A DNA stretch of 64,000 nucleotides from a bacterium D16-50 (lineage in GTDB: Bacteria; Bacillota; Clostridia; Lachnospirales; Lachnospiraceae). A program made the position numbers and the translations under genes. The notes under the pieces were generated by a model. The model was not told where the DNA came from. It saw only the letters and a list, made by a program, of their open reading frames with translations, and searched no databases. The first letter of the stretch is position 1. Each line of letters begins with the position of its first letter. The stretch is from positions 62,001-126,000 of the forward strand of contig RAZA01000004.1 of the NCBI GenBank assembly GCA_003612485.1. The letters are read 5' to 3'. This document shows positions 1 through 64,000 of this stretch, piece after piece.

Positions 1-579
1 CTTGGACACAGTGACGCCTCCTATGGGACCGCCAAGGCGGCCATCGAGGCAGGAGCGTCCAGAGCCACCCATACCTTCAATGCCATGCGCCCCTTGTACC
101 ACCGCGAGACAGGGATTCTGGGAGCGGTGCTTACGGATGACAGGGTCTGCTGTGAGATGATCTGTGATTTCGTACATCTCGACGAGGCCGCCATGGATAT
201 CGTGTATCGGATGAAAGGCGCGGAAAATATAACCATCATCAGCGATTCAGGCTATATGACGGGCTTGGGGGACGGAGAATTCAAGGTAGGGGATTACGAG
301 CAGGTCAGGATCGTAAAAGACGGAGTCTGCCGTACTGAGGGAGGATGTATTGCCGGAAGCTGTGTCAGCATGCTGGCAGGCGCCAGAAACCTTCTTCGCA
401 TGGGAGTTCCTCTTTGGGAGGTATCCCTGATGGGCTCTCTGAATCCCGCCAAGGCTTTGGGCGTGGATCACTGGCTGGGCTCTCTGGAGGAGGGAAAGGC
501 AGCGGACATGATCGTGTGCGACAAAGAACTGAACATCAAGGCGGTGTTCGTGGACGGAAGACGGGTCGCTATATTGTAG
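1..579 (+). CDS. nagA: N-acetylglucosamine-6-phosphate deacetylase, C-terminal part
   Basis: NagA removes the acetyl group from N-acetylglucosamine-6-phosphate, giving glucosamine-6-phosphate and acetate in the cytoplasm. The reading frame is open from base 1, so the gene starts before the window and about half of it is missing. The visible part begins with the metal-site segment LGHSDASYGTAKAAIEAGAS, followed by THTFNAMRPLYHRETG, both characteristic of NagA amidohydrolases. Near the end is GKAADMIVCDKELNIKAVFV, the usual C-terminal strand region of the family. A ROK kinase follows after about 60 bases, which fits amino-sugar breakdown. Confidence 0.93.
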   Translation, partial: LGHSDASYGTAKAAIEAGASRATHTFNAMRPLYHRETGILGAVLTDDRVCCEMICDFVHLDEAAMDIVYRMKGAENITIISDSGYMTGLGDGEFKVGDYEQVRIVKDGVCRTEGGCIAGSCVSMLAGARNLLRMGVPLWEVSLMGSLNPAKALGVDHWLGSLEEGKAADMIVCDKELNIKAVFVDGRRVAIL

Positions 580-642
580 CGCAGCGGGTTTGTAGCGCTA
601 TGGGGCTTTGGCCCCGTGGACGGAACTGGAATAGGAGGCGGA

Positions 643-1554
643 ATGGTCTACAGAATCGGGGCGGACATCGGCGGAACCAGCGTGAAATTGGGCGTGGTGG
701 ACGAGGCATTTCATATTGTTGAGAGCATGAGGATACCTACGGGAGAGATATGCACCGCGGATGGAATCATCGGGGGCATTGTGGAAGCCTGCAGGGAGCT
801 TATGGTCAGATACGAGATAGCTTCGGTGGGGATCGGTTCAGCGGGGCTGGTAAATCCGAAGACTGGATATGTGCTTCGGGCGGGAAACCTTCCTTTTTTG
901 AACGAGCCTCTGGGCGTCAGGGTTGCCAAAGGGCTTCAGGTGCCGGTATTTTTGGACAACGACGCAAACTGCGCTTTGATCGGAGAGCATGCCGCCGGCG
1001 CCTGCGCAGGCTATGAGGACGCTCTGATTCTGACCATCGGCACCGGCATCGGAGGAGCGGTGATGATCGGCGGGCGCGTTTATAGGGGACACAATTATAA
1101 AGCGGCGGAATTCGGCCATTTCATCATCAATATGAAGGGGGAGGCCTGCAGCTGCGGCCTGCGGGGCTGCTTTGAACAATATGGCTCCGCTAGTGCATTG
1201 ATTGCCATGACAAAGAAATGCGTCAGGGCATTTCCCGGAAGTCTGCTGGCCCGAATGGCCCAAAACGGAATAGACGGCAGCACCGCGTTCGAGGCCGCAA
1301 AGGGCGGCTGCGCGGCAGCGGAGGAGATGCTGAAGGATTACGGGAAGGTTCTTGGAGTGGGAATCAACAGCTTGGTAAAGATTTTCCAGCCGCAGGTGGT
1401 GGCGCTTTCCGGCGGCGTGGCGGTACAGGGCGAATATTTATTGAACCTCATAAGGCCCAATCTGATAGACGATTCCGTTGTATGCACCACGAAGCTGGGG
1501 GGCGGAGGAGGACTCATCGGGGCAGCGCTGCTGGGCACGCCCTACGGTGAGTGA
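643..1554 (+). CDS. ROK family sugar kinase
   Basis: Probable cytoplasmic hexose or N-acetylhexosamine kinase of the ROK family. The N-terminus has the phosphate-binding motif GADIGGTSVKLG. The middle has LDNDANCALIGEHAAG and TIGTGIGGAVMIGG. The zinc-site signature EFGHFIIN is followed by CSCGLRGCFEQYGS. Length is 303 residues, normal for the family. ATG 643 is chosen because AGGAGG lies 4 bases before it; GTG 616 is an alternative that adds nine residues. It follows nagA directly and may phosphorylate GlcNAc, ManNAc or glucose; the sequence alone does not fix the substrate. Confidence 0.9.
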   Translation: MVYRIGADIGGTSVKLGVVDEAFHIVESMRIPTGEICTADGIIGGIVEACRELMVRYEIASVGIGSAGLVNPKTGYVLRAGNLPFLNEPLGVRVAKGLQVPVFLDNDANCALIGEHAAGACAGYEDALILTIGTGIGGAVMIGGRVYRGHNYKAAEFGHFIINMKGEACSCGLRGCFEQYGSASALIAMTKKCVRAFPGSLLARMAQNGIDGSTAFEAAKGGCAAAEEMLKDYGKVLGVGINSLVKIFQPQVVALSGGVAVQGEYLLNLIRPNLIDDSVVCTTKLGGGGGLIGAALLGTPYGE

Positions 1555-1672
1555 AGTGCCCTGCGCGGCATGGACCGGGCGGGGATCGGCAAGGGATTGA
1601 AACTTTTAAGACTGTGTCAACACCGGAGCGTAGGAGTTCCGGAACCGATATGAATGTGACAAGGCACAGGGG

Positions 1673-1685
1673 CGGCATTATGCCG
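1673..1685 (+). other. Short hairpin touching the Shine-Dalgarno sequence
   Basis: CGGCA-TTA-TGCCG forms a 5-bp stem whose last base is also the first base of GAGGAGG at 1685-1691. The following gene starts at 1701. It is one of several such hairpins in this window (see findings). A role in translation control is inference. Confidence 0.4.
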
Positions 1686-1700
1686 AGGAGGTAGAATGAC

Positions 1701-3095
1701 ATGAGCGTGCGAACACAGAGCAATGGCATCAAATGGGAAGAGCTTTCCACATATCTGAGCGCAGACGTAGTGGTCTGCGGAGGGGGATCCGCAGGAGTCT
1801 TTGCTGCGGTTGCGGCGGCAAGGGAAGGGGCGAAGGTACTGCTGGTGGAAAGCCAGGGAGGTTTGGGCGGAACTGCGGTAAACGGCCTGGTAATACCCTA
1901 TATGACCGTGCGCATTCCCGGAGAGCCCAGATGTTCTTATCTCCACAAGGAGCTTGACAAGAGGGTGGAGGAATACCACAAGGAAAAATATGTGGTGAAT
2001 TCCTGCGATCCCATGGTCTTTGGAATCATATTGGAGCAGATGTGTACGGAAAGCAAGGTGCAGCTGCTGTTCCACTCCACCGTCTGCGGCGCGCAGGTTC
2101 AGGAGGGACGTATCAGCGCCATAGCGGTGGCCTGCAAGGACGGCATCCGAAAAATAGAGGGCAAGATGTTCATCGATTGTACCGGAGACGCCTCGCTGGC
2201 AGTTCTGGCGGGGGCCGGATACGAGCAGGGGCATCCCAAAACCGGCGTGAACCAGCCCATGTCCCTGCGTTACATGGTGGACGGGGTGGACATGGAGGCG
2301 TTCAAGGACTTTTTGGACACCTACAACGATCCCGCCAGCGCCACCTCCGGCAGGAACGGCGGAAACATGTACGCCGCCGTGTGGAACAAGACGGAAGGCG
2401 CTTTAAAGCCGCTGTTTCGGGAGGCTATTGCCAACGGGGATCTGACGGAGCAGGATATGGCATACTGGCAGATGTTTACCACACCGGGCAGGGAGAACGG
2501 TATTGCATTCAACAATCCGGAGTTCTTTGACCTGACGGACGCTTGTGATCCGCTGCAGCTCACCGAGGTTCAGGTCAGGGGCAAGGCGTTCATTCTGCGC
2601 CAGCTGAATTTTTACAAGAAATATTTCAAGGGCTTTGACAATGCGTATATTTCCAATATAGCGCCCATGGTGGGAATCCGTGAGAGCCGTCGGATTCATG
2701 CGAAATATGATCTGACGGGCATGGATCTGCTGGGCCAGAAGAAGTTTTCCGGCTGTATCAGCCAGTGCAACTATCCTGTGGACGTCCACGGAGGGGCGGA
2801 TCTGTTTCAGGACGATCTGCCGGAGGGAGATCCCGAGAAACCTTGGTACGAGATTCCCTATGACTGTCTCGTCTCCGCAGATCTGGACAATCTGCTGGCG
2901 GCCGGACGCTGCATAGGCGCGGATTTCATTGCCCAGTCCTCCATCCGCATCCAGATCTGCTGCCACAGCATGGGCGAGGCGGCGGGAATTGCAGCCGCTA
3001 TGTGTCTGGACAAAAAACTGCAGCCGGGCCAGCTGACCGGAGAAGAGGTGTCCGGGCGCATGAAGGAGCGGGGGGCCGAGTTCGTTCAGGAGTAG
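1701..3095 (+). CDS. FAD-dependent oxidoreductase
   Basis: Flavoprotein of the FAD-dependent oxidoreductase family seen in sugar and secondary-metabolite clusters (PF12831 type). The N-terminal dinucleotide-binding fold is clear: ADVVVCGGGSAGVFAAVAAA, followed by the acidic end of strand 2 in KVLLVESQGGLGG. A second FAD contact appears as FIDCTGDASLAVLAGAGYE, and the C-terminal part has LLAAGRCIGADFIAQSS with GEAAGIAAAMC. Length is 464 residues. GAGGAGG lies 9 bases before the ATG, and a small hairpin abuts it. The electron donor and substrate cannot be told; oxidation of a sugar or polyol is a guess from the neighbours. Confidence 0.82.
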   Translation: MSVRTQSNGIKWEELSTYLSADVVVCGGGSAGVFAAVAAAREGAKVLLVESQGGLGGTAVNGLVIPYMTVRIPGEPRCSYLHKELDKRVEEYHKEKYVVNSCDPMVFGIILEQMCTESKVQLLFHSTVCGAQVQEGRISAIAVACKDGIRKIEGKMFIDCTGDASLAVLAGAGYEQGHPKTGVNQPMSLRYMVDGVDMEAFKDFLDTYNDPASATSGRNGGNMYAAVWNKTEGALKPLFREAIANGDLTEQDMAYWQMFTTPGRENGIAFNNPEFFDLTDACDPLQLTEVQVRGKAFILRQLNFYKKYFKGFDNAYISNIAPMVGIRESRRIHAKYDLTGMDLLGQKKFSGCISQCNYPVDVHGGADLFQDDLPEGDPEKPWYEIPYDCLVSADLDNLLAAGRCIGADFIAQSSIRIQICCHSMGEAAGIAAAMCLDKKLQPGQLTGEEVSGRMKERGAEFVQE

Positions 3096-3554
3096 GCAAG
3101 GGGCCGTATAACGGCGTTTCCTTATAGGAGGCTTTGCCGGGGTCTGTCCGCAGGCTCCGGCGGAGGCTTCCCGTATCAGGCCTTTGCTGAAATCCGGGTA
3201 TTGGCTCATAGGCAATAATTTGCAAATATAAAGAACCAAAAATGACAATTATTATGTTGAATTTTCACATTGAAATTCTGAAAAAAGAGAGTATTATATA
3301 CAATATACCTACCAAATCGCAACTGCTCACTGCAACCCGTTGTCAAAATGCTTTATATAATGCATTTTTCCCACAATTAATTAGATGAAAAGTCTATATT
3401 CATCAAGCCGCTCTGTTGATATTGTTGATAAGGGCAGAGATGTGTTAAAGTCATCTTAAAAGGGATACTAATATCTCGGGAGGGCAGTGTCTCACCATGA
3501 AATGATCATGACATAGTGTTGTGTTCATATAAAAATCAACAAGGAGGATCTAGT
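3096..3554. promoter_or_regulatory. AT-rich intergenic region before the ABC importer
   Basis: This gap of about 460 bases holds no convincing gene. Its second half is far more AT-rich than the flanking genes, including TATAAT at 3356-3361 and two TTGATA hexamers near 3416 and 3425. None of these makes a standard pair with a 16-18 base spacer. It is probably the promoter and control region of the importer operon, but I could not assign the start point or an operator. Confidence 0.4.
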
Positions 3555-5234
3555 ATGAAAAAAGCAATTGCAATGTTACTGACGGCAGCAATGAGCGTGA
3601 CTTTGCTGGCTGGCTGCGGCGGAGACGATGGCAGCTCCACCCCTAGTTCCGGCGGCGCCCCTACCGGCGCGCAGGACAGCAAAGAAAGCACCCCGGCAGA
3701 CGACGGTCAGGGGGGGAATAAAACTCTCGCTGATTATGAGAAGGAGACCAATCTGAGAGTTTTCGTCATCAACTCAGGCATCACGGACGAGGAGTTTAAT
3801 AATCAGGACATCGCCAAGCTCATCGGAGAAAAGACGGGCTACAATGTCAGCTACGTACAGGCTCCTGCGGCAGACCCTCAGGCGAAGAACAATATCTTCA
3901 TGCTGAAGGAGGACTATCAGATAGTCAACGTGACCAAGGACGAGTTCTACGTGCTGATGATGCAGGGCGCTCTGGCTCCTATTACCGAGTATGTGGAGGC
4001 TTCTACCAACCTCAAGGGCGCCATGACCGATCTGGTATGGGACAGCGCAAGGGGATCGGACGGCGAGATCTACGGCATCCCTTACTGCCAGCCTAAGAAC
4101 GTTACGGCCAACGGTCTTGCTTATCGTGTGGACTGGCTCAACGATTACAATGCGGAGAATCCGGACGCCCAGATTCCCGTTCCCTCGGAGGAGAACGGAT
4201 ATTCCATGTGTATCTCCGATTTCCAGAAGATGCTGGAATACTTCAAGGGTAAGGTTGCCAGCGGCGGCTATCCCATGGCCGTGAGAAATACTTCCGCTCT
4301 GATCAATCCGATTCTGGCGGCCTTCGATGTTTATCAGGAATGGGTGGATATCGACGGAAAGCTGACCTATTTTGTGGAGCAGCCCGGATTTGAAGAGTAC
4401 GGAAAGTTTATCGACAATCTGTACGATACGGACCTTCTGTACTATGCAAAGACCCCTCAGGATACCAACGACATTACCATGATGCAGGATGGAAGAGCAG
4501 GCGTATGCCTTGCCAACCACTGGGAGGCTCTGAACATCGAGAAGGTGTCCGCACCGGAGGGCGCAGATATAAACGCTTACACGGATGACAACTTCGGTTA
4601 TATGGCTGCTTTGGTGCCTGACGAGTATAAGGGCGATGCCAGCGCGGTAAGAGTTTTCAGCAGCCAGTATGTAGACCAGTACGGCGTGATTCCCGTACAC
4701 AACACGGCCCAGCAGGTTGCCGGCGCAGTGGATTTCGTAGACAAGAAGCTGGACAAGGATCTGTTTCTGGAGCTGAGCATCGGTGTTGAAGGCGACACCT
4801 TCGAGATCAGGGACGGCGAGTATTATCCCATTCTTGGAGCTGAGCATTTCGACAAGATGACTTATGCGGACAAGTTCTTAAACGGCACCATCATGGAGGA
4901 TTATTCCAAGTATTGGCTGGCCAGAGCCAGAAAGTCTCAGGCTCAGGAGAAGATCTTCTTCACCATCAACTACAATATTGACAATACGGGCATCAAGAGC
5001 CCCGTCACCATGATGCCTCCCAATGATGTGTATAATGAGTACTGGAGCAAGGTGAATTCCGAGCTGAACGCTACGCTTATCCTGAATCTGTTCGATAAGG
5101 CCACTACCTACGATCAGAGCGCGGTCATTGCCACATGGGAGAGATTCAACGGGCCGGATGTAGCGGAGGCTGTCAACGAGTGGTATGCTACATGGTCCAG
5201 CAAGGATGATTTCAATACGGTTAAGCCCCGGTAA
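3555..5234 (+). CDS. ABC transporter extracellular solute-binding lipoprotein
   Basis: Substrate-binding lipoprotein of a carbohydrate ABC importer. The signal peptide starts MKKAIAMLLTAAMSVTLLAG and is followed by the lipobox cysteine (LLAGC), so the mature protein is lipid-anchored outside the membrane. A Ser/Thr/Gly-rich linker precedes the binding domain. Length is 559 residues, typical of the large binding proteins paired with LplB/YtcP-type permeases. The start at 3555 has AAGGAGGA 6 bases upstream; an upstream in-frame start at 3516 would spoil the signal peptide. Two permease genes follow. No ATPase gene is in the locus, so a shared housekeeping ATPase (MsmK type) is likely. The sugar is unknown. 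Confidence 0.92.
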   Translation: MKKAIAMLLTAAMSVTLLAGCGGDDGSSTPSSGGAPTGAQDSKESTPADDGQGGNKTLADYEKETNLRVFVINSGITDEEFNNQDIAKLIGEKTGYNVSYVQAPAADPQAKNNIFMLKEDYQIVNVTKDEFYVLMMQGALAPITEYVEASTNLKGAMTDLVWDSARGSDGEIYGIPYCQPKNVTANGLAYRVDWLNDYNAENPDAQIPVPSEENGYSMCISDFQKMLEYFKGKVASGGYPMAVRNTSALINPILAAFDVYQEWVDIDGKLTYFVEQPGFEEYGKFIDNLYDTDLLYYAKTPQDTNDITMMQDGRAGVCLANHWEALNIEKVSAPEGADINAYTDDNFGYMAALVPDEYKGDASAVRVFSSQYVDQYGVIPVHNTAQQVAGAVDFVDKKLDKDLFLELSIGVEGDTFEIRDGEYYPILGAEHFDKMTYADKFLNGTIMEDYSKYWLARARKSQAQEKIFFTINYNIDNTGIKSPVTMMPPNDVYNEYWSKVNSELNATLILNLFDKATTYDQSAVIATWERFNGPDVAEAVNEWYATWSSKDDFNTVKPR

Positions 5235-5269
5235 GGCGATTTAGTCAATTAAAAACTTGCGAATGAATG

Positions 5270-5314
5270 CCCTTCAAGTCCTCTCGTATCTGATGATTTG
5301 GAGGGTGTTCTTTT
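5270..5314 (+). terminator. Intercistronic hairpin after the binding-protein gene
   Basis: An 11-bp stem with two G-U pairs (5270-5280 with 5295-5305) and a 14-base loop is followed by TGTTCTTTT. It lies between the binding-protein gene and the first permease. Such structures often act as partial terminators or mRNA stabilisers that let the binding protein be made in excess. That role is inferred from position and structure. Confidence 0.5.
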
Positions 5315-5353
5315 AAGAGGGATCCAATGCGGCATATGAAAGGAGGCAGGACT

Positions 5354-6319
5354 TTGAAGAAACAAAAGTCGGATGTTGTGATCAAGCCCAGCTTTGGCAA
5401 GCAGATGAAGCAGTACGGTAATTTGTTCTTGTTTTACATTCCTGCGATCGTTTTGGTCGTCATATTCAGCTACATTCCCATGGCGGGAATCATAATGGCT
5501 TTCAAGAAGAATCCAAACCTGCTTGGAAGCAGCAGCGCGATTCAGGGCATTCTGGACGCAGACTGGATCGGGTTCAAGAATTTCGAGAAGATTTTCACGG
5601 ATCCTGATATTATCTCGGCTCTGAGAAACACCCTTATCATCAGTATGCAGAAAATCGTAATCCTGTTTCCCATTCCCATCGTCATGGCCATCTGCATCAA
5701 TGAGATGCGGGGCAAGATTGTAAAAAAATCCCTGCAGGCGGTGATGTATATCCCCCATTTCCTGTCATGGATTACGGTAAGCGGTATTTTCATCACTCTG
5801 TTGAGCTACGACACCGGTATCGTGAACAATCTGATGCAGTTTTTCGGATTTGACAGAATTCCTTTTGTGACCAGCAACGACACCTTCCGGGGAGTGCTGG
5901 TGGTATCGGCGGCATGGGCGTATTTAGGCTGGAACACCATCGTCTATGTGTCGGCTATCACGGCTCTGGACCGAGATCTTATAGAGGCGGCAAAGATCGA
6001 CGGCGCATCCAAATGGCAGCAGATCATTCATGTGACCCTTCCGGGCATTTTGCCCACCATAGCGGTGATGTTCATTTTGAGAATCGGCGGCATCATGGAT
6101 GCCGGATACGATCAGGTTCTGGCCATGTATTCACCCTATATCAAGGAATCGGGAGACATTTTAGGCACCTATACCTTCCGGCTGGTGAAGGAGGCGGGCC
6201 TGCTGCCCCAGTATGCCCTGAGTACTGCGGTGGGATTGTTCAATTCAGTGGTGGGACTGGTTTTGGTACTGAGCGGCAACTTTATTTCCAGAAGGCTGTT
6301 CAAGCGCGGATTGTGGTAG
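5354..6319 (+). CDS. ABC transporter permease, LplB type
   Basis: First membrane subunit of the sugar importer. About six hydrophobic segments are visible, the first in LFLFYIPAIVLVVIFSYIPM. The ATPase-contact EAA loop reads LIEAAKIDGASKWQQIIHVT. Length is 321 residues from TTG 5354, as expected for LplB/polysaccharide-type permeases. TTG 5354 is preferred because AGGAGG at 5341-5346 is 7 bases upstream; ATG 5327 has no such site and overlaps it. It is followed after 13 bases by the second permease. Confidence 0.9.
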   Translation: MKKQKSDVVIKPSFGKQMKQYGNLFLFYIPAIVLVVIFSYIPMAGIIMAFKKNPNLLGSSSAIQGILDADWIGFKNFEKIFTDPDIISALRNTLIISMQKIVILFPIPIVMAICINEMRGKIVKKSLQAVMYIPHFLSWITVSGIFITLLSYDTGIVNNLMQFFGFDRIPFVTSNDTFRGVLVVSAAWAYLGWNTIVYVSAITALDRDLIEAAKIDGASKWQQIIHVTLPGILPTIAVMFILRIGGIMDAGYDQVLAMYSPYIKESGDILGTYTFRLVKEAGLLPQYALSTAVGLFNSVVGLVLVLSGNFISRRLFKRGLW

Positions 6320-6332
6320 GAGGGAGGAAACT

Positions 6333-7556
6333 ATGGCGAAGAAGATAAGCGCTCCTTTGACGAAAGAGGAGAAGAGAAAAAATATAGTGAGAAGAATACT
6401 CCTGCTATGCCTGCTGGTTATTATGGCGCTCTTGTTCGTGGAGCTGGTGGACAATAAATATACTGTAGAGTATCACAATATATTTGACATAGTCATTGCC
6501 CTGCTGGGGGTGGTAATGATAGCCGAGGCGGTTCCCCGTATCTGCAGACATGCCGCAGTGGAGGGATTTTCGGATTATCTGAAGCATAACAAAGCGGAAT
6601 TCCTTTGGCTTATAGTGTTCCCTATTATTTTGGTATGTTCCTTTTTGGCGCCGGGAATGGCCGGATGGCGCTGGCTTGTAGCATTGAAAATGCCCAATGT
6701 TTTCGGGCGGTATAATGACGAGAATGTATTTCAGATCATAGTGAAGATTGCGGCGGTTCTGCTGATCCTGATCTTTGTGATTCCCTTCTTCAATCTGGTG
6801 GCGGTGGCCATCTCCAAGCCGGGTCAGATCGTAAATCTCCTGCCGAAGAACATTGACTGGGAGGGCTTCAAATACGCTGTCACGGATATGCAGTTTCTCC
6901 GCTCCTTCAAGAATTCCATTTTCCTGACGGTGGTGGGAACCATAGGCTCGGTGGTGGTGGTATCCTTGGCGGCCTATCCCTTGTCCAAGCCCCAGATGCC
7001 CCTGAAGAGAACGGTTATGATTTTCTTCATGATTGTCATGTATTTCGGCGGCGGTCTGGCCCCTATGATCATTTTGATGGATACTCTGGGACTGATGGAT
7101 ACCATATGGGCGCTGATCATTCCCGGCTGGATGTCGGTTTACAATATGCTGTTGATGAAGGGCTTCTATGAAAGCCTTCCCCCTCAGCTGGAGGAGGCGG
7201 CAAAGATCGACGGCGCCTCCAATATGTATGTGTTCCGCAAGATCATCATCCCTCTGTCCAAGCCCATGGTGGCCACCATAGCCTTCTTTCAGGTGGTGGG
7301 GTACTGGAACAGTTATGGCCCTGCGCTGTACTATATCAGCACCAGAAAGGATCTCTATCCGGTGCCTAACTATATCAGGAACTTTATGAGCATCTCGCCC
7401 CAGTCTATGACGGATATGAATCCCACGCTGATGTTCTACTGGAACAATGTGGAGAAGAGCTATCTGCTGCTGTCCATCATACCCATCATGTGTCTGTACC
7501 CCTTCGTGTTCAGGTTTATCAAGGGCGGTATGGCCACGGGCGCGGTGAAGGGATAA
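6333..7556 (+). CDS. ABC transporter permease, YtcP/LplC type, with N-terminal extension
   Basis: Second membrane subunit of the sugar importer. The C-terminal 280 residues look like an ordinary carbohydrate permease, with the EAA loop QLEEAAKIDGASNMYVFRKI and the end segment YPFVFRFIKGGMATGAVKG. At 407 residues it is roughly 110 longer than the usual 290-300. The extra N-terminus holds about three hydrophobic segments (near residues 24-42, 50-66 and 88-106) before the normal first helix near 135-155. AGGAGGGAGG precedes the ATG. The extension could be a family variant in this lineage; its function is not apparent. Confidence 0.88.
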   Translation: MAKKISAPLTKEEKRKNIVRRILLLCLLVIMALLFVELVDNKYTVEYHNIFDIVIALLGVVMIAEAVPRICRHAAVEGFSDYLKHNKAEFLWLIVFPIILVCSFLAPGMAGWRWLVALKMPNVFGRYNDENVFQIIVKIAAVLLILIFVIPFFNLVAVAISKPGQIVNLLPKNIDWEGFKYAVTDMQFLRSFKNSIFLTVVGTIGSVVVVSLAAYPLSKPQMPLKRTVMIFFMIVMYFGGGLAPMIILMDTLGLMDTIWALIIPGWMSVYNMLLMKGFYESLPPQLEEAAKIDGASNMYVFRKIIIPLSKPMVATIAFFQVVGYWNSYGPALYYISTRKDLYPVPNYIRNFMSISPQSMTDMNPTLMFYWNNVEKSYLLLSIIPIMCLYPFVFRFIKGGMATGAVKG

Positions 7557-7636
7557 AGAGCGAGAGGCGGCAATCAAGTACTGCAAAACAGATAATGTAG
7601 CAACATGACAATAGAAGGAAAGGAGAGCAGAAGGAA

Positions 7637-8707
7637 ATGGAAAAAATGAAGGTTGCGGTCATAGGCTGCGGAACCATTGCCAACAGTCAGCATATTCCGG
7701 CCTATATGAAGAATGAAGAGGTGGAGATCAAGTATTTTTGTGATATTCTGCCGGAGAGAGCCGAGGCTGCAGTGGAGAAGTACGGCTGCGGCAAGGCTGT
7801 GGTGGACTACAAGGAGATATTGGCAGACCCGGAGGTGGAGGCGCTGTCCGTGTGTACGCCCAATCTGATGCATTCCGTCATTACCATCGATGCTTTGAAG
7901 GCAGGGAAGAACGTGCTCTGCGAGAAACCTGCCGCAAGGATCTACGAGGAGGCGCTGGCCATGCAGAAGGCCCAGCATGAGACGGGCAAGGTGCTGAACA
8001 TCGGCGTTGTGAACCGGTTCAACGACAAGGTGAATCTGATCCGCAAATATATACAGGAGGGGCGTCTTGGGGAGGTCTATCATGTGTATCTGAGCTTCCG
8101 CTGCCATAGGAGCATTCCGGGACTGGGCGGAGCCTTTACCACCAAGGCCATTGCAGGGGGCGGCGTGCTCATCGACTGGGGCGTGCATTATCTGGATCTG
8201 GTGATGTACTGTTTGAACGATCCCAAGCCCCTTACGGTTTCCGGGGAAGTTTTCAGCAAGCTGGGCAGGGACATTGAAGGGTACGCCTATAGGGGAATGT
8301 GGGCAGGCCCTCCCGTGAACGACGGCGTCTATGATGTGGACGATTCCGTGGCGGCGCTGGTTCGCACCGACGGTCCCGTGTTTACCGTAAACGGCGCGTG
8401 GGCCCAGAATATCGAAGAAGATGAGTGCTTTGTAGATTTCATGGGGGACAAGGGCGGAATCCGCCTGATGTACGGCGGAGATTTCACGCTGTATACGGTG
8501 GAGAACGGCGCGTTTGTGAAGTATGTCCCGGAGGTGCCGGAGCACAAGAGCACCAATATGTTTGAGAATGAGATCGATTCCTTCATCAAATGCATCCGCA
8601 CCGGGGAAAAGCTTCCCTCCCATATCGACACGGCGGTGAAGACCTCCCAGATCATGCAGGCAATCTATGATTCTGCACAGCAGCATCGGGAGATCGCGCT
8701 GGGCTGA
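7637..8707 (+). CDS. Gfo/Idh/MocA family oxidoreductase
   Basis: NAD(P)-dependent sugar or inositol dehydrogenase-like protein of 356 residues. The Rossmann motif is VAVIGCGTIANSQHIPAY. The family signature with the catalytic lysine is GKNVLCEKPAAR, and the C-terminal domain has GGGVLIDWGVHYLDLVMY with the expected Asp and His. The start at 7637 has GGAGAGCAGAAGG just upstream; ATG 7646 is an alternative. It sits behind the importer and probably acts on the imported sugar or a derivative. Confidence 0.9.
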   Translation: MEKMKVAVIGCGTIANSQHIPAYMKNEEVEIKYFCDILPERAEAAVEKYGCGKAVVDYKEILADPEVEALSVCTPNLMHSVITIDALKAGKNVLCEKPAARIYEEALAMQKAQHETGKVLNIGVVNRFNDKVNLIRKYIQEGRLGEVYHVYLSFRCHRSIPGLGGAFTTKAIAGGGVLIDWGVHYLDLVMYCLNDPKPLTVSGEVFSKLGRDIEGYAYRGMWAGPPVNDGVYDVDDSVAALVRTDGPVFTVNGAWAQNIEEDECFVDFMGDKGGIRLMYGGDFTLYTVENGAFVKYVPEVPEHKSTNMFENEIDSFIKCIRTGEKLPSHIDTAVKTSQIMQAIYDSAQQHREIALG

Positions 8708-8767
8708 CGCTTGAAACGGCCGGTTTGTTTCCGGGCGATAACGGAATTTAAGAAAAAAGAGACGGAT

Positions 8768-8791
8768 GCCCGTTTCAGGCGGGCGGAAAGG
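8768..8791 (+). other. Short hairpin touching a GGAAAGG ribosome binding site
   Basis: GCCCG (8768-8772) pairs with CGGGC (8780-8784), and the next seven bases, GGAAAGG, are the ribosome binding site for the gene at 8799. The same hairpin plus GGAAAGG layout recurs at 12788 and 63503. Confidence 0.4.
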
Positions 8792-8798
8792 TATAATT

Positions 8799-9632
8799 AT
8801 GAAGGTAGGGTTTATTGATTACTATCTGGATGAGTGGCATGCCAATCACTATCCGAAGATGCTCCGGGATATCAGCAACGGGGAGGTGGAGGTAGCCTAT
8901 GCCTATGGCAAGATTCCCAGTCCCATCACGGGGAAGACTTCCGAGGAATGGTGCAGGGAATACAGCGTGGCTCTCTGTGAGACCATTGAGGAGGTGGTGG
9001 AGAAGAGTGATGTGCTGATCGTGCTGTCGCCGGATAATTGTGAGATGCATGAGGAGCTGACCCGCCTTCCGCTGATGTCGGGCAAGAACACTTATGTGGA
9101 CAAAACCTTTTCCCCGGACAAGAAGGGGGCGGAGGCCATGTTTCGGCTGGCGGAGCAGCATAAAACGGCCTGCTATTCTACGTCCGCCCTGCGGTTTGCC
9201 ACGGAATACAAGGCTTATGAGGGAAAGAAGATTCTTGCCATGAATACATGGGGGCCTTACGGTCTGGAGACCTACAGCATACATCAGCTGGAGCCTATTA
9301 TGATGCTGATGAAAGGGAAGCCGGAGAGGGTGCTGGCGGTGACCCAGAGAGAATGGGCCAACCTGCTCATGGAGTGGGAGGACGGCAGGAGCGCGTCCCT
9401 TTTGTGTACCGGGGGCGATTGTCCTTCCGTGGCCAATTTATGTCTGGAGGAGGGCTGCAGGGCGCTCACTATAGAGTCCGATGCCTTCGGAGGCTTCATG
9501 AGAAATCTGGTGGAGTTCTTCCATACGGGAGAGATTCCCGTGAGCCATGAGGAGACCATCGCCATTATGGCAGTGAGAGAAGCGGCGCTGAAGGCGGCCG
9601 GGCAGCCCGGAACCTGGGTTGCGGTGGAGTAG
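8799..9632 (+). CDS. Gfo/Idh/MocA-like protein, short form
   Basis: Protein of 277 residues resembling the nucleotide-binding half of Gfo/Idh/MocA oxidoreductases. It contains KSDVLIVLSPDNCEMHEELT and then GKNTYVDKTFSPDKKGAEAM, matching the strand and lysine region of the family (Lys in DKTF). The C-terminal domain is shorter than usual and the glycine-rich N-terminal motif is degenerate (KVGFIDYYLDEWHANHYPKM). ATG 8799 follows GGAAAGG; an earlier GTG-type start at 8766 would be inside the leader hairpin. The catalytic role is uncertain; it may be a partner of the preceding oxidoreductase. Confidence 0.72.
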   Translation: MKVGFIDYYLDEWHANHYPKMLRDISNGEVEVAYAYGKIPSPITGKTSEEWCREYSVALCETIEEVVEKSDVLIVLSPDNCEMHEELTRLPLMSGKNTYVDKTFSPDKKGAEAMFRLAEQHKTACYSTSALRFATEYKAYEGKKILAMNTWGPYGLETYSIHQLEPIMMLMKGKPERVLAVTQREWANLLMEWEDGRSASLLCTGGDCPSVANLCLEEGCRALTIESDAFGGFMRNLVEFFHTGEIPVSHEETIAIMAVREAALKAAGQPGTWVAVE

Positions 9633-9636
9633 GCCC

Positions 9637-11133
9637 ATGAAGAAAAAAATCGTGTTTGTTCCCTTGGATGACAGGCCATGTAATAAATTGTTCCCACAGT
9701 ATCTGTTCGGAGATGTGGACATTGCCTTCACGGTCTTTCAGGAGCTTGGAGAGAAAAAGAAGCCTGCGGAATATGAGCGGGTGAAGGAATTTCTTGTGGA
9801 GGAATGCAGGGATGCCTTCGGGCTGGTGCTGTCCATGGATATGCTGCTGTACGGAGGGCTTCTGCCTTCCAGACTCCACGATCTGGACAAGGAGACTCTG
9901 GGGGAGAGGGCGGAGCTGCTGCATCTGCTCAGGGGGGAGAATCCCAAGCTGCTCATTTACGGGTTCCAGACCATTATGCGCTGTCCTACTTATTCCTCCA
10001 GCGTGGAGGAGCCGGACTATTACGGCATATGCGGCCATGAGATTTACAAATCCGGGGAGATTTCCCATAAGCAGATGCTGGGCCTTCCCGTGGAAGAGAA
10101 TTTGGAGGAGATACATAAGAAGATTCTGCCCGGCGCGCTGGAGGACTATCTGGCCAGACGGGAGCGCAATGTGGCCATGGATCAGGAGGTTCTTTCCTAT
10201 GTGGAGGATGGGACTCTGGACTGGCTGGTGTTTCCTCAGGATGACTGCAGCCCCTACGGCTATGCCGCTCTGGATCAGCAAAAGGTGCTTGGGAGAGTCA
10301 GGGAGCTTGGGCTGGAGGAGCGGGTGGCGGTGTATCCGGGGGCGGACGAGGTGGGAATGACCTTGGTTTCCCGGATGCTGAACGCCCTCCATGGAAGACG
10401 CCCCAAGGTTTATGTGAAATATGCCGCCGAGAGCGCAAAGGAGCTGATTCCGCTGTACGAGGGCTCCCCGCTGGCGGGAACCATCGGGAAACATTTGGAC
10501 GCCGCCGGATGCGTGGAGACGGATTCGCCAAAGGAGGCTTCGATAGTGCTGGCCATGTCGGCGGCGGGAGTCATGGAGGAGGCTGCATGGCAGCCCTCCC
10601 AGAGAGCGGAGTATCATGAGGGACGGGATCTGGAAGGATTCACGGAGTTCCTTCAGGAGATGAAAAGGGCCGGAAAGATCGTCACTCTGGCGGACAATGC
10701 CTATGCCAACGGCGGAGATCTGGCTCTGGTGCGGATGCTGAACAAGAAGGGCATGCTGATGGAGCTGGACGGCTACGCAGGGTGGAACACTTCGTCCAAC
10801 ACGCTGGGAACCGCCATTGCGGAGGGCGTAGCCGCCTATTATCAGGGAAAGACGGCGGCCCATAGGAACTTTATGGCGGAGCGGTATCTGGAGGATGCCG
10901 GGTACTGTTCCGTGGTTCGCCAGAGAGTGTCCAAAGCAGCCAGCGACAAGGGCATGGAGAGTTCCTTCCTGAATGAAAAGCAGGGGGTGTTCAGCAGGCT
11001 GGCGGAGGCGGAGCTGCAGGCGTTTGCTGCGGAGAGTCTTTCTTCCGTGGCGGATAAGGTGAGGATTCTGCATTTGTCCATGCCTTGGGAGAGGGCCTTC
11101 GAGGTGGATCTGCGGGCGGAGTATGTGGAGTAG
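9637..11133 (+). CDS. DUF4127 family protein
   Basis: Protein of 498 residues of the uncharacterised DUF4127 family. The diagnostic N-terminus is IVFVPLDDRPCNKLFP, followed by SMDMLLYGGLLPSR. Further conserved parts include WLVFPQDDCSPYGYA with YPGADEVGMTLVSRM, and the late segment ADNAYANGGDLALV followed by GYAGWNTSSNTLGTA. The start at 9637 lies 4 bases after the previous stop, so translation is probably coupled. No enzymatic function is established as far as I know; the context suggests sugar or cell-wall-derived substrates. Confidence 0.85.
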   Translation: MKKKIVFVPLDDRPCNKLFPQYLFGDVDIAFTVFQELGEKKKPAEYERVKEFLVEECRDAFGLVLSMDMLLYGGLLPSRLHDLDKETLGERAELLHLLRGENPKLLIYGFQTIMRCPTYSSSVEEPDYYGICGHEIYKSGEISHKQMLGLPVEENLEEIHKKILPGALEDYLARRERNVAMDQEVLSYVEDGTLDWLVFPQDDCSPYGYAALDQQKVLGRVRELGLEERVAVYPGADEVGMTLVSRMLNALHGRRPKVYVKYAAESAKELIPLYEGSPLAGTIGKHLDAAGCVETDSPKEASIVLAMSAAGVMEEAAWQPSQRAEYHEGRDLEGFTEFLQEMKRAGKIVTLADNAYANGGDLALVRMLNKKGMLMELDGYAGWNTSSNTLGTAIAEGVAAYYQGKTAAHRNFMAERYLEDAGYCSVVRQRVSKAASDKGMESSFLNEKQGVFSRLAEAELQAFAAESLSSVADKVRILHLSMPWERAFEVDLRAEYVE

Positions 11134-11136
11134 AGG

Positions 11137-11169
11137 GAGCAGGGAACGGGGAACGGAGAACGGGGAACG
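11137..11169. repeat. Short GAACGGG-type repeats
   Basis: Just after the DUF4127 stop there are four imperfect copies of GGAACGG/GGAGAACGG in about 30 bases. They lead directly into the large inverted repeat. Confidence 0.5.
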
Positions 11170-11315
11170 GCACGAGGGCCGGGGGACTTGTTTCGGTCAC
11201 TCCATGGCGTTCCGGGGAGCCTTGGCATCGGTGGGCCGCATCATTGGATGCGACCCGCCGAAGTCTCCCCTCCACATTCCGTGAGTTTCCTTAACAAGCC
11301 CCCCGGCCCTCGTGC
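11170..11315. repeat. Fold-back element with 23-nt inverted repeat ends
   Basis: The 23-nt ends at 11170-11192 and 11293-11315 are reverse complements with one mismatch (core GCACGAGGGCCGGGGG). The space between them can fold further: GGGGAG pairs with CTCCCC, and the centre has CGCATC-ATTG-GATGCG flanked by GGTGGG and CCCGCC. Overall it looks like a MITE-like fold-back element or a long structured transcript. There is no transposase gene near it. Confidence 0.6.
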
Positions 11316-11579
11316 CTGAACCCGTGGATGATGGGAGATAAGAAGAACTGCCGGCTCTCATGCCTGAATCCGTGGATGATGGGAGATAAGAAGAACTGCC
11401 AGCTCTCGTGCCTGAACCCATGGGTGTGTGGGGGGATTGCCGGTTCTCGTGCCTGAACCCGTGGATGATGGGAGATAGGAGGAACTGCTGGTTCTCGTGC
11501 CTGAACCCGTGGGTGATGGGAGATAGGAGGAATTGCCGGTTCTCGTGGCTGAATCTATGGATGATGGGAGATAGGTTCT
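11311..11579. repeat. 48-bp tandem repeat array, six units
   Basis: Units start at 11311, 11359, 11407, 11448, 11496 and 11544. Four are exactly 48 bases; the third (41) and sixth (36) are shortened. Each begins CGTGCCTGAACCCGTGGATG or a close variant and ends CCGGTTCT or similar. The beginning of the first unit overlaps the right arm of the fold-back element, so the array may have grown out of that end. Repeats are adjacent without spacers, so this is not CRISPR. Confidence 0.75.
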
Positions 11580-11703
11580 CATGTCTGGATCCGGAGAGCG
11601 GGACAAGGGAAAGGAATCAAAGGGAAGTCTTCCGGTGGGGAGTAAATGAATCAATAGGGGTCATTATGGCCGAGATTATTAGTATAGTAGGAGGAGTTGG
11701 AGT

Positions 11704-12555
11704 ATGGGTCAGTTTAAAATTGGGATCATTGCGGATATGCTGCGGATGCCCTTTGCGGAGAGTATGGAACAGTGTGCCCGTATGGGAGCTGACGGCGTAC
11801 AGATTTACGCGGTTTCGGAGGAGATGCTGTCGGCCTCCGAGGAGGAGCTGAAGAGGAGGAAAAAGATCATTCAGGACAATGGCCTGCAGATTTCCGCCCT
11901 CTGCGGCGATTTGGGCGGACATGGCTTTGCCAGACGGGACGAGAATGTGAAAAAGGTACAGACCTCCAAACATATCATCGATATGGCACTGACTATGGGA
12001 TGCAATATCGTCACAACCCATATCGGGGTGATTCCGGAGGATACCCGGAGCGATGTGTATCGCACCATGCAGGAAGCCTGCGGGGAGCTGGCAGAGTATG
12101 CGGCCGGGGTGGGAGCCTTCTTTGCCATTGAGACGGGGCCGGAGCCCTCGGAGCGTCTGTGCAGATTTCTGGACAGTCTGGGAGGCAGCAAGGGAATGAG
12201 CGTGAATCTGGATCCTGCCAATCTGGTCATGGTGGCAGGGGACGATCCGGTGAAGGCGGTTCACTATCTTAGCAAGTATATCGTTCACACCCATGCCAAG
12301 GACGGGGTCATGCTGAAGAAGACGGATCCCCAGATCGTCTATGATTTCTTTGCGGAAGGCGGCATCGGGGATCTGCGTCTGGAGGATTATTTCCTTGAGG
12401 TGCCTTTAGGGGAGGGCAAGGTAGACTTCCCGGCCTATCTGGGCGCGCTGAAGGAAATCGGATTCGGCGGATACCTGACCATCGAGCGGGAGGTGGGGGA
12501 AAATCCCGTGCAGGATATCGGCAAGGCCGTCACATTCCTGAGGAATCTGATATAA
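11704..12555 (+). CDS. Sugar phosphate isomerase/epimerase, TIM barrel
   Basis: Xylose-isomerase-like TIM-barrel protein of 283 residues. Visible features are an N-terminal strand KIGIIADMLRMPFAESMEQC, then GADGVQIYAV. Putative metal ligands are in AIETGPEPSE (Glu), VNLDPANLVM (Asp), VHTHAKDGVM (His, Asp) and LTIEREVG (Glu). AGGAGG lies 9 bases upstream of the ATG. Such proteins isomerise or epimerise sugars or cyclitols; the substrate is unknown. Confidence 0.87.
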   Translation: MGQFKIGIIADMLRMPFAESMEQCARMGADGVQIYAVSEEMLSASEEELKRRKKIIQDNGLQISALCGDLGGHGFARRDENVKKVQTSKHIIDMALTMGCNIVTTHIGVIPEDTRSDVYRTMQEACGELAEYAAGVGAFFAIETGPEPSERLCRFLDSLGGSKGMSVNLDPANLVMVAGDDPVKAVHYLSKYIVHTHAKDGVMLKKTDPQIVYDFFAEGGIGDLRLEDYFLEVPLGEGKVDFPAYLGALKEIGFGGYLTIEREVGENPVQDIGKAVTFLRNLI

Positions 12556-12603
12556 AAGGATTGGATATAACAGAATAGGGCTTTGCAGTATGAAAAGTGA
12601 CAG

Positions 12604-12724
12604 TCCCATGCAGGATAAGAAAGCGATTTTTGTTTCCATGCGGAATGAGCCGAGCGCCGTGCTTGCGCGAGCAAAAGGCCATGGAACATGATTTGGTGCC
12701 GGATATTTTGCATGGGATTTTTTT
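12604..12724 (+). ncRNA. Possible structured RNA ending in a T tract
   Basis: TCCCATGCA (12604-12612) pairs with TGCATGGGA (12709-12717), which is followed by seven T bases. Inside, TTCCATG (12634-12640) pairs with CATGGAA (12680-12686), and GCGC (12654-12657) can pair with GCGC (12665-12668). The nested stems with a terminal T run suggest a small RNA or complex terminator in the 270-base gap. A 33-codon open frame from about 12591 overlaps it but has no good ribosome binding site. Confidence 0.4.
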
Positions 12725-12825
12725 AGAAAAATTGTCTGGGAGGGGTTCCTGAAATGAGTAAAGAGGAGTCTTGGGGCAGACGCATAGGGCCAAAAGGCCG
12801 GAAAGGGTAGAATAGGGTGTTTGGA

Positions 12826-14283
12826 ATGAAAATACAGGCAGATTACACAAAAACAAGAATGGATGCGCTGTACGCCGTTCATCTGCAGGATGAGTATCGG
12901 CAGTCCGTGGCGGAGGGCAAGGACATAGAAGAGTATCAGGCGCTTTTTTGCGCGGTGGATCGGATGCCCTTGGACGAGCATAAGGCGGCCATGGCGGATG
13001 TGCTTTCCGAAATCGTGCTGAATGCGCCCATGAAAGAGGGATATGCCTATGAGGAGCCCTCTGATCTGGAGGGGATCCGGAGGCTGCGGCCCGGAAAAGA
13101 TGCGGCCTGTGGCTGTGGAAATAAGGCATTGGAGGAAACGCCGGGCTTAGAGGAGGCGTCCCGGAATGCGGCAGAGGGTGTTTCGGAAAGTAGTGGTAAG
13201 GGAGCGGGGAAATGGGATGAAGAGGCGCTTCGGGATAAGATTCATGGAGCATGGATGGGCAGGATCTGCGGATGCCTATTGGGAAAAACGGTGGAAGGGA
13301 TACGCACCGATGAGCTGATACCTCTGCTGGAACAGTCAGGCAACTATCCCATGCACCGGTATATCGAGTCTGGGGACGTGTCCCCTTATATGAGGGAGAA
13401 TTATCGTTTTTTCAAAGGGAGGCAGCAGGTCTTTTTTGCGGATCAGGTCTCGTTTATGCCCTTTGACGACGACATGAATTATGTGGTTATGGCGCAGAAG
13501 CTGATAGAGAAATACGGCAGGAGCTTCACGCCCTATGACATGTCGCAGGAATGGCTGCGGCTGCAGCCCATGACCTCCTATTTCACGGCGGAGGCCGTGG
13601 CCTACCGCAATTTTTCTTTGGGCATACAGCCCCCGGACAGCGCCGTATACCAGAATCCCTTCAGGGAATGGATAGGGGCCCAGATCCGCGGCGATTATTT
13701 TGGATACATCAATCCGGGGAATCCGCAGGCCGCCGCAGAGCTTGCCTGGAGGGACGCTTCCATATCTCATGTAAAGAACGGCATTTACGGAGAGATGTTC
13801 GTTGCCGCCATGCTGGCGGAGGCTGCCGTGAAGGAGGATCTGGAGGAGATCATCCGGGGCGGTATGGCGCAGATTCCCCAAACCTCTCGGCTGTATGAGC
13901 ATCTGGAGAAGGTGATAGGATGGTACAACAGCGGAATCAGTGAAAAGGAATGCTTTGACCGGATTCATGAGGAGTGGGACGAGCACACGCTCTATGGCTG
14001 GTGCCATACCATCTCCAATGCTATGATCGTGGCGGCTTCCCTGCTCTATGGCAGGGGCGACTATGGAAAGAGTATCTGCCTTGCGGTGCAGACGGGCTTC
14101 GACACAGACTGCAACGGCGCCACGGTAGGTTCCGTTCTGGGGATAAGGGGCGGAGCGTCGTCGATTCCGGAGGAATGGACGAGACCGATCCACGAAACGC
14201 TGGAGACCACCATCTTCGGCATGGACAAAGCGGCGGTGAAGGATCTGGCAGACATGACCATGAGACATATCCAAGGCCGTTGA
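12826..14283 (+). CDS. ADP-ribosylglycohydrolase family protein
   Basis: Protein of 485 residues with a C-terminal ADP-ribosylglycohydrolase (DraG/ARH-type) fold. The domain begins near residue 135 with LRDKIHGAWMGRICGCLLGK. It contains MPFDDDMNYVVMAQKL in the acidic metal-binding position and ends with the second metal cluster AVQTGFDTDCNGATVGSVLG. The first 130 residues are helical and linked by a variable stretch. ATG 12826 has a weak AGGG site; GTG 12817, 9 bases after GGAAAGGG, is a real alternative. In sugar clusters such proteins may remove ADP-ribose or hydrolyse other N- or O-glycosides; no target is evident. Confidence 0.85.
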   Translation: MKIQADYTKTRMDALYAVHLQDEYRQSVAEGKDIEEYQALFCAVDRMPLDEHKAAMADVLSEIVLNAPMKEGYAYEEPSDLEGIRRLRPGKDAACGCGNKALEETPGLEEASRNAAEGVSESSGKGAGKWDEEALRDKIHGAWMGRICGCLLGKTVEGIRTDELIPLLEQSGNYPMHRYIESGDVSPYMRENYRFFKGRQQVFFADQVSFMPFDDDMNYVVMAQKLIEKYGRSFTPYDMSQEWLRLQPMTSYFTAEAVAYRNFSLGIQPPDSAVYQNPFREWIGAQIRGDYFGYINPGNPQAAAELAWRDASISHVKNGIYGEMFVAAMLAEAAVKEDLEEIIRGGMAQIPQTSRLYEHLEKVIGWYNSGISEKECFDRIHEEWDEHTLYGWCHTISNAMIVAASLLYGRGDYGKSICLAVQTGFDTDCNGATVGSVLGIRGGASSIPEEWTRPIHETLETTIFGMDKAAVKDLADMTMRHIQGR

Positions 14284-14329
14284 TGCAGTAGAAAACCGGA
14301 AGCATAGAGATGTGAAAGGGGAAGGCAAA

Positions 14330-14890
14330 ATGGCAAAGACAATCATCGTAGGCATCGCAGGCGGCAGCGCCAGCGGGAAATCCACCTTCACAAAGGAACT
14401 GGCGGAGGCCCTTAAGGGGCTGAGGGTCTGCCAGCTGCATATGGATACCTATTTCAGGGCGCCGGGGGAACGCCCCGTGGCGGAAGCGCCTGTGACGGGA
14501 AGGAGCTATCGGGACGACAATCATCCTGATACTGTGGATCTGGAGAAGCTGAAGGGGGATCTGCAGCAGGCCAGACAGAGCGGGGAATATGAGGTCATTA
14601 TTGTGGAGGGTCTGCTGACCCTATGGGATAAAGAGATCCGCGACAGACTAAATCTGCGTCTGTACGTGGAATGCCGTCCGGACGAGCGCATCGTCCGGCG
14701 GCTGCGCCGGAATATGGGATGGGGGCTGTCCTTTGATGAGATTGCGGATGTATATCTGGATCTTGTCCGGTATCGTCATGATGAATATGTGGAATCCAGC
14801 AAATGGCAGGCCGACTTCATCCTCAACGGTTCCAAGCCCTCTCCAATAGCGCTGGACGCGGTGGTCCTGTACATTCGTTCCCTGCTTTGA
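14330..14890 (+). CDS. Uridine kinase-like P-loop kinase
   Basis: Small P-loop kinase of 186 residues, similar to uridine kinase and phosphoribulokinase-type enzymes. Walker A is GIAGGSASGKSTF at residues 7-19. QLHMDTYFRAPGERP is the substrate-contact region, and IIVEGLLTLWDKEIRD resembles the family's second strand. ERIVRRLRRNMGWG gives lid arginines. ATG 14330 is chosen over GTG 14312 because GAAAGGGGAAGG precedes it. The phosphate acceptor could be a nucleoside or a sugar; it probably belongs to the preceding operon. Confidence 0.82.
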   Translation: MAKTIIVGIAGGSASGKSTFTKELAEALKGLRVCQLHMDTYFRAPGERPVAEAPVTGRSYRDDNHPDTVDLEKLKGDLQQARQSGEYEVIIVEGLLTLWDKEIRDRLNLRLYVECRPDERIVRRLRRNMGWGLSFDEIADVYLDLVRYRHDEYVESSKWQADFILNGSKPSPIALDAVVLYIRSLL

Positions 14891-14923
14891 GGGATGGAGA
14901 GGAGGGGGAAAGTGGATTTGCCA

Positions 14924-14952
14924 TTGTGGCAGGGAAAAAACTGTGATATGAT
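14924..14952 (+). promoter_or_regulatory. Extended -10 promoter for the two-component/exporter operon
   Basis: TTGTGG (14924-14929), a 17-base spacer and TATGAT (14947-14952) preceded by TG at 14944-14945. The good extended -10 makes up for the weak -35. It lies 58 bases before the LytTR gene and just after the kinase gene at 14330-14890 ends. Confidence 0.5.
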
Positions 14953-15010
14953 AGGCGGGGCCGTATAGACATTCTAAAAGAAACGCTAATTCCGAAAGGC
15001 GGTGACTTTC

Positions 15011-15712
15011 ATGCCCTGCCGCGTGGCAATATGCGATGACGATAAAAATCAGCTGAATTCTTTACAATCTGTGATTGAGAAGTGGGGCCGCATTTCCGGC
15101 TCGTCCTGTGAGGTATCCGTCTTTCCCTCCGCGGAGGCCTTTCTCTTCGCTTATGAGGAGGACAAGCATTGGGACATTCTTCTGCTGGACGTGGAGATGG
15201 AGGGGATGTCGGGGATGGGCTTGGCCCGCCGCGTCCGTCAGGACAATCTTCGGGCCGAGATCATTTTTGTCACCTCCCATTTTGAGTTTGTCAGTGAGGG
15301 CTATGAGGTGGACGCCCTGCATTATCTGACCAAGCCGGTTCCGGAGGACAAGCTGATGGAAGTGCTGGACAAGGCGGGGGAGCGGCTTGCTGCCGAGCCG
15401 CCCTCTCAGGTCATCACCTGCGAGGGGGAGACCGTAAAGCTGTATGAGAGGGACATTCTCTATGTGGAATCCTTTCGGCATTATATCTCTATTCATACAA
15501 AAGACCGTGAATATAAGATCAAGGAAAACATTTCCGCTTTTGAGGAAAGGCTGAGGGGCGGCTTTTTTCGCATCCACCGCTCCTATCTGGTGAATCTGAA
15601 ATACGTCATACGGATCTGCCGTACAGCTGTGACCGTGGAGGGCGGAGAAGAGCTGCCTCTGGCAAGGGGCAGGTACGATCAGGTCAACAGAGCGTTTATT
15701 CAAGAAAATTAA
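15011..15712 (+). CDS. LytTR family response regulator
   Basis: Response regulator of 233 residues. The receiver domain (1-120) has the acidic pocket ICDDD and the phosphoacceptor Asp60 in DILLLDVEMEGMSG. The LytTR DNA-binding domain (about 130-230) contains ILYVESFRHYISIHT and FFRIHRSYLVNLKYV. Such regulators bind direct repeats upstream of target promoters, often for peptide signalling or bacteriocin-type export. AAAGGCGGTGA, a near-perfect anti-16S match, precedes ATG 15011. The GHKL kinase follows and is its likely partner. Confidence 0.93.
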   Translation: MPCRVAICDDDKNQLNSLQSVIEKWGRISGSSCEVSVFPSAEAFLFAYEEDKHWDILLLDVEMEGMSGMGLARRVRQDNLRAEIIFVTSHFEFVSEGYEVDALHYLTKPVPEDKLMEVLDKAGERLAAEPPSQVITCEGETVKLYERDILYVESFRHYISIHTKDREYKIKENISAFEERLRGGFFRIHRSYLVNLKYVIRICRTAVTVEGGEELPLARGRYDQVNRAFIQEN

Positions 15713-15771
15713 CGGGATTTTGAGAGGCAGGATCCCATGAAGCGATATTGATTTGAGGGAAGACGCAAACC

Positions 15772-16422
15772 ATGAGAAAGAAAACCTACTTGAAGCTTGT
15801 GGAATACCAGACGGAGCAGTCCAGACGGCATTTAGGAGAGGTGCAGGGCATCTATAGGGAAATGAGAGGCTATAAACATGACTTCCATAATCATCTGCAG
15901 ACTCTGAAGGGACAGCTGGAGAACGGCCAGACGCAGCGGGCGCTTGCCTATCTGGAGCAGCTTGACAGACAGCTCATGGAGGTGGACACGCTGCTGAAGA
16001 CCGGCAACATTGCCTTGGATGCCATTCTCTCGGCCAAGGTCGCACAGGCGAAATCCGCAGGCATTCTTGTCGCTGTCAAGGCCAATGTGCCGGAAGGGCT
16101 GCTGCTTTCGGATCTGGAACTTAGCATCGTGGTGGGCAATTTGCTGGACAATGCCATAGAAGCCTGCATGGGGGCTGCAGGGGAACGGTTCCTGAGAATC
16201 TTTATGGGAATGAAGGGGAAGATGCTGTATTTTTCCATGCTGAACGCCTCCGGCGGGAAGCTTTCCAAAAAGGGAAGCTTATTCCCCTCCCGCAAGGAGG
16301 GGCTCCATGGCTTCGGCCTGCGCCGGGCGGAGGCCATTCTGGAGGAGCATGGCGGGTGGTGCAAGTACAACAGCGAGGAGGGGGCGTTCACCTCCGAATT
16401 TCTGGTGCCGGCCCTGAGATAA
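15772..16422 (+). CDS. Short GHKL sensor histidine kinase without membrane domain
   Basis: Histidine kinase core of only 216 residues. The phosphoacceptor region reads GYKHDFHNHLQTLKGQLENG, and the GHKL ATPase domain has the N-box VVGNLLDNAIEAC and the G-box HGFGLRRAEAILEEHGG. AgrC-type partners of LytTR regulators normally have about 200 extra N-terminal residues with six or so membrane helices; here none exist and only 59 bases separate it from the regulator gene. Either the sensor part has been lost or this is a soluble kinase that senses through another protein, such as the exporters downstream. Confidence 0.88.
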   Translation: MRKKTYLKLVEYQTEQSRRHLGEVQGIYREMRGYKHDFHNHLQTLKGQLENGQTQRALAYLEQLDRQLMEVDTLLKTGNIALDAILSAKVAQAKSAGILVAVKANVPEGLLLSDLELSIVVGNLLDNAIEACMGAAGERFLRIFMGMKGKMLYFSMLNASGGKLSKKGSLFPSRKEGLHGFGLRRAEAILEEHGGWCKYNSEEGAFTSEFLVPALR

Positions 16423-16524
16423 AAAGCAATTGGTGCCCCGGCGGAGACAATTCGTGTCCGGATGGCCTATTTTCGGCAAATGGGGATAAAATGGAGAAAA
16501 GATTTCCCAAGGAGCCGATGTGTT

Positions 16525-18357
16525 ATGAGTAAAACAAAAGAAACAAAAATCAAGCCTTACCGTTCCGCCTTCAGCAACGCGATCTGGAGCTTCCGGGAGC
16601 TGCTCCGGCAGGAGCCTGCAGCATTTTTTCTGATGGCGCTGGCAGTGCCCCTGCAGGTGGCGCTGTCCTACATGGACATTTATCTGCCTGCGCTGGTCGT
16701 GGCACAGCTCACCGCCAAAGCGCCCTTTCTCCATGCAGCTTTCCGAGTGGGAGTTGTGGTTGCGCTGATGGTTTTGGCCGGCGCGCTGAAAACCTTTGCG
16801 GAGAAGATGTCCGGGGTATATTTGTCCAGATACCGCTCTCTGAAGGCTGTTGAGGTGAACCGGAAATCCCTGACTTTGTTTTATCAGACCTATGAAAAAA
16901 AGGAGATCCGGGATCTGGGCCATAGAGCTGCCCGTTCCACCGAATTATGGGACGGCGTACAGCCTATATCGGACGTGCCCAGACGCAGCATGAAGCTGGT
17001 GGAGAATGTTCTGAATTATATTCTGTTCGGTACGGTGATCACCTTCGTCAGTCCCCTGCTGGTGCCGTTTCTGACAGTGGGGCCCGCGGTCAACTGGATC
17101 TGTGCCAGAGCCTACACCAACTGGAAATATGCCCATAGGGATAAATGGACCGATATTGAGCGAAAAGCGTGGTATGTGCAGGGGGAGACCGCCAATTTTG
17201 CCTCCGCAAAGGACATTCGCATCTACGGCATGGCAGGGTGGTTTAGGCGGTTGTATGCGGATCTGTCCGCCCAGTGTATTTATTGGGAGAAAAAGAGGCT
17301 TCGCAAGAGCTTTCTCTACCAGATTGCAGATCTTTTTGTCATATTGCTCCGGGACGGCGCCGCCTATGGGCTGCTGATCAAGATGACTCTGGAGGGCAGC
17401 ATTACGGTGGATCGTTTTCTCTTGTATTTCTCCGCCATTTCCATGTTCGCCTCCTTTGTGGGCAATATTATGGAGGAGTGGAACGGCATCCGGTCCACAA
17501 GTCTGGATGTCTGCGATTTTCGGAAATATGTGGAGCTGCCCGACGAGGACGGGGACGGCAAGGCCCATGTGGAGGAACATTTGAAGGCAGCGCCGGAGAT
17601 TGCCTTTGAGCATGTTTCCTTCCGCTATGAGGGTGCCGAGAAGGATGCTTTGTCCGACCTGAATCTGACCATAAAGCCCGGAGAGAAAATCGCTCTGGTG
17701 GGTCTGAACGGGGCGGGCAAGACCACTCTTATAAAGCTGATCTGCGGTCTTTACCTTCCTACGGAGGGCGTGATCAAAATAAACGGCTGCCCTGGTTCTT
17801 TCTTTTTCAGGAAGGATTACTATAGGCTTTTCTCCACTGTGTTTCAGGATGTGCAGGGAGGTTTTTTCTCCCTTGCAGAGACGGTTTCCGGACAAGTGAC
17901 GGGACAGGGGGATGAGGCCAGAATCTGGGAATGTCTGCGGCTTGCAGGGCTGGAGGAAAAGGTGAAAACCCTGCCTGAGGGCATCCATGCCAAGCTGGAC
18001 AAGCAGCTTCATCAGGACGGCATCGATCTCTCCGGAGGAGAAATGCAGAAGCTGATGCTGGCCCGAGCCCTTTACAAGGATGCGCCCATTCTCATATTGG
18101 ACGAGCCCACCGCCGCTCTGGATCCAATAGCCGAGAGCATGATTTATCAGGAATATTTATCCCTGACTCAGGGGAAGACCTCTCTTTTTGTCTCCCATAG
18201 GCTGGCCTCCACCCAATTCTGCGATCGTATTCTGTACATGAAAGAGGGACAAATCGTTGAGGAGGGAACCCACCGGGAGCTGGTGGCTCTGGGGGGTGAA
18301 TATGCCGGGCTCTATGAAAAGCAGAGCTGCTGGTATCAAAACGAGGAAGGGCGGTGA
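16525..18357 (+). CDS. ABC exporter half-transporter A, first pair
   Basis: Membrane-ATPase half-transporter of 610 residues. The N-terminal half has about six hydrophobic segments starting near [20 protein letters not shown]. The C-terminal ATPase has Walker [15 protein letters not shown], signature [15 protein letters not shown] and Walker [13 protein letters not shown] with the H-loop VSHRL. ATG 16525 is chosen because AAGGAG lies 10 bases upstream. The next gene, a paralogue, starts 7 bases after the stop, so the two probably form a heterodimer. With the LytTR/GHKL pair upstream, export of a peptide or self-protection against one is plausible. No precursor peptide gene was found. Confidence 0.9.
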
Positions 18358-18364
18358 TCATGTC

Positions 18365-20185
18365 ATGAAACTGAAAGAACATTTGGATATTTATAAGAGG
18401 GCTATCCGGTATCTTTTCTCTCTCAGCCGGGCAAATATGCTGTATCTGATCATTTATAATATTGTGGCAAACGTGGGACCCTATGTGCCGATTTACTTCT
18501 CTGCGCTGCTGATCGATGGACTGTATGAAGGGCGGCCGGTCCGGGAGCTTGTGCTGCATGCGTCTCTTGCGGTGGGTGTTGTGTTTCTGCTGGGGCTGCT
18601 GAAGGCCTATCTGGTCTCCGGATATGCAGCGTCTCAGGTTGTTTTTTACCGAAATCAACACTGGCGCTTTTCGGAGAAGGCCATAGAGATGTCCTATGCT
18701 TCTGTGGAGGATCCGGAGGTTGCGCTTCTGCGAATCAGGATCGCAAAGGAAGATCAGACGGGATATAATCTGTGGAATCTTGCGAACAGAACAGGGGAAT
18801 TGATTTCCAGCATTACCAGAATCGTGCTGTCTTTGACGCTGACATTGTCCTTCTTCTATATGGATGCGGTGCCCCTCCTATTGAAGTTTACCTTCGTGGG
18901 AGGCATTGGGCTGGTGATTTTATGCAGGAGCATTGCCACCAAAAAGGGAGCGCAGCTGGAATCCCGCTTTTTTGACTCTTCCGTGTACCTGAATCTTTTG
19001 GCGGACAAATATGAGAGTTATAAGGATCATTACAGCAGCGGTAAGGACATCCGCATTTATGATATGGCGGAGGGTCTGGTGAAGATGAACAAGCACAACG
19101 ATGACGCATATAACGCTAAGGCCCTGATACTGACGAAGAAGATCGCGGTGCTGGAGGCGGCGGAGCTTTTGATGAACTATGTCCTGCGGTTCGGGGTCTA
19201 TCTGCTCCTGATCTATGCCGCCCTTTCAGGGGGGATCACGGTAGGCTCCGTGGCCCGATATGTCTCCTGCGTCATGCTGCTTTTGGGCGCTTCCTGCAAT
19301 CTGGTCACCACCGTCCAGCACCTGATGATCAATAATCACTATCTGAAGCGGTATTTTTCCTATTTTGATATTCCCAACCCCATGTATCAGGGCTCCCTGA
19401 CTGTGGAGAAACGGGACGACAACGAGTATTTTGTGGAATTTAGAGATGTTTCCTTCCGCTATCCCAACACTCAGGAATATGCCCTGCGCCATGTGAACCT
19501 GAAGTTTCGAGTGGGGGAAAAGCTGGCGGTGGTGGGACAGAACGGCAGCGGCAAGACCACCTTCATCAAGCTGATGTGCCGTCTCTACGATCCCACTGAG
19601 GGGGAGATCCTTTTGAACGGCGTCAACATCAAGAAATACGATTATGATGAATACATGAGCATTTTTTCCGTGGTCTTTCAGGATTTTCGCCTCTTCGCCT
19701 TCCGGCTGGGAGAAACCGTGTCCGCAAGTCCCTATTATGATAGGGAAAGAGTGGTCCGCTGCCTTGAGGAAGCAGGCTTCGGAGAGCGTCTTTCCTCCAT
19801 GCCGGAGGGGCTGGACAGCTTCCTGAAAAAGGATTTCGACGGCAGCGGGATCGAAATATCCGGCGGAGAGGGCCAGAAGATCGCCCTTGCCAGAGCCTTG
19901 TACAAGGATGCGCCTTTCCTGATTCTGGACGAGCCCACCGCCGCTCTGGATCCCGTCTCCGAGTACGAGATCTACAGCCGGTTCAATGAGATCGCCGGGG
20001 ACAAGACGGCTATCTATATCAGCCACCGTCTGGCCTCCTGCCGTTTCTGCCACAAGATAGCGGTGTTTGAACAGGGAAGAATCGTGCAGACCGGCAGCCA
20101 TGCAGAGCTTCTGGCCAACGAGGCCGGAGTCTATCATAGGCTCTGGATGGCTCAGGCGCAGTATTATACCGATGCAGGATGCTGA
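18365..20185 (+). CDS. ABC exporter half-transporter B, first pair
   Basis: Partner half-transporter of 606 residues. Hydrophobic segments occupy the first 300 residues. The ATPase domain has Walker A VGQNGSGKTTFIKL, signature ISGGEGQKIALARAL, Walker [13 protein letters not shown] and H-loop ISHRL. No N-terminal C39 peptidase is present, so cleavage of a double-glycine leader is not expected here. ATG 18365 follows GGGCGGTGA; a longer upstream frame would overlap the previous gene by 100 bases. A strong terminator follows at 20208. Confidence 0.9.
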   Translation: MKLKEHLDIYKRAIRYLFSLSRANMLYLIIYNIVANVGPYVPIYFSALLIDGLYEGRPVRELVLHASLAVGVVFLLGLLKAYLVSGYAASQVVFYRNQHWRFSEKAIEMSYASVEDPEVALLRIRIAKEDQTGYNLWNLANRTGELISSITRIVLSLTLTLSFFYMDAVPLLLKFTFVGGIGLVILCRSIATKKGAQLESRFFDSSVYLNLLADKYESYKDHYSSGKDIRIYDMAEGLVKMNKHNDDAYNAKALILTKKIAVLEAAELLMNYVLRFGVYLLLIYAALSGGITVGSVARYVSCVMLLLGASCNLVTTVQHLMINNHYLKRYFSYFDIPNPMYQGSLTVEKRDDNEYFVEFRDVSFRYPNTQEYALRHVNLKFRVGEKLAVVGQNGSGKTTFIKLMCRLYDPTEGEILLNGVNIKKYDYDEYMSIFSVVFQDFRLFAFRLGETVSASPYYDRERVVRCLEEAGFGERLSSMPEGLDSFLKKDFDGSGIEISGGEGQKIALARALYKDAPFLILDEPTAALDPVSEYEIYSRFNEIAGDKTAIYISHRLASCRFCHKIAVFEQGRIVQTGSHAELLANEAGVYHRLWMAQAQYYTDAGC

Positions 20186-20207
20186 TCATGTAAGATTCTG
20201 AAAAGAG

Positions 20208-20248
20208 CCGCCTTTCTCTGCCTTTTGTGGCATGGAAGGGCGGTTTTT
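20208..20248 (+). terminator. Intrinsic terminator after the first exporter operon
   Basis: CCGCCTTTC (20208-20216) pairs with GAAGGGCGG (20235-20243) with one G-U pair, an inner TGCC-GGCA stem extends it, and TTTTT follows at 20244-20248. Confidence 0.85.
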
Positions 20249-20341
20249 CGCGGCACTGATTTCGGTGGCGGAGGCGTAAAAGAGAGGGCTGCCCGCATTT
20301 TGCCTGCTTGTCCAAAGTGGTTGAAAGTGTGTTCATGGGGC

Positions 20342-20369
20342 TTGACAATGGGCGGAAATCTGGTAAACT
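20342..20369 (+). promoter_or_regulatory. Possible promoter for the Rpn-family gene
   Basis: Perfect TTGACA (20342-20347), a 16-base spacer and TAAACT (20364-20369). The 200 bases between it and the gene at 20585 are AT-rich and hold no supported gene. Confidence 0.45.
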
Positions 20370-20584
20370 GAAATCAAAGCATAATTCTTTCTATTCACAA
20401 TTCAACTATCTGAGTATCCGTTCAAAAAGAGGCATTGAGAGTTTGTATTTGGTCTTTGCCTCATGTAGGGAAAATCTATGCTTTATATTCATTCAATCCA
20501 TGATTCAATCGATTATTAATATAGAAGCAGGAGATTTCCGCAAGGGGTGTGTGGGTGTTTTCTCCTGCCAATGGGGGAGGAGAC

Positions 20585-21481
20585 ATGAAGCTTGTCTCTC
20601 TGAAAAGTGATTACGCCTTTAAGGAGTTGTTTTCCCACGAAAATATCAGGAAGCAGTTTCTCAGTGATATGTTGGATATTCCGTTTGAGAATATCCAATC
20701 TGTGGCGCTGGTCAATACCAATTTGTGGGTGCGTTATAAGAAGCATAAGCAGGGTATACTGGATGTGCTGATGCAGCTTGGGGACGGTGCCAAGATAAAT
20801 GTGGAAATGCAGGTACGGCGTCTGATGCATTGGAAGAAGAGACAGTTTTTCTATCTGGCCAAAATGTATACGGAAGATTTGAAGGCGGGGGAGGATTATG
20901 GGAAACTTCGTAAATGTGTCAGTATTGCAATTTTGGATTTCGATTTGACTGGGGATGAGGGGTGCCACAGCGTGTACCGCATGAGGAACAGAGACGGCAG
21001 GGAATTTTCTGATGTGTGGGAGATACATATTGTGGAGCTGGGGAAGGAGCTGCAGGGTTCGGGAGCGGCGGAGGACTGGATTCGTCTGTTCAATGCGCAG
21101 AGGGAGGAGGATCTGGAGATGATCAGAGTGAAAAATGTGGGAATGATGGAGGCTATAGAGGCGCTGAGGGAGATGAGCCTGAGCAAGGCCATGCGCTATC
21201 GCCGCGAGGTGAATCTGAAACTGCGCCGAGACCGCAAGGCGGAGGATGACTATATAAGGCATTGCGGAAGGGAAGAGGGAAAAGCTGAAGGAAAAGCAGA
21301 GGGAAAAGTCGAGGGAAAAGCGGAAGATGTTTTGCTGCTTCTGGGAGAACTGGGTCATATTCCGCAGGATGTGGAAGCAAGAATCAAAAACGAGAAGAAC
21401 CCGGACATTTTAAGCGGCTGGCTTGGTGCGGCAGCCAAGGCGGGGAGCATGGGGCAGTTCAGAGAGCGCTGCGGTTTATGA
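20585..21481 (+). CDS. Rpn family PD-(D/E)XK nuclease / putative transposase
   Basis: Protein of 298 residues of the Rpn (YhgA-like, PF12784) recombination-promoting nuclease family. The N-terminus is LVSLKSDYAFKELFSHENIR, typical of the family. The PD-(D/E)XK core is visible as GILDVLMQLGDGAKINVEMQ (Asp, then Glu-x-Gln). Near the C-terminus is the repeated EGKAEGKAEGKVEGKAE linker, common in this family. GGGAGGAGA lies just before ATG 20585. Rpn proteins are mobile and cut DNA; there are no transposon ends that I can identify here. Confidence 0.85.
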   Translation: MKLVSLKSDYAFKELFSHENIRKQFLSDMLDIPFENIQSVALVNTNLWVRYKKHKQGILDVLMQLGDGAKINVEMQVRRLMHWKKRQFFYLAKMYTEDLKAGEDYGKLRKCVSIAILDFDLTGDEGCHSVYRMRNRDGREFSDVWEIHIVELGKELQGSGAAEDWIRLFNAQREEDLEMIRVKNVGMMEAIEALREMSLSKAMRYRREVNLKLRRDRKAEDDYIRHCGREEGKAEGKAEGKVEGKAEDVLLLLGELGHIPQDVEARIKNEKNPDILSGWLGAAAKAGSMGQFRERCGL

Positions 21482-21621
21482 GGGCATGGGGATCGTTTCT
21501 CCGACTGCAGTGTTGGGCCGGGAGGATCCGTCGGAATGGAGGATCTCTGAAAGGATCTCAGGTTGTAGCTGTTGCTGATAGAGCAAGGAGGACTGAGGGG
21601 GCCTGCGGAGAGCACAATCTG

Positions 21622-21656
21622 CAGGGCGAAGCTGTAAAGGAGCTTTCTTCGCCCTG
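21622..21656. terminator. Hairpin between convergent genes
   Basis: CAGGGCGAA (21622-21630) and TTCGCCCTG (21648-21656) are perfect complements with a 17-base loop that can pair further (AAGCT with AGCTT). It lies between the Rpn gene and the minus-strand lipoprotein gene. There is no T tract next to either arm, so termination is only a guess. Confidence 0.4.
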
Positions 21657-21684
21657 AGGTGGGACTTGTTTTTGTCACTTGTGT

Positions 21685-23967
21685 TTACCGATTTTCGTTT
21701 ACATAAAGGTTCATGCGGCTTTGGATCACGGATATAGTCTCGCTGAGGGATTTTTGCCCTGCAAAGAAGGCTTCCGCCTCCTCGCTGATGATTCTCATGA
21801 TTTCCCGGCTTTCGTATCCGGACGCCAGACAAGATCCTTTCAGCAGCGACAGAATCGTATCGGCCTCCTGCTTCGTGGCGGTATGGTAGGTGTAGCTCCA
21901 GCCGTTGCCGGAGGTGGTTTGGGTTCCGGTGACAATAGGGTTGCCGTTTTCATCCAGATAGGGGTCCCCGTTTTCATCCAGTACATATTCCTCCTGCAGG
22001 GCGTCTGCCATCATGGCTTCCAGCCGGCGCTTCATGGACGGGAATCCCATTTGGTTTCTGGCATTTTCTTCTTCTGCCAGCACATTCTCGATAAAGCTCC
22101 ATGCACCCTCTTGGTTGTGTGATTTGGAGGGGATTGCGTAGGCGTAAGCTGTGGTAAGGCCGTGTCTGGGGGTGCCGTCGGTGGTGGGAAAGCCGATACA
22201 GACGGCATCCTCGCCGTACATGGCCATATCCATTTGGATGGAGTCGAAATCGTAGAGGAAGGTATTTTTCAGGAGAACCTCTCCGCTTTGAATTCTTGCA
22301 GGTGTGTCGGGCCTATCCGGATCCGGCACTGTCTGGTCCGGGAAGCTGGCCGCAAACTGCAGGATGCTCTGGAATTCCGGAGAATCAAAGCTGCAGGTGC
22401 CGGCGGACCAGTCAATGAAGGCATTGTAATTATATGTTAAAACATATCTAAGAATATCGCTTTTTGTGGCCCCGTCGAAAAGCTCTGCTCCGGGATAGGC
22501 TTTCGCAAGGGCGGTGAGTTCATCGAAGGTCCAGCCGGGTTCTGTGCCCAGCTGGGCGGAATGCCCCATTACCGTTTCCAGAAAAAAGAGGATGGGGACG
22601 CTGGCGAGAGTTCCGTCGAAGGTGTAGGCCTCCACTATTTCATTCACAAAATCTTCCGTGTTGAGGAGGGAGCTTTTTTCAAAAAAAGGACGGAGATCTT
22701 CACATAGGCCCTTTGCCGCCAGACGTTGTGCGTCCAGCCCCGTCAGTTCTATGAGATCCGGACAATTGTCGGAGGCAAGGTCGGCATACAGTCTTGCCAG
22801 AGCGTCTGCCAAGGAATTTGCGCTGCCGTCTTCAAGGTTTCTATATTCTCGGATGGTAATATGATATTGACTGCTGGCTCTGTTGAATTTCACCACCGCC
22901 GGTTCATAGTTATATGCATCGGTCAGTACGGCAAGGACGAGGGATTCTTTCTGTGCAGCTTCATCCGGGTCCGTCTTGGTCAATAGGGCGATCTCTCCCT
23001 GCCGGTTGGAATTTTCCGTGACGGCAACAATTGTGGAATCATCCATTTCTCCGAAGTACAGCACATCGTTTCCGTTGATGTCACAGTCCATCCAGCGGAA
23101 AAGTTCCTGAGCCTTTTTTTCTGCCAAGTCGAAGGTATATGCATAGACGCGATCCTGCATGAGGAGATCATTTTGTATCCCGGAAACAAAGACATTGCCG
23201 CCGGGAAAATCTGCCCAGACTTCTGCCAGCTTTTTGTTTTCAAAATCTACCTCGTAGAGGGAAAAGCTTCTTCCTTCCACCCCCGGAGTCTGCATGCTGA
23301 GATACATCTTGTCATTGCCGGCATGGTACAGTTCATTCATCCAGACCTCGGCTGCATCGGGGGAGATACGTCCGGAGAATGTTCCCTCCTGATCATAGAG
23401 CCAGAGACACGCATCGCCAAGAAGATAGATCCTTCCGCTGCCGTCTGTCTTCATCAGGCTTATGTAGGGCTGCTGGCCGGAGGTATCCTGCAGGTCTTCC
23501 GTGATATTCCGGGTGAAGAGACATTCCCCCTGAGAATCGAATTTGCACAGAAATATCCGGATCTCCGGAGAGGCGCCGGAAGCGGGAGGCTCTGTGGGAT
23601 AGGCCTTGGCCATGACAAAAAGGCTGCCGTCCGCCCCGAAGACATATTTGCTCAGACTCATGCCGGAAGATTCTTCTGGCCATGCAAGAGGGACCGTGGA
23701 GGCTTTTCGCTGGGAGAGGGAGTAGGTACCCATATGCTGGGTGTAGCGCTGGAGCCCTTCCTCCCATTCCATGGAAAGGTAGAGAAGATTATCTTTGGAC
23801 AGCACTATACTGCTGTAGTCAATGTAATCACCTTCCATGGTGATGAATTCCGGTACATAGACCCATTCTTTTGGCTCCGGGGCAGCGGGATCCTCCTTGT
23901 TGCCGCAGGCAGTCAGCAAAAATAACATGACGGCGATCAGCAGAAGACGGTTGGCATTCTTTTTCAT
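21685..23967 (-). CDS. Lipoprotein with N-terminal propeller-like part and solute-binding domain
   Basis: Large lipoprotein of 760 residues. The signal peptide is MKKNANRLLLIAVMLFLLTA followed by the lipobox cysteine (LLTAC). Residues of about 35-330 are repetitive strand-rich sequence such as DGSLFVMAKAYP, DGSGRIYLLGDACLWLYD and NDKMYLSMQTPG, suggestive of a beta-propeller. From about 340 onward it resembles an extracellular solute-binding protein (VLAVLTDAYNYEPAVVKFNR, PGWTFDELTALAKAYPGAEL, AWSFIENVLA). The start at 23967 has AAAGGAGGA 7 bases upstream; an ATG two codons earlier is too close. No permease genes adjoin it, so it may be a sensor or an orphan binding protein. Confidence 0.82.
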   Translation of the reverse strand: MKKNANRLLLIAVMLFLLTACGNKEDPAAPEPKEWVYVPEFITMEGDYIDYSSIVLSKDNLLYLSMEWEEGLQRYTQHMGTYSLSQRKASTVPLAWPEESSGMSLSKYVFGADGSLFVMAKAYPTEPPASGASPEIRIFLCKFDSQGECLFTRNITEDLQDTSGQQPYISLMKTDGSGRIYLLGDACLWLYDQEGTFSGRISPDAAEVWMNELYHAGNDKMYLSMQTPGVEGRSFSLYEVDFENKKLAEVWADFPGGNVFVSGIQNDLLMQDRVYAYTFDLAEKKAQELFRWMDCDINGNDVLYFGEMDDSTIVAVTENSNRQGEIALLTKTDPDEAAQKESLVLAVLTDAYNYEPAVVKFNRASSQYHITIREYRNLEDGSANSLADALARLYADLASDNCPDLIELTGLDAQRLAAKGLCEDLRPFFEKSSLLNTEDFVNEIVEAYTFDGTLASVPILFFLETVMGHSAQLGTEPGWTFDELTALAKAYPGAELFDGATKSDILRYVLTYNYNAFIDWSAGTCSFDSPEFQSILQFAASFPDQTVPDPDRPDTPARIQSGEVLLKNTFLYDFDSIQMDMAMYGEDAVCIGFPTTDGTPRHGLTTAYAYAIPSKSHNQEGAWSFIENVLAEEENARNQMGFPSMKRRLEAMMADALQEEYVLDENGDPYLDENGNPIVTGTQTTSGNGWSYTYHTATKQEADTILSLLKGSCLASGYESREIMRIISEEAEAFFAGQKSLSETISVIQSRMNLYVNENR

Positions 23968-24146
23968 AGACATTCCTCCTTTTGCCGCCGTTCCTCATAG
24001 GGGATGGGCTTTTGCCGGTAAATTCTGTGAGGAAAATCTTTTCACCGATGACATTGCCTTATAAGTCATGGTGTTTTGGCGGCGTTATTTATAACTGAAT
24101 CCGATTTGTAAGAAATTCGTTACAAGAAATCAAGTTATTTTAAAGC

Positions 24147-24175
24147 TTGCGCATTATTGGGGAAGTACTTATAAT
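24147..24175 (+). promoter_or_regulatory. Promoter of the radical SAM gene
   Basis: TTGCGC (24147-24152), 17-base spacer and consensus TATAAT (24170-24175). It leaves a leader of about 130 bases before the start at 24314. The rest of the gap, 23968-24313, is AT-rich with no gene. Confidence 0.6.
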
Positions 24176-24313
24176 AGAATCATGTTTTAGATTCAATTTT
24201 AGGATCTAGGTACTTAGAAAGCGTCAACAAAGCAGACAAAAGAGCGGGAAATAGAGACGTATCAGTCTTGGAAATTTCCGGTGGCTGCCCGCCGGCCTGA
24301 GAAAGGGGAGAAT

Positions 24314-25438
24314 ATGCCGCCCATTCATGTGATGCTGAAGCCGGCTTCCGGCCTATGCAATATGAGATGCTCCTATTGCTTCTATGCGGATGAGATGGAG
24401 AAAAGGAGCCGGAAGGATTATGGGTTCATGAGTCTGGGGACTCTGGAAAATGTGGTGCGAAGGGTGCTGGAGTTTGCGGAAGGGTCCTGCACCATCGCCT
24501 TTCAGGGGGGAGAGCCCACGCTGGCAGGGCTGGACTTCTATAGGGAGCTGCTTAGGCTGGAGAAGGAGTATAATGTGAGAAAAGTATCCGTTTCCCACGC
24601 GCTGCAGACCAACGGCTATGCTCTGGATCAGGAATGGTGCGCTTTTTTTGCAAAGGAGCGTTTTTTGATCGGGCTGTCTGTGGACGGCATCAAGGCCACC
24701 CACGACGCATATCGGAAGGATGCGGCAGGGGCGGACACCTACTTTCATACGCTGGAGGCGGCTAAGATGCTGGATAGAGCAGGTGCAGACTTCAACGTGC
24801 TGACCGTGGTGAACGGGAAGACCGCCCCCAAGATCAGAAGGATTTATGAGCAATACCGCAAGCTGGGCTTTCGATGGCAGCAGTATATAGCCTGTCTGGA
24901 TCCTCTGGGAGAGAGGCAGAGGGGGGAATATTCCTTGACGCCGGAGGCTTACGGGGAATTCCTCATCGATCTGTTTGAGCTGTGGTATCTGGATCTGCAA
25001 AAGGGTGAGCAGCCCTATATCAGGCAGTTTGAGAACTATGTGGGCATTTTGTTGGGCAGGCAGCCGGAATCCTGTGAGCAGAGAGGCCTATGCAGCCTGC
25101 AGAGCATCGTGGAGGCGGACGGCAGCGTGTATCCTTGTGATTTCTACTGTCTGGATGAATATTGTCTGGGAAATCTCAACGATGACGATATGGGAACCAT
25201 CATAGACCGTCTCAGAGAGAGCCGATTCATACAAGATTCCGTCAATCATGATGAGGAATGCCGAAATTGTTCCTATTTTTTTGTATGCCGGGGAGGCTGC
25301 CGAAGGCATCGGGAGACGGAGTGGGAGGCTTCGGAGGAACGGGGGAGGAATCGGTTCTGCAAATCCTATAAGATGTTTTTCGGCGCCTGCCTGCCTGCGC
25401 TCAGGGAGATAGCAGGCGGCGTTGCGGCTCCGCTTTAG
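24314..25438 (+). CDS. SPASM-domain radical SAM enzyme, anaerobic sulfatase-maturase-like
   Basis: Radical SAM protein of 374 residues resembling anaerobic sulfatase-maturating enzymes. The 4Fe-4S motif is CNMRCSYC at residues 15-22 after HVMLKPASGL. QGGEPTLAG follows. The C-terminal SPASM cysteines are in YPCDFYCLDEYCLGNL, EECRNCSYFFVCRGGC and RFCKSY. anSMEs turn an active-site Cys or Ser of sulfatases into formylglycine. No sulfatase gene is in this window, so the target is elsewhere or is not a sulfatase. ATG 24314 follows AAAGGGGAG; GTG 24281 is a weaker alternative. Confidence 0.85.
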   Translation: MPPIHVMLKPASGLCNMRCSYCFYADEMEKRSRKDYGFMSLGTLENVVRRVLEFAEGSCTIAFQGGEPTLAGLDFYRELLRLEKEYNVRKVSVSHALQTNGYALDQEWCAFFAKERFLIGLSVDGIKATHDAYRKDAAGADTYFHTLEAAKMLDRAGADFNVLTVVNGKTAPKIRRIYEQYRKLGFRWQQYIACLDPLGERQRGEYSLTPEAYGEFLIDLFELWYLDLQKGEQPYIRQFENYVGILLGRQPESCEQRGLCSLQSIVEADGSVYPCDFYCLDEYCLGNLNDDDMGTIIDRLRESRFIQDSVNHDEECRNCSYFFVCRGGCRRHRETEWEASEERGRNRFCKSYKMFFGACLPALREIAGGVAAPL

Positions 25439-25563
25439 CATGGCTGGAGGAGATGCGATGTGGATGTAGTTAAAAAGGGGCCGAGGGAGGTTTAAAAAAG
25501 AGGGATCGCAAGGCAGACGAAAAGAATAAATGCTTGGAGTTCAACAATAGGGAGGAAGATGGA

Positions 25564-26370
25564 ATGGAAGGGAGCAGTACGGTAAAGAAGGGAGCGGAAC
25601 AGAAGGCAATGGGAGGAGAGGGACCAAAAACAGTGAAAAACTATAGGTTCATCATTGAGTATGACGGCAGCCGTTATTTTGGCTGGCAGCATCAGCCTGA
25701 TAAGAATACCATTCAGGGCAAGCTGGAGAACGTGCTGGGCATCATGTGCGGAAAGGATGTGGAGGTCATTGGAGCGGGAAGGACTGACGGAGGCGTACAT
25801 GCCAAGGCTATGGTGGCCAATGCGTTTCTGGAGACAGAGAGCTCCTGCGAGGAGATCCGGGATTATATGAACCGCTATCTTCCTGATGACATAGCTGTCA
25901 GGGAAGTGAGGGAGGCAGGACCCAGATTCCACGCCCGCTACAATGCTAAGGGAAAGACATACTGCTATACTTGTTATGACGGCGACGTGAAGCCGGTTTT
26001 TGATAGGAAGTATTATACGGCCTTAGAGGGAAAGCCGGATGTGGAGCTGATGCGGCAGGCGGCGGAGATTCTGAAGGGGGAGCATGATTTCAAGAATTTC
26101 TGTACAAATCCCCGGATGAAGAAGTCTACCGTCCGCGTGGTGGATAAAATAGAGATTGAGAGGCAGGGAGGCTATCTGTATTTTACCATTCACGGTACGG
26201 GTTTCCTTCAGAATATGGTACGCATCATGGTGGGAACGCTTCTGGAGATCGGCTGCGGAAGGATGACCATGGAGCAGCTGAAAGAGGCGATGGTCAATCC
26301 GGAACGCCAGAAGGCGGGACCTACTGCTCCGGCTCAAGGATTGTGCCTCATAAGCGTAGATTATAGCTAA
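25564..26370 (+). CDS. truA: tRNA pseudouridine38-40 synthase
   Basis: TruA makes pseudouridine at positions 38-40 of tRNA anticodon arms. The core starts KNYRFIIEYDGSRYFGWQHQ. The catalytic Asp (about residue 75) is in GAGRTDGGVHA, and FLQNMVRIMVGTLLEIG and PERQKAGPTAPAQGLCL mark the C-terminal part. Length is 268 residues. ATG 25564 follows GGGAGGA; this leaves about 23 residues before the conserved core, so a later start such as GTG 25633 is possible. A terminator-like hairpin follows. Confidence 0.93.
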   Translation: MEGSSTVKKGAEQKAMGGEGPKTVKNYRFIIEYDGSRYFGWQHQPDKNTIQGKLENVLGIMCGKDVEVIGAGRTDGGVHAKAMVANAFLETESSCEEIRDYMNRYLPDDIAVREVREAGPRFHARYNAKGKTYCYTCYDGDVKPVFDRKYYTALEGKPDVELMRQAAEILKGEHDFKNFCTNPRMKKSTVRVVDKIEIERQGGYLYFTIHGTGFLQNMVRIMVGTLLEIGCGRMTMEQLKEAMVNPERQKAGPTAPAQGLCLISVDYS

Positions 26371-26424
26371 TGCCAAATCTTTAATAAATCATGATTCCTT
26401 CTCGGAAATTTCTGCACCTGCAAC

Positions 26425-26476
26425 CGCCGGTTGACAGATTTCCAAGCGCACTTGCTGGTTGTCAACCGGCGATTTT
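26425..26476 (+). terminator. Terminator-like hairpin after truA
   Basis: A perfect 12-bp stem pairs CGCCGGTTGACA (26425-26436) with TGTCAACCGGCG (26460-26471), followed by ATTTT. The loop can form a small inner hairpin (CAAG-CTTG). Confidence 0.75.
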
Positions 26477-26590
26477 GCTATGATTTCCTCGTAGATGCGG
26501 CTGAAGCTGTTTTCAGAGGGGTTCTTTTTCAAGGCTCCAAAGAGGATCAGAAAGAGTGTTCAGGCGCAGAAAGGAAAACTGTAGAATGAG

Positions 26591-26607
26591 GCGGGCGGGA
26601 TGCCCGC
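26591..26607 (+). other. Short hairpin upstream of the XRE gene
   Basis: GCGGGC-GGGAT-GCCCGC lies 10 bases before AAGGAGG of the gene at 26632. It is part of the recurring hairpin-before-Shine-Dalgarno pattern. Confidence 0.35.
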
Positions 26608-26631
26608 TGAAGCAGGCAAGGAGGTAAAGAA

Positions 26632-27630
26632 ATGATTTTGGCAGAAAAGGTTATGACGTTAAGGAAGAAGAAAGGCTGGTCACAAGAGGAACTGGCGGAG
26701 AAACTGAATATCTCCAGACAGTCCGTGTCGAAGTGGGAATCGGGAGCATCCATTCCGGATATCGACAAAATTATATTGATCAGCGGTCTGTTTGGGGTCA
26801 GCACGGATTATCTGCTGAAGGATGAGATGGAGACAGAAGAGATCTCCGAAAAAGAGATTCAATGCGAGGAATCCGACGCAAAATGCGTATCCGTAGAAGA
26901 GGCGGACAGCTTTATGAGGCTGAAAAGAAAGCTTGCGGTTCCCACGGCTCTGGGGACGGCGCTGTGCATTCTGTCTCCCATACCGTTGCTGTTGCTGGGG
27001 GGGCTGACGGAATATGGAAGCTTCGGGGTCACGGAGGATATGGCAGGAGGCTTTGGAGTCACCATCCTTTTGATTATTTTGGCAATAGGCGTGGGAATTT
27101 TGGTACATGGTGAGATGAGGCTGTTGAAATATGAATATATAGAAAAGGAAAACTTGACGCTGCAATACGGTGTCAGAGGAATTGTGGAGAGAAACAGAGA
27201 CGGCTTTGCCAGAACGGCGGGACTTGCCATGACGGCGGGCACGGTGCTCTGCATTCTGGGAGTGGTTCCGCTGATGGTGGCGGCAGCTTTTTCTGCGCCG
27301 GACATGGTGTATGTCATATGTGTGGCAGTGCTGTTGGGGCTGGTGGCCGCGGCAACTTTTCTGTTTGTATGGGCCGGAGGTATCAAGGGCAGTTTCAACA
27401 TGCTGCTTCAGGAGGGGGATTATACAGAGGCGGAAAAGCGGGCCAGAAAGAGGATGGCTTTTTTTCCGGGAGCCTACTGGTGTGCAATGGTGGCGGTGTT
27501 CCTTGCCGTGGGCCTGAAGAGAGACGAGTGGAGAGCCACGGCGATTATATGGCCGGTAGCGGCCTTGCTCTTTGTGATGCTGTGGATGATTATAAAATCG
27601 ATTTTGGTGGCAAGACTGGACAAGAAATAG
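26632..27630 (+). CDS. XRE family regulator with C-terminal membrane segments
   Basis: Protein of 332 residues. Residues 1-65 form a helix-turn-helix of the Cro/C1 type (LRKKKGWSQEELAEKLNISR, then QSVSKWESGASIPD). After an acidic linker come about six hydrophobic segments, for example LILAIGVGILVHG and VICVAVLLGLVAAATFLFVW. Such membrane-tethered XRE proteins are common in Clostridia and may link envelope state to transcription. AAGGAGG lies 7 bases before the ATG. No target operator was recognised. Confidence 0.87.
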   Translation: MILAEKVMTLRKKKGWSQEELAEKLNISRQSVSKWESGASIPDIDKIILISGLFGVSTDYLLKDEMETEEISEKEIQCEESDAKCVSVEEADSFMRLKRKLAVPTALGTALCILSPIPLLLLGGLTEYGSFGVTEDMAGGFGVTILLIILAIGVGILVHGEMRLLKYEYIEKENLTLQYGVRGIVERNRDGFARTAGLAMTAGTVLCILGVVPLMVAAAFSAPDMVYVICVAVLLGLVAAATFLFVWAGGIKGSFNMLLQEGDYTEAEKRARKRMAFFPGAYWCAMVAVFLAVGLKRDEWRATAIIWPVAALLFVMLWMIIKSILVARLDKK

Positions 27631-27708
27631 GGAAAGCTTAAAAAGGCTGGAAAGGCCTGAAAAGCAGCGTTTGCAATGAAGCGGAGCATTGAAAGGGAAA
27701 AGGATGGC

Positions 27709-28203
27709 ATGGCGGTGAAATATGTGCTGGTCGTTCTGGGGATTTTCTCCGGAGATCTATGGATAAAAAACAGAATAGAGGGTATGACGGAAGCGGAAAT
27801 CCAAAAAATGCGGAGCGGCAGCCATGAAAATCGACCATGCCGTGAAGGGCGAGAACGAAAGCCCAGTCTCATAGTGGTTCGCAGATATCATAATAGGGGA
27901 GCCATGCTGAATTTCGGTGAGAGCCGGAGACTGGCGGTGACGGCGGCAGCGCTGGGGATGACCGGTATTATGACCGTGTTTTTTGTTCTCAGTCTGGGGC
28001 ATAAGGGCGGCAGTTTGCTGAAAGCGGGTTTGTCTCTATTGCTGGGGGGCGCTTTCAGCAATGCCTACGATAGGCTGAAAAGGGGATATGTGGTGGACTA
28101 CTTTTCATTAAATGTGAAATGGGAGCCTCTGCGCAGGGTGGTGTTTAATATTTCGGATTTTTGTATTTTGATAGGCGCCATGCTGGTAGCCATAGGAACC
28201 TGA
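27709..28203 (+). CDS. Signal peptidase II homologue
   Basis: Probable membrane aspartic protease of the LspA type, which cuts prolipoprotein signal peptides. The two catalytic aspartates are in GGAFSNAYDRLKRGYVVDY and VVFNISDFCILIGAML, matching the family's NxxDR and FNxxD motifs; HNRGAMLNFGES corresponds to the NxGAxF region. There are about four hydrophobic segments and 164 residues. A polar insert (residues near 25-50) replaces the usual first loop and the N-terminal DQxTK motif is changed (SGDLWIKN). ATG 27709 follows GGAAAAGG; ATG 27676 is an alternative. It may be a divergent second copy rather than the housekeeping enzyme. Confidence 0.75.
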   Translation: MAVKYVLVVLGIFSGDLWIKNRIEGMTEAEIQKMRSGSHENRPCREGRERKPSLIVVRRYHNRGAMLNFGESRRLAVTAAALGMTGIMTVFFVLSLGHKGGSLLKAGLSLLLGGAFSNAYDRLKRGYVVDYFSLNVKWEPLRRVVFNISDFCILIGAMLVAIGT

Positions 28204-28256
28204 GCTTGTTTTTGCCTGCTCTGATTTGTGGGATTTTGGGCCACATAAAAACAAGG
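28204..28256 (+). terminator. Weak inverted repeat after the signal peptidase gene
   Basis: CTTGTTTTT (28204-28212) and AAAAACAAG (28248-28256) are complementary, with an inner TGTGG-CCACA stem. It directly follows the stop codon. It lacks a T tract after the right arm, so termination is uncertain. Confidence 0.35.
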
Positions 28257-28309
28257 TCCAAGGGTAAAATTTGATTTGGCCTTTGGGGTTAGGCGGCGAT
28301 ATAGACAAT

Positions 28310-28349
28310 GGGCCGCTGCAGCAAGTCTGTCGGCTTGCCGCAGCGGCCC
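28310..28349 (-). terminator. Strong hairpin after carbamate kinase gene
   Basis: GGGCCGCTGC (28310-28319) pairs perfectly with GCAGCGGCCC (28340-28349), and GCAAG-CTTGC extends the stem inside. It lies 20 bases beyond the end of the minus-strand carbamate kinase gene. T runs next to it are poor, so it may stabilise the mRNA end. Confidence 0.55.
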
Positions 28350-28369
28350 ATCTGATACAGAAGATACAT

Positions 28370-29305
28370 TTATGCGGTGATTACGGTTCCGGCGGTGCCC
28401 TTTACGGCCTCCCGGACCTTGGCCATGGAAGTGATCAGGGCTTTGCCCGCAGGCACCTTCTCCAGATAGGCCAGAGCGGCCTCGATCTTGGGCAGCATGG
28501 TTCCGGCCTCGAACTGGTTCTGCAAGAGGGCTTCTCTAGCCTCCGCCGCAGTCAGGGAGGCAATGGGAGTCTGATCGGGCATGCCGAAGTTTTGATAGAC
28601 GCAGTCTACGCCGGTGAGGATGATCAGCTCATCGCAATTTAGCTCTGCAGCGAGCTTTCCGGCGATGGCGTCCTTCTCGATGACGGCGGATGCGCCTTTC
28701 AAGATGTGCTGCTGTTCGATGACGGGTATTCCGCCTCCGCCGCAGGCGATGACCACCTGATCTGCCTCCGCAAGGGTGCGGATGGCCTGAAGCTCCACGA
28801 TGTCTATGGGTTTGGGTGCGGCCACTGCCCGCCGGAAGCCCTTGCCCGGATCTTCTATTACATAATTTCCTTTTTTCAGCTCCGTCTCCGCATCCTCCGG
28901 GGACATATGGCGTCCTATGACCTTGGTGGGGTTATAGAAGGCCTCGTCGTAGGGATCCACGGTGACTTGTGTCAGAATGGTGCAGACTGACTTGTAGATT
29001 CCCCGTTTCAGAAGCTCGCTGCGGAGAGCATTCTGGATATCATAGCCCACATAGCCCTGACTCATGGCGGAACAGACGCACATGGGGGCCGGCGTATAGT
29101 CGATATAGATTCGCCGCAGCTCCGTCATGGCCTTATGGATCATGCTGACCTGAGGGCCATTGCTGTGGGTAATGGTAAGCTGGTAGTCCTCTTCCACCAG
29201 ATCGGCCAGAGCGGAGGCCGTGATTTTCACCGCGTCCCGTTGGGCGTTGGTGGTGTAGCCTAAGGCATCGTGTCCAAGGGATACGACTGCTCTCTTCTTG
29301 CTCAT
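28370..29305 (-). CDS. arcC: Carbamate kinase
   Basis: Carbamate kinase makes ATP and carbamate from carbamoyl phosphate, the last step of arginine deiminase or agmatine/purine-derived fermentation. The 311-residue protein begins RAVVSLGHDALGYT and has THSNGPQVSMIH, VACGGGGIPV and the lysine-containing VIEKDAIAGKLAAELN segment, all family marks, followed by LILTGVDCVYQNFG and the end FEAGTMLPKIEAAL. GAGAGG precedes the start. Neighbours are unrelated; no arcA or arcB gene is in the window. Confidence 0.94.
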   Translation of the reverse strand: MSKKRAVVSLGHDALGYTTNAQRDAVKITASALADLVEEDYQLTITHSNGPQVSMIHKAMTELRRIYIDYTPAPMCVCSAMSQGYVGYDIQNALRSELLKRGIYKSVCTILTQVTVDPYDEAFYNPTKVIGRHMSPEDAETELKKGNYVIEDPGKGFRRAVAAPKPIDIVELQAIRTLAEADQVVIACGGGGIPVIEQQHILKGASAVIEKDAIAGKLAAELNCDELIILTGVDCVYQNFGMPDQTPIASLTAAEAREALLQNQFEAGTMLPKIEAALAYLEKVPAGKALITSMAKVREAVKGTAGTVITA

Positions 29306-29454
29306 ATAGATACCTCTCTATCCTATGAAATCTATGAAACGAAATCCTATGTTTCCATGGGGTCTAGAGCTTCAGTATACCTTTTTCCCCCTTTAAAATC
29401 AATAGGAAGTCTGCTTTTTTGTCTTTGTCTACTAACCTTCAGGGCTCGCAAGCG

Positions 29455-29728
29455 CAGCGCCGGAACAGCATGCAGAAGCTGCCGCGGCGTAAAATTTGAT
29501 CCGGCAGGGATTATCCCATCCGGCGGGGAATGCCAGAAGCCGATGTTTGCCCATTGCTTTTACGGCAGGAAGCCCATACTAGTGATGGATGAATCCTTTT
29601 CGGCCCTTGATCCCGTTATGGAGCGGATGCTTAAAACTGTTAAAGATTATAAATTATCAAAAAATAGGGAATTATATTGTTTTTTGTTTAGCAAAGTGGT
29701 AATATGTAATCAAGACAAGATTGAATAA
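29455..29728 (+). pseudogene. Decayed ABC exporter ATPase fragment
   Basis: Translation gives SGGECQKPMFAHCFYGRKPI, then LVMDESFSALDPVMERMLK, recognisable as an eroded ABC signature (SGGExQ) and Walker B (DExxSALDP, with Ser where Pro is usual). The upstream CRGVKFDPAGIIP matches the region just before the signature in the intact exporters of this window. There is no Walker A, no membrane part and no start. A TAA at 29726 ends the frame, which stays open again to about 29953. The downstream 250 bases are very AT-rich and look decayed. It is probably the remnant of a third exporter copy. Confidence 0.65.
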
Positions 29729-29981
29729 AAATATCTGGCCGCAAATAACGGCATATGTGTTAAGACGCATTCTATTGAAAGCTTTATTTCTTTTTTTGAA
29801 AGATATAATATATTAAAAAAAGAGAGTTCTTATATTTTACCTATGCATCAGATACCTATCCGCCTATTTCTGTTCAGTCAAGTGAAGGATATACTTCGCT
29901 TACTTTTCCCAGCAACTACGATATGCATATATACCCCTACAAGGGAAGCAAAATAACATATTGCTTTAAGGAGATGCATCT

Positions 29982-31790
29982 ATGAAGGACTTTGTTCAGA
30001 ACATCCGTTATTATGTTCAAATTGTTTGGCAGAGTGAAAAAAGATACTTTGTGGTTTTTGCCGTTCTGACGATGGCGATGGCAGCAGGACCGATAGCAGG
30101 GATTCTGCTTCCTAAGATTGTTATCCGGGATATTTTGGCTCTGGATCAGACAAGACTCGTATTGGATATCGGAGTTTTGGCTGCCATATCCATGTCGGCA
30201 TCTTTTTTGATTTCTTACTATAGTCTGAAGAACGATGCTCTTTTCTTGCGGCTGGGTTTTAAGCTGAAGGAGACACTGCAGAGGAAGGCGATGCAAATGG
30301 CTTTTGCTGACACCGAGGATCCGGCTGTGTTGAACAGCTTAAGCAGTGCCATGTCTAGTGTGAATTGCTTTGTGACGGCGCTCCATAAGGCAGGAACAGG
30401 GTTTTTCTCTAACAGTATTATTCTGGTTTTTTATCTGGTTCTGGCGATAGAGTTGCAGCCCCTTCTTCTCTTATTGCCGTTCATGAACATTGCTATCTCT
30501 CTCTTTTTCGAGGATAGGGTAAAGAAATATGAATATGAAAGAAGAAACGAGAGGGCAGACATCGCTCGGAAGCGTGACTATACCTTTTCCTTGATGTATG
30601 ATTATGGTTACGGCAAGGAGATTCGGCTTTTTGGCATAAAGGATTGGGTCATTAATATTTATCGCCAGTACCAGCACCAGTACGAGATGTTTCTGACACG
30701 GGTTGCAGGAAAGAGGAAGAGCGTAGTTGCCGTAGATCTCCTCTTTACGTTTTTTCGGGAGGGAGCGGTTTACTTTTATCTGGTGGGCAGGTATTTGAAA
30801 GGGGGACTTACGGTTGACTCCTTTGTCCTATACACGGGTGTGTTTGCTTCCTTTGCGGCGGTAGGATTGAATCTTGTTCAGATGGGGGCGGAATTAATTG
30901 ACACGGCTAGACAAGTACATATCTATCGGGACTTTGCGGAGAAAGAGCGGGAGCAGAAATGTGGCATTGCCGAGCTTCCCTTGGCAGATTCCTATGGGTT
31001 TGAATTTGATCATGTTTCCTTTCGCTATCCCGGAAGCGAGAAGTATATCTTGAAGGACTTCTGCTGTAAGGTGGAGGCAGGTACTCATGTGGCACTGGTG
31101 GGGAGGAACGGGGCTGGGAAATCTACCATCGTGAAACTTCTCTGTGGTCTTTATACTAATTATGAGGGTATTATCCGGGTAGGGGGCATTGACCTGCGGA
31201 CTCTGGATCTAAGAAAATATCAGGATCGTATCGCAGCGGTCTTTCAAGAGTCCAGAACAATTCCTGCTACGGTGCTGGAAAATATCACGTTGAAAGAGGA
31301 GAATTCTCTTGAGGAAGTCCGCCGGGCACAAGAAGCACTGCGTTTGATTGGACTGTATGATAAGGTGGAAAGTTTGCCGAAAAAGCTGGAGACTCCAGTG
31401 GGTAAGGCTATTGATCCGGATGGGGTGGAGCTTTCTGGAGGAGAGCGTCAGAATCTTGTGATTTGCAGGGCTCTCTATCGGGGAGGGGGCATCTTGCTGC
31501 TTGATGAGCCTACAGCTGCTTTGGACGCTTTGGCAGAGCATGAGGTGTATACTCATTTTCATGAAATCTCTCAGGGACGCACAACCCTTTTCATTTCCCA
31601 TCGCCTTAATTCCACTCGCTTCTGTGATGAGATCTGGCTACTGGACCAGGGGAGGATTACAGAGCGAGGCAGTCACGAGGAGTTGTACCAGAAGGGTGGG
31701 GACTACAAAGATATGTTCAGTACTCAGGCTCAGTATTATAGGGAGCAAGGGCGTCAGGAAGGGGAGGCCAAAAATGGAGAAGCGATTTAG
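29982..31790 (+). CDS. ABC exporter half-transporter A, second pair
   Basis: Half-transporter of 602 residues. Membrane segments cover the first 300 residues (for example YFVVFAVLTMAMAAGPIAGI). The ATPase has Walker A VGRNGAGKSTIVKL, signature LSGGERQNLVICRAL, Walker [13 protein letters not shown] and H-loop ISHRL. AAGGAG lies 9 bases before the ATG. The coding sequence uses more A/T-ending codons than neighbouring genes, hinting at separate ancestry. The next gene overlaps its end by 17 bases. Confidence 0.9.
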   Translation: MKDFVQNIRYYVQIVWQSEKRYFVVFAVLTMAMAAGPIAGILLPKIVIRDILALDQTRLVLDIGVLAAISMSASFLISYYSLKNDALFLRLGFKLKETLQRKAMQMAFADTEDPAVLNSLSSAMSSVNCFVTALHKAGTGFFSNSIILVFYLVLAIELQPLLLLLPFMNIAISLFFEDRVKKYEYERRNERADIARKRDYTFSLMYDYGYGKEIRLFGIKDWVINIYRQYQHQYEMFLTRVAGKRKSVVAVDLLFTFFREGAVYFYLVGRYLKGGLTVDSFVLYTGVFASFAAVGLNLVQMGAELIDTARQVHIYRDFAEKEREQKCGIAELPLADSYGFEFDHVSFRYPGSEKYILKDFCCKVEAGTHVALVGRNGAGKSTIVKLLCGLYTNYEGIIRVGGIDLRTLDLRKYQDRIAAVFQESRTIPATVLENITLKEENSLEEVRRAQEALRLIGLYDKVESLPKKLETPVGKAIDPDGVELSGGERQNLVICRALYRGGGILLLDEPTAALDALAEHEVYTHFHEISQGRTTLFISHRLNSTRFCDEIWLLDQGRITERGSHEELYQKGGDYKDMFSTQAQYYREQGRQEGEAKNGEAI

Positions 31791-33558
31791 GAAGATTGGG
31801 CAAAAGTTTGCATTGCCCTTTTATATCACGAAGCTTACCGTCAGGGTGTCGCCGGCCTATTTAGCGACAACAGTCGGGATAGCGGTGGTTGCTGCCATAG
31901 GGCCGGTTCTGAGCACATGGCTTATACAGCAAATTTTGTCGGGACTACTGTCAGGTGAGAACCCTCGGCTGTTGTTTCTTTGGGTGGTATGCCTGATTGC
32001 GGCCAATTTCCTCAGTATGGGCATCAGCCGTTACTTGACGGTGAAGCAGGGAGTCTTTTCCGAACGGTTTAGGGATGACTTTAAATGCTATGTGGGGCAA
32101 AGGATTATGTGCATGAACTATTCGCTGCTGGAAGATCCTCGGGTCATGGATCTAAAGGAGCGGGCCCTCCGCCCTATTATTGATTTTGGCGTGCTGGATA
32201 CGATGCTTCGGGATACGATCCCCAGTATTCTCGGCGGCCTATTTCTTCTTGCTGGAACGGCAGCCATCGCAGCGGCGGGATACCCCATATTGTTGCTGGT
32301 TCTGTTTGTGATGGCAGGGGTGAATCTGTACTTTGTAAATAGAACAAGAAAGACAAAAAACGAGACATACCAGTTCATCCTGCCAGTGGAGCGAAAGATA
32401 GGCGCATACAACAACATAACGGCAGATTTCTCTATTGGGAAGGATGTTCGCATATATGATATGGACGGCATTCTCATGAGCAAGATCCGGCATCTGAACA
32501 GAGTTGATTTAAAGGCTGTGTCCGAGCAGTTCGGCCGAATTGGCTACAGTGCAGGTTTGTCATCGCTGCTTGCGCAGTTACAGTTATTTGTGGTTTATGG
32601 GCTATTGGCGGTTTGGGCTATGCAGGGGAGGCTAGGAATCGCAGAGTACGCTTTTTATACGGGTATATTCTTAAATCTGGGGACAGCTCTTTTTCGTATC
32701 AGCGATAAGATGTCGGATCTTTTTTATACCGGAAAGTTTTTCTCTGCCTTTCGAGAGTTTGAGAGTCTTTCTGTTCAGAACGGCGAGGAGCGGAGGCTTT
32801 CTGAGGGAGCTCCAAGAGTGGATGTCCAAAATGTCACCTTCTCTTATCCGGGAGGCAGTGAACCCGTGCTGAAGGATGTTTCCTTGACCATTCGTAAAGG
32901 GGAGCGCTTAGCCATTGTCGGGCGCAATGGCGCAGGAAAAACTACTCTGGTGAAGTTGCTCTGTGGTCTCTATCATCCTGCCAGTGGGAGTATTCTATTC
33001 AATGGAGAGGAGGTCAGAAGTATGGAGGGGCGCAGTGCGGCTGTATTTCAGGATTTCCGAATTTTTGCTTATACTCTTTATGACAATGTGGTAATGGGGC
33101 GGAGTGAAAACGCACAGTTAGCATCGCTTTTAGAGCGTGTAGGCTTGAAGGAAACGGTGGAGAATCTTCCGAAGGGGGAACAGAGCTATCTCTATAAGCT
33201 CTTTGAACCGGACGGAATAGAACTGTCCGGTGGTAATGAGCAGCGTTTGGCCATCGCTAGAGCTCTGTATAGGGATGCGCCAATACTGTTGCTGGACGAG
33301 CCAACGGCCGCGCTGGATCCGATGTCGGAGGAGGAGATATTTCGATGTTTTCAGGAAATCAGCTGTGGAAAGACAGCGGTGATGATTTCTCACAGACTTT
33401 CAGCGACTCGCTTCTGTGATCGGATTCTTGTACTACAGGATGGGCGCATTGCAGAGAATGGGAGTCATGAGGAGCTGATGGAGATGGAAGAAGGGATCTA
33501 TAGGAATATGTTTGAGACGCAGGCCAGATATTATCGGCAGCAGGAAAAGAAAGTTTAA
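31774..33558 (+). CDS. ABC exporter half-transporter B, second pair
   Basis: Partner half-transporter of 594 residues, starting inside the end of the previous gene with GGGGAGG upstream, so the two are translationally coupled and probably heterodimeric. Walker A is [14 protein letters not shown] and Walker [13 protein letters not shown]. The signature is LSGGNEQRLAIARAL, where Asn replaces the usual Glu/Gln after SGG. There is no peptidase domain. The pair is paralogous to the exporters at 16525-20185. The exported substrate is unknown. Confidence 0.9.
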   Translation: MEKRFRKIGQKFALPFYITKLTVRVSPAYLATTVGIAVVAAIGPVLSTWLIQQILSGLLSGENPRLLFLWVVCLIAANFLSMGISRYLTVKQGVFSERFRDDFKCYVGQRIMCMNYSLLEDPRVMDLKERALRPIIDFGVLDTMLRDTIPSILGGLFLLAGTAAIAAAGYPILLLVLFVMAGVNLYFVNRTRKTKNETYQFILPVERKIGAYNNITADFSIGKDVRIYDMDGILMSKIRHLNRVDLKAVSEQFGRIGYSAGLSSLLAQLQLFVVYGLLAVWAMQGRLGIAEYAFYTGIFLNLGTALFRISDKMSDLFYTGKFFSAFREFESLSVQNGEERRLSEGAPRVDVQNVTFSYPGGSEPVLKDVSLTIRKGERLAIVGRNGAGKTTLVKLLCGLYHPASGSILFNGEEVRSMEGRSAAVFQDFRIFAYTLYDNVVMGRSENAQLASLLERVGLKETVENLPKGEQSYLYKLFEPDGIELSGGNEQRLAIARALYRDAPILLLDEPTAALDPMSEEEIFRCFQEISCGKTAVMISHRLSATRFCDRILVLQDGRIAENGSHEELMEMEEGIYRNMFETQARYYRQQEKKV

Positions 33559-33717
33559 GAGATTTCAATAAAGGCTTTGGTCTTTTAAAGCAGGACTTGT
33601 ATGTCGCGGGATGGTGGAAAATCTGGGGGATGTAAAAACACAATTACACAAGTTAATAGGAGAAATAATATACAAAGTTGAGCAAGTTTATTCTTTGGAT
33701 ATACAATAGAGCCTGAC

Positions 33718-35076
33718 TCAGCCCTTCTGGAAAGACTGGGCAATCTGATCCACAAGGTCGAAATAGCCCTCAAAGGTCTTGCGGCAGCAGCGGGGATTGT
33801 CGATGAGGACACCGGGGCACCTTAATCCTATGAGGGAGAATCCCATAGCCATGCGGTGATCGTCATAAGTCTCCACCGTGGCAGGCCGTGGCATACCGGG
33901 GTATATGGTGATAGCGTCCTTCTCTTCTTCACAGCGGACGCCCATTCGGGTCAGTTCTGCGGCCATGGCGGCTATGCGGTCGCTCTCCTGAAGGCGGATA
34001 TGGCCTATATGGGAGATGGTAGTGGGGGAATCCGCGAAGGGGGCTACGGCAGCAAGGGTGATGGCCTGATCGGAGCAGGCGGACATGTCGGCCCGGATTC
34101 CATGGATGCGGCGGTCAGCGGGCGGCATTACAAGGACGCCCTCCGGCGTATCTTTGGCGGTGCAGCCCATCTGTTCCAGAAGATGCAGGAAGGCCACATC
34201 CCCCTGAAGGGAGTCGAAATGCACATGGTTCACCAGAACCGGTATGTGCAGAAGGGGACTCATGGCATAAAAGTAGCAGGCGGCCGAAACATCGGGCTCT
34301 ATCAGGTAGTCTCGGGCCTGATAGGATTGTCCGGCCCCGGTGCGGAAGGCGCTGGGGGCTGTTCGCTGAACCCGGACGCCGAACTGTTCCATCATCCGCA
34401 GTGTCATCTCAATATAGGACATACCGTGGCTGCCCTGAATCCGTGTGATGAAATCCCTGCCGCATAGGCAGGAGGAGATGAGCAGGGCGCTGAGAAACTG
34501 GCTGCTGCTGTCGATATTGACGGCGATTTCATCTTTTTGGAAACCATGTCCCTGAAGGATAAAGGGGAAATGCCCTTCCATGCCGTCGGAGATATCCTTG
34601 TCATAGAGAATTTCGCAGCCCAGCTCTTTCAGGGAATCCAGCAGGGGAGCCATGGGCCGCCTGCGCATCTGGGCCGAGGCGTCCAGCCGATACCGGCCCT
34701 GAGAAAGTCCCAGATAGGCCGTCATGAACCGGGCGGCGGTTCCGGCGCTGCCTACGTAGATATCCGCCTCCTTCCGGGGCAGAACGCCCCCCAGACCTTT
34801 CACGGATATGGTGCGGCGTTCCTCCTCCACATGGGTTTCAAAGCCCAGCTTTTGGATGCAGTTAAGAAAATGTCTGGAATCATCGGAGAAGAGCACGCCC
34901 CGGAGGGTGGAGACGCCCTTGGCCAAGGTGGCCAGCAGAAGGGCCCTGTTGGTGATGCTCTTGGAGCCGGGGACGCTTACCGTAAGGGGGCAGACGGCAG
35001 AAAAAGGACTCTCCTGAGCAGGATTGTATAGGCAGGGAACGGTATAAATATTTTCTGTGGACTTTTCTGTGACCAT
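33718..35076 (-). CDS. aroA: 3-phosphoshikimate 1-carboxyvinyltransferase (EPSP synthase)
   Basis: AroA joins shikimate-3-phosphate and phosphoenolpyruvate in aromatic amino acid synthesis. The 452-residue protein has the substrate-binding VSVPGSKSITNRALLLATLA, the motif VGSAGTAARFMTAYL, and near the end ETYDDHRMAMGFSLIGLR with PRCCRKTFEGYF. Length and order match the family, apart from a roughly 30-residue N-terminal lead. GGGAGAGG lies 8 bases upstream. It follows an AAA-ATPase gene after 27 bases on the same strand and stands apart from other aro genes. Confidence 0.95.
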   Translation of the reverse strand: MVTEKSTENIYTVPCLYNPAQESPFSAVCPLTVSVPGSKSITNRALLLATLAKGVSTLRGVLFSDDSRHFLNCIQKLGFETHVEEERRTISVKGLGGVLPRKEADIYVGSAGTAARFMTAYLGLSQGRYRLDASAQMRRRPMAPLLDSLKELGCEILYDKDISDGMEGHFPFILQGHGFQKDEIAVNIDSSSQFLSALLISSCLCGRDFITRIQGSHGMSYIEMTLRMMEQFGVRVQRTAPSAFRTGAGQSYQARDYLIEPDVSAACYFYAMSPLLHIPVLVNHVHFDSLQGDVAFLHLLEQMGCTAKDTPEGVLVMPPADRRIHGIRADMSACSDQAITLAAVAPFADSPTTISHIGHIRLQESDRIAAMAAELTRMGVRCEEEKDAITIYPGMPRPATVETYDDHRMAMGFSLIGLRCPGVLIDNPRCCRKTFEGYFDLVDQIAQSFQKG

Positions 35077-35103
35077 AATAAGCCTCTCCCTCAGTATGAA
35101 GTA

Positions 35104-36711
35104 TCAACCATGATCCTGATCAGAACCATAGCCTGCACTGTAATCCAGTTTTTCTATCACGCAGCTGTGCAGCTTATTCCCGTCATGGCTATCATAAGAT
35201 ACGCCAACCAGCAGCACTTCTCCTGAATAGTCTTTCAGCCCCCGGACATAATCCCTATCCTTGATTTGCCGGATGGCGGAATCAGCAGATTTGTCATATT
35301 TCAGTTCAACCACAAGGGCAGGCTTGCTGGAAAAGGGCAGCGGCAGGAAAACAACGTCTGCAAAACCATGGCCTGCGGGCATCTCCCTTATGATCCGGTA
35401 GTCCTTTCTGGCGCTGTAATATGCGAGGCCTATTGCCGCCCCCATGGAACTCTCGTCATTATATGTCAGGATAGAAGCCACCTCCGTATGTGCCTGATCC
35501 AGACCCTTGGCAACGCTCTCCGCATCGCATCGGAGCGTATCCTCCAAAAGCTTTTCGGATGCCTTCAGTACTTTCGTGACCTCTGCCCACCCGCCTACAC
35601 TCATTGCATTTTCAAACTCTTCTATGATTTCCCTATTTGGAATGAAGGCTTCCTTCATTTCCGCATCGTATCCCAAGTAGCCAAGATGAATCAGGAGCGT
35701 CAGCACATCATCCTTTGTATGGAAAGTGTGCATATCATTCTGAAAGCTGCGTGTGTTCAATTTTATACGGTCCCCGCTCATCATCTGCACAATGTCAGCT
35801 CTCAAACCGTCAAAATCCATGTCTATATAGATTTTCAGGGCTTCGTAAGTCTCGGTTGAAGTCCAATAATTTGAAAAGTAACGGCACTTCATAGCAGCCA
35901 CTACGGAGCGTGGGTTAAATACATGTTTGAGACGGCGCAGCTGATATCCGTCGTACCAACTGCTGGTTTCTGCATAATCCATGCCGTACAGCTCGCAGAG
36001 GTCCTTCACTTCTGTTTCCGTGAAGCCGGTATATTCCTCAAAGACATTCTGGTCTGTCATGGAATATTCCCAGAACATGTTCAGGGCAGAATGCTGTCCG
36101 TATTTTTTAATGGGAAGGATTCCCGTCATATAAGCTAAGGCTACATACGGCTGGTCTTTCAGAAGGCCGCGCAGGAAATCCAGATACTGTTTCTGAAGAC
36201 TCTCGGATTCTTGCCGCTCTCTCATGATACAGTCCCACTCATCGAATAAGAAAATGAACTTCTTTCCTATTCTGGCATAGACTTCATTCAATGCGTCAGC
36301 CAGTGCCGTATGAGGACTACTGATATTGGTGCCATACTCTTCCAGAAGCTCTTTCAGCACTTTCTGCTCCAGACATTCGGTTCCGGTTCCGGATGCGGCG
36401 CCGATGAGAAAATGCTGCATGTTCAGGAAAATCACATCATATTGGTTTAGATGCTCTGCAAAAGAGGGATCTGATTCTATCTTTTTTCCTGCGAACAGTT
36501 CTCTGGAATCACATCCGCGGCTGTAGTAGGCGGAAAGCATCCTGAGAGCAATGGATTTGCCGAAACGTCTGGGCCTGCTGACGCATAGGAATTTCTGCTC
36601 CGTGCTTAAACAGCTGTTGGTGTATTTAATGAGTTCTGTTTTATCAACGTAAATGTCTGAACGGACAGCTTCCCAAAAGCCATCGTTCCTTGGATTGAGA
36701 TAAACTCCCAT
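35104..36711 (-). CDS. AAA-ATPase-like protein with PD-(D/E)XK nuclease domain
   Basis: Protein of 535 residues of the AAA-ATPase_like plus PDDEXK_9 type (PF09820/PF08011). The N-terminus is the family hallmark FWEAVRSDIYVDKTELIKY, then VSRPRRFGKSIALRML as the P-loop and KFIFLFDEWDCIM as Walker B. The C-terminal nuclease core reads PALVVELKYDKSADSAIRQI. These genes are very common in gut Clostridia and Bacteroidetes, often in many copies; a role in mobile elements or conflict is suspected but not shown. It has its own extended -10 promoter. Confidence 0.87.
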   Translation of the reverse strand: MGVYLNPRNDGFWEAVRSDIYVDKTELIKYTNSCLSTEQKFLCVSRPRRFGKSIALRMLSAYYSRGCDSRELFAGKKIESDPSFAEHLNQYDVIFLNMQHFLIGAASGTGTECLEQKVLKELLEEYGTNISSPHTALADALNEVYARIGKKFIFLFDEWDCIMRERQESESLQKQYLDFLRGLLKDQPYVALAYMTGILPIKKYGQHSALNMFWEYSMTDQNVFEEYTGFTETEVKDLCELYGMDYAETSSWYDGYQLRRLKHVFNPRSVVAAMKCRYFSNYWTSTETYEALKIYIDMDFDGLRADIVQMMSGDRIKLNTRSFQNDMHTFHTKDDVLTLLIHLGYLGYDAEMKEAFIPNREIIEEFENAMSVGGWAEVTKVLKASEKLLEDTLRCDAESVAKGLDQAHTEVASILTYNDESSMGAAIGLAYYSARKDYRIIREMPAGHGFADVVFLPLPFSSKPALVVELKYDKSADSAIRQIKDRDYVRGLKDYSGEVLLVGVSYDSHDGNKLHSCVIEKLDYSAGYGSDQDHG

Positions 36712-36785
36712 GAGACACCTCCCGGTTCATTGCGCCGCATGATGCAAGCAGCTACATTTGGTGCCAGTGCTGTGAATGTGGCTTC

Positions 36786-36815
36786 ATTATAACATGGGAG
36801 TATGGCCGAAAGCAA
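36786..36815 (-). promoter_or_regulatory. Minus-strand promoter for the AAA-ATPase-like gene
   Basis: On the minus strand: TTGCTT (36810-36815), 18-base spacer, and consensus TATAAT (36786-36791) preceded by TGT, an extended -10. It lies 75 bases before the start at 36711. Confidence 0.6.
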
Positions 36816-36845
36816 TGTTACTGTTGAATTTAGCGCAAAACGGTA

Positions 36846-37991
36846 CTAATCACATGACTTGGGAGATTCCTGCTCATGCTGGTAAATGCATAGGGCGTCC
36901 TCCAGCTTTAAGGTGTCCAGCAGCTGTCTGCCCCCGGCCACCCTATGGTAGAGCTGCAGGGTGCCCAGACCGCCGGCTCCGGCCCGGAGGGGGAGCTTTG
37001 GCTTTTTGCCTTCGGGATCCTCGTACTGGAGGGAAAGCATCTCCTCCTTGGTACAGCTGGCGGAAATCTTTGCCACAGCGTTCTTGTTCTGGGCAAGGAT
37101 ATGCCATATGTAGCGTCTGCCGCTCTCCTTTACCTCGCATTTGCAGCGGGTGAACTGGAAGTCCTCTCCCATGTAGGTCACCTGAAGCATCAGCTTGTGC
37201 CGCAGGGGCAGCCAGAGGAATCTGGGGCAGAAGCCGTTGAGGGCCAGAACGGAATGGCGGAGCTGGTTTCCCGTTCGCTGACTGGTCAGTTTTCCGCAAG
37301 ACAGCTGGAACCATGGCTTGTTGAAGGAACGTCCCCAATGCTTGTCCGCATAGCCGAAGCTGGATTCCGGCGAGACCTCATAGGTGACGCCGTCTAAGGT
37401 GACGCTTCCCTGAAAGAAGCTGCGGACGCCCTCCCCATGCCAGTAGCTGTCCAGTGCGTTCAGAGCCTGAAGGAGCCTGCCTCCGAATATCCCCGTGTGG
37501 CAGGATACGGCCTTGCGCACCTCCACATCCCACTCCATCCGGCCCGCCTGAGTCATGAAGGAGCGGTGTCTGGCCTCCTGAAACGTCACATCCACCATGC
37601 CGGAAATCTTGTCTTCGCTGTAGAGACAAGCGATCTGCCCCCCGTCTTTTACCTGCATTACCAGAGGGCTGCCGGTGGCCCGCAGGGCCGAGACGGGGTA
37701 GAAGGCATGGAGCTGTCTGCCGCCGTTTCCGTCCTTGTCCGGAAAAACTCCCGCCTTCACCATCAGATAGGAAGGGCGCATGCCCCGTTTCCGGAAATAG
37801 GGGTGCTGGCCCAGAATGGGCTGATTTGCGCCCAGTCCGGGATTGACAAGAAAAAACTCCACAAAAAAAGTACGGGTCTCACCGGTCTGGGTCTGTGTGC
37901 CGGAAAAAGAATGCCACCAGCGCACATATCCTTTTTTTGCCAGAAAGCCCCGCGGTATATAAGAATTTCGCTTTAAGTCGGATCGATTCAT
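36846..37991 (-). CDS. Tocopherol-cyclase-like protein
   Basis: Protein of 381 residues resembling the tocopherol cyclase-like family (PF14249) found in many Clostridia, where the function is unknown. The matching parts are GYVRWWHSFSG with FFVEFFLVNP at the start, and SFGYADKHWGRSFNKPWFQL in the middle, the family's GYxxKxWGxSFPxxW pattern. No signal peptide. ATG 37991 follows GAAAGAGG; the frame is open further upstream but without a binding site. A consensus promoter lies about 70 bases upstream, and a GTCCGC hairpin sits in the leader. Confidence 0.6.
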   Translation of the reverse strand: MNRSDLKRNSYIPRGFLAKKGYVRWWHSFSGTQTQTGETRTFFVEFFLVNPGLGANQPILGQHPYFRKRGMRPSYLMVKAGVFPDKDGNGGRQLHAFYPVSALRATGSPLVMQVKDGGQIACLYSEDKISGMVDVTFQEARHRSFMTQAGRMEWDVEVRKAVSCHTGIFGGRLLQALNALDSYWHGEGVRSFFQGSVTLDGVTYEVSPESSFGYADKHWGRSFNKPWFQLSCGKLTSQRTGNQLRHSVLALNGFCPRFLWLPLRHKLMLQVTYMGEDFQFTRCKCEVKESGRRYIWHILAQNKNAVAKISASCTKEEMLSLQYEDPEGKKPKLPLRAGAGGLGTLQLYHRVAGGRQLLDTLKLEDALCIYQHEQESPKSCD

Positions 37992-38006
37992 TCGTATGCC
38001 TCTTTC

Positions 38007-38022
38007 GTCCGCTTGGGCGGAC
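38007..38022 (-). other. Hairpin in the leader of the tocopherol-cyclase-like gene
   Basis: GTCCGC and GCGGAC with a 4-base loop form a perfect 6-bp stem. On the minus strand it lies directly before GAAAGAGG, the ribosome binding site of the gene starting at 37991. Confidence 0.4.
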
Positions 38023-38058
38023 AACCGGTAGCTACAACATTTTGTAGAAGATATTGGA

Positions 38059-38087
38059 ATTATAGCACTATATGTAGGAAATGACAA
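38059..38087 (-). promoter_or_regulatory. Strong minus-strand promoter
   Basis: On the minus strand: TTGTCA (38082-38087), 17-base spacer and TATAAT (38059-38064) preceded by TGC, an extended -10. It points at the tocopherol-cyclase-like gene. Confidence 0.75.
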
Positions 38088-38170
38088 GAGAGTCAGTGGC
38101 AATTTCCGGAAGTTTTTAAGTTGACTAAGAAGGGCCGGAAGGCTATAATGTTAGGCAGTGACGTAAACTG

Positions 38171-38278
38171 GCCTGCCTGCATAGGCAGGCGGAAAAGAAA
38201 GCCATAGCTGCAGGATGCAGGCGGAAAAGAAAGCCATGGCTGCAGGATGCAGACGAAGGACCTGCCCACATAGGCAGG
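38171..38278. repeat. 32-bp tandem duplication between two hairpins
   Basis: A 32-base unit beginning GCGGAAAAGAAAGCCAT is repeated at 38189-38220 and 38221-38252 with one change. The pair is bracketed by GCCTGCCT-GCAT-AGGCAGGC (38171-38190) and CCTGCC-CACATA-GGCAGG (38261-38278). The second hairpin is just upstream of the ribosome binding site for the GH127 gene. Confidence 0.65.
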
Positions 38279-38293
38279 CGGACGGGAGGCGGA

Positions 38294-40615
38294 ATGGAAA
38301 ACGAAAAGTACAGTGTCCCTTTGGATCTGAAAAATGTCAATATTACGGACGGCTTTTGGGGGCGGGAACAAGAACTGGTGCGGCGGGAGGTGATTCCCTA
38401 TCAGTGGGATGCCTTAAACGATGAGGTGCCGGATGCGGCGCCCAGCTATTGTATGCGGAATTTCCGGGTGGCAGGCCGCATGATGAGCAAGAAGCGGGAG
38501 GAGGGAGCCGCCTTTGAGGCGCCGTCCTACACCTTCCGGGGCTTTCAGGCGCTGCCGGAGGATCCGAAAAATCCCGATCCGGACAAGTTCTACGGCTTCG
38601 TATTTCAGGACAGCGATTTTGCCAAGTGGATCGAGGCGGTGGGGTATTCCCTGATCAATCATCCGGATCCTGAGCTGGAGAAGATCGCAGACGGAGCCAT
38701 CGATATCGTATGCGCCGCTCAGGCGGACAACGGCTATTTGGACACCTATTATATCATCAACGGCATGGATCGGATCTTCACCAATCTGCGGGATCACCAT
38801 GAGCTGTACTGCTTCGGACATTTGGCGGAGGGCGCGGTCTCTTATTATCAGGCCACGGGGAAAGACAAGCTGCTGAAGGCCGTAGAGCGGTATGCGGATT
38901 TTATCTGCAGCCAGTTCGGGCCGGAGGAGGGGAAGAAAAAGGGGTATCCCGGTCATGAGATCGCGGAGATGGCCCTGACCAGACTCTATGAGCTGACGGG
39001 AGAGAAAAAATATCTGGAGCTTGCATGTTTCTTTCTGGATATGCGGGGCGGCAGGCCCTATTATTTCGATCTGGAGGAGAAGGAAAGGGCGGCATATGAA
39101 AACAGACCCTATAGGGAACCCGGGGAGGAACAGCGCTTCCATTATCATCAGGCCCATATGCCGGTGCGGCAGCAGTCGGAGGCGGTGGGCCACGCGGTGA
39201 GGGCAGTGTATCTCTACAGCGGTATGGCGGACGCGGCCAGACTGACAGGGGATTCCCAGATGCTTGCCGCCTGCAGGAGGATCTGGGACAGCATCGTAAA
39301 GGAAAAGCTCTATGTGACGGGGGGCATCGGCGGCACCCATGTGGGAGAGGCATTCTCCTTTCCCTATGATCTGCCAAGCGACACGGCCTACTCGGAGACC
39401 TGCGCCGCCATCGGTCTGGCCTTTTTTGCAAGGAGAATGCTGCAGATCGAGGCCCGGAGCGAGTACGGCGACGTGATGGAGCAGGCGCTGTACAATACGG
39501 TGCTTGCGGGCATGGCGCTGGACGGCAAGAGCTTTTTCTATGTGAATCCGCTGGAGGTGGATCCGGAGGCCTGCAGGAAGGACGAGCGCAAGCGCCATGT
39601 GCAGCCGGTGCGGCAGAAATGGTTCGGCTGCGCCTGCTGTCCGCCCAACATCGCCAGAATCGCCAGCTCCGTGGGAGCTTATGCCTATACCCAAAGCCCC
39701 GATACCTTGTACACCCACCTATATGTAGGGAGCAGGATCAGCTTCAGCCTAAACGGGAGGGCTGTGGACATGAGTCTGGAGAGCGGATTTCCCTGGGAGG
39801 GAGGCGCAAGGGCCGCGCTCCATATAGAGAGCGGTGTCTGCCATGGAAGCCTGGCCTTTCGCATCCCCGGATGGTGCAGGACTGCCAGAGTTTGGGTGTG
39901 CAGGAGCCTTGAGGATCATAAGGGGCTTGAGAGCCATGAGTGTTCTTCCTCCGGAACCCGGGAAGACGGGACCGCGCAGACAGATACTCTTGTGAGCTGC
40001 ACCATGACAAGGGTGCATAAGGAGATGGAGATAGTATCTGCAGGCGAAAGGCAGGGAGAAGTCCGGGAGCGCAGACATGGAGAGAAGGCTGCCGGACATG
40101 CGGAGGCTGCAGGGCCCAGAGAGGAGGGCCTCAGCCCGGAAGGGGAGATGGGCTGCGGCAGTTTGGCCCCTCTGAAACTGCGGCTGGAAAAAGGCTATCT
40201 GTATCTTGCCGGGGACTGGCAGGACGGCGATAGGATTTATCTGGACTTTCCCATGGAGGTGCGCTGTGTCGGCTCCGGCGGGAAGGTGCGGGAGAACATG
40301 GACAAGGTGGCCTTTGTGAGAGGGCCGGTGTGCTACTGCATGGAGGAGGCCGACAACGGCAAGAGACTGTGGCTGCTTAGGGTGGACAAGGATAGACTTT
40401 CTGACCGGCCGGCTATGGTGGAGACCAGCACTCAGCTGGGACATGAGATGTGCATTCTGAAGGTTCCCGGCCTTCGGCAGGAGCCGGATTCCGAGGCAGA
40501 GCTTTATGAGGAATACAAGCCCGCAAAAGAGAAGGAGACTACATTGACATTTATTCCCTATTATGCCTGGAGCAACCGGGGAGAGGGCGAGATGAGCGTC
40601 TGGGTGCGGATCTGA
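38294..40615 (+). CDS. Glycoside hydrolase family 127, beta-L-arabinofuranosidase-like
   Basis: Enzyme of 773 residues of the GH127 family, which removes beta-L-arabinofuranose residues from plant glycans. The start VNITDGFWGREQELVRREVI and the segment FVFQDSDFAKWIEAVGYSL are typical. The catalytic region has Glu368 in AYSETCAAIG and the cysteine cluster FGCACCPPNIARIAS (residues 445-459), where a cysteine is the nucleophile and others bind zinc. It is over 100 residues longer than the common 640-660; much of the excess is a polar low-complexity stretch near residues 540-625 inside the C-terminal beta domain. There is no signal peptide, so it acts on imported oligosaccharides. Confidence 0.9.
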   Translation: MENEKYSVPLDLKNVNITDGFWGREQELVRREVIPYQWDALNDEVPDAAPSYCMRNFRVAGRMMSKKREEGAAFEAPSYTFRGFQALPEDPKNPDPDKFYGFVFQDSDFAKWIEAVGYSLINHPDPELEKIADGAIDIVCAAQADNGYLDTYYIINGMDRIFTNLRDHHELYCFGHLAEGAVSYYQATGKDKLLKAVERYADFICSQFGPEEGKKKGYPGHEIAEMALTRLYELTGEKKYLELACFFLDMRGGRPYYFDLEEKERAAYENRPYREPGEEQRFHYHQAHMPVRQQSEAVGHAVRAVYLYSGMADAARLTGDSQMLAACRRIWDSIVKEKLYVTGGIGGTHVGEAFSFPYDLPSDTAYSETCAAIGLAFFARRMLQIEARSEYGDVMEQALYNTVLAGMALDGKSFFYVNPLEVDPEACRKDERKRHVQPVRQKWFGCACCPPNIARIASSVGAYAYTQSPDTLYTHLYVGSRISFSLNGRAVDMSLESGFPWEGGARAALHIESGVCHGSLAFRIPGWCRTARVWVCRSLEDHKGLESHECSSSGTREDGTAQTDTLVSCTMTRVHKEMEIVSAGERQGEVRERRHGEKAAGHAEAAGPREEGLSPEGEMGCGSLAPLKLRLEKGYLYLAGDWQDGDRIYLDFPMEVRCVGSGGKVRENMDKVAFVRGPVCYCMEEADNGKRLWLLRVDKDRLSDRPAMVETSTQLGHEMCILKVPGLRQEPDSEAELYEEYKPAKEKETTLTFIPYYAWSNRGEGEMSVWVRI

Positions 40616-40756
40616 CAGGATAAGGATCTTTGTCAAGGCAGGAGAGATAAGGGAAGATGCTGAGCCATAGGTGCCTAGGCCGCAGAGCTATGAGAAATGT
40701 TTTGCCGAAAAGAAAGAGACGATAAAGAAATGAATCTTGGAAAGGGCTGATATAAG

Positions 40757-42481
40757 ATGAAAACGCAAAATGAATTGAGGACGCTGCTGCGTTCCATTGA
40801 CCATAAGGGCTATCCGGCTTACAAATCTTTGGCCGGGGCATGGAAGTTCGACCGCTACGCGCTGGTCATAGACCATGTGCAGGGGGATCCCTTTGCCTCC
40901 CCCTCCAGCCTGCATGTGGAGATTCCCCATTCTCTGGCGAAATTTCCCGCTGCATATTACAAGGAGGCGCACGCCAGAATCGCACTTGAGGACTTCCTTG
41001 TAAGGCAGGTGGCGAAGCAGTTTGAGCAGTATAATTTCAAGGCCAAGGGATCAGGAAAGAGCGGGTTGCTCTCCATCAGCCGCTGCGGTCAGGCGGTCTT
41101 GGAGCGCAGCGCCTGCCACATCGGCAGGGATGGGGTGGAGGTGCGCTTTCATGTGGGCTTTCCGGCCTTCGGACGCACCATCAATGCGGGAGAGCTGGAC
41201 AAGATACTCTTTGACTTCCTGCCCCGCTGTGTGGAAAACAGCCTATTCTACGCAAGGCTGGATGCAAAAAAGGTGGAAAGCACCTTCTTTTTGGCGGAGG
41301 ATCAGGAGGCCCTGCGCCGGATTCTGAAAGAGGAGAAGCTGGTGGCCTTCGTGGCCAACGGTTCCGTGCTGCCCAGAAAGAGCGGCATATCCGATCTGCC
41401 CCTTGCGGACAGCGTCCTTTTCAACTCCCCTGAGACCATGGAGAGGACCTTCCGGCTGCCCCATAGGGGGGAGATCAGCGGCATGGCCATTCCCGAGGGC
41501 ATCACTCTGATTGTGGGAGGCGGCTATCACGGAAAGTCCACTTTGCTGGAGGCCATACAGACGGGAGTATACAATCATATTCAGGGCGACGGACGGGAAT
41601 TTGTCATAACCGACGACACGGCGCTGAAGCTCCGGGCGGAGGACGGGAGATCCATCCGCAATGTGGATATTTCCTTGTTTATCAACGATCTGCCCAATAA
41701 GAAGGACACGAAGACCTTCTCCACCGAGGATGCCAGCGGCAGCACTTCTCAGGCGGCGGGGGTCATAGAGGGAATCGAGGCGGGTGCCAGACTGTTCCTC
41801 ATAGACGAGGACACCTCCGCCACCAATTTCATGGTTCGGGACGAGTTCATGCAGCAGGTCATCAGCCGGGACAAGGAGCCCATCACACCGTTTCTGGAGA
41901 GGGCGGTGGATCTCTACGGAAAGGCCGGGATTTCCACCATTCTGGTGGCGGGCAGCTCGGGCGCATTCTTCTATATCGCAGACCATATTTTGATGATGGA
42001 CTGCTATAAGCCCGTGGATATCACAAAGAGGGTGAAGGAGCTTTGCGGCGGACATCCGGAGCCCAGAACTCAGGCTCCGGGCTTTGCCGTTCCGGAGTTT
42101 GCCAGAACGCTGCCTGCCTTCCGTCCGGGAAGGCGTTCGGGAGGCCGGGGCGGAAGAGGGGAGGGAGACAGCCGTCACGAGCATATGAAGACAAAGTCCT
42201 TTGGTCTGGAGTCCTTTTCTCTGGATAGGGAGGAGGTCAACGTGAGATATCTGGAGCAGCTCATTGATTCCGAGCAGGTGACTGCTCTGGCCCATTTCCT
42301 GCGCTATGGTCTTGAGGAGGTAATGGACGGCAGAAAAACCGTCCGTCAGGCAGTGCAGGCCATTTGGGGCGTATGGGACAAGGAGGGGTGGAAGCCCTTC
42401 TGCGGCTCCTTTGTTCCCTGCGGTCTGGCACGGCCCAGAATACAAGAGCTCTATGCCTGCATTGACCGTTTCCGGGGGTGA
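40757..42481 (+). CDS. P-loop ATPase of the MRB1590/ABC_ATPase (PF09818) family
   Basis: Cytoplasmic protein of 574 residues of the predicted ABC-class ATPase family PF09818, which includes trypanosome MRB1590. Conserved parts are the N-terminal KGYPAYKSLAGAWKFDRYAL, the P-loop IVGGGYHGKSTLLEAIQTGV followed by DGREFVITDDTALKLRAEDG, and the Walker B region ARLFLIDEDTSATNFMVRD. MRB1590 binds RNA; the bacterial role is unknown. A Gly/Arg-rich stretch (GRRSGGRGGRGEGD, near residue 465) might contact nucleic acid. No operon partner is obvious. Confidence 0.85.
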   Translation: MKTQNELRTLLRSIDHKGYPAYKSLAGAWKFDRYALVIDHVQGDPFASPSSLHVEIPHSLAKFPAAYYKEAHARIALEDFLVRQVAKQFEQYNFKAKGSGKSGLLSISRCGQAVLERSACHIGRDGVEVRFHVGFPAFGRTINAGELDKILFDFLPRCVENSLFYARLDAKKVESTFFLAEDQEALRRILKEEKLVAFVANGSVLPRKSGISDLPLADSVLFNSPETMERTFRLPHRGEISGMAIPEGITLIVGGGYHGKSTLLEAIQTGVYNHIQGDGREFVITDDTALKLRAEDGRSIRNVDISLFINDLPNKKDTKTFSTEDASGSTSQAAGVIEGIEAGARLFLIDEDTSATNFMVRDEFMQQVISRDKEPITPFLERAVDLYGKAGISTILVAGSSGAFFYIADHILMMDCYKPVDITKRVKELCGGHPEPRTQAPGFAVPEFARTLPAFRPGRRSGGRGGRGEGDSRHEHMKTKSFGLESFSLDREEVNVRYLEQLIDSEQVTALAHFLRYGLEEVMDGRKTVRQAVQAIWGVWDKEGWKPFCGSFVPCGLARPRIQELYACIDRFRG

Positions 42482-42601
42482 TGGCCCCATGGCCTTGTCT
42501 GCATGGGCGCTGCGTGTGATAATTTGCTGTGAGACGGATTTTGTTTCGGATCTTTAGAAACAGATTATTAGAAGTTGTATGTTTTTCATCCTGATTCATT
42601 T

Positions 42602-42630
42602 TGCGGCCGGAGGCAGATGCCCCGGCCGCA
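42602..42630 (+). terminator. Hairpin after the P-loop ATPase gene
   Basis: TGCGGCCGG (42602-42610) pairs with CCGGCCGCA (42622-42630); the next bases, GTCTGTTTCT, are moderately T-rich. The rest of the 42482-42825 gap contains TATAAT at 42752-42757 without a matching -35. Confidence 0.5.
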
Positions 42631-42825
42631 GTCTGTTTCTGAAGGGTGTTTGTAAATATCCTTGATCCATGAGCATTCCTCCACGGAGATGCTATGTGTG
42701 AGTTATGTGCCATGGCCTAAAAATAGGTGGCATAGAAAAAGGAGATGGTGTATAATTAAGGGAGCGCAGAGGCCGAATCGGTGCGGTTTCGATTGGGCAA
42801 AATCAGGGCAAGGAGGACACATAAG

Positions 42826-43440
42826 ATGAGATATTTGTTTCAGGGAGATTCCATCACGGACGCAGGGTGGGCGAATTATGAGGATCCCCATAGCATGGGC
42901 AGCGGCTATCCGCGTCTGCTGGAGGCTGATCTGACCTTTGGACAAGACTGCGAAGTCATGAACTGCGGCATCTCCGGCACCCGGGTGGTGGATCTTTTGG
43001 CAAGATGGAAGAAGGACTGCCTGAACCTGAAGCCCGACGTGCTGACCATTTTCATAGGGGTCAATGATGTATGGCATGAGCTGGGAGGAAGGTGCAACGG
43101 GGTGAGTCCTGAGCTGTTTGAGGATGTGTACCGGATTTTGCTCAGGGAGGCTCAAAAGGCGCTGCCCGGCATCCGCATCATTCTGATGGGAACCTTTGTC
43201 ACAGAAGGGACGGCTACGAATCCGGAATGGGAAGTCTTTGAGGGAGAGGTCAGGATACGCAGGGAAATCACCCGAAAGCTGGCGGAAGAATTCCGGCTGG
43301 GGTACGTGGATCTGCAGAAGGTATTTGACGAGGCGCAGAAGGATCTGCCTGCGGGCCACTGGACTGTGGACGGGATTCATCCCACCGCGGCAGGGCATAG
43401 GCTGATAGCTCAGGCGTGGAAAAAGTGCGTGGGAGTTTAG
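42826..43440 (+). CDS. SGNH/GDSL hydrolase
   Basis: Esterase-like protein of 204 residues. Block I is FQGDSITDAGW with the nucleophile Ser9; block II is NCGISGTRVVDLL; block III is FIGVNDVWHEL; the catalytic Asp-x-x-His is in VDGIHPTAAGHRLI. No signal peptide. In a locus with arabinan and pectin enzymes, removal of acetyl or other ester groups from oligosaccharides is likely. ATG 42826 follows AAGGAGG with 9-base spacing; an earlier GTG at 42781 is less likely. Confidence 0.9.
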   Translation: MRYLFQGDSITDAGWANYEDPHSMGSGYPRLLEADLTFGQDCEVMNCGISGTRVVDLLARWKKDCLNLKPDVLTIFIGVNDVWHELGGRCNGVSPELFEDVYRILLREAQKALPGIRIILMGTFVTEGTATNPEWEVFEGEVRIRREITRKLAEEFRLGYVDLQKVFDEAQKDLPAGHWTVDGIHPTAAGHRLIAQAWKKCVGV

Positions 43441-43545
43441 CGTGGGGCCGGTTCATATTTTATTTGACTTTTTACCGATATGGTCATAGACTGAAAATAT
43501 GACATGAAAAAACGCGCCCTATGGGGCAGGAGGAAAGAACAGACC

Positions 43546-45042
43546 ATGGCTAAGATGTATGTGAATCCAAACGTAAAAAAGGGACATCTGAACCCTGAGC
43601 TGCAGGGACATTTCTCGGAACATCTGGGCAGATGCATCTATGAGGGAATTTATGTGGGAGAAAATTCCGAGATTCCCAATGTGAACGGCATGCGCACCGA
43701 TGTGGTGGAGGCTCTCAAGGAGATCCATGTGCCCGTGCTGAGATGGCCGGGAGGCTGCTTTGCAGACGAGTATCATTGGAGGGACGGAATCGGGCCCAAG
43801 GCGGGGCGGAAGAAAATGATCAACACCCATTGGGGCGGCGTGGTGGAGGACAACAGCTTCGGCACCCATGAGTTTATGGAGCTGTGCAGGCAGTTAGGCT
43901 GCAAGACCTACATAAACGGCAATGTGGGGAGCGGCACCGTGCAGGAGATGAGCGAGTGGGTGGAGTACATGACCTTTGAGGGCGTCTCTCCGCTGGCGGA
44001 TCTGCGCAGGGCCAATGGTCATGAGGAGCCGTGGACTGTAGATTATTTTGGGGTGGGCAACGAGAACTGGGGCTGCGGCGGAAATATGAGGCCGGAGTAT
44101 TACGGTGATCTCTACCGCAGATATCAGACTTATGTGCGCAATTATGATTCCAAGAAGCCTATACAGAAGGTGGCCTGCGGCGCCAATGCGGAGGACTATC
44201 ATTGGACGGACAAGGTGCTGGAGACAACCTTCGACCATGGGTACGGCTTTATGAACGGATTGTCTTTGCATTACTACACCCTTCCCACCGGAAATTGGAA
44301 TAAGAAGGGTTCTGCGCTGGAATTCGATGAAAAGGAATGGTATCGCACCCTGAAGGCAACTCTGAAGATGGAGGAGCTGATCACCAGACATGGGGCTATC
44401 ATGGATCAGTATGATCCCCAGAAGAGAATCGGAATGATCGTGGACGAATGGGGCACCTGGTACGATGTGGAACCCGGCACCAATCCCGGCTTCTTGTATC
44501 AGCAGAACACCATGAGGGACGCGCTGGTGGCAGGCATCAATCTGAACCTGTTCAACAAGCATTGCGATAGAGTGAAGATGGCCAATATTGCCCAGATGGT
44601 GAATGTGCTTCAGGCCGTGATTCTCACGGAAGGCGCTCAGATGGTAAAGACTCCTACATGGCATGTGTTCCATATGTACAGTCACCATCAGGATGGGGAG
44701 CTGGTGGAATCTTTTGCGGAGACCAGAGAGATCGGCGCGGAGGAGCATGTCAGGGTACCGAACCTTACGGAGTCCGTGTCCTGCTCCAAGGACGGACGGC
44801 TTCATTTGACGCTGACAAATCTGTCGGTGGATGAGGCGGAGGAGATGGAGTGCATCTTTGCGCAGACCAAGATAAACTCCGGAAAGGGCACGATTCTCAC
44901 CGGCGCTATGGGAGCTCACAATACCTTTGAAATGCCGGATCAGGTACATGAGGAAGACTTTACGGCCTTTACCGTGGACGGGGATCGAGTGAGCTTTACC
45001 CTTCCGCCCTGCAGCGTGCTGCATCTGGAGCTGGAGATTTGA
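43546..45042 (+). CDS. GH51 alpha-N-arabinofuranosidase
   Basis: Enzyme of 498 residues that releases alpha-L-arabinofuranose from arabinan or arabinoxylan oligomers. The N-terminus [18 protein letters not shown] is the GH51 hallmark. The acid/base Glu173 is in [11 protein letters not shown] and the nucleophile Glu301 in [15 protein letters not shown]. No signal peptide, so it is intracellular, as usual for GH51. ATG 43546 follows AGGAGGAAA; a longer frame from 43504 is possible. The neighbouring GH127, SGNH hydrolase and PL11 lyase support pectin side-chain use. Confidence 0.94.
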
Positions 45043-45046
45043 GGAA

Positions 45047-45238
45047 ATTGGGCTGAGGTATTATGATCCGGAACGAGGAAGCCTTCGGGGAATCAGAGGG
45101 GCTTATGATCCGGAACGATATATTTCACAAAGACTGATGGTTGGGCAGACGCTGCAGGAACTATGGGGCGTCTGCCTGACGTGCAGGCAGGAGCAGAAAC
45201 GATTCATGTGCCTTTGTACAATGGAAGGGCCTGCCTGA
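45047..45238 (+). pseudogene. Possible RHS/YD-repeat remnant
   Basis: In one frame the gap after the GH51 gene reads GLRYYDPERGSLRGIRGAYD followed by PERYISQRL, then stays open to TGA at 45236. GLRYYDPExG and YISQ are hallmarks of RHS repeat-associated core ends, and the YDPER segment appears twice as if by a slipped duplication (direct repeat TATGATCCGGAACGA). No start codon or upstream RHS sequence exists, so it can only be a fragment. The match is short and chance is possible. Confidence 0.35.
45172..45190 (+). other. Short hairpin before the PL11 gene
   Basis: CTGCCTG-ACGTG-CAGGCAG forms a 7-bp stem about 50 bases before the first possible start of the lyase gene. It resembles the CCTGCC-GGCAGG hairpins at 38171 and 38261. 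Confidence 0.35.
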
Positions 45239-45242
45239 ACAT

Positions 45243-47519
45243 ATGATGCGGAATGAAGGAATGGCGAGGGAAGGCATGTTGAGAAGGGGAAGCAGGAAAG
45301 AAACGGGACAAGATGTATATTCAGATCCGCTTAACGGGAAAAGGCAGCAGGAAGCTTGTCCGGGCATAGGGGACGGCAAAAGGCGGGGAAAGGGCAGGCT
45401 AGGGATATGGGGGTTGGCATTGTGCATGACGGCAGCGCTGACAGCCTGCGGAGAGGAAAACCGCCCCCCGGAGGAAGGGCTGAGTTCTGCGGCGGACATG
45501 TCCGCGGAGGCGTCAGAGTCTGGGGACGCCTCCGGGCAGGCATCAGAGGAGCCCAAGGAGACCCAGACTCCTGAGCAGACCCCTGAGCCGGAAACGGATC
45601 CTGCGGTGACGGTCTACGGGGAGCTGAGCAGTGTGGGCCAATATGCCCCTGCGGAGACTTATTCCCGCCGGGGACTGGTGGCGGTGAAGGCCGAGAACGG
45701 CGTTTTCGTCAGCTGGAGGAGCTTTGGGGCGGACTCGGATGCCGTCAGCTTTACGCTGGAGCGCAACGGGACTTTGGTCTATTCCGGCCCGCTGACCAAC
45801 TATCTGGATACGGAGGGCCGTCCGGGGGATGCTTATAGACTCACTGCAAGCGAGGGAATCTCCTCACAAGGGGAGGAAACTCTGGCCTGGGAGGCCGAGT
45901 ATCAGGAGTTTGTGCTGAAAGTGCCGGAGCCGCAGATGATGCCGGATGCCAGTGTCACCCATTATACGGCCAATGATATGTCCGTAGGGGATCTGGACGG
46001 GGACGGAGAGCTGGAGCTGGTGGTGAAATGGTATCCCGACAATGCACAGGACAACTCCAAGGACGGGTATACGGGAACCACCTTTCTGGATGCCTACGAC
46101 ATCGACATTGCCTCCGGGGATGCCCGGCTGATGTGGCGTATAGACCTTGGACTGAACATCCGCTCCGGGGCCCACTACACCCAGTTTCAGGTATGGGACT
46201 ATGACGGTGACGGCAGGGCGGAGCTGATCTGCAAGACTGCCGACGGCACAACCACCTATGACGGAAATCTGCAGGAGACGGGACATGTGGGGGCTGTCAG
46301 CATGGGGGAGCTGAATGTGACCGATAGGAGCAATCCCACGGGATATGACTTCCGCCTGCACAGCGGCAGGCTGGGCCGCATCGTGAAGGGGCAGGAATAT
46401 CTGACCGCCTTCGACGGCGAGACGGGCAGTATCGTGGACACGGTGGAATATATTCCTGCCAGAGGGCCCTATGATGAAGCGTCCGGAACCTGGGATACCA
46501 GCAACTGGGGCCTGAAGAACGGGGTGCCTGCGGAGAAGAACGACGGATATGCCAATCGGGCGGACCGGTTCCTTTCAGCCACCGCTTATCTGGACGAAGG
46601 ATCTGCCTGCGCTGTCTTTGCCAGAGGCTACTATGGCAGGACGGCCATCACAGCATGGAAGCTTATAGACGGGAAGCTTGAGATGAAATGGGCCTTTGAC
46701 GCCCCCAATGAATCAAAATACGCGGCTCAGGGGAACCACGGCCTGTCTGTGAACGATGTGGACGGGGACGGTCTGGACGAGATCATATATGGCTCTCTGA
46801 CCATGGATGATGACGGGACGCCCCTTTACGTCACCGGACTTGGGCATGGGGATGCCATGCATGTCAGCGACTGGAACGGGGACGGGAGGCTTGAGGTGTT
46901 TCAGGTGCATGAGGAGGCCGGGGCCCAGTACCATGTGGAGCTGCACGACGCAAAGACAGGGGAGATTCTGTGGGGCTATTACAACGGCAAGGACACTGGC
47001 CGGGGCGTGGCGGCGGATATAGATCCCCGCTATCCCGGAGCGGAGATGTGGTGCGCCGTCACCAACGTGACCTATGACTGTCAGGGCAATATCATCTATG
47101 AGGATGCCAAGCCCAGCCAGAATTTTTCCATCTTCTGGGACGGGGATCTGCTGATGGAGCTGTTCGACTATGATTCCGTAGAAGGAAATGTGCCTCAGGT
47201 ACAGAAATGGGATTATGAGAATCTAAAGACGGAAGTGCTTCTTGAGGCTCAGGGCGCAGCCTTGAACAACGGGACAAAGGGCAACGCAGGGCTGGTGGCA
47301 GATATCTATGGCGACTGGAGGGAGGAGTTCATCGTCAGGGATAGAGATGACAGCAGCAGGATCCGCATATATTCCACTGCCTTTGAGACGGAGTACGTGT
47401 TTCCTTGTCTTCTGGAGGATAGGGCTTATCGGGAAGGGGTGGCCTGGCAGAATGTTGCTTACAATCAGCCCGCAAACCTGACGGTGCTGTTGAGCAGGGA
47501 GCCGGACGCGGCCAGATAG
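45243..47519 (+). CDS. PL11-type rhamnogalacturonan lyase lipoprotein
   Basis: Exported lyase similar to B. subtilis YesW/YesX, which cut the rhamnogalacturonan I backbone of pectin. The hydrophobic LGIWGLALCMTAALTACGEE has a lipobox, so it should be anchored outside the cell, followed by a Glu/Pro/Thr-rich linker. The catalytic eight-bladed propeller carries repeated calcium-site motifs DLDGDGELEL, DYDGDGRAEL, DVDGDGLDEI and DWNGDGRLEV. The frame allows 758 residues, but about 50 residues before the signal is too long; ATG 45276 after GAGGGAAGG may be the true start, still with a long polar lead. It fits with the GH51 and GH127 genes. Confidence 0.88.
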   Translation: MMRNEGMAREGMLRRGSRKETGQDVYSDPLNGKRQQEACPGIGDGKRRGKGRLGIWGLALCMTAALTACGEENRPPEEGLSSAADMSAEASESGDASGQASEEPKETQTPEQTPEPETDPAVTVYGELSSVGQYAPAETYSRRGLVAVKAENGVFVSWRSFGADSDAVSFTLERNGTLVYSGPLTNYLDTEGRPGDAYRLTASEGISSQGEETLAWEAEYQEFVLKVPEPQMMPDASVTHYTANDMSVGDLDGDGELELVVKWYPDNAQDNSKDGYTGTTFLDAYDIDIASGDARLMWRIDLGLNIRSGAHYTQFQVWDYDGDGRAELICKTADGTTTYDGNLQETGHVGAVSMGELNVTDRSNPTGYDFRLHSGRLGRIVKGQEYLTAFDGETGSIVDTVEYIPARGPYDEASGTWDTSNWGLKNGVPAEKNDGYANRADRFLSATAYLDEGSACAVFARGYYGRTAITAWKLIDGKLEMKWAFDAPNESKYAAQGNHGLSVNDVDGDGLDEIIYGSLTMDDDGTPLYVTGLGHGDAMHVSDWNGDGRLEVFQVHEEAGAQYHVELHDAKTGEILWGYYNGKDTGRGVAADIDPRYPGAEMWCAVTNVTYDCQGNIIYEDAKPSQNFSIFWDGDLLMELFDYDSVEGNVPQVQKWDYENLKTEVLLEAQGAALNNGTKGNAGLVADIYGDWREEFIVRDRDDSSRIRIYSTAFETEYVFPCLLEDRAYREGVAWQNVAYNQPANLTVLLSREPDAAR

Positions 47520-47576
47520 AGAGATTTTTCAAATAAAAAGAGCCGTTCCTGCAAAAGATGCTTTACGGCGGAAAGA

Positions 47577-47610
47577 ATTGCCCTGACTCCTGCAGGGGAG
47601 TCAGGGCAAT
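47577..47610. terminator. Bidirectional terminator-like hairpin
   Basis: A perfect 14-bp stem (47577-47590 with 47597-47610, core GCCCTGACTCC) lies between the plus-strand lyase gene and the minus-strand small peptide gene. On the minus strand TCTTTC follows; on the plus strand CTTATG. A weaker GCCGT-ACGGC hairpin at 47542-47569 precedes it. Confidence 0.65.
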
Positions 47611-47663
47611 CTTATGTATGCGGTGGGAATGCTTCCTTCCCTCTGTTTTTTAAGTTCTTTTTT

Positions 47664-47777
47664 TCAGTCAGTGCTTTCGTCCGCGTCTGCCGCCACGGCG
47701 GAAACCACGCTGGAAACAACGGAAACCACTACCGCAAACAAGATGATCAGTAAGCCGCCTGCCAGAACAATAAACAT
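47664..47777 (-). CDS. 37-residue single-pass membrane peptide
   Basis: Small gene with all parts of a transcription unit. Translation gives MFIVLAGGLLIILFAVVVSV, then VSSVVSAVAADADESTD: a single hydrophobic helix (residues 2-31) and a short acidic C-terminal tail. GAGAGG lies 7-8 bases before the ATG. A consensus extended -10 promoter is at 47831-47859 and a terminator-like hairpin at 47577-47610. I recognise no family. It could be a small regulatory membrane protein or a type I toxin-like peptide; no antisense RNA was identified. It diverges from the operon beginning at 47950. Confidence 0.65.
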   Translation of the reverse strand: MFIVLAGGLLIILFAVVVSVVSSVVSAVAADADESTD

Positions 47778-47830
47778 GATATCGTACCTCTCTTCGTTTC
47801 TCGTGAAGCGCACCAACGACGCTTAGATGC

Positions 47831-47859
47831 ATTATAGCACCTTTTTGCGGAAATCACAA
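47831..47859 (-). promoter_or_regulatory. Promoter of the 37-residue membrane peptide
   Basis: On the minus strand: TTGTGA (47854-47859), 17-base spacer, TATAAT (47831-47836) preceded by TGC (extended -10). It is among the best promoter matches in the window. Confidence 0.75.
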
Positions 47860-47949
47860 GACACAATCGCAGCTGAGGATCATTTTCCGATATTTTGTCT
47901 CCGGAAAATTCGGCCCCCGGTATGATTATTATAAGGAAGATGCCTGACC

Positions 47950-48951
47950 ATGGGAGATGAAACAAAATGGATCAATCGAATAAGCCCGGTGGAAGCCCAG
48001 CAGCTGACAGTCCGTATCCTGACGGTGCTGCCGGAGTCTGCCGCCAGAGACGTGCTGAACGGGCTGTCGGGCCGTGCAGACAGCGTTTTGCCGGATGTGG
48101 TGAGACAGTTGGAGCTCTGCCTTGGACTGAGCAGCGAGCTGAGGAGTGATCCGGCCCGCTATGACAGTCTGGAGGCGCTTTCCATGGCAGCCCTGCGGCG
48201 GCAGACCAACCGGGAAGCATTGAAGAAGCAGGAGTACGGAGCCGTGCTGGGTGTGAACAGAATGCAGAGGAGCCGGCTGGAGAAGGGGACTGCAGTGCTT
48301 TCTCTGGAACAGGTCAGGAACCTCTGCGGCGGGTTTCGGGATCCGGTGCAGAGGCAGTTCTGGGAGAATCTGTTTTTGGAACGGTATCCGGATATGGCGG
48401 ACAGGGGCAGGGAGGCCGGGCCGGCACAGGCCGCTCTGGAGCTGCTTTTGGAGCTTCTTGAGGAGGATAGCCGTCGGATGGCGGCAAATCTTTTGGATGG
48501 CCGGGAGAGGGAAATCCTGAGCCGGATCATGGGACCTACGGTGGAGAAGCCTGATCCTCAGGCTTTCGGCGGAGAACCTGACAGGCTGTATCCCGTGCTT
48601 GCATGGCTTTCGGCCCGGCAGGGTATGCTGATAGCGGATGTGGCGGCGGAGGAGATCGGCATCAGCTCCAATACATGGTATGCATGGAAAAAGGTCTGGG
48701 AGGAGGCCGAACGGAGCGGTTTTCAAAAAGGGATACCCAAGAATCGGCTGAAGCGGGTTCATATGATTCTGCTGGGGATCCTGTTCGGGCTGGATTATCC
48801 CCAGAGCGTATATTTTCTGGCGCTGTCAGGATACCGCTATGTGTCCGGGGAACCGGACGATGCGGTTCTTGGGTATTTGAGATCTTCCGTCGGCTCTCGG
48901 GAAGAGCTGGCGCGCTATTTGAAGGAAGGCATCCATACCGGAAAATGGTAG
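47950..48951 (+). CDS. Uncharacterised protein with HTH-like segment, first gene of novel cluster
   Basis: Protein of 333 residues that I cannot place in a family. Around residues 92-125 the sequence KKQEYGAVLGVNRMQRSRLE resembles an XRE-type helix-turn-helix. The second half contains ADVAAEEIGISSNTWYAWKK, which also looks like a helix-turn-helix recognition segment, then a hydrophobic MILLGILFGLDYPQSVYFLA. No signal peptide. AAGGAAG lies 8 bases before the ATG. It heads a run of eight same-strand genes and may be its regulator or an adaptor; both are inferences. Confidence 0.75.
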   Translation: MGDETKWINRISPVEAQQLTVRILTVLPESAARDVLNGLSGRADSVLPDVVRQLELCLGLSSELRSDPARYDSLEALSMAALRRQTNREALKKQEYGAVLGVNRMQRSRLEKGTAVLSLEQVRNLCGGFRDPVQRQFWENLFLERYPDMADRGREAGPAQAALELLLELLEEDSRRMAANLLDGREREILSRIMGPTVEKPDPQAFGGEPDRLYPVLAWLSARQGMLIADVAAEEIGISSNTWYAWKKVWEEAERSGFQKGIPKNRLKRVHMILLGILFGLDYPQSVYFLALSGYRYVSGEPDDAVLGYLRSSVGSREELARYLKEGIHTGKW

Positions 48952-49050
48952 GCAGACACATAGGCCGAAATCGGGCAAAAAGGCAGCCATTGTGGATAAG
49001 GAAGGACGGGCGCAGGGCATTTAAGGGGCAAAGACAGGGAGCAGAGGACA

Positions 49051-50079
49051 ATGAAGGCGGACGATAGGAGTTTTGAGATCAATTATAAGGATTTGGTTCG
49101 GATTTCGGATAGGGGAGAGGACATCTACGGAAGCGAGCTTGGCAGGGACATAGTCAGGGCAGGCTGTGGGGACTGCGCCGTTGCTCTCTCGGTGTCCATG
49201 CTGAAGATGCAGCTGGAGCAGGAGTGGTTCTTTAGCCGGAGGGGCGATCAGGCCATGGCATGTGCCGTCGGCGGGCCGGAATTTTCCCGATTGCTGCATC
49301 AAACCGTCTGCGAATGTGTGGGCAGGCGTCTGGAGCGGTATCGGGGGCCGGCAAAAAGGGGTGCGCTTTTGAACCTGATATACAGTCTGGAAGGGCTTTT
49401 GCCCAAAGGGAAGAATCTCTGGACGGAACGGGACAGGGCTGTGGCCGCCCGCCTGCCCGAGGACGAGCTGATATCTCTGGCGGCCTATGAGGCGCAGCGC
49501 CATGCGGGCGGGCTGTGGGCGGCCTATGGGCAGGAGGACAAAAAAGCTGCGGATGAGCCCCAAAAGCCTATTGTCCGGTCAGGCTGTCATGCTGCGGCAG
49601 CGGCGCTTGCGCTGGCCGCCTATGCGGAATATTCCGATCTGCGCTGTGCGCCGGAGTTGTTGGCAGATATTTCCGCCGCCGCCGCCCATATAGCCTATGC
49701 GAAGCCCAAGGAGGCTTTGACCGCTGCGGGTTACATGGCTCTGCTGACCGCTGCCGCATCCTTGGTGGATCTGGCGGAGGCGCCCCTGTCCGAAATAGAG
49801 GACGAGGAGACCGGAATGGGGGCCCGGATATCCCGAGAACGGGCGGAGGCTTTTTTTCGGCCTTTCATGGGTCTTTTTTCCATAGGCCTGAAATTGGCTA
49901 TGGGCGCCGAGGCCATAGGCCTGCTGGAGGAGGCCGCTGCCGCTGTCAGAGACTTTGTGCCGGAAGCGGAGCAGCCCCCGGCGGCGGATATCCGTTCATG
50001 GCAGGCGGAAACCGGGGAAGGGGAGGCGGAGCCCGTCTCCGAGGCAAAGATATGGGAGCAGGAAGGGGAGTTTTGCTGA
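49051..50079 (+). CDS. Uncharacterised alanine-rich protein of the novel cluster
   Basis: Protein of 342 residues without recognisable family. It begins FEINYKDLVRISDRGEDIYG and is mostly predicted helix, with Ala-rich stretches such as HAAAAALALAAYAEYSD and ALTAAGYMALLTAAASLVDL. These are weakly hydrophobic and might be buried helices rather than membrane spans. The C-terminus is acidic and Pro-rich. It starts 100 bases after the first cluster gene with GAGG close to the ATG. No catalytic motif was seen. Confidence 0.72.
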   Translation: MKADDRSFEINYKDLVRISDRGEDIYGSELGRDIVRAGCGDCAVALSVSMLKMQLEQEWFFSRRGDQAMACAVGGPEFSRLLHQTVCECVGRRLERYRGPAKRGALLNLIYSLEGLLPKGKNLWTERDRAVAARLPEDELISLAAYEAQRHAGGLWAAYGQEDKKAADEPQKPIVRSGCHAAAAALALAAYAEYSDLRCAPELLADISAAAAHIAYAKPKEALTAAGYMALLTAAASLVDLAEAPLSEIEDEETGMGARISRERAEAFFRPFMGLFSIGLKLAMGAEAIGLLEEAAAAVRDFVPEAEQPPAADIRSWQAETGEGEAEPVSEAKIWEQEGEFC

Positions 50080-50110
50080 GGGCTGCCGGGGCATGTAACA
50101 ATTTTTTGTG

Positions 50111-50139
50111 ATGACAATGGGGAAGGCCGGATGTAAGAT
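50111..50139 (+). promoter_or_regulatory. Possible internal promoter in the novel cluster
   Basis: ATGACA (50111-50116), 17-base spacer and TAAGAT (50134-50139), in the 142-base gap before the gene at 50222. Confidence 0.45.
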
Positions 50140-50221
50140 AGAGACAGTCAAGGCGAAAGGATCCGGTTCGCCGGACGGGACGGAAGGAACCGATCATCAT
50201 GAAAAATAGGAGGAGCAGGAT

Positions 50222-51472
50222 ATGAATATCAAGAAAAATCTCAATGATATGACAGGCGCGGCGGCGGAGCTTCGCGAAGGCATGAAGGGCGTTTGGCTGG
50301 CAAAAAAGATCAAGGATGAGCTGGACGGCGGAGCCGATCTGGAGGATATCGTGCTGCGCTACGTTCCCGTTCTGGACGCGGCGACGGTCTACAGCGATAT
50401 GGATCAGCTGCGTATGGGGATTCAGAGCATGCAGGACGCCGCAAGGCAGACCGTGAGTTCCGGGTGGGTCAAAGAGCAGCTGGCGGATGCCTTGTGCGAG
50501 ATGGAAACCCAGCGGCGGGCGGTGTATCTCCAGAATCTGATCAAGGGTGTGGGGGCGGCTTATCCCGACAGCCTGCAAAATGAGGGGACTGCAGAGACTC
50601 TGGAAAGGCTGGAGGAGGCTCGTGAGTATACGGAGGAGGATGTAAGCGCCCTTCTGGACATAGCTGGAACCGTTCTGCCCCAGATAGGAGAGCTGCTTCA
50701 GCGCAGCTGCGTGAAGGCCATGCTGGGTCGCATGGGCAAGCTGGATCACGACAAGGTGGCGGCAGTGATGGATTCTGACAAGGTGACAGTCACGGCATAT
50801 GCGGCTTCCTGTTATATCATGCAGAAGAGGGGCAGGTCGGTGAAGGCGGAGGGGCAGATCGACAAGAATACGCCGGCCTTCGCAGTGGGCGCTGCCGCGG
50901 CGGCAAGTGTGGAGAGCAGCAGGCTGGTGGAGCTGTACAACGTAGGCAAGCTCACAAAGGAGGATCTGACAGACGGACTGAGCAATATCTTTACGGCAGT
51001 GGTCACCTTCGTGGGAAAGAGCCTGCTGAGGCTTCTGGCATTGGGCATATATGTGGTGGCTGTGGTGGCTCTGGCGGAAGTGTTCTTTCACGTTTTCATA
51101 TCACTGGGGGCGTTTCTGTACTTCTCCTTGTTCTGGGTCGTGGTGGGATCGGCGCTGCTGGCCGCCGGCATACTGGGGAGCATCGCCACGGTGGAGGATT
51201 GCGAGGAGCTGATACAGAAGGCGTGGGAGCTTCTCAAGTCGCTGTGGGGCAAGATCGTATCCTTGTGGCATAAGGCGATTGGCGAGGATACCGCAGAAAA
51301 CTCCGCTGAGGAAGAGATGTCCATGGAAGAGGAAATGTCCATGGAAGAAGAGATGTCCATGGAGGAAGAGATGTCCATGGAGGAGGAAACGTCCATGGAA
51401 GAAGAGATGTCCATGGAAGAGGACGATGAGGATGATGAGGCCGAGGACGATTTTGAAGGTTCTTTTGCCTGA
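50222..51472 (+). CDS. Membrane protein with acidic SMEEEM repeat tail
   Basis: Protein of 416 residues, not assigned to a family. Residues 1-260 are helical and soluble-looking (LREGMKGVWLAKKIKDELDG at the start). Two membrane helices follow at about 268-290 and 294-318 (LLALGIYVVAVVALAEVFFH and FLYFSLFWVVVGSALLAAGI). The C-terminal tail after residue 360 consists of six copies of the hexapeptide SMEEEM and ends in a strongly acidic stretch. AGGAGG precedes the ATG. In the cluster it may anchor the other proteins to the membrane, with the acidic tail as a docking or variable region; this is inference. Confidence 0.75.
   Translation: MNIKKNLNDMTGAAAELREGMKGVWLAKKIKDELDGGADLEDIVLRYVPVLDAATVYSDMDQLRMGIQSMQDAARQTVSSGWVKEQLADALCEMETQRRAVYLQNLIKGVGAAYPDSLQNEGTAETLERLEEAREYTEEDVSALLDIAGTVLPQIGELLQRSCVKAMLGRMGKLDHDKVAAVMDSDKVTVTAYAASCYIMQKRGRSVKAEGQIDKNTPAFAVGAAAAASVESSRLVELYNVGKLTKEDLTDGLSNIFTAVVTFVGKSLLRLLALGIYVVAVVALAEVFFHVFISLGAFLYFSLFWVVVGSALLAAGILGSIATVEDCEELIQKAWELLKSLWGKIVSLWHKAIGEDTAENSAEEEMSMEEEMSMEEEMSMEEEMSMEEETSMEEEMSMEEDDEDDEAEDDFEGSFA
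51311..51420 (+). repeat. 18-bp coding tandem repeat
   Basis: About six copies of an 18-base unit (GAAGAGATGTCCATGGAA and close variants) at the end of the preceding gene encode SMEEEM hexapeptides. As the unit is a multiple of three, copy changes keep the frame. Confidence 0.8.
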
Positions 51473-51488
51473 GAAAAGTAAGGTTTCG

Positions 51489-51533
51489 GGGCTGTTCCAT
51501 GTGTGGAGCAGCCCTATCGGCCTATAGGCCGAT
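51489..51533 (+). terminator. Hairpin and 18-bp palindrome between cluster genes
   Basis: GGGCTG-CAGCCC with inner TCCA-TGGA (51489-51514) is followed at once by the perfect palindrome ATCGGCCTATAGGCCGAT (51516-51533). It lies between the repeat-tail gene and the gene at 51567. There is no T run, so it may be a processing site, an attenuator or a protein-binding palindrome. Confidence 0.45.
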
Positions 51534-51566
51534 GTCATATACCCATGATAGAGAGGTAGACAATAA

Positions 51567-52883
51567 ATGTCCGTTTATTACCAGAATGGTCCGGAGATCA
51601 CGAAAATTACAAGGAGAGGGCTGAATTCCTTGTCCATGCTGATCAGCAGGAAGCAGTATCGGATATCCGCGGCACAGCTCACAGACAAATTTGCCTGGGC
51701 CGATATCTATAGGGCCTGGATTATGGCGTGTGTGGATTATATGTGGTTCATGGAGCATGGAGATCCCGAAAAAGAGGCGCCGCAGGAGGAGCAGGTCCGC
51801 ATGGCGAAGCTGTTTCTGGAGGGGGCGGAAGAGTCCCGCTGCCATGAATTCCTGAACCGGTATCGAGAGATGCTGACAAGACCGCACTATCCGAATGTGG
51901 GCAGCAGCGCCGCCGCAGAAAAAATCTGCAGCGAAATTCATGGAAAGATGGCGGGGGCGCCTATTTGGCTGTGTATGCGGGTGACGGCGGTGTGTCTGTT
52001 GACCAACAGCCCTCCGGAAGTTATTTTTTCCGAAGGGCTGAAGTGGCCCGGGGCGCTGCTGGGGCCGACGATTGCAGCAAAGTATGAGTCCGGCGTCATA
52101 GATGTGCGGGAGGGTCTGTTATTTGAGCTTGAACCCGGCGCCGTCTCGGGGCCGGGAATGAAGCTGGCCCCCAGAACACTTCGGAATAAATACAATAAAG
52201 TATGCAGTGTTATCATTCGGTATAAGGGCATAGAGCATCTTGTAAAGATTCCTCCCTACGGATTCCTGAGGGCTGTATTTTCGGAGGGCAGCTGTGTCCG
52301 CTTGGTGAGCCTCAAGGGCGCTATCTCCTGCTGTGACGCCGGAAGCGCAATCCTCCAGAAGGGGGATGATCAAGGAAGCAGGCTGTTTTACGCCCACCGC
52401 AGCGGAGGCGCTTCCAGACTGGTGGGAATGCCCCTGATCGGCCCCTTCTGGGACGCCGCTGCAGACGAGAGAAGCGGGGTTACGGGAGCCGTGGTTCTGA
52501 CCGCCGGGGAGCTGTATTCCACCGTAGATCCCGGACGGAAGATCTCCGAGGGCGACAAAGCGCCGCTGCCTATCCGCTGTTACCGTTCGGGCAGCCAGTG
52601 GGGCTGGCTGTACGATGACGGTGTATTTGTGAGCAATCTGTCCGGCGGCAGGGATATGGAGGGCGTGACCGCCGTGGCCGAGGAGGCGGGACGGGGGCTG
52701 CTGATCTGCCGTCAGGGGCAATTTCTGGACTATCGCAGCAATGTGGAAAGGCAGATAACCGAAGGGGAATTCGTGCAGGCCATGCTGGGCCGTTTCCTGC
52801 AGGCGGGGCAGGACGAGTGCGAGGCTTTGTCCACCCAGTTCATGAGGTGGGCAATTCTGGATTCCGGGGAGGTAAGGCAGTGA
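51567..52883 (+). CDS. Uncharacterised protein of the novel cluster
   Basis: Protein of 438 residues with no family I can name. The N-terminal half is helical (SLSMLISRKQYRISAAQLTD). The C-terminal half, from about 200, alternates short strands and turns, for example VSLKGAISCCDAGSAILQKG and SQWGWLYDDGVFVSNLSGG, like a repeat-built beta domain. No signal peptide or membrane helix. GAGAGGT lies upstream of the ATG. Its stop overlaps the start of the next gene (GTGA), so the two are translationally coupled. Confidence 0.75.
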   Translation: MSVYYQNGPEITKITRRGLNSLSMLISRKQYRISAAQLTDKFAWADIYRAWIMACVDYMWFMEHGDPEKEAPQEEQVRMAKLFLEGAEESRCHEFLNRYREMLTRPHYPNVGSSAAAEKICSEIHGKMAGAPIWLCMRVTAVCLLTNSPPEVIFSEGLKWPGALLGPTIAAKYESGVIDVREGLLFELEPGAVSGPGMKLAPRTLRNKYNKVCSVIIRYKGIEHLVKIPPYGFLRAVFSEGSCVRLVSLKGAISCCDAGSAILQKGDDQGSRLFYAHRSGGASRLVGMPLIGPFWDAAADERSGVTGAVVLTAGELYSTVDPGRKISEGDKAPLPIRCYRSGSQWGWLYDDGVFVSNLSGGRDMEGVTAVAEEAGRGLLICRQGQFLDYRSNVERQITEGEFVQAMLGRFLQAGQDECEALSTQFMRWAILDSGEVRQ

Positions 52884-53476
52884 AGAGGAATGGTGAGAAG
52901 GGCGGAAAAGGCAGCGGCGGACAAGGCGGAGGGCCTGACGGAGAACGGAAATGTGATGAAAGCGCCGGAAAACTGAAGCGTAATAGCCAGAAAACCGAAA
53001 AGCGGGAAGCCGAGAAGCAAAAAGGCAAGAAGCAAAAAGCCGAAAAGCAGAAAACCGAACAGCAAAAAGCCGAACAGCAAAAAAACAAGAGTCAGGAGCC
53101 GGGATATGGGCTGGCGGAGAGGCTGTTGCTGGAACAGTCTATAGCCAAGCTGGTCAACGGGCAGACAGGGCTTTTGATGTTTCTGGATATGCTGCTGCAA
53201 GATGCGGAGGAAAAGGATCTTGCCGGATTTTCATGCCATGCCGAGGGGTATCTCAGAAGAACGGAGAAGCTGAAACCGCTCTTTGCCCGCTATAAGATGT
53301 ACGAGCCCCAAAGTTCGGAGGCGGCGCCCTATCAGGTTCTTTTAAAAATAGGGAATAATCTGGAGAAGAAGATGCGGACAATCCCTTCGGAAGGACTGTC
53401 CCATCAGGAGCTGGACACATGGAGGAAAATGGTGCTGCGGCGCATGGATCTCTACGGTGACCGGGAGAAAGGGTGA
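52880..53476 (+). CDS. Uncharacterised Lys/Gln-rich protein sharing a GQTG domain
   Basis: Protein of 198 residues starting at GTG 52880, which overlaps the previous stop by 4 bases and follows GGGGAGGT. Residues 1-75 are a highly charged low-complexity region made of KQK/AEKQK/TEQQK units. The folded part starts with LLLEQSIAKLVNGQTGLLMF and continues LDMLLQDAEEKDL. The same pattern, LEQ-x6-GQTG-x4-LDM, occurs in the gene at 53572, so the two are paralogues. Function unknown. Confidence 0.75.
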   Translation: MKRNGEKGGKGSGGQGGGPDGERKCDESAGKLKRNSQKTEKREAEKQKGKKQKAEKQKTEQQKAEQQKNKSQEPGYGLAERLLLEQSIAKLVNGQTGLLMFLDMLLQDAEEKDLAGFSCHAEGYLRRTEKLKPLFARYKMYEPQSSEAAPYQVLLKIGNNLEKKMRTIPSEGLSHQELDTWRKMVLRRMDLYGDREKG

Positions 53477-53542
53477 AGACCCGGTGGAAGTATTGCAGGG
53501 ATGGGCATGGGGATTCAATGCCTGAAATATTTTGGCTGTTTG

Positions 53543-53556
53543 CCCGCTGAAGCGGG
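53543..53556 (+). other. Short hairpin before the small membrane gene
   Basis: CCCGC-TGAA-GCGGG forms a 5-bp stem with a tetraloop just upstream of GGGGG, the ribosome binding site region of the gene at 53572. Confidence 0.4.
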
Positions 53557-53571
53557 TACGGGGGTGTGAGC

Positions 53572-54006
53572 ATGAATTTCATAATATTGCTGCTGGGGGC
53601 TGCGGCTGCGTTGGCCGTGGCGGCGGTCTGTATAGTGCTGGGGGCGGGCGAGGCCAGACGAAGGAGGCAGGCTCCCCAAAATCCAACTGTGCCGTCCGGT
53701 TCTAAGACATCGGGCCGGGAGCTGCTGGCACGTAAATTTGCGCTGGAACAACAGATGGCGGCTATAGCGGGAGGACAGACGGGGATGTTCGTGCTGCTGG
53801 ACATGATCCGAAACTGTCCTGCAGGAGGAGATGTGGAGCGGTATCGGGACAGCTATAGGAGTAAACAGAAGAAGCTGCGGGGATATGTGGAGGAGTACGG
53901 GCTTGTCCTTGCGCGGGCTGCCAATCTGCCTGAGGAGGAGAAGGCCCGGTTCGTCCCGGAAGAAGACCTTCACCGCTATAAGATGCTGGTGTCTGCAGAG
54001 GTATAG
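53572..54006 (+). CDS. Small membrane-anchored paralogue with GQTG domain
   Basis: Protein of 144 residues. An N-terminal hydrophobic helix (FIILLLGAAAALAVAAVCIV) is followed by a positively charged stop (EARRRRQ), so it is probably anchored with the rest in the cytoplasm. The body contains ALEQQMAAIAGGQTGMFVLL and DMIRNCPAGGDVERYRDSY, matching the preceding gene over about 60 residues. The pair looks like a tandem duplication in which one copy gained a membrane anchor and the other a charged N-terminus. Function unknown. Confidence 0.75.
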   Translation: MNFIILLLGAAAALAVAAVCIVLGAGEARRRRQAPQNPTVPSGSKTSGRELLARKFALEQQMAAIAGGQTGMFVLLDMIRNCPAGGDVERYRDSYRSKQKKLRGYVEEYGLVLARAANLPEEEKARFVPEEDLHRYKMLVSAEV

Positions 54007-54061
54007 CCAATGAGAAACGTCGGTTCCGGCGGGAAATGAAAAAAGGAGGAAGGTTGAAAAG

Positions 54062-56332
54062 ATGAACGGAGAGATAGAAGCGCTTCTGAAGGCAATTCTT
54101 GAGATGGACGAGCTGCCTGTGGAGTGGCTGGACAGAATTCAGAGCTGCGAATATCTGATCATATTGGACATGGGATGCGGAAGCACCAGCGCGGCGATTC
54201 TGGATTTGAAGGAGTTCGTCCGCAACGGGGCTGTGAAACTGCAGGAGTACCTATATCCTATCCTCTGGAATTACAAGACGCCCTCCGCAAGAGGCAATGG
54301 AACGCTGGAGATGGCGAACAAGCAGGTTTCCATACCCACGCTGATCGGATACAGCGACTTAAAACCCCTCATCGGGCCGGAGGCTCTGAACACGGGAAAT
54401 GTGTGCGAGAACTTCAAGGCTTGCCCCAGTGATCAGAATCTGAACAAGGTGGTGCTGCAGATTGCCACATGGGATCGCAAGCTGCTCTTCAGAAGGCTGG
54501 CTGATGTGTGGCCGGATTATTTCGGCTGTCTTATGGACCAGATCTGCCGCTGGATCCAAGAGAAGCGGATCGGCCAAGGAGACAGGCTGACCATGAGGCA
54601 GAATACTTTGATGATGGTGGCCCACCCTGCAGGCGCCGAATGGTCCAGACAGTCCGTGCTGAAAAGCTACCGGGATATAATTTCCAGAGGCACGGGACTG
54701 CCGAAGGAAAACATCCTTACCATCTCGGAGGCAAAGGCGGCCATGCAGTATGTGCGCAGGAAATATGACAAGGCCTTGGATTTCCATACTGGGGTGGTGA
54801 TCATCGACATCGGAGCCAGCACCATAGATGTGGAATATCTGGCGAGAGATTTGGCGGAACCTTACGAGTATTCCCTGACGATGGCAGGCAGAGACGTGGA
54901 CTTGCTGCTGCTGCACTATGTTCTGGAAAAGGTCTTTCCTTCCACCATGCAGGAATATCCCGATCCCCGGAGCCTGCCGGAGGAGAAGTTCTTTGGGGAA
55001 TTCTGTTCCTGCACAAGCGCTCTTCTGAAGTGGAACATGAGATCCAGTAAGGAGGACATTTCCAACATGGAGTATGATTCCGCGCAGCGGGGCAGCAGCT
55101 TTTCATACACGCTCAGGGATAAGGAGATCGTGATGAGCGCCGATGTGCTGTGCGGGCTTTTGGGCGACGAGACCAACGACCCGCTGACCGGCGCAATGTT
55201 CGGCGGCCGCAGCTTTGCTGTCAGCTATCCGCTGGAGATGGCTGCCTATGTCCATGACATGAGGGCGGGGGCAGGGGAGGCAGAGCCGTGGGGCTTTGCG
55301 GTGCAGGTGGTGGAGGACACATGGTACGGTCATCTGGAAAATCTGATCCGCTATGTAATGGATGATCTCGGGCAGAATGAGCGCAGAGCGGCTCAGGTCA
55401 TCGTCACAGGGGGATCTTGCCGGCTGGCGGGGATCCGGCCTCATATCTGGAATGCCATCCGCAATTCCGAGATGGGAGCGTTTCTGTGCAGGGAGGATCA
55501 GATTCTGTACATGGATAAGGAGAATGACTATGAAAACTCGGTTCCCTTTGGAGGCGGATACTATGTGGGCGGACTGCTGGGCCGTCTGAATGTGCTGCAG
55601 GAATTTCCCCAGAGACTGTACAAGGTGCTTTTTCAGGAACTGAAGGGAGCGGCCGCAAGAGAGATCACCAGAGAATTGAATGCTCTGGTCCGCGGCATCA
55701 CGCTGGAGACTCTGGAATGGTGGAAGAACCAGCCCTTGAAAAAGGCGGACGGCACTCAGAATGAGGACTGTTCCACATACCGGCTGAACGAGAAGCTGAA
55801 AAGCGACTGCACAAGAATCTTTCAGGAGACGGCGAAGCTTAATGAGGCTATGGAGCGGGCAACTAAAAATATTGTGCCGAAAGTGAGCCTGCCCGATACC
55901 ATGAGGGTGATTATGAATCTGCTGGATACCCTTGCAGGGGCGAAATTTACAGGAACGGTGGATACGGATGCGGTGAAGATCCGTCTGCCGGTGGAAAGGG
56001 TTTCCCGGGCGGTCAGAGAGGTGGATCCGGATACTCTTCACCTTGAATTCTGGAAGTCTATAGGAGGGCTGCTGCAGGATCTGGGCAATACCATATTGAA
56101 CTGGTTCGGGATGGGGGTGGAGCGTGACGATATTTTGAGGAGCGCGTCATACCGCGCCGCGGTGTATGAGGCCTATAAAGGCAGTGAGCGGGATTCCGTG
56201 GAGTGGCTGCTGGAAAAGGAGATATCCCTGAGGCTGGACTATGAGTTCAAGAAGACCGATATTTTCAATATTCCCGATCAGATCATCAGAGGGCTGAAGC
56301 AGGATGTCATGAGGGCCCTATATCTGAACTGA
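54062..56332 (+). CDS. Hsp70/actin-fold (ASKHA) ATPase, uncharacterised
   Basis: Protein of 756 residues with an Hsp70/actin-type nucleotide fold. Phosphate-1 motif: YLIILDMGCGSTSAAILDLK at 31-50. A strand like the Hsp70 VTVPA region is LMMVAHPAGAEWS near 183-195. Phosphate-2 motif: VVIIDIGASTIDVEYL at 245-260. The adenosine motif is VIVTGGSCRLAGIRPHIW. The protein lacks the ordinary DnaK substrate domain; its last 250 residues are mostly helical. It has some likeness to large ASKHA proteins such as SrfB, but I cannot assign it. AAGGAGG precedes the ATG. The AAA+ gene follows after 55 bases, suggesting a joint ATP-driven machine. Confidence 0.82.
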   Translation: MNGEIEALLKAILEMDELPVEWLDRIQSCEYLIILDMGCGSTSAAILDLKEFVRNGAVKLQEYLYPILWNYKTPSARGNGTLEMANKQVSIPTLIGYSDLKPLIGPEALNTGNVCENFKACPSDQNLNKVVLQIATWDRKLLFRRLADVWPDYFGCLMDQICRWIQEKRIGQGDRLTMRQNTLMMVAHPAGAEWSRQSVLKSYRDIISRGTGLPKENILTISEAKAAMQYVRRKYDKALDFHTGVVIIDIGASTIDVEYLARDLAEPYEYSLTMAGRDVDLLLLHYVLEKVFPSTMQEYPDPRSLPEEKFFGEFCSCTSALLKWNMRSSKEDISNMEYDSAQRGSSFSYTLRDKEIVMSADVLCGLLGDETNDPLTGAMFGGRSFAVSYPLEMAAYVHDMRAGAGEAEPWGFAVQVVEDTWYGHLENLIRYVMDDLGQNERRAAQVIVTGGSCRLAGIRPHIWNAIRNSEMGAFLCREDQILYMDKENDYENSVPFGGGYYVGGLLGRLNVLQEFPQRLYKVLFQELKGAAAREITRELNALVRGITLETLEWWKNQPLKKADGTQNEDCSTYRLNEKLKSDCTRIFQETAKLNEAMERATKNIVPKVSLPDTMRVIMNLLDTLAGAKFTGTVDTDAVKIRLPVERVSRAVREVDPDTLHLEFWKSIGGLLQDLGNTILNWFGMGVERDDILRSASYRAAVYEAYKGSERDSVEWLLEKEISLRLDYEFKKTDIFNIPDQIIRGLKQDVMRALYLN

Positions 56333-56387
56333 TAGGTTTGCTATGATAGCCGGACCGGCAGGGGCCGGAGCGCAGGGAGGTATCGCT

Positions 56388-58427
56388 ATGAAAAATAAGG
56401 ATCTTTCGCCCGTTAGGAGCGCGGCGAAACAGCTTGCCGGGCTTCTGCCCCGCCCGGAGCTTCCGGAAGGGGAAATGTGGCAGTTTTTTCACTTTCAGAC
56501 CAACGACTATTGCACCGTGGAACGAACTGTAAGACTGGCCTGCGAACAAAAGGGGATGCCGGGACAGCCTCTTTTTGTATCTGCGGGGGAGTTCTGCGGC
56601 TGGGTTTCCGGCGGGGCCGGAAAGAAAAGAAAAGAGGATGATTATGATTTCCAAGGGGCGGAAGAGCTGCAGGAGGGGCTGCGGGAAGGCCACCTGATCT
56701 TTGTGTGGCAGGCATTTATGAAGAACGAGTCCGGTCAGGCCAGAGATCCCAAGTACAGTCAGCTGATGCTGGAATTTTTGCGCTATTGCGAGAATCAGCG
56801 GGCCGAGGGGCTTTGGGCAGGGGAACATGGCAGAGCATGGGACGGGGGAGAAGATATTTCAAAAAAAGTGATTTTTATCTCTTACGGGCCCTCTTGTCCG
56901 CTGCCGGAGCTTCTGCGGGAATCTCTGCGCACTATCTCGTATGCCCCTTTGGCCCCGGAGGATTTTTCCGATCTGCTGGGGGAGTACTGGCATCGGCAGG
57001 AGGAGTGCAGACAGCGCAGGTACGGGGGCAGGGAGCTGGCGGAGGTTCTGCTGGGACCTGCGGGAGAGTGTCCCGTCTTCGATTCTAAGACACTGGAATG
57101 GTATGCCGACAATATGGCAGGTATATCGGAGGCCAATGTCCGCAGGCTGTTTATGGAAATGCTTTCTCAGGATTATGTGGATTTTGCCAGAACGGATGAA
57201 ATAGAACGGATCATCGTCAATTATAAAAACAAAGTTCTCCAGCAGCACGGGCGTCTGGAGGTTCTGTCGGCGGGGAGCGTGGAAGGAAAAGGAATCTATG
57301 GACTGGACACGGTTGAAAGCTGGCTGAGGAAGCATGAGAGAATCATCAGAAAGCCGGGACTTGCCCCCGGGGGCATACTCTTGGTGGGAATTCCCGGCAC
57401 AGGAAAATCGGCCACGGCCAAGATGGCGGCGCAGGTTATGCACCTGCCGCTGGTGAAGCTGGACATGTCCCGGATTTTGGGCGGCTACGTGGGGGACTCG
57501 GAAAAAGGCATGAGAGAGATGCTGGAGGATCTGAAGTTCGCCGCGCCCTGCGTCCTATGGATCGACGAGGTGGAGAAGGCCATGAGCGGTGCAAACGGGA
57601 AAAGGGGGGAAGGCTCCGGAGTGATGGAGAGGCTTTTCGGCATGCTGCTGACGTTCATGCAGGAGAACGATAGAATCGTCTTTTCCGTCACCACGGCCAA
57701 CGATATCAGCCAGCTTCCCCCGGAATTTTTCCGGAACGGACGGTTTGATCAGGCATTCTGCGTGATGATGCCGGAATACAGCGGCTGCTGCAGGATCATG
57801 CAGGGGAAGCTTGCGCCCTATATGCGTTCTCTGGGGTGGCTGGGGCCCAAAGAGTCGGTGTCCGCAGGTTATGCCAGAGAGGTGTTTGACGCCTGCATCG
57901 GCACAAAGGAGCGGCCTCGGTTTCTCACCGGAGCCGACATTGAGGCCCATGTCAAGGAACTGTTCTGTGACTATGGGGAGGGCAGGGGAGGCTGTCCGCC
58001 GGCGGAAGAGATGGCGGACAGGATGCGGCAGGTGGCCGGGCAGATGCGCGCTCAGGGATCTGCAGACTCTGTGGCCTCCATGCGGGATATTGCGTCCAGA
58101 TATCTGGATATGATCCAGAGGGGGTTCATAATGGCAGGTTCATCGGAGACGCCTTTTGCAAAGGAGAATCTGAATCTCAATGCGGTGCGGTACTATGAAT
58201 ATGAAAAGGGCCACAAGGCGCTGCCGGAGAGCTGCGTCCTCCATCCCGATCCGGAAAAGCTTCTAAGGGCGCTGGAGTCCGATGTTCCGGCGGAGTGGTA
58301 TGATGCAAGGTTCTTTCAGTGTGTGGTGCATGAGATGGATGAAACGGTCATCTTTGACCGTGAGCTGACCTTGGAGGAAACCCGTAAAGCCTATCATGAA
58401 CTGATGGTTTCGGCCCGGAGGCGTTGA
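56388..58427 (+). CDS. AAA+ ATPase, Ycf46/CDC48-like, of the novel cluster
   Basis: Protein of 679 residues. The first 300 resemble the N-terminal part of Ycf46-type AAA proteins (FVWQAFMKN, LMLEFLRYCENQ, KKVIFISYGPSCPLPELL). Walker A is LLVGIPGTGKSATAK (334-341 core), the pore-loop region KLDMSRILGGYVGDSEKGM, Walker B CVLWIDEVEKAM, sensor 1 in TTANDISQLP, and the arginine motif FFRNGRFD. A second helical region follows after 500. ATG 56388 follows AGGGAGGT; the frame is open from 56343. It probably remodels or unfolds a partner in this cluster. It is the last gene before the repeat region. Confidence 0.85.
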   Translation: MKNKDLSPVRSAAKQLAGLLPRPELPEGEMWQFFHFQTNDYCTVERTVRLACEQKGMPGQPLFVSAGEFCGWVSGGAGKKRKEDDYDFQGAEELQEGLREGHLIFVWQAFMKNESGQARDPKYSQLMLEFLRYCENQRAEGLWAGEHGRAWDGGEDISKKVIFISYGPSCPLPELLRESLRTISYAPLAPEDFSDLLGEYWHRQEECRQRRYGGRELAEVLLGPAGECPVFDSKTLEWYADNMAGISEANVRRLFMEMLSQDYVDFARTDEIERIIVNYKNKVLQQHGRLEVLSAGSVEGKGIYGLDTVESWLRKHERIIRKPGLAPGGILLVGIPGTGKSATAKMAAQVMHLPLVKLDMSRILGGYVGDSEKGMREMLEDLKFAAPCVLWIDEVEKAMSGANGKRGEGSGVMERLFGMLLTFMQENDRIVFSVTTANDISQLPPEFFRNGRFDQAFCVMMPEYSGCCRIMQGKLAPYMRSLGWLGPKESVSAGYAREVFDACIGTKERPRFLTGADIEAHVKELFCDYGEGRGGCPPAEEMADRMRQVAGQMRAQGSADSVASMRDIASRYLDMIQRGFIMAGSSETPFAKENLNLNAVRYYEYEKGHKALPESCVLHPDPEKLLRALESDVPAEWYDARFFQCVVHEMDETVIFDRELTLEETRKAYHELMVSARRR

Positions 58428-58480
58428 TTCGCTTCCGGGCTTGAAGGGAGAAGGAACAGGGGAAAAGGGACAAAGGAGGC

Positions 58481-58890
58481 AGTGGGAAAGCGTTGGGGAA
58501 AGATCCGACAGCATTGGCAAGGAAGGATCGGGAGGGTAGCAGGAAAGCATCAGGAGGGCATGGCAAAGTATCGGGAGGGCATGGGAAAGCATTTTTGAAA
58601 GATCATAGCATTGGCAAGGAAGGATCAGGAAGACAGCAGGAAAGCGTCAGGAGGGCATGACAAAGTATCGGGAGGGCATGGGAAAGTATTTGGGAAAGAT
58701 CAGACAGCATTGGCAAGGAAGGATCGGGAGGGTAGCAGGAAAGCATCAGGAGGGCATGGCAAAGTATCGGGAGGGCATGGGAAAGTATTTGGGAAAGATC
58801 ACAGCATTGGCAAGGAAGGATCGGGAGGGTAGCAGGAAAGCATCAGGAGGGCATGGCAAAAGATCGGGAATACATCAGGAAAGTATTGAG
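58481..58890. repeat. 97-99 bp purine-rich minisatellite
   Basis: Units beginning AGCATTGGCAAGGAAGGATC start at 58510, 58607, 58706 and 58803, giving lengths of 97, 99 and 97 bases plus a partial fourth; a partial copy precedes them from about 58481. Inside each unit a shorter motif (GGAGGGCATGGCAAAGTAT) is itself repeated. The strand is strongly purine-biased. Unit lengths are not multiples of three, so this is unlikely to be coding. Confidence 0.8.
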
Positions 58891-58969
58891 AAGTCATTGA
58901 GAAGATATCAGCAGAATTTAGTAATATTAAATTATTTTAAGTAAAATTCACGAATCCTATTTTGGGGTA

Positions 58970-58998
58970 TTGACAATTTGAGGTAGAGGGTGTACCTT
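58970..58998 (+). promoter_or_regulatory. Possible promoter of the Tad pilus operon
   Basis: Perfect TTGACA (58970-58975), 17-base spacer and a poor -10, TACCTT (58993-58998). The surrounding 100 bases are AT-rich, unlike the repeats before them. The weak -10 suggests activator dependence. Confidence 0.4.
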
Positions 58999-59007
58999 TA
59001 TAGGTAC
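58992..59007. promoter_or_regulatory. Inverted repeat over the -10 region
   Basis: GTACCT-TTAT-AGGTAC is a perfect 6-bp inverted repeat overlapping the candidate -10 box, the right place for an operator of a dimeric regulator. Confidence 0.4.
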
Positions 59008-59113
59008 TTAGTGACACGTCGACGGCTAAGAATCTTTTTCTGAGTAATGTTTTTTCTAGGTAATGTATTATCAAAGAGGCCGGGTCAGGCCATTTATCAT
59101 CGCTGCAGTATCT

Positions 59114-59228
59114 CTTGGAAGCAAAGTGTTTTTTGGGAAACAGAGTATTTGTTGGGGACGGAGTGTTTCTTGGAAGCAAATCGTTTCTGGGAGCAGAGGA
59201 TCTGTTGGAAGCAAAGTATCTGAAAGAA
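59114..59228. repeat. Imperfect 17-21 bp repeats in the leader before tadA
   Basis: About six degenerate units of the form GGAAGCAAAGTATTTCTTG lie between the promoter candidate and the TadA gene. The whole stretch 59063-59389 is open in frame with TadA, but its translation is low complexity (Ser/Lys/Gly-rich) and not TadA-like, so I treat it as leader. Confidence 0.55.
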
Positions 59229-59389
59229 AAGGGGGACCCCGTGAAAGGGATGTCTTGTTTGGCGAAGCTCGGCAAAGGCCATACACATTGCCATGCCGGG
59301 CCTATGGGAAGAGACAAGTCCTTTCGGATTTGGGAAAACTTAAAAGAAGCAGGCAAGGAGGTGCGGACATCAAGACAGAGGGCTGTACT

Positions 59390-60523
59390 GTGAGGGAGGA
59401 CCTGCTGCAGGAGCTGGTGGAGGACTATACCACCGGAAAGCAGCAGTCTCTGATGCAGATGAAAAAAGGACAGCTTACGAAAGAAGGTTTTCTGGAGGAG
59501 ACAAAGAGGCATATAGATATGTACTATGTGTTGCCGCCGGAGCAGGCAAGGAAACTGCTGGAGGCCTTCGAGAGGTACATTTTCGGTTATTCCCGGCTGT
59601 CGGTGCTGATAGATGACAAGTCTGTATCAGACATCAGGGTAGTGGCCCATAACAATATACGGGTCAAGAGAAAAGGGCGCAGGATGGAGGCGGGCGTTGC
59701 CTTTTCCTCGCCGGAGGAGTACCGGCAGTTCATCGATTATATCGCCACGAGAAATCAGGTCAATATCTCTAATCTAAATGCCATTCAAAGGTTCACGGAC
59801 AACGAGAGCCATCCGGATTTTATTCTGAGATTCACGCTTTCCATGCCATTGGTAAACACATACAACGAGCCGTATCTCTGTATCAGAAAGGTTCCAAAGA
59901 CATTTCCGCAGATGAAGGAGCTTATCGGGCAGGGGATGCTGGATAGGGACACGGCAGAGCTTTTGGTTCAACGTTTTCGGGAGGGCTCTACACTGATCTG
60001 CGGAGGAAATTCCTCCGGCAAGACCACGCTGCTGAATGCCTTGAAGGAGACTCTGCCTAATGATATGGCGGTGCTGGTGGCGCAGCAGGCCGACGAGCTT
60101 ACCACCAGGCTTCACCCGGACATGATGTTCCTCCATTCTCTGGTGGGAGCGGGAGAACGGCAGGTCAGCTATGGGCTGGAGGAGATCAGTCTGGCCGGGC
60201 TGACCATGGATGTGGATTTCTTTATCATCGGAGAGGTCAAGGGAGCGGAGGCGCTGTACCTTCTCAACGCAGCCTATACGGGGCAGCTTTGCGCGGCGAC
60301 CATTCATGCTCCCTCGGCGGACAAGGCGCCGGACAAGCTGGTGGATTATGCCATGTACGGGAGCCGCTACTCCAGAGACGAGCTGATGAAGATGATGGAC
60401 TGCTTTCGTACATTGGTGTTCATGGAGCGGTATCATGTCAGGGAAATCTTTGAATGCTGCGGTTGGAGCGGGGAGCGCAGGGATCTGAAGTATCAGAAAA
60501 TATATGGGAGGGATGAGGCTTGA
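59390..60523 (+). CDS. tadA: Tad pilus assembly ATPase TadA/CpaF
   Basis: Secretion ATPase of 377 residues that powers assembly of Flp/Tad pili. The core has Walker A ICGGNSSGKTTLLNALKETL, an Asp/Glu box near VLVAQQADELTTRLHP, and FFIIGEVKGAEALYLLNAAY with the His box CAATIHAPSADKAPDKLVDY. The N-terminal domain carries LSVLIDDKSVSDIRVVAHNN. The start is uncertain: GTG 59390 has AGAGGG upstream, while a much better AAGGAGG at 59355-59361 sits 7 bases before an in-frame ATC (59369). The stop overlaps the next start (TTGA). Confidence 0.88.
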   Translation: MREDLLQELVEDYTTGKQQSLMQMKKGQLTKEGFLEETKRHIDMYYVLPPEQARKLLEAFERYIFGYSRLSVLIDDKSVSDIRVVAHNNIRVKRKGRRMEAGVAFSSPEEYRQFIDYIATRNQVNISNLNAIQRFTDNESHPDFILRFTLSMPLVNTYNEPYLCIRKVPKTFPQMKELIGQGMLDRDTAELLVQRFREGSTLICGGNSSGKTTLLNALKETLPNDMAVLVAQQADELTTRLHPDMMFLHSLVGAGERQVSYGLEEISLAGLTMDVDFFIIGEVKGAEALYLLNAAYTGQLCAATIHAPSADKAPDKLVDYAMYGSRYSRDELMKMMDCFRTLVFMERYHVREIFECCGWSGERRDLKYQKIYGRDEA

Positions 60524-61446
60524 AGGGAGTGTTGTTTTTGACTTTGTTCTTGGGGTTTTGGTTTCTGTTCTCAGAGATCAGACTGGTGGATCATATGGCG
60601 GAGCTGATGAGAAAGACCCGGTGGGACATGGATGCAGCCGCAAGGCAGAGAGCATTGGAGAGCAGGAGGAACTTGCTGGTGCTGCAGCAGGAGCATACGC
60701 TGCTCTATGGTCTGGAAAGAGAGCTTGATTATAGCGGCCTGAGACTGAGATTTCCCGGGCTGACTTCGGAACTTTGGATATTGGGAAGTCTGGCGGCAGC
60801 GGCTTGTCTATTTCTGTTCCTTTCAATGTCCTTGGGGCTTTGGGCCGCCGTGATAGGCAACGGAGCGCTTTTGGCAGGGGAATTCCTGATTCTTCGGTGT
60901 CTGCGCACTGCTAATCTGCGGGCTGTCAATGAACATTTGATGAAGCTTCTGGACTTCCTTGGGAATTACAGCATCACGGCGGGAGATGTAGCAGGCATAT
61001 TTCATCAGGTGAGCAGATACATGGAAGAGCCTATAAAAAGCGCGTTGGATTCCTGCTATTATGAGGCTCAGATCACGGGGGACACGGCTCTGGCTCTGCG
61101 TTCCATGGCGGAGAAGATAGAGCATCCAAAGTTTAAGGAGCTTGCCCGGAATATGGAGGTGAGCCTGCGGTATTGTGCGGATTTCACGGCTCTGGTGGCG
61201 GGCAGCAGGAGGAGTCTGCGGGAGTACCTTCGGCTGTCGCAGGAAAGAAAGGGGATGCTGCGGGAGGCTCTGGTAAACATGGTTTTGCTGCTGGGGCTGT
61301 CCATGGTGGTGCTGGCCGCGGTAGGCCGGATGGTGCAGCTGTCCGGGCTGCAGATATTGACGGGCACGGTGCCGGGGAGAATAGGGCTTGGGGTCATCGG
61401 GATCATAATACTGCTGTATATCGGACAGCTGCAGAAAATGACATGA
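60520..61446 (+). CDS. tadB: TadB-like type II/IV secretion F-domain membrane protein
   Basis: Inner membrane platform protein of 308 residues, starting at TTG 60520 overlapping the TadA stop. Hydrophobic segments are at 1-17, about 87-125 (two helices) and 245-265 with a last one near 285-300. The T2SSF-like part is LMKLLDFLGNYSITAGDVAG with ALRSMAEKIEHPKFKELARN. It would form the membrane base on which TadA works, together with the next protein. Confidence 0.82.
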   Translation: MKGVLFLTLFLGFWFLFSEIRLVDHMAELMRKTRWDMDAAARQRALESRRNLLVLQQEHTLLYGLERELDYSGLRLRFPGLTSELWILGSLAAAACLFLFLSMSLGLWAAVIGNGALLAGEFLILRCLRTANLRAVNEHLMKLLDFLGNYSITAGDVAGIFHQVSRYMEEPIKSALDSCYYEAQITGDTALALRSMAEKIEHPKFKELARNMEVSLRYCADFTALVAGSRRSLREYLRLSQERKGMLREALVNMVLLLGLSMVVLAAVGRMVQLSGLQILTGTVPGRIGLGVIGIIILLYIGQLQKMT

Positions 61447-61482
61447 TCCTCCCGGAGGGAAGGAGGCTTTGGCGGAAGAGGT

Positions 61483-62325
61483 ATGGAGACGAGAATGATT
61501 GTGGATTATGGGGTGAGATTGCTGCCTGTCTGTGCAGGGGGACTGATGTTCGCATTGGTGCTGGCGCTCTACAAGGAGGGAAGGCCGGATTGGAAGGTTC
61601 TGTCCACGTATCAGGAGCTGTCAGGACTGCTGCGGGAAAGGGGGCGACAGACCGGTTGGTATCGGAAGAAACAGAAATGGCTGACGCAGAACGGAGGAAC
61701 CTTTCATTACGGCAGCGCCATGACGCCGCCGAAATATCTTGCAGTGAGGCTTCTTCTGGCTGCAGGGGGGATGGCGGCGGCAGGTTCCCTTTCTTGGGAG
61801 TACGGGGTCATTGCATGCGGGATTCTGTACTTTCTTCCCTCCGGACTCTTGGTTTATCTCAACGGCAGGGACAACGAGAGGATGCTTCCGGAGCTGAAAC
61901 TGGTCTTCCACGGGCTTGAGATACAGATTCTGGCAGGGGTCTATGTGATAGACGCATTGGCGGAATGCTACGGGAGTGTGCAGGAAAAGCGTCTGAGAAA
62001 GGCTCTGCTGGAGCTGGCGGGGGATGTGGTGATCAAGGCGGACGCCTATGATGCGCTGGATAGGTTTCAGCGCAAGTTCGACAATCGCTATGTGGACTCT
62101 CTCTGCATTATTCTGCTGCAGGCGCTGGAGTCCGGGCAGGCGGTGGAGCTTCTGGGCGACATCGGGGAGCAGATCAAGGACATGGAAGAGACGGTGCTTA
62201 AGCGCAGGAAAAGCGCTCTGGATAGAAGCATCACGTTTTATCAGCTGGGGATATTGGCCGTGGTATTGGCCATCGCCCTATATGCCTGCGTAACCTACAT
62301 GTTTGGGGCGGCAGCGGGAATTTGA
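61483..62325 (+). CDS. tadC: TadC-like type II/IV secretion F-domain membrane protein
   Basis: Second platform protein of 280 residues. Hydrophobic segments are near 12-28, 85-105, 108-127 and 255-277. The F-domain is recognisable in LPELKLVFHGLEIQILAGVY followed by VIDALAECYG, and LGDIGEQIKDMEETVLKRRK. GGAAGAGGT lies 1-2 bases before ATG, rather close. TadB and TadC normally form a heterodimeric platform. Confidence 0.82.
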   Translation: METRMIVDYGVRLLPVCAGGLMFALVLALYKEGRPDWKVLSTYQELSGLLRERGRQTGWYRKKQKWLTQNGGTFHYGSAMTPPKYLAVRLLLAAGGMAAAGSLSWEYGVIACGILYFLPSGLLVYLNGRDNERMLPELKLVFHGLEIQILAGVYVIDALAECYGSVQEKRLRKALLELAGDVVIKADAYDALDRFQRKFDNRYVDSLCIILLQALESGQAVELLGDIGEQIKDMEETVLKRRKSALDRSITFYQLGILAVVLAIALYACVTYMFGAAAGI

Positions 62326-62354
62326 GAAAAAATTGCAGATAGAGAGGTGTGAGT

Positions 62355-62597
62355 ATGAAGCTGAAAAAAGAGCTGAACAGATGGGAAAATGCAGTGAAGG
62401 GAATGCTGTACAAGGTGAAGACATCGGGAATGAAAAAGGAGTCTGGCATCGACGGCATTATAGTGACGGTAGGCCTCTGCATCATCGCTTTGCTTCTGTG
62501 TGTGGTTATGAAGGACAGCTTGAAGACCTTTATCGAGACCATTGTAGATTCAATGACCGATGAGGCCCAGAGAATCCTGACGGGAGTGATGCCATGA
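62355..62597 (+). CDS. Flp-type pilin-like protein
   Basis: Protein of 80 residues with a positively charged N-terminus, then KESGIDGIIVTVGLCIIALL, a hydrophobic helix following Gly like the processing site of Flp1-type pilins, and a short amphipathic tail. It is likely the structural subunit or a pseudopilin of the Tad pilus. ATG 62355 is preferred to GTG 62349 because AGAGAGG is then 7 bases away. Its stop overlaps the next start (ATGA). No prepilin peptidase (TadV) gene lies within the window. Confidence 0.75.
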   Translation: MKLKKELNRWENAVKGMLYKVKTSGMKKESGIDGIIVTVGLCIIALLLCVVMKDSLKTFIETIVDSMTDEAQRILTGVMP

Positions 62598-62950
62598 AAA
62601 AGAGGGCGGGAAATATCGGGGAGTTCTTGTCCACGGGGCTTTGTCTGTTGGCCATGACGGCGGTGATGGTGGCATATCTCGGCAGTGCCGGCCTGATTCA
62701 GAAAAAGACGGAAATAAGCCAGATTGCCCGAAAATACATTTTGCGGATGGAGACGAGAGGGATGCTTGCGGACGAGGACAGAGAAGCCCTTTATAGGGAG
62801 CTGGAGGAGGCGGGGGCCACACAGATCCAGCTGGAGGGAACCACTCTCTGGCAGGTGAACTATGGGGAGCCTATCTCGCTGCAGATAAGGGGGAAACTGG
62901 AGAATGTATATGAATTTACGGAGAAAAGGGTATCCACCGCAAAGCATTAG
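62594..62950 (+). CDS. TadE-like pseudopilin, first
   Basis: Protein of 118 residues: charged start, then GEFLSTGLCLLAMTAVMVAY as a pilin-type hydrophobic helix, then a soluble domain with RKYILRMETRGMLADEDREA and a strand-rich end. The layout fits TadE/TadF-like or DUF4320 minor pseudopilins found after Flp pilin genes in Firmicutes. Overlaps both neighbours, so translation is coupled. Confidence 0.7.
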   Translation: MKKRAGNIGEFLSTGLCLLAMTAVMVAYLGSAGLIQKKTEISQIARKYILRMETRGMLADEDREALYRELEEAGATQIQLEGTTLWQVNYGEPISLQIRGKLENVYEFTEKRVSTAKH

Positions 62951-63494
62951 ACCAAGGGCTGCCGGGGGGCAGGCAGGGTGGAGCACAGGGCTGTTCTTTC
63001 TGCTGTTTCTGGCAGTGCTCCTGCGTGGGCTTATACAGCTGGAGATCTATAGGACTACTTCCCTTTATCTGGAGGATGCATTGGCGGCATCCAATCTGGC
63101 ATCCGCCGTGGTAGATGTGGAGGAGTACGGCATCTCCCACAATATCCTGATAGCGGATCCAGATCAGGCTTATGAGACCTATAGGTGGGCAGTGAGAGAG
63201 AACCTGAATCTGGATCATGGCTGGAGAGGGAGGGAGGGCAGTATTGTGCAAGGCCCGGTTCGGATCGAAAATTATACGGTCTATAATGTGGCGGAGGGGA
63301 AGGTGATGATCTATAGCTATGATAAAAACGGGGTGGCAACAAATTGGCAGGAATCCTTGGGAAATGTGGTGGCGCCCAACGGAAAAGAGGTGGTGGCTAC
63401 ATCGGTGTACAGCGAGATCCGTTTTCGGGTGAGAGGGTTTCTGGGAACAGACGTGGAGGCATATAAGGGTAATCTGGCGGATGTAGTTAGGTAG
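62910..63494 (+). CDS. TadE/TadF-like pseudopilin, second
   Basis: Protein of 194 residues. After a basic lead there is one hydrophobic helix (GLFFLLFLAVLLRGLIQLEI), then a soluble domain with VVDVEEYGISHNILIADPDQ. It overlaps the preceding gene by 41 bases; GGAG lies 7 bases before ATG 62910 (ATG 62904 is too close). Probably a minor component of the pilus. Confidence 0.68.
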   Translation: MNLRRKGYPPQSIRPRAAGGQAGWSTGLFFLLFLAVLLRGLIQLEIYRTTSLYLEDALAASNLASAVVDVEEYGISHNILIADPDQAYETYRWAVRENLNLDHGWRGREGSIVQGPVRIENYTVYNVAEGKVMIYSYDKNGVATNWQESLGNVVAPNGKEVVATSVYSEIRFRVRGFLGTDVEAYKGNLADVVR

Positions 63495-63502
63495 TGGTTT
63501 TT

Positions 63503-63533
63503 GCCTAAGGGCAGGGGCCCATAGGCGGAAAGG
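63503..63533 (+). other. Hairpin touching a GGAAAGG ribosome binding site
   Basis: GCCTA-a-GGGC-AGGG-GCCC-a-TAGGC (63503-63526) forms a two-part stem and is followed at once by GGAAAGG (63527-63533), the binding site of the gene at 63544. Same layout as at 8768. Confidence 0.45.
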
Positions 63534-63543
63534 ATTGTGAGGG

Positions 63544-64000
63544 ATGAGAGGAAAAAGAGACGTGGAGGGCAAAAAGAGATCCGCGGCAAGAATCAAAGCG
63601 GGAGTGAGCATAACGGCTCTGGCGGCGGCAGTAGCTATGTTTGTGATACTGCTGCAGGTGGAGAAGAGTGTTCTGGAGCAGTATGAGAAGGAAATCGTCT
63701 ATGTGGCCGGAGCACCCATACCAAAGGGGCAGATGATAACGGAGGAGAATTTTGCTCTGTATTTTACGGAGCAGGAGCTGGATGTGAGGTGCATTCCCCT
63801 CACGGCGCTGAAGAGGCCGGAGCAGGTACAGGGGCTGGCGGCGGTGTTCGATGTGGAAGAGGGCGTGCTGCTGACGCAGGGGATGTTCCGGCGGCTGGAG
63901 GACGTTCTGAAAGATATGGAGGAACCGGTGGTAGCCGGCTTCAGGGCGGAGGATATGTATCAGGTGGTAGGGGGAACCCTGCGGGCGGGAGATCGGGTGC
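63544..64000 (+). CDS. CpaB/RcpC-like SAF-domain pilus protein, partial
   Basis: Start of a Tad-pilus periplasmic-type protein, cut by the window end after about 152 codons. The N-terminal helix AGVSITALAAAVAMFVILLQ anchors it. The SAF-like domain follows with VYVAGAPIPKGQMITEENFA and later VVGGTLRAGDRV, the beginning of the RcpC/CpaB domain. It closes the visible pilus operon; further genes must lie beyond 64000. Confidence 0.78.
   Translation, partial: MRGKRDVEGKKRSAARIKAGVSITALAAAVAMFVILLQVEKSVLEQYEKEIVYVAGAPIPKGQMITEENFALYFTEQELDVRCIPLTALKRPEQVQGLAAVFDVEEGVLLTQGMFRRLEDVLKDMEEPVVAGFRAEDMYQVVGGTLRAGDRV

Follow-up and report, generated by a model that had tools for sequence, protein, structure and literature searches.

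The eight-gene cluster g1–g8 occupies positions 47950–58427 of the 64,000-nt stretch of DNA analysed here (the window), with all eight open reading frames on the + strand. It appears to encode a rare protein-remodelling machine that combines an Hsp70-like chaperone, a Cdc48-like motor and membrane proteins. Partnerships between Hsp70 and AAA+ proteins are central to protein quality control. A compact unit of an Hsp70-like ATPase, a Cdc48-type motor and membrane proteins is absent from the family libraries and literature that we searched, and we saw no description of the gene set in the open-licence PMC literature covered, which makes this a limited negative. The cluster would offer a small bacterial model for the division of labour between two ATPases at a membrane, and would give context to six gene families that are blank in the libraries.

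A gene cluster with a recurrent core

The eight genes are closely packed, as a sequence-only reading of the window had described, with intergenic distances of 99, 142, 94, −4, 89, 55 and 10 bp; this series takes as the start of g5 GTG 52880, which overlaps the g4 stop codon as GTGA, rather than 52817. All eight orthologues occur in unchanged order in G019, a genome of the same genus, at 45–81% identity. Comparison of the window with G019 (NG86) reveals purifying selection on 8/8 genes, with dN/dS from 0.12 to 0.38 (g5 computed from start 52817; 0.38 for g2), and g1–g8 are genuine coding genes.

The cluster is rare. We found g7 in 2/138 genomes of the genus, and only three system loci, the window included, among 397 genomes sampled from the family. 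Distant clusters occur in three further genomes of the same order and in three Bacteroidales MAGs, which belong to another phylum; these loci are G313, G165, G720, L059, L060 and L061. A g8 homologue is kept in every distant cluster of sufficient length (no AAA+ gene is visible on the 6.5-kb G720 contig), and g3 is kept in some. A member of the g7 family is present in all except L061, whose Hsp70 is more ordinary. In the window and in G313, G165, L059 and L060, homologues of g7 and g8 are adjacent in the same order with 10–55 bp between them; the spacing in G019 is 240 bp, and L061 has its ATPase genes in reverse order, separated by one gene. All eight genes are conserved together in G019, and the g7–g8 core recurs in distant bacteria; profile comparison established no sequence link between g1, g2 or g4–g6 and the distant clusters outside the genus.

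The two ATPases

The product of g7 (54062–56332, 756 aa) is an Hsp70-like ASKHA ATPase. The phosphate-1, phosphate-2 and adenosine motifs noted earlier align in 7/7 family members, the L061 protein being outside this alignment. The catalytic Glu of an EPTAAA-like motif and a DxGxxT motif are invariant in these seven. Queried alone, g7 has no Hsp70 match in Pfam. The family profile (A7) matched 126 PDB sequences at E ≤ 0.01, led by DnaK (6e-10), and among the 60 matches listed of these 126, 59 bear the names of Hsp70-family chaperones and the other has none. Judged by profile match, the nucleotide-binding domain of the family is of the Hsp70 type. Structure alone ties FtsA, DnaK and ParM, which the g7 model matched in the PDB together with others at Z 12.4–13.5, and Foldseek returned ASKHA folds at low whole-length TM-scores (0.12–0.25).

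In the model, residues ~27–511 adopt the ASKHA fold and the remainder is predicted to be helical; with low confidence (pTM 0.45), the part beyond residue 490 would be helical instead of forming a beta-sandwich substrate-binding domain. Hydropathy of this C-terminal part peaks at just 0.8 in the window, and the L059 and L060 homologues carry a hydrophobic segment at the C-terminus. When the loci were scanned, the family profile missed the L061 Hsp70; it matches Pfam HSP70 (9e-10) and compares by profile with the L060 (P 5e-4) and G313 (P 0.034) proteins. A weak A7 match in the L061 genome is not this cluster gene but the genome's DnaK, which lies on a different contig.

The second ATPase, g8 (56343–58427, 694 aa), has a long N-terminal part before its AAA domain (Pfam AAA, 3.7e-26, residues 345–473). 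Walker A, Walker B, the sensor-1 Asn and the RFD arginine motif, all recognised in the sequence-only reading, are present in seven of seven aligned family members, and the best PDB matches of the family profile A8 are NVL, Cdc48 and p97 (E to 7e-61). These features identify g8 as a classical, Cdc48/p97-like AAA+ ATPase. Pore loop 1 is aromatic (GYVG) in the window protein; Tyr is found in 5/7 members, with Leu in G165 and Ile in L061. PADLOC gave AAA-domain matches only (IetA, TRIP13). A tree in which L136 is absent, and which is unrooted with very long system AAA+ branches, separates the seven cluster AAA+ proteins from 60 stand-alone relatives with support of 100/99, and trees of the AAA+ core alone keep the same split (94; 91 and 93 with members omitted). 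The stand-alone relatives are, we presume, of Ycf46 type. The earlier label 'Ycf46-like' for g8 is approximate: the proteins are related, but g8 stands apart from this group in the tree.

The satellite proteins

None of g1–g6 reached a Pfam or NCBIfam cut-off or matched a PADLOC family, in agreement with the earlier failure to recognise them. The first gene, g1 (47950–48951, 333 aa), is a candidate HTH-like regulator, a call that persists as a weak one with sub-cut-off matches to Pfam HTH_31 (E 0.14) and NCBIfam PezA (E 0.008). Its G019 orthologue is 71% identical, and a 200-aa G165 protein gives a weak profile match (P 0.038; 0.53 reversed). The Ala-rich product of g2 (49051–50079, 342 aa), in which we found no hydrophobic segment, is without a match in Pfam, NCBIfam and PADLOC and is 45% identical to its G019 orthologue.

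As described earlier, g3 (50222–51472, 416 aa) encodes a predicted membrane protein with an acidic repeat tail: hydropathy suggests about 2–3 spans in residues 256–325, and the EEEMSM repeats derive from an 18-bp unit in 6.1 copies. This is the satellite with relatives elsewhere, matching by profile a 413-aa G165 protein (P 4e-8; 0.19 reversed), a 471-aa L061 protein (P 0.005) and, more weakly, the G313 pair (P 0.018), with G720 unmatched (P 0.23); the G165 and G313 proteins also match each other by BLAST (2e-6). For g4 (51567–52883, 438 aa), an AF2 model of very low confidence (mean pLDDT 35) has a helical N-terminal part and a beta-rich C-terminal part, and is too poor to carry the idea of a beta-propeller. 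G313 has a counterpart in a similar position, but the profile comparison (P 0.1; 0.059 reversed) does not establish homology.

The products of g5 (52880–53476, ~198 aa from the GTG) and g6 (53566–54006, 146 aa) each contain a GQTG domain, preceded in g5 by a charged low-complexity part and in g6 by a single predicted N-terminal membrane segment. Their paralogy, proposed earlier, is borne out by the match of window g6 to G019 g5 (54% over 28 aa, E 6e-6); the g5 orthologues share 67% over 118 aa. By hydropathy, proteins with an N-terminal hydrophobic segment resembling g6 occur in G313, G165 and L061. Within g1–g8 Pfam returned no DnaJ match for a J-domain protein, and the lone HPD sits in g8. 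In profile comparisons with GrpE, g5 and g6 gave P 0.45 and 0.59, respectively. The C-terminal parts of three G313/G165 proteins joined as one profile gave P 0.0012 against 0.31 reversed, and each singly at least 0.11. We keep a GrpE identity as a lead for G313/G165 alone; the window genes yield no match.

Variation among loci and mobile elements

Proteins with HExxH motifs flank the ATPase pair in G313, L060 and L061 and are homologous at P 1e-13 and 3e-12. A separate pairing of an AAA+ with Hsp70-like and GrpE genes is found at L122, L135 and L136. A second ASKHA family, of ~636-aa proteins, was found instead in 6/9 and 10/13 genomes of two scans; we left these 16 genomes out of the system count. 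A two-TM gene is visible upstream in 15/16, and the system AAA+ never adjoins; in L050, an AAA+ of 689 aa that contains two hydrophobic segments lies more than 2 kb away. The G562 locus has no system AAA+. Partial matches also occur in G925 and G1230. The satellites of G313, L060 and L061 produced a single weak match to the window, that of a 234-aa L061 protein at 31467–31718, outside the cluster (E 4e-4).

With g7 alone as query, a first scan of genome contigs and a search of phage records gave no match, and plasmid records gave two weak ones (E 0.4 and 0.5). The G313 homologue is unmatched in phage records and has one plasmid match, Calothrix AP018209.1 (24% identity at 72% query coverage, E 4e-20), where one annotated AAA ATPase gene lies ~8 kb away beside an integrase and none is adjacent. 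Among 71 viral-contig loci with the AAA+ profile A5, none has an ORF found by the ASKHA profile A6 at E ≤ 1e-3.

A proposed remodelling machine and its relatives

We regard it as somewhat probable that the cluster specifies a membrane-associated Hsp70-like/AAA+ protein-remodelling (chaperone) machine with its own regulator. This keeps the substance of the earlier proposal, with two ATP-driven remodellers, membrane-anchored partners, unassigned satellites and a core recurring in distant bacteria, and abandons the Tad pilus as client. Under this model, g7 would bind a client and hold it at the membrane, docking through g3 and g6; in two of the Bacteroidales versions, a membrane segment of the g7 homologue itself would help to dock it. 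The client would then be handed over to the g8 ring, whose aromatic pore loop could thread, unfold or extract it. The small g5 and g6 proteins may be adaptors, perhaps nucleotide-exchange helpers, g4 a scaffold and g1 a dedicated regulator, and in some relatives the added metallopeptidase-like protein could destroy the extracted client. More speculatively, the cluster could be a bacterial membrane dislocase, in which the Hsp70-like ATPase and Cdc48-like ring, docked on dedicated membrane proteins, would pull proteins or complexes out of the cytoplasmic membrane. The HTH gene would act as the switch in the window type and a sigma-like gene in the Bacteroidales versions, and in some versions a metallopeptidase would dispose of the client. 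Such a system would be, by convergence, a prokaryotic counterpart of p97/Hsp70 quality control.

In the DnaK–ClpB (Hsp70–Hsp100) bichaperone, an Hsp70-type ATPase cooperates with an AAA+ threading ring. The cluster likewise pairs an Hsp70-type ATPase with an AAA+ protein predicted to form a ring, but this AAA+ is of the Cdc48 type and has a single recognisable AAA domain, the two genes adjoin, the cluster includes membrane proteins and a J-domain match is lacking. In IetAS, IetS is the protease partner; the IetA matches of g8 (best 2e-11) are confined to the AAA domain, and g1–g8 have no IetS or peptidase match. The L122, L135 and L136 loci share a related AAA+ domain and an Hsp70-like gene, but have Pfam-level Hsp70 and GrpE (L122, L135) and HEAT partners, and the AAA+ proteins of L122 and L135 fall across the 100/99 branch of the tree, from which L136 is absent.

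PMC11090510 describes Type III-A CoCoNuT extensions in which an Hsp70-like protein and a CDC48-like ATPase share one predicted operon. The same two types of protein occur together in g1–g8, which lack Pfam matches to McrB GTPase, DUF2357 (CnuC), cold-shock, vWA and nuclease families. The MoxR–vWA and GTPase–Hsp70–GrpE conflict systems, as outlined in PMC7159879, combine chaperone NTPases with variable partners, as g1–g8 do, but MoxR, vWA, GTPase and effector are unmatched here in Pfam and PADLOC. PMC11237479 reports classical AAA+ proteins with sub-membrane partners such as PspA; g1–g8 also join a classical AAA+ to membrane proteins, with an Hsp70-like ATPase in place of any PspA/Snf7 match.

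Alternative explanations

The cluster ends 635 bp before a TadA ORF on the same strand, and G019 carries both cluster and Tad genes, on separate contigs whose ends lie between the two. It would be very surprising, all the same, if the cluster served the adjoining Tad pilus as an accessory in assembly or quality control. TadA/CpaF is present in 28/38 genus genomes against g7 in 2/138; no cluster gene lies upstream of Tad in 11 genus genomes besides G019 (one contig stops just upstream of TadA); and 6.5–40 kb stretches around the six distant clusters contain no Tad operon (0/6), the lone match being a 90-aa TadC (E 0.001). We reject Tad as the partner: it is common in the genus, the cluster is rare, and the stretches analysed around the six distant clusters lack a Tad operon. 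A secretion role, also raised earlier, is unsupported within the window. It is improbable that the genes serve to assemble or secrete one particular surface structure, with the L061 locus as the fuller form of such a machine. In its favour, L061 has two HExxH proteins and a HerA/DUF87 ATPase (Pfam 3e-10) in addition; against it, HerA was seen at L061 alone of the eight loci, and secretin, channel and substrate families are unmatched in g1–g8.

A defence or conflict system is a less likely reading than the remodelling machine, though one to take seriously. Here the HTH protein would silence the locus, and the Hsp70/AAA+ pair would sense or activate the membrane proteins g3/g6, whose action upon infection would damage the cell; a similar scheme has been proposed for other conflict systems under chaperone control. 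The sporadic occurrence across genus, family and a second phylum favours it, as does the weak match of the L061 Hsp70 to the defence candidate PDC-M61B (3e-5); Hsp70, GrpE, classical AAA+ proteins and peptidases all occur in conflict systems described in PMC7159879 and PMC11090510. Against this, Pfam nuclease, toxin, vWA, MoxR and GTPase matches above cut-off are absent, g1–g7 have no PADLOC match, and among plasmid and phage records none reaches 80% coverage of g7 or of the homologue in G313. Eight proteins tested from the flanks of four distant loci gave one match, to DpdF helicase models over the last 57 residues. The missing sequence links of g1, g2, g4, g5 and g6 to distant loci would also suit a loose gene run in which only g7–g8 form a unit. 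We give this little credence, given the ordered and selected set of eight in G019 and the g3 relatives at G165 and L061.

A real, rare gene set with an Hsp70-like/AAA+ core

The eight open reading frames of the cluster in the window (g1-g8; 47950-58427, + strand) form a gene set that is real and rare, in which membrane partners accompany an Hsp70-like/AAA+ core. All eight recur in unchanged order in another genome of the genus, G019, where the aligned parts are 45-81% identical. Window-G019 dN/dS values, from a Nei-Gojobori script, are 0.26, 0.38, 0.34, 0.20, 0.30, 0.34, 0.25 and 0.12 for g1 to g8, and this range indicates that the genes are coding and constrained. Given the GTGA overlap of g4 and g5, g5 probably starts at 52880. 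Cluster G+C (0.54-0.59) is similar to that of the flanking DNA, and a terminator-like hairpin (47577-47610, a consensus match only) lies 5' of the cluster.

The pairing of an ASKHA with an AAA+ ATPase was likewise borne out. Among the eight proteins g8 alone reached a Pfam cut-off (AAA, 3.7e-26); NCBIfam gave sub-cut-off matches only, and PADLOC nothing except AAA-domain matches of g8. A g8-family profile of seven relatives had NVL, Cdc48 and p97 as its best PDB matches. Searched singly, g7 gave no Pfam or NCBIfam match above cut-off; those below it were of MreB and MamK type. The corresponding g7-family profile (seven relatives) matched 126 PDB sequences at E <=0.01 (best 6e-10), and among the 60 matches listed 59 are Hsp70-family chaperones by name and one has no name. 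A modest AlphaFold2 model of g7, built from four sequences (mean pLDDT 50, pTM 0.45), aligns over residues 27-511 with FtsA, DnaK, ParM and MamK at Z 12.4-13.5. Because these structural matches nearly tie, the model predicts an ASKHA fold, and it is the sequence that labels g7 Hsp70-like.

As far as we searched, the gene set is undescribed: the literature covered held no description of it. The nearest described sets join nucleases, GTPases or PspA to genes of Hsp70-like, Cdc48-like or GrpE type (PMC11090510, PMC11237479, PMC7159879), whereas g1-g8 have no nuclease, GTPase or PspA match.

Conservation across distant loci

Eight loci of the system were found in total. Used alone, g7 retrieved G019 and, weakly, G313, a 100% match to Clostridium sp. 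MCC353 (contig NZ_WQPN01000156.1). There, a co-directional run codes for two membrane proteins, a protein that matches HTH_17 weakly (0.018), proteins of 438 and 291 aa, a TM protein, the ASKHA and the AAA+; behind it lies a gene whose product contains HELSH. The G313 AAA+ aligns with g8 (36% over 288 aa, E 1e-39) and its ASKHA with g7 (28% over 103 aa, E 1e-6). G165, of the window genome's family, has the ASKHA, the AAA+ and a g3-type protein; G720, of the same order, has the ASKHA and a membrane protein, and no AAA+ was found on its contig, only 6.5 kb long. With the AAA+ profile A5, the system was found on genome contigs of 4 of the best 80 of 395 relatives: G313 and L059, L060 and L061, which are Bacteroidales as labelled, from MAG contigs that may be misbinned.

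The AAA+ tree places seven system proteins on one side of a branch and 60 stand-alone relatives, which we take to be Ycf46-type, on the other (support 100/99). This branch was recovered in 100% of 200 bootstrap trees, and its SH-aLRT was 94 with AAA+ cores only, 91 without G165 and 93 without the window pair. Since the system branches are long, attraction may contribute to the grouping.

The expectation that the genes are conserved together held for the g7/g8 core and, in some distant loci, for g3; beyond the genus, g1, g2, g4 and g5/g6 could not be linked by sequence. The AAA+ occurs in 7/7 loci of sufficient length and the g7-family ASKHA in 7/8. The exception, L061, has a more ordinary Hsp70 in its place (Pfam 9e-10), which the g7-family profile missed in the locus scan; a weak g7-family match in that genome was rejected as the cluster Hsp70, being the genome's DnaK. 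L061 retains the AAA+, a g3-type protein and an Hsp70. Profile comparisons of g3 gave P 4e-8 for G165 (reversed control 0.19), 0.005 for L061 (0.32), 0.018 for G313 (0.30) and 0.23 for G720 (0.057), and the G165 and G313 g3-type proteins match each other by BLAST (2e-6). For g1, g2, g4 and g5/g6 the best P values against distant counterparts (0.038, 0.037, 0.077 and 0.073) were not convincing.

The distant loci also share genes among themselves. The G313 438-aa and L061 286-aa proteins match in their N parts (P 5e-5). Homology was likewise seen among the HExxH genes and among the ~140-aa genes of the G313, L060 and L061 loci, at P 5e-8 to 1e-13. HExxH is absent from all of g1-g8, and no member of the ~140-aa family was found in the window. 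Outside the cluster, 31467-31718 weakly matches the L061 234-aa HExxH protein (28% over 90 aa, E 4e-4). In L061 the locus is expanded (3268-13254): next to the AAA+ and Hsp70 genes it carries a HerA/DUF87 ATPase as well as two HExxH proteins.

Spread and possible function

The spread counts are lower bounds, because the samples overlap and search reach is limited. g7 was found in 2/138 genus genomes and, with the window query, in 2/397 family genomes, source genome counted. The G313 ASKHA retrieved 13/397 family genomes (3 with the system, 10 with another ASKHA family), and profile A1 9/392 order genomes (2 with the system). The g7-family profile A7 matched 2/196 class genomes, the source genome and one partial; in L060's order 2/324 matched, the L060 genome and one partial.

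An ATPase of the Hsp70 type binds its clients in a cycle driven by ATP; a ring of the Cdc48 type uses an aromatic pore loop to thread proteins. The recurring g7/g8 adjacency and the hydrophobic segments in g3 and g6 point to remodelling at the membrane, as does a segment of this kind in the L059 and L060 homologues of g7, with mean hydropathies of 2.5 and 2.7 (window g7, 0.8). That the system instead serves in defence seems to us unlikely, yet this reading keeps some weight, given the patchy spread and the occurrence of chaperone NTPases in conflict systems. For the three Bacteroidales-labelled clusters, sigma-factor control may be suggested by a 205-aa gene of L060 that matches sigma-70 region 4 weakly and under the cut-off (0.002); genes at its position in L061 and L059 appear similar by eye.

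Remodelling at the membrane had been linked to the Tad pilus as client, an idea the comparison of neighbourhoods speaks against. TadA/CpaF is present in 28/38 genus genomes (E <=1e-30), against g7 in 2/138. Twelve Tad regions were compared, and in 11/11 genomes other than G019 the upstream stretch covered, 0.4 to ~15 kb, showed no cluster genes; 5/11 have an arabinofuranosidase gene upstream of Tad, as in the window. In G019 one contig ends at the cluster and another at Tad. In the window, the cluster appears to occupy a variable spot ahead of Tad and not to be its partner. Upstream of Tad, the gene content of window 43504-59063 differs among genus genomes. A tandem array (58478-58869; a 97-bp unit in 4.0 copies or a 196-bp unit in 2.0 copies) lies between g8 and the Tad genes, and the G019 contig ends flank the matching interval, one on each side.

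Related ATPases in other settings

A Calothrix conjugative plasmid (L209, 10821-12743) encodes a protein that aligns with 72% of the G313 ASKHA at 24% identity, with no AAA+ annotated directly adjoining. The other ASKHA family (~636 aa, FYGFDLGDAESAV-like start; L040-L045, L047, L049-L057), also present in 6/392 order genomes, has a visible ~300-aa two-TM gene upstream in 15/16 loci. Stand-alone AAA+ genes lie <=10 kb from Hsp70-like genes in 8 of the best 80 of 395 relatives' loci (L122, L135, L136, L105, L111, L115, L099, L114). GrpE is nearby in L122 (Pfam 4e-10), L135 (5e-9), L126 and L136, and a HEAT gene in L135; by eye, some stand-alone loci also have DUF1257/Ycf35-like and radical-SAM-looking genes nearby.
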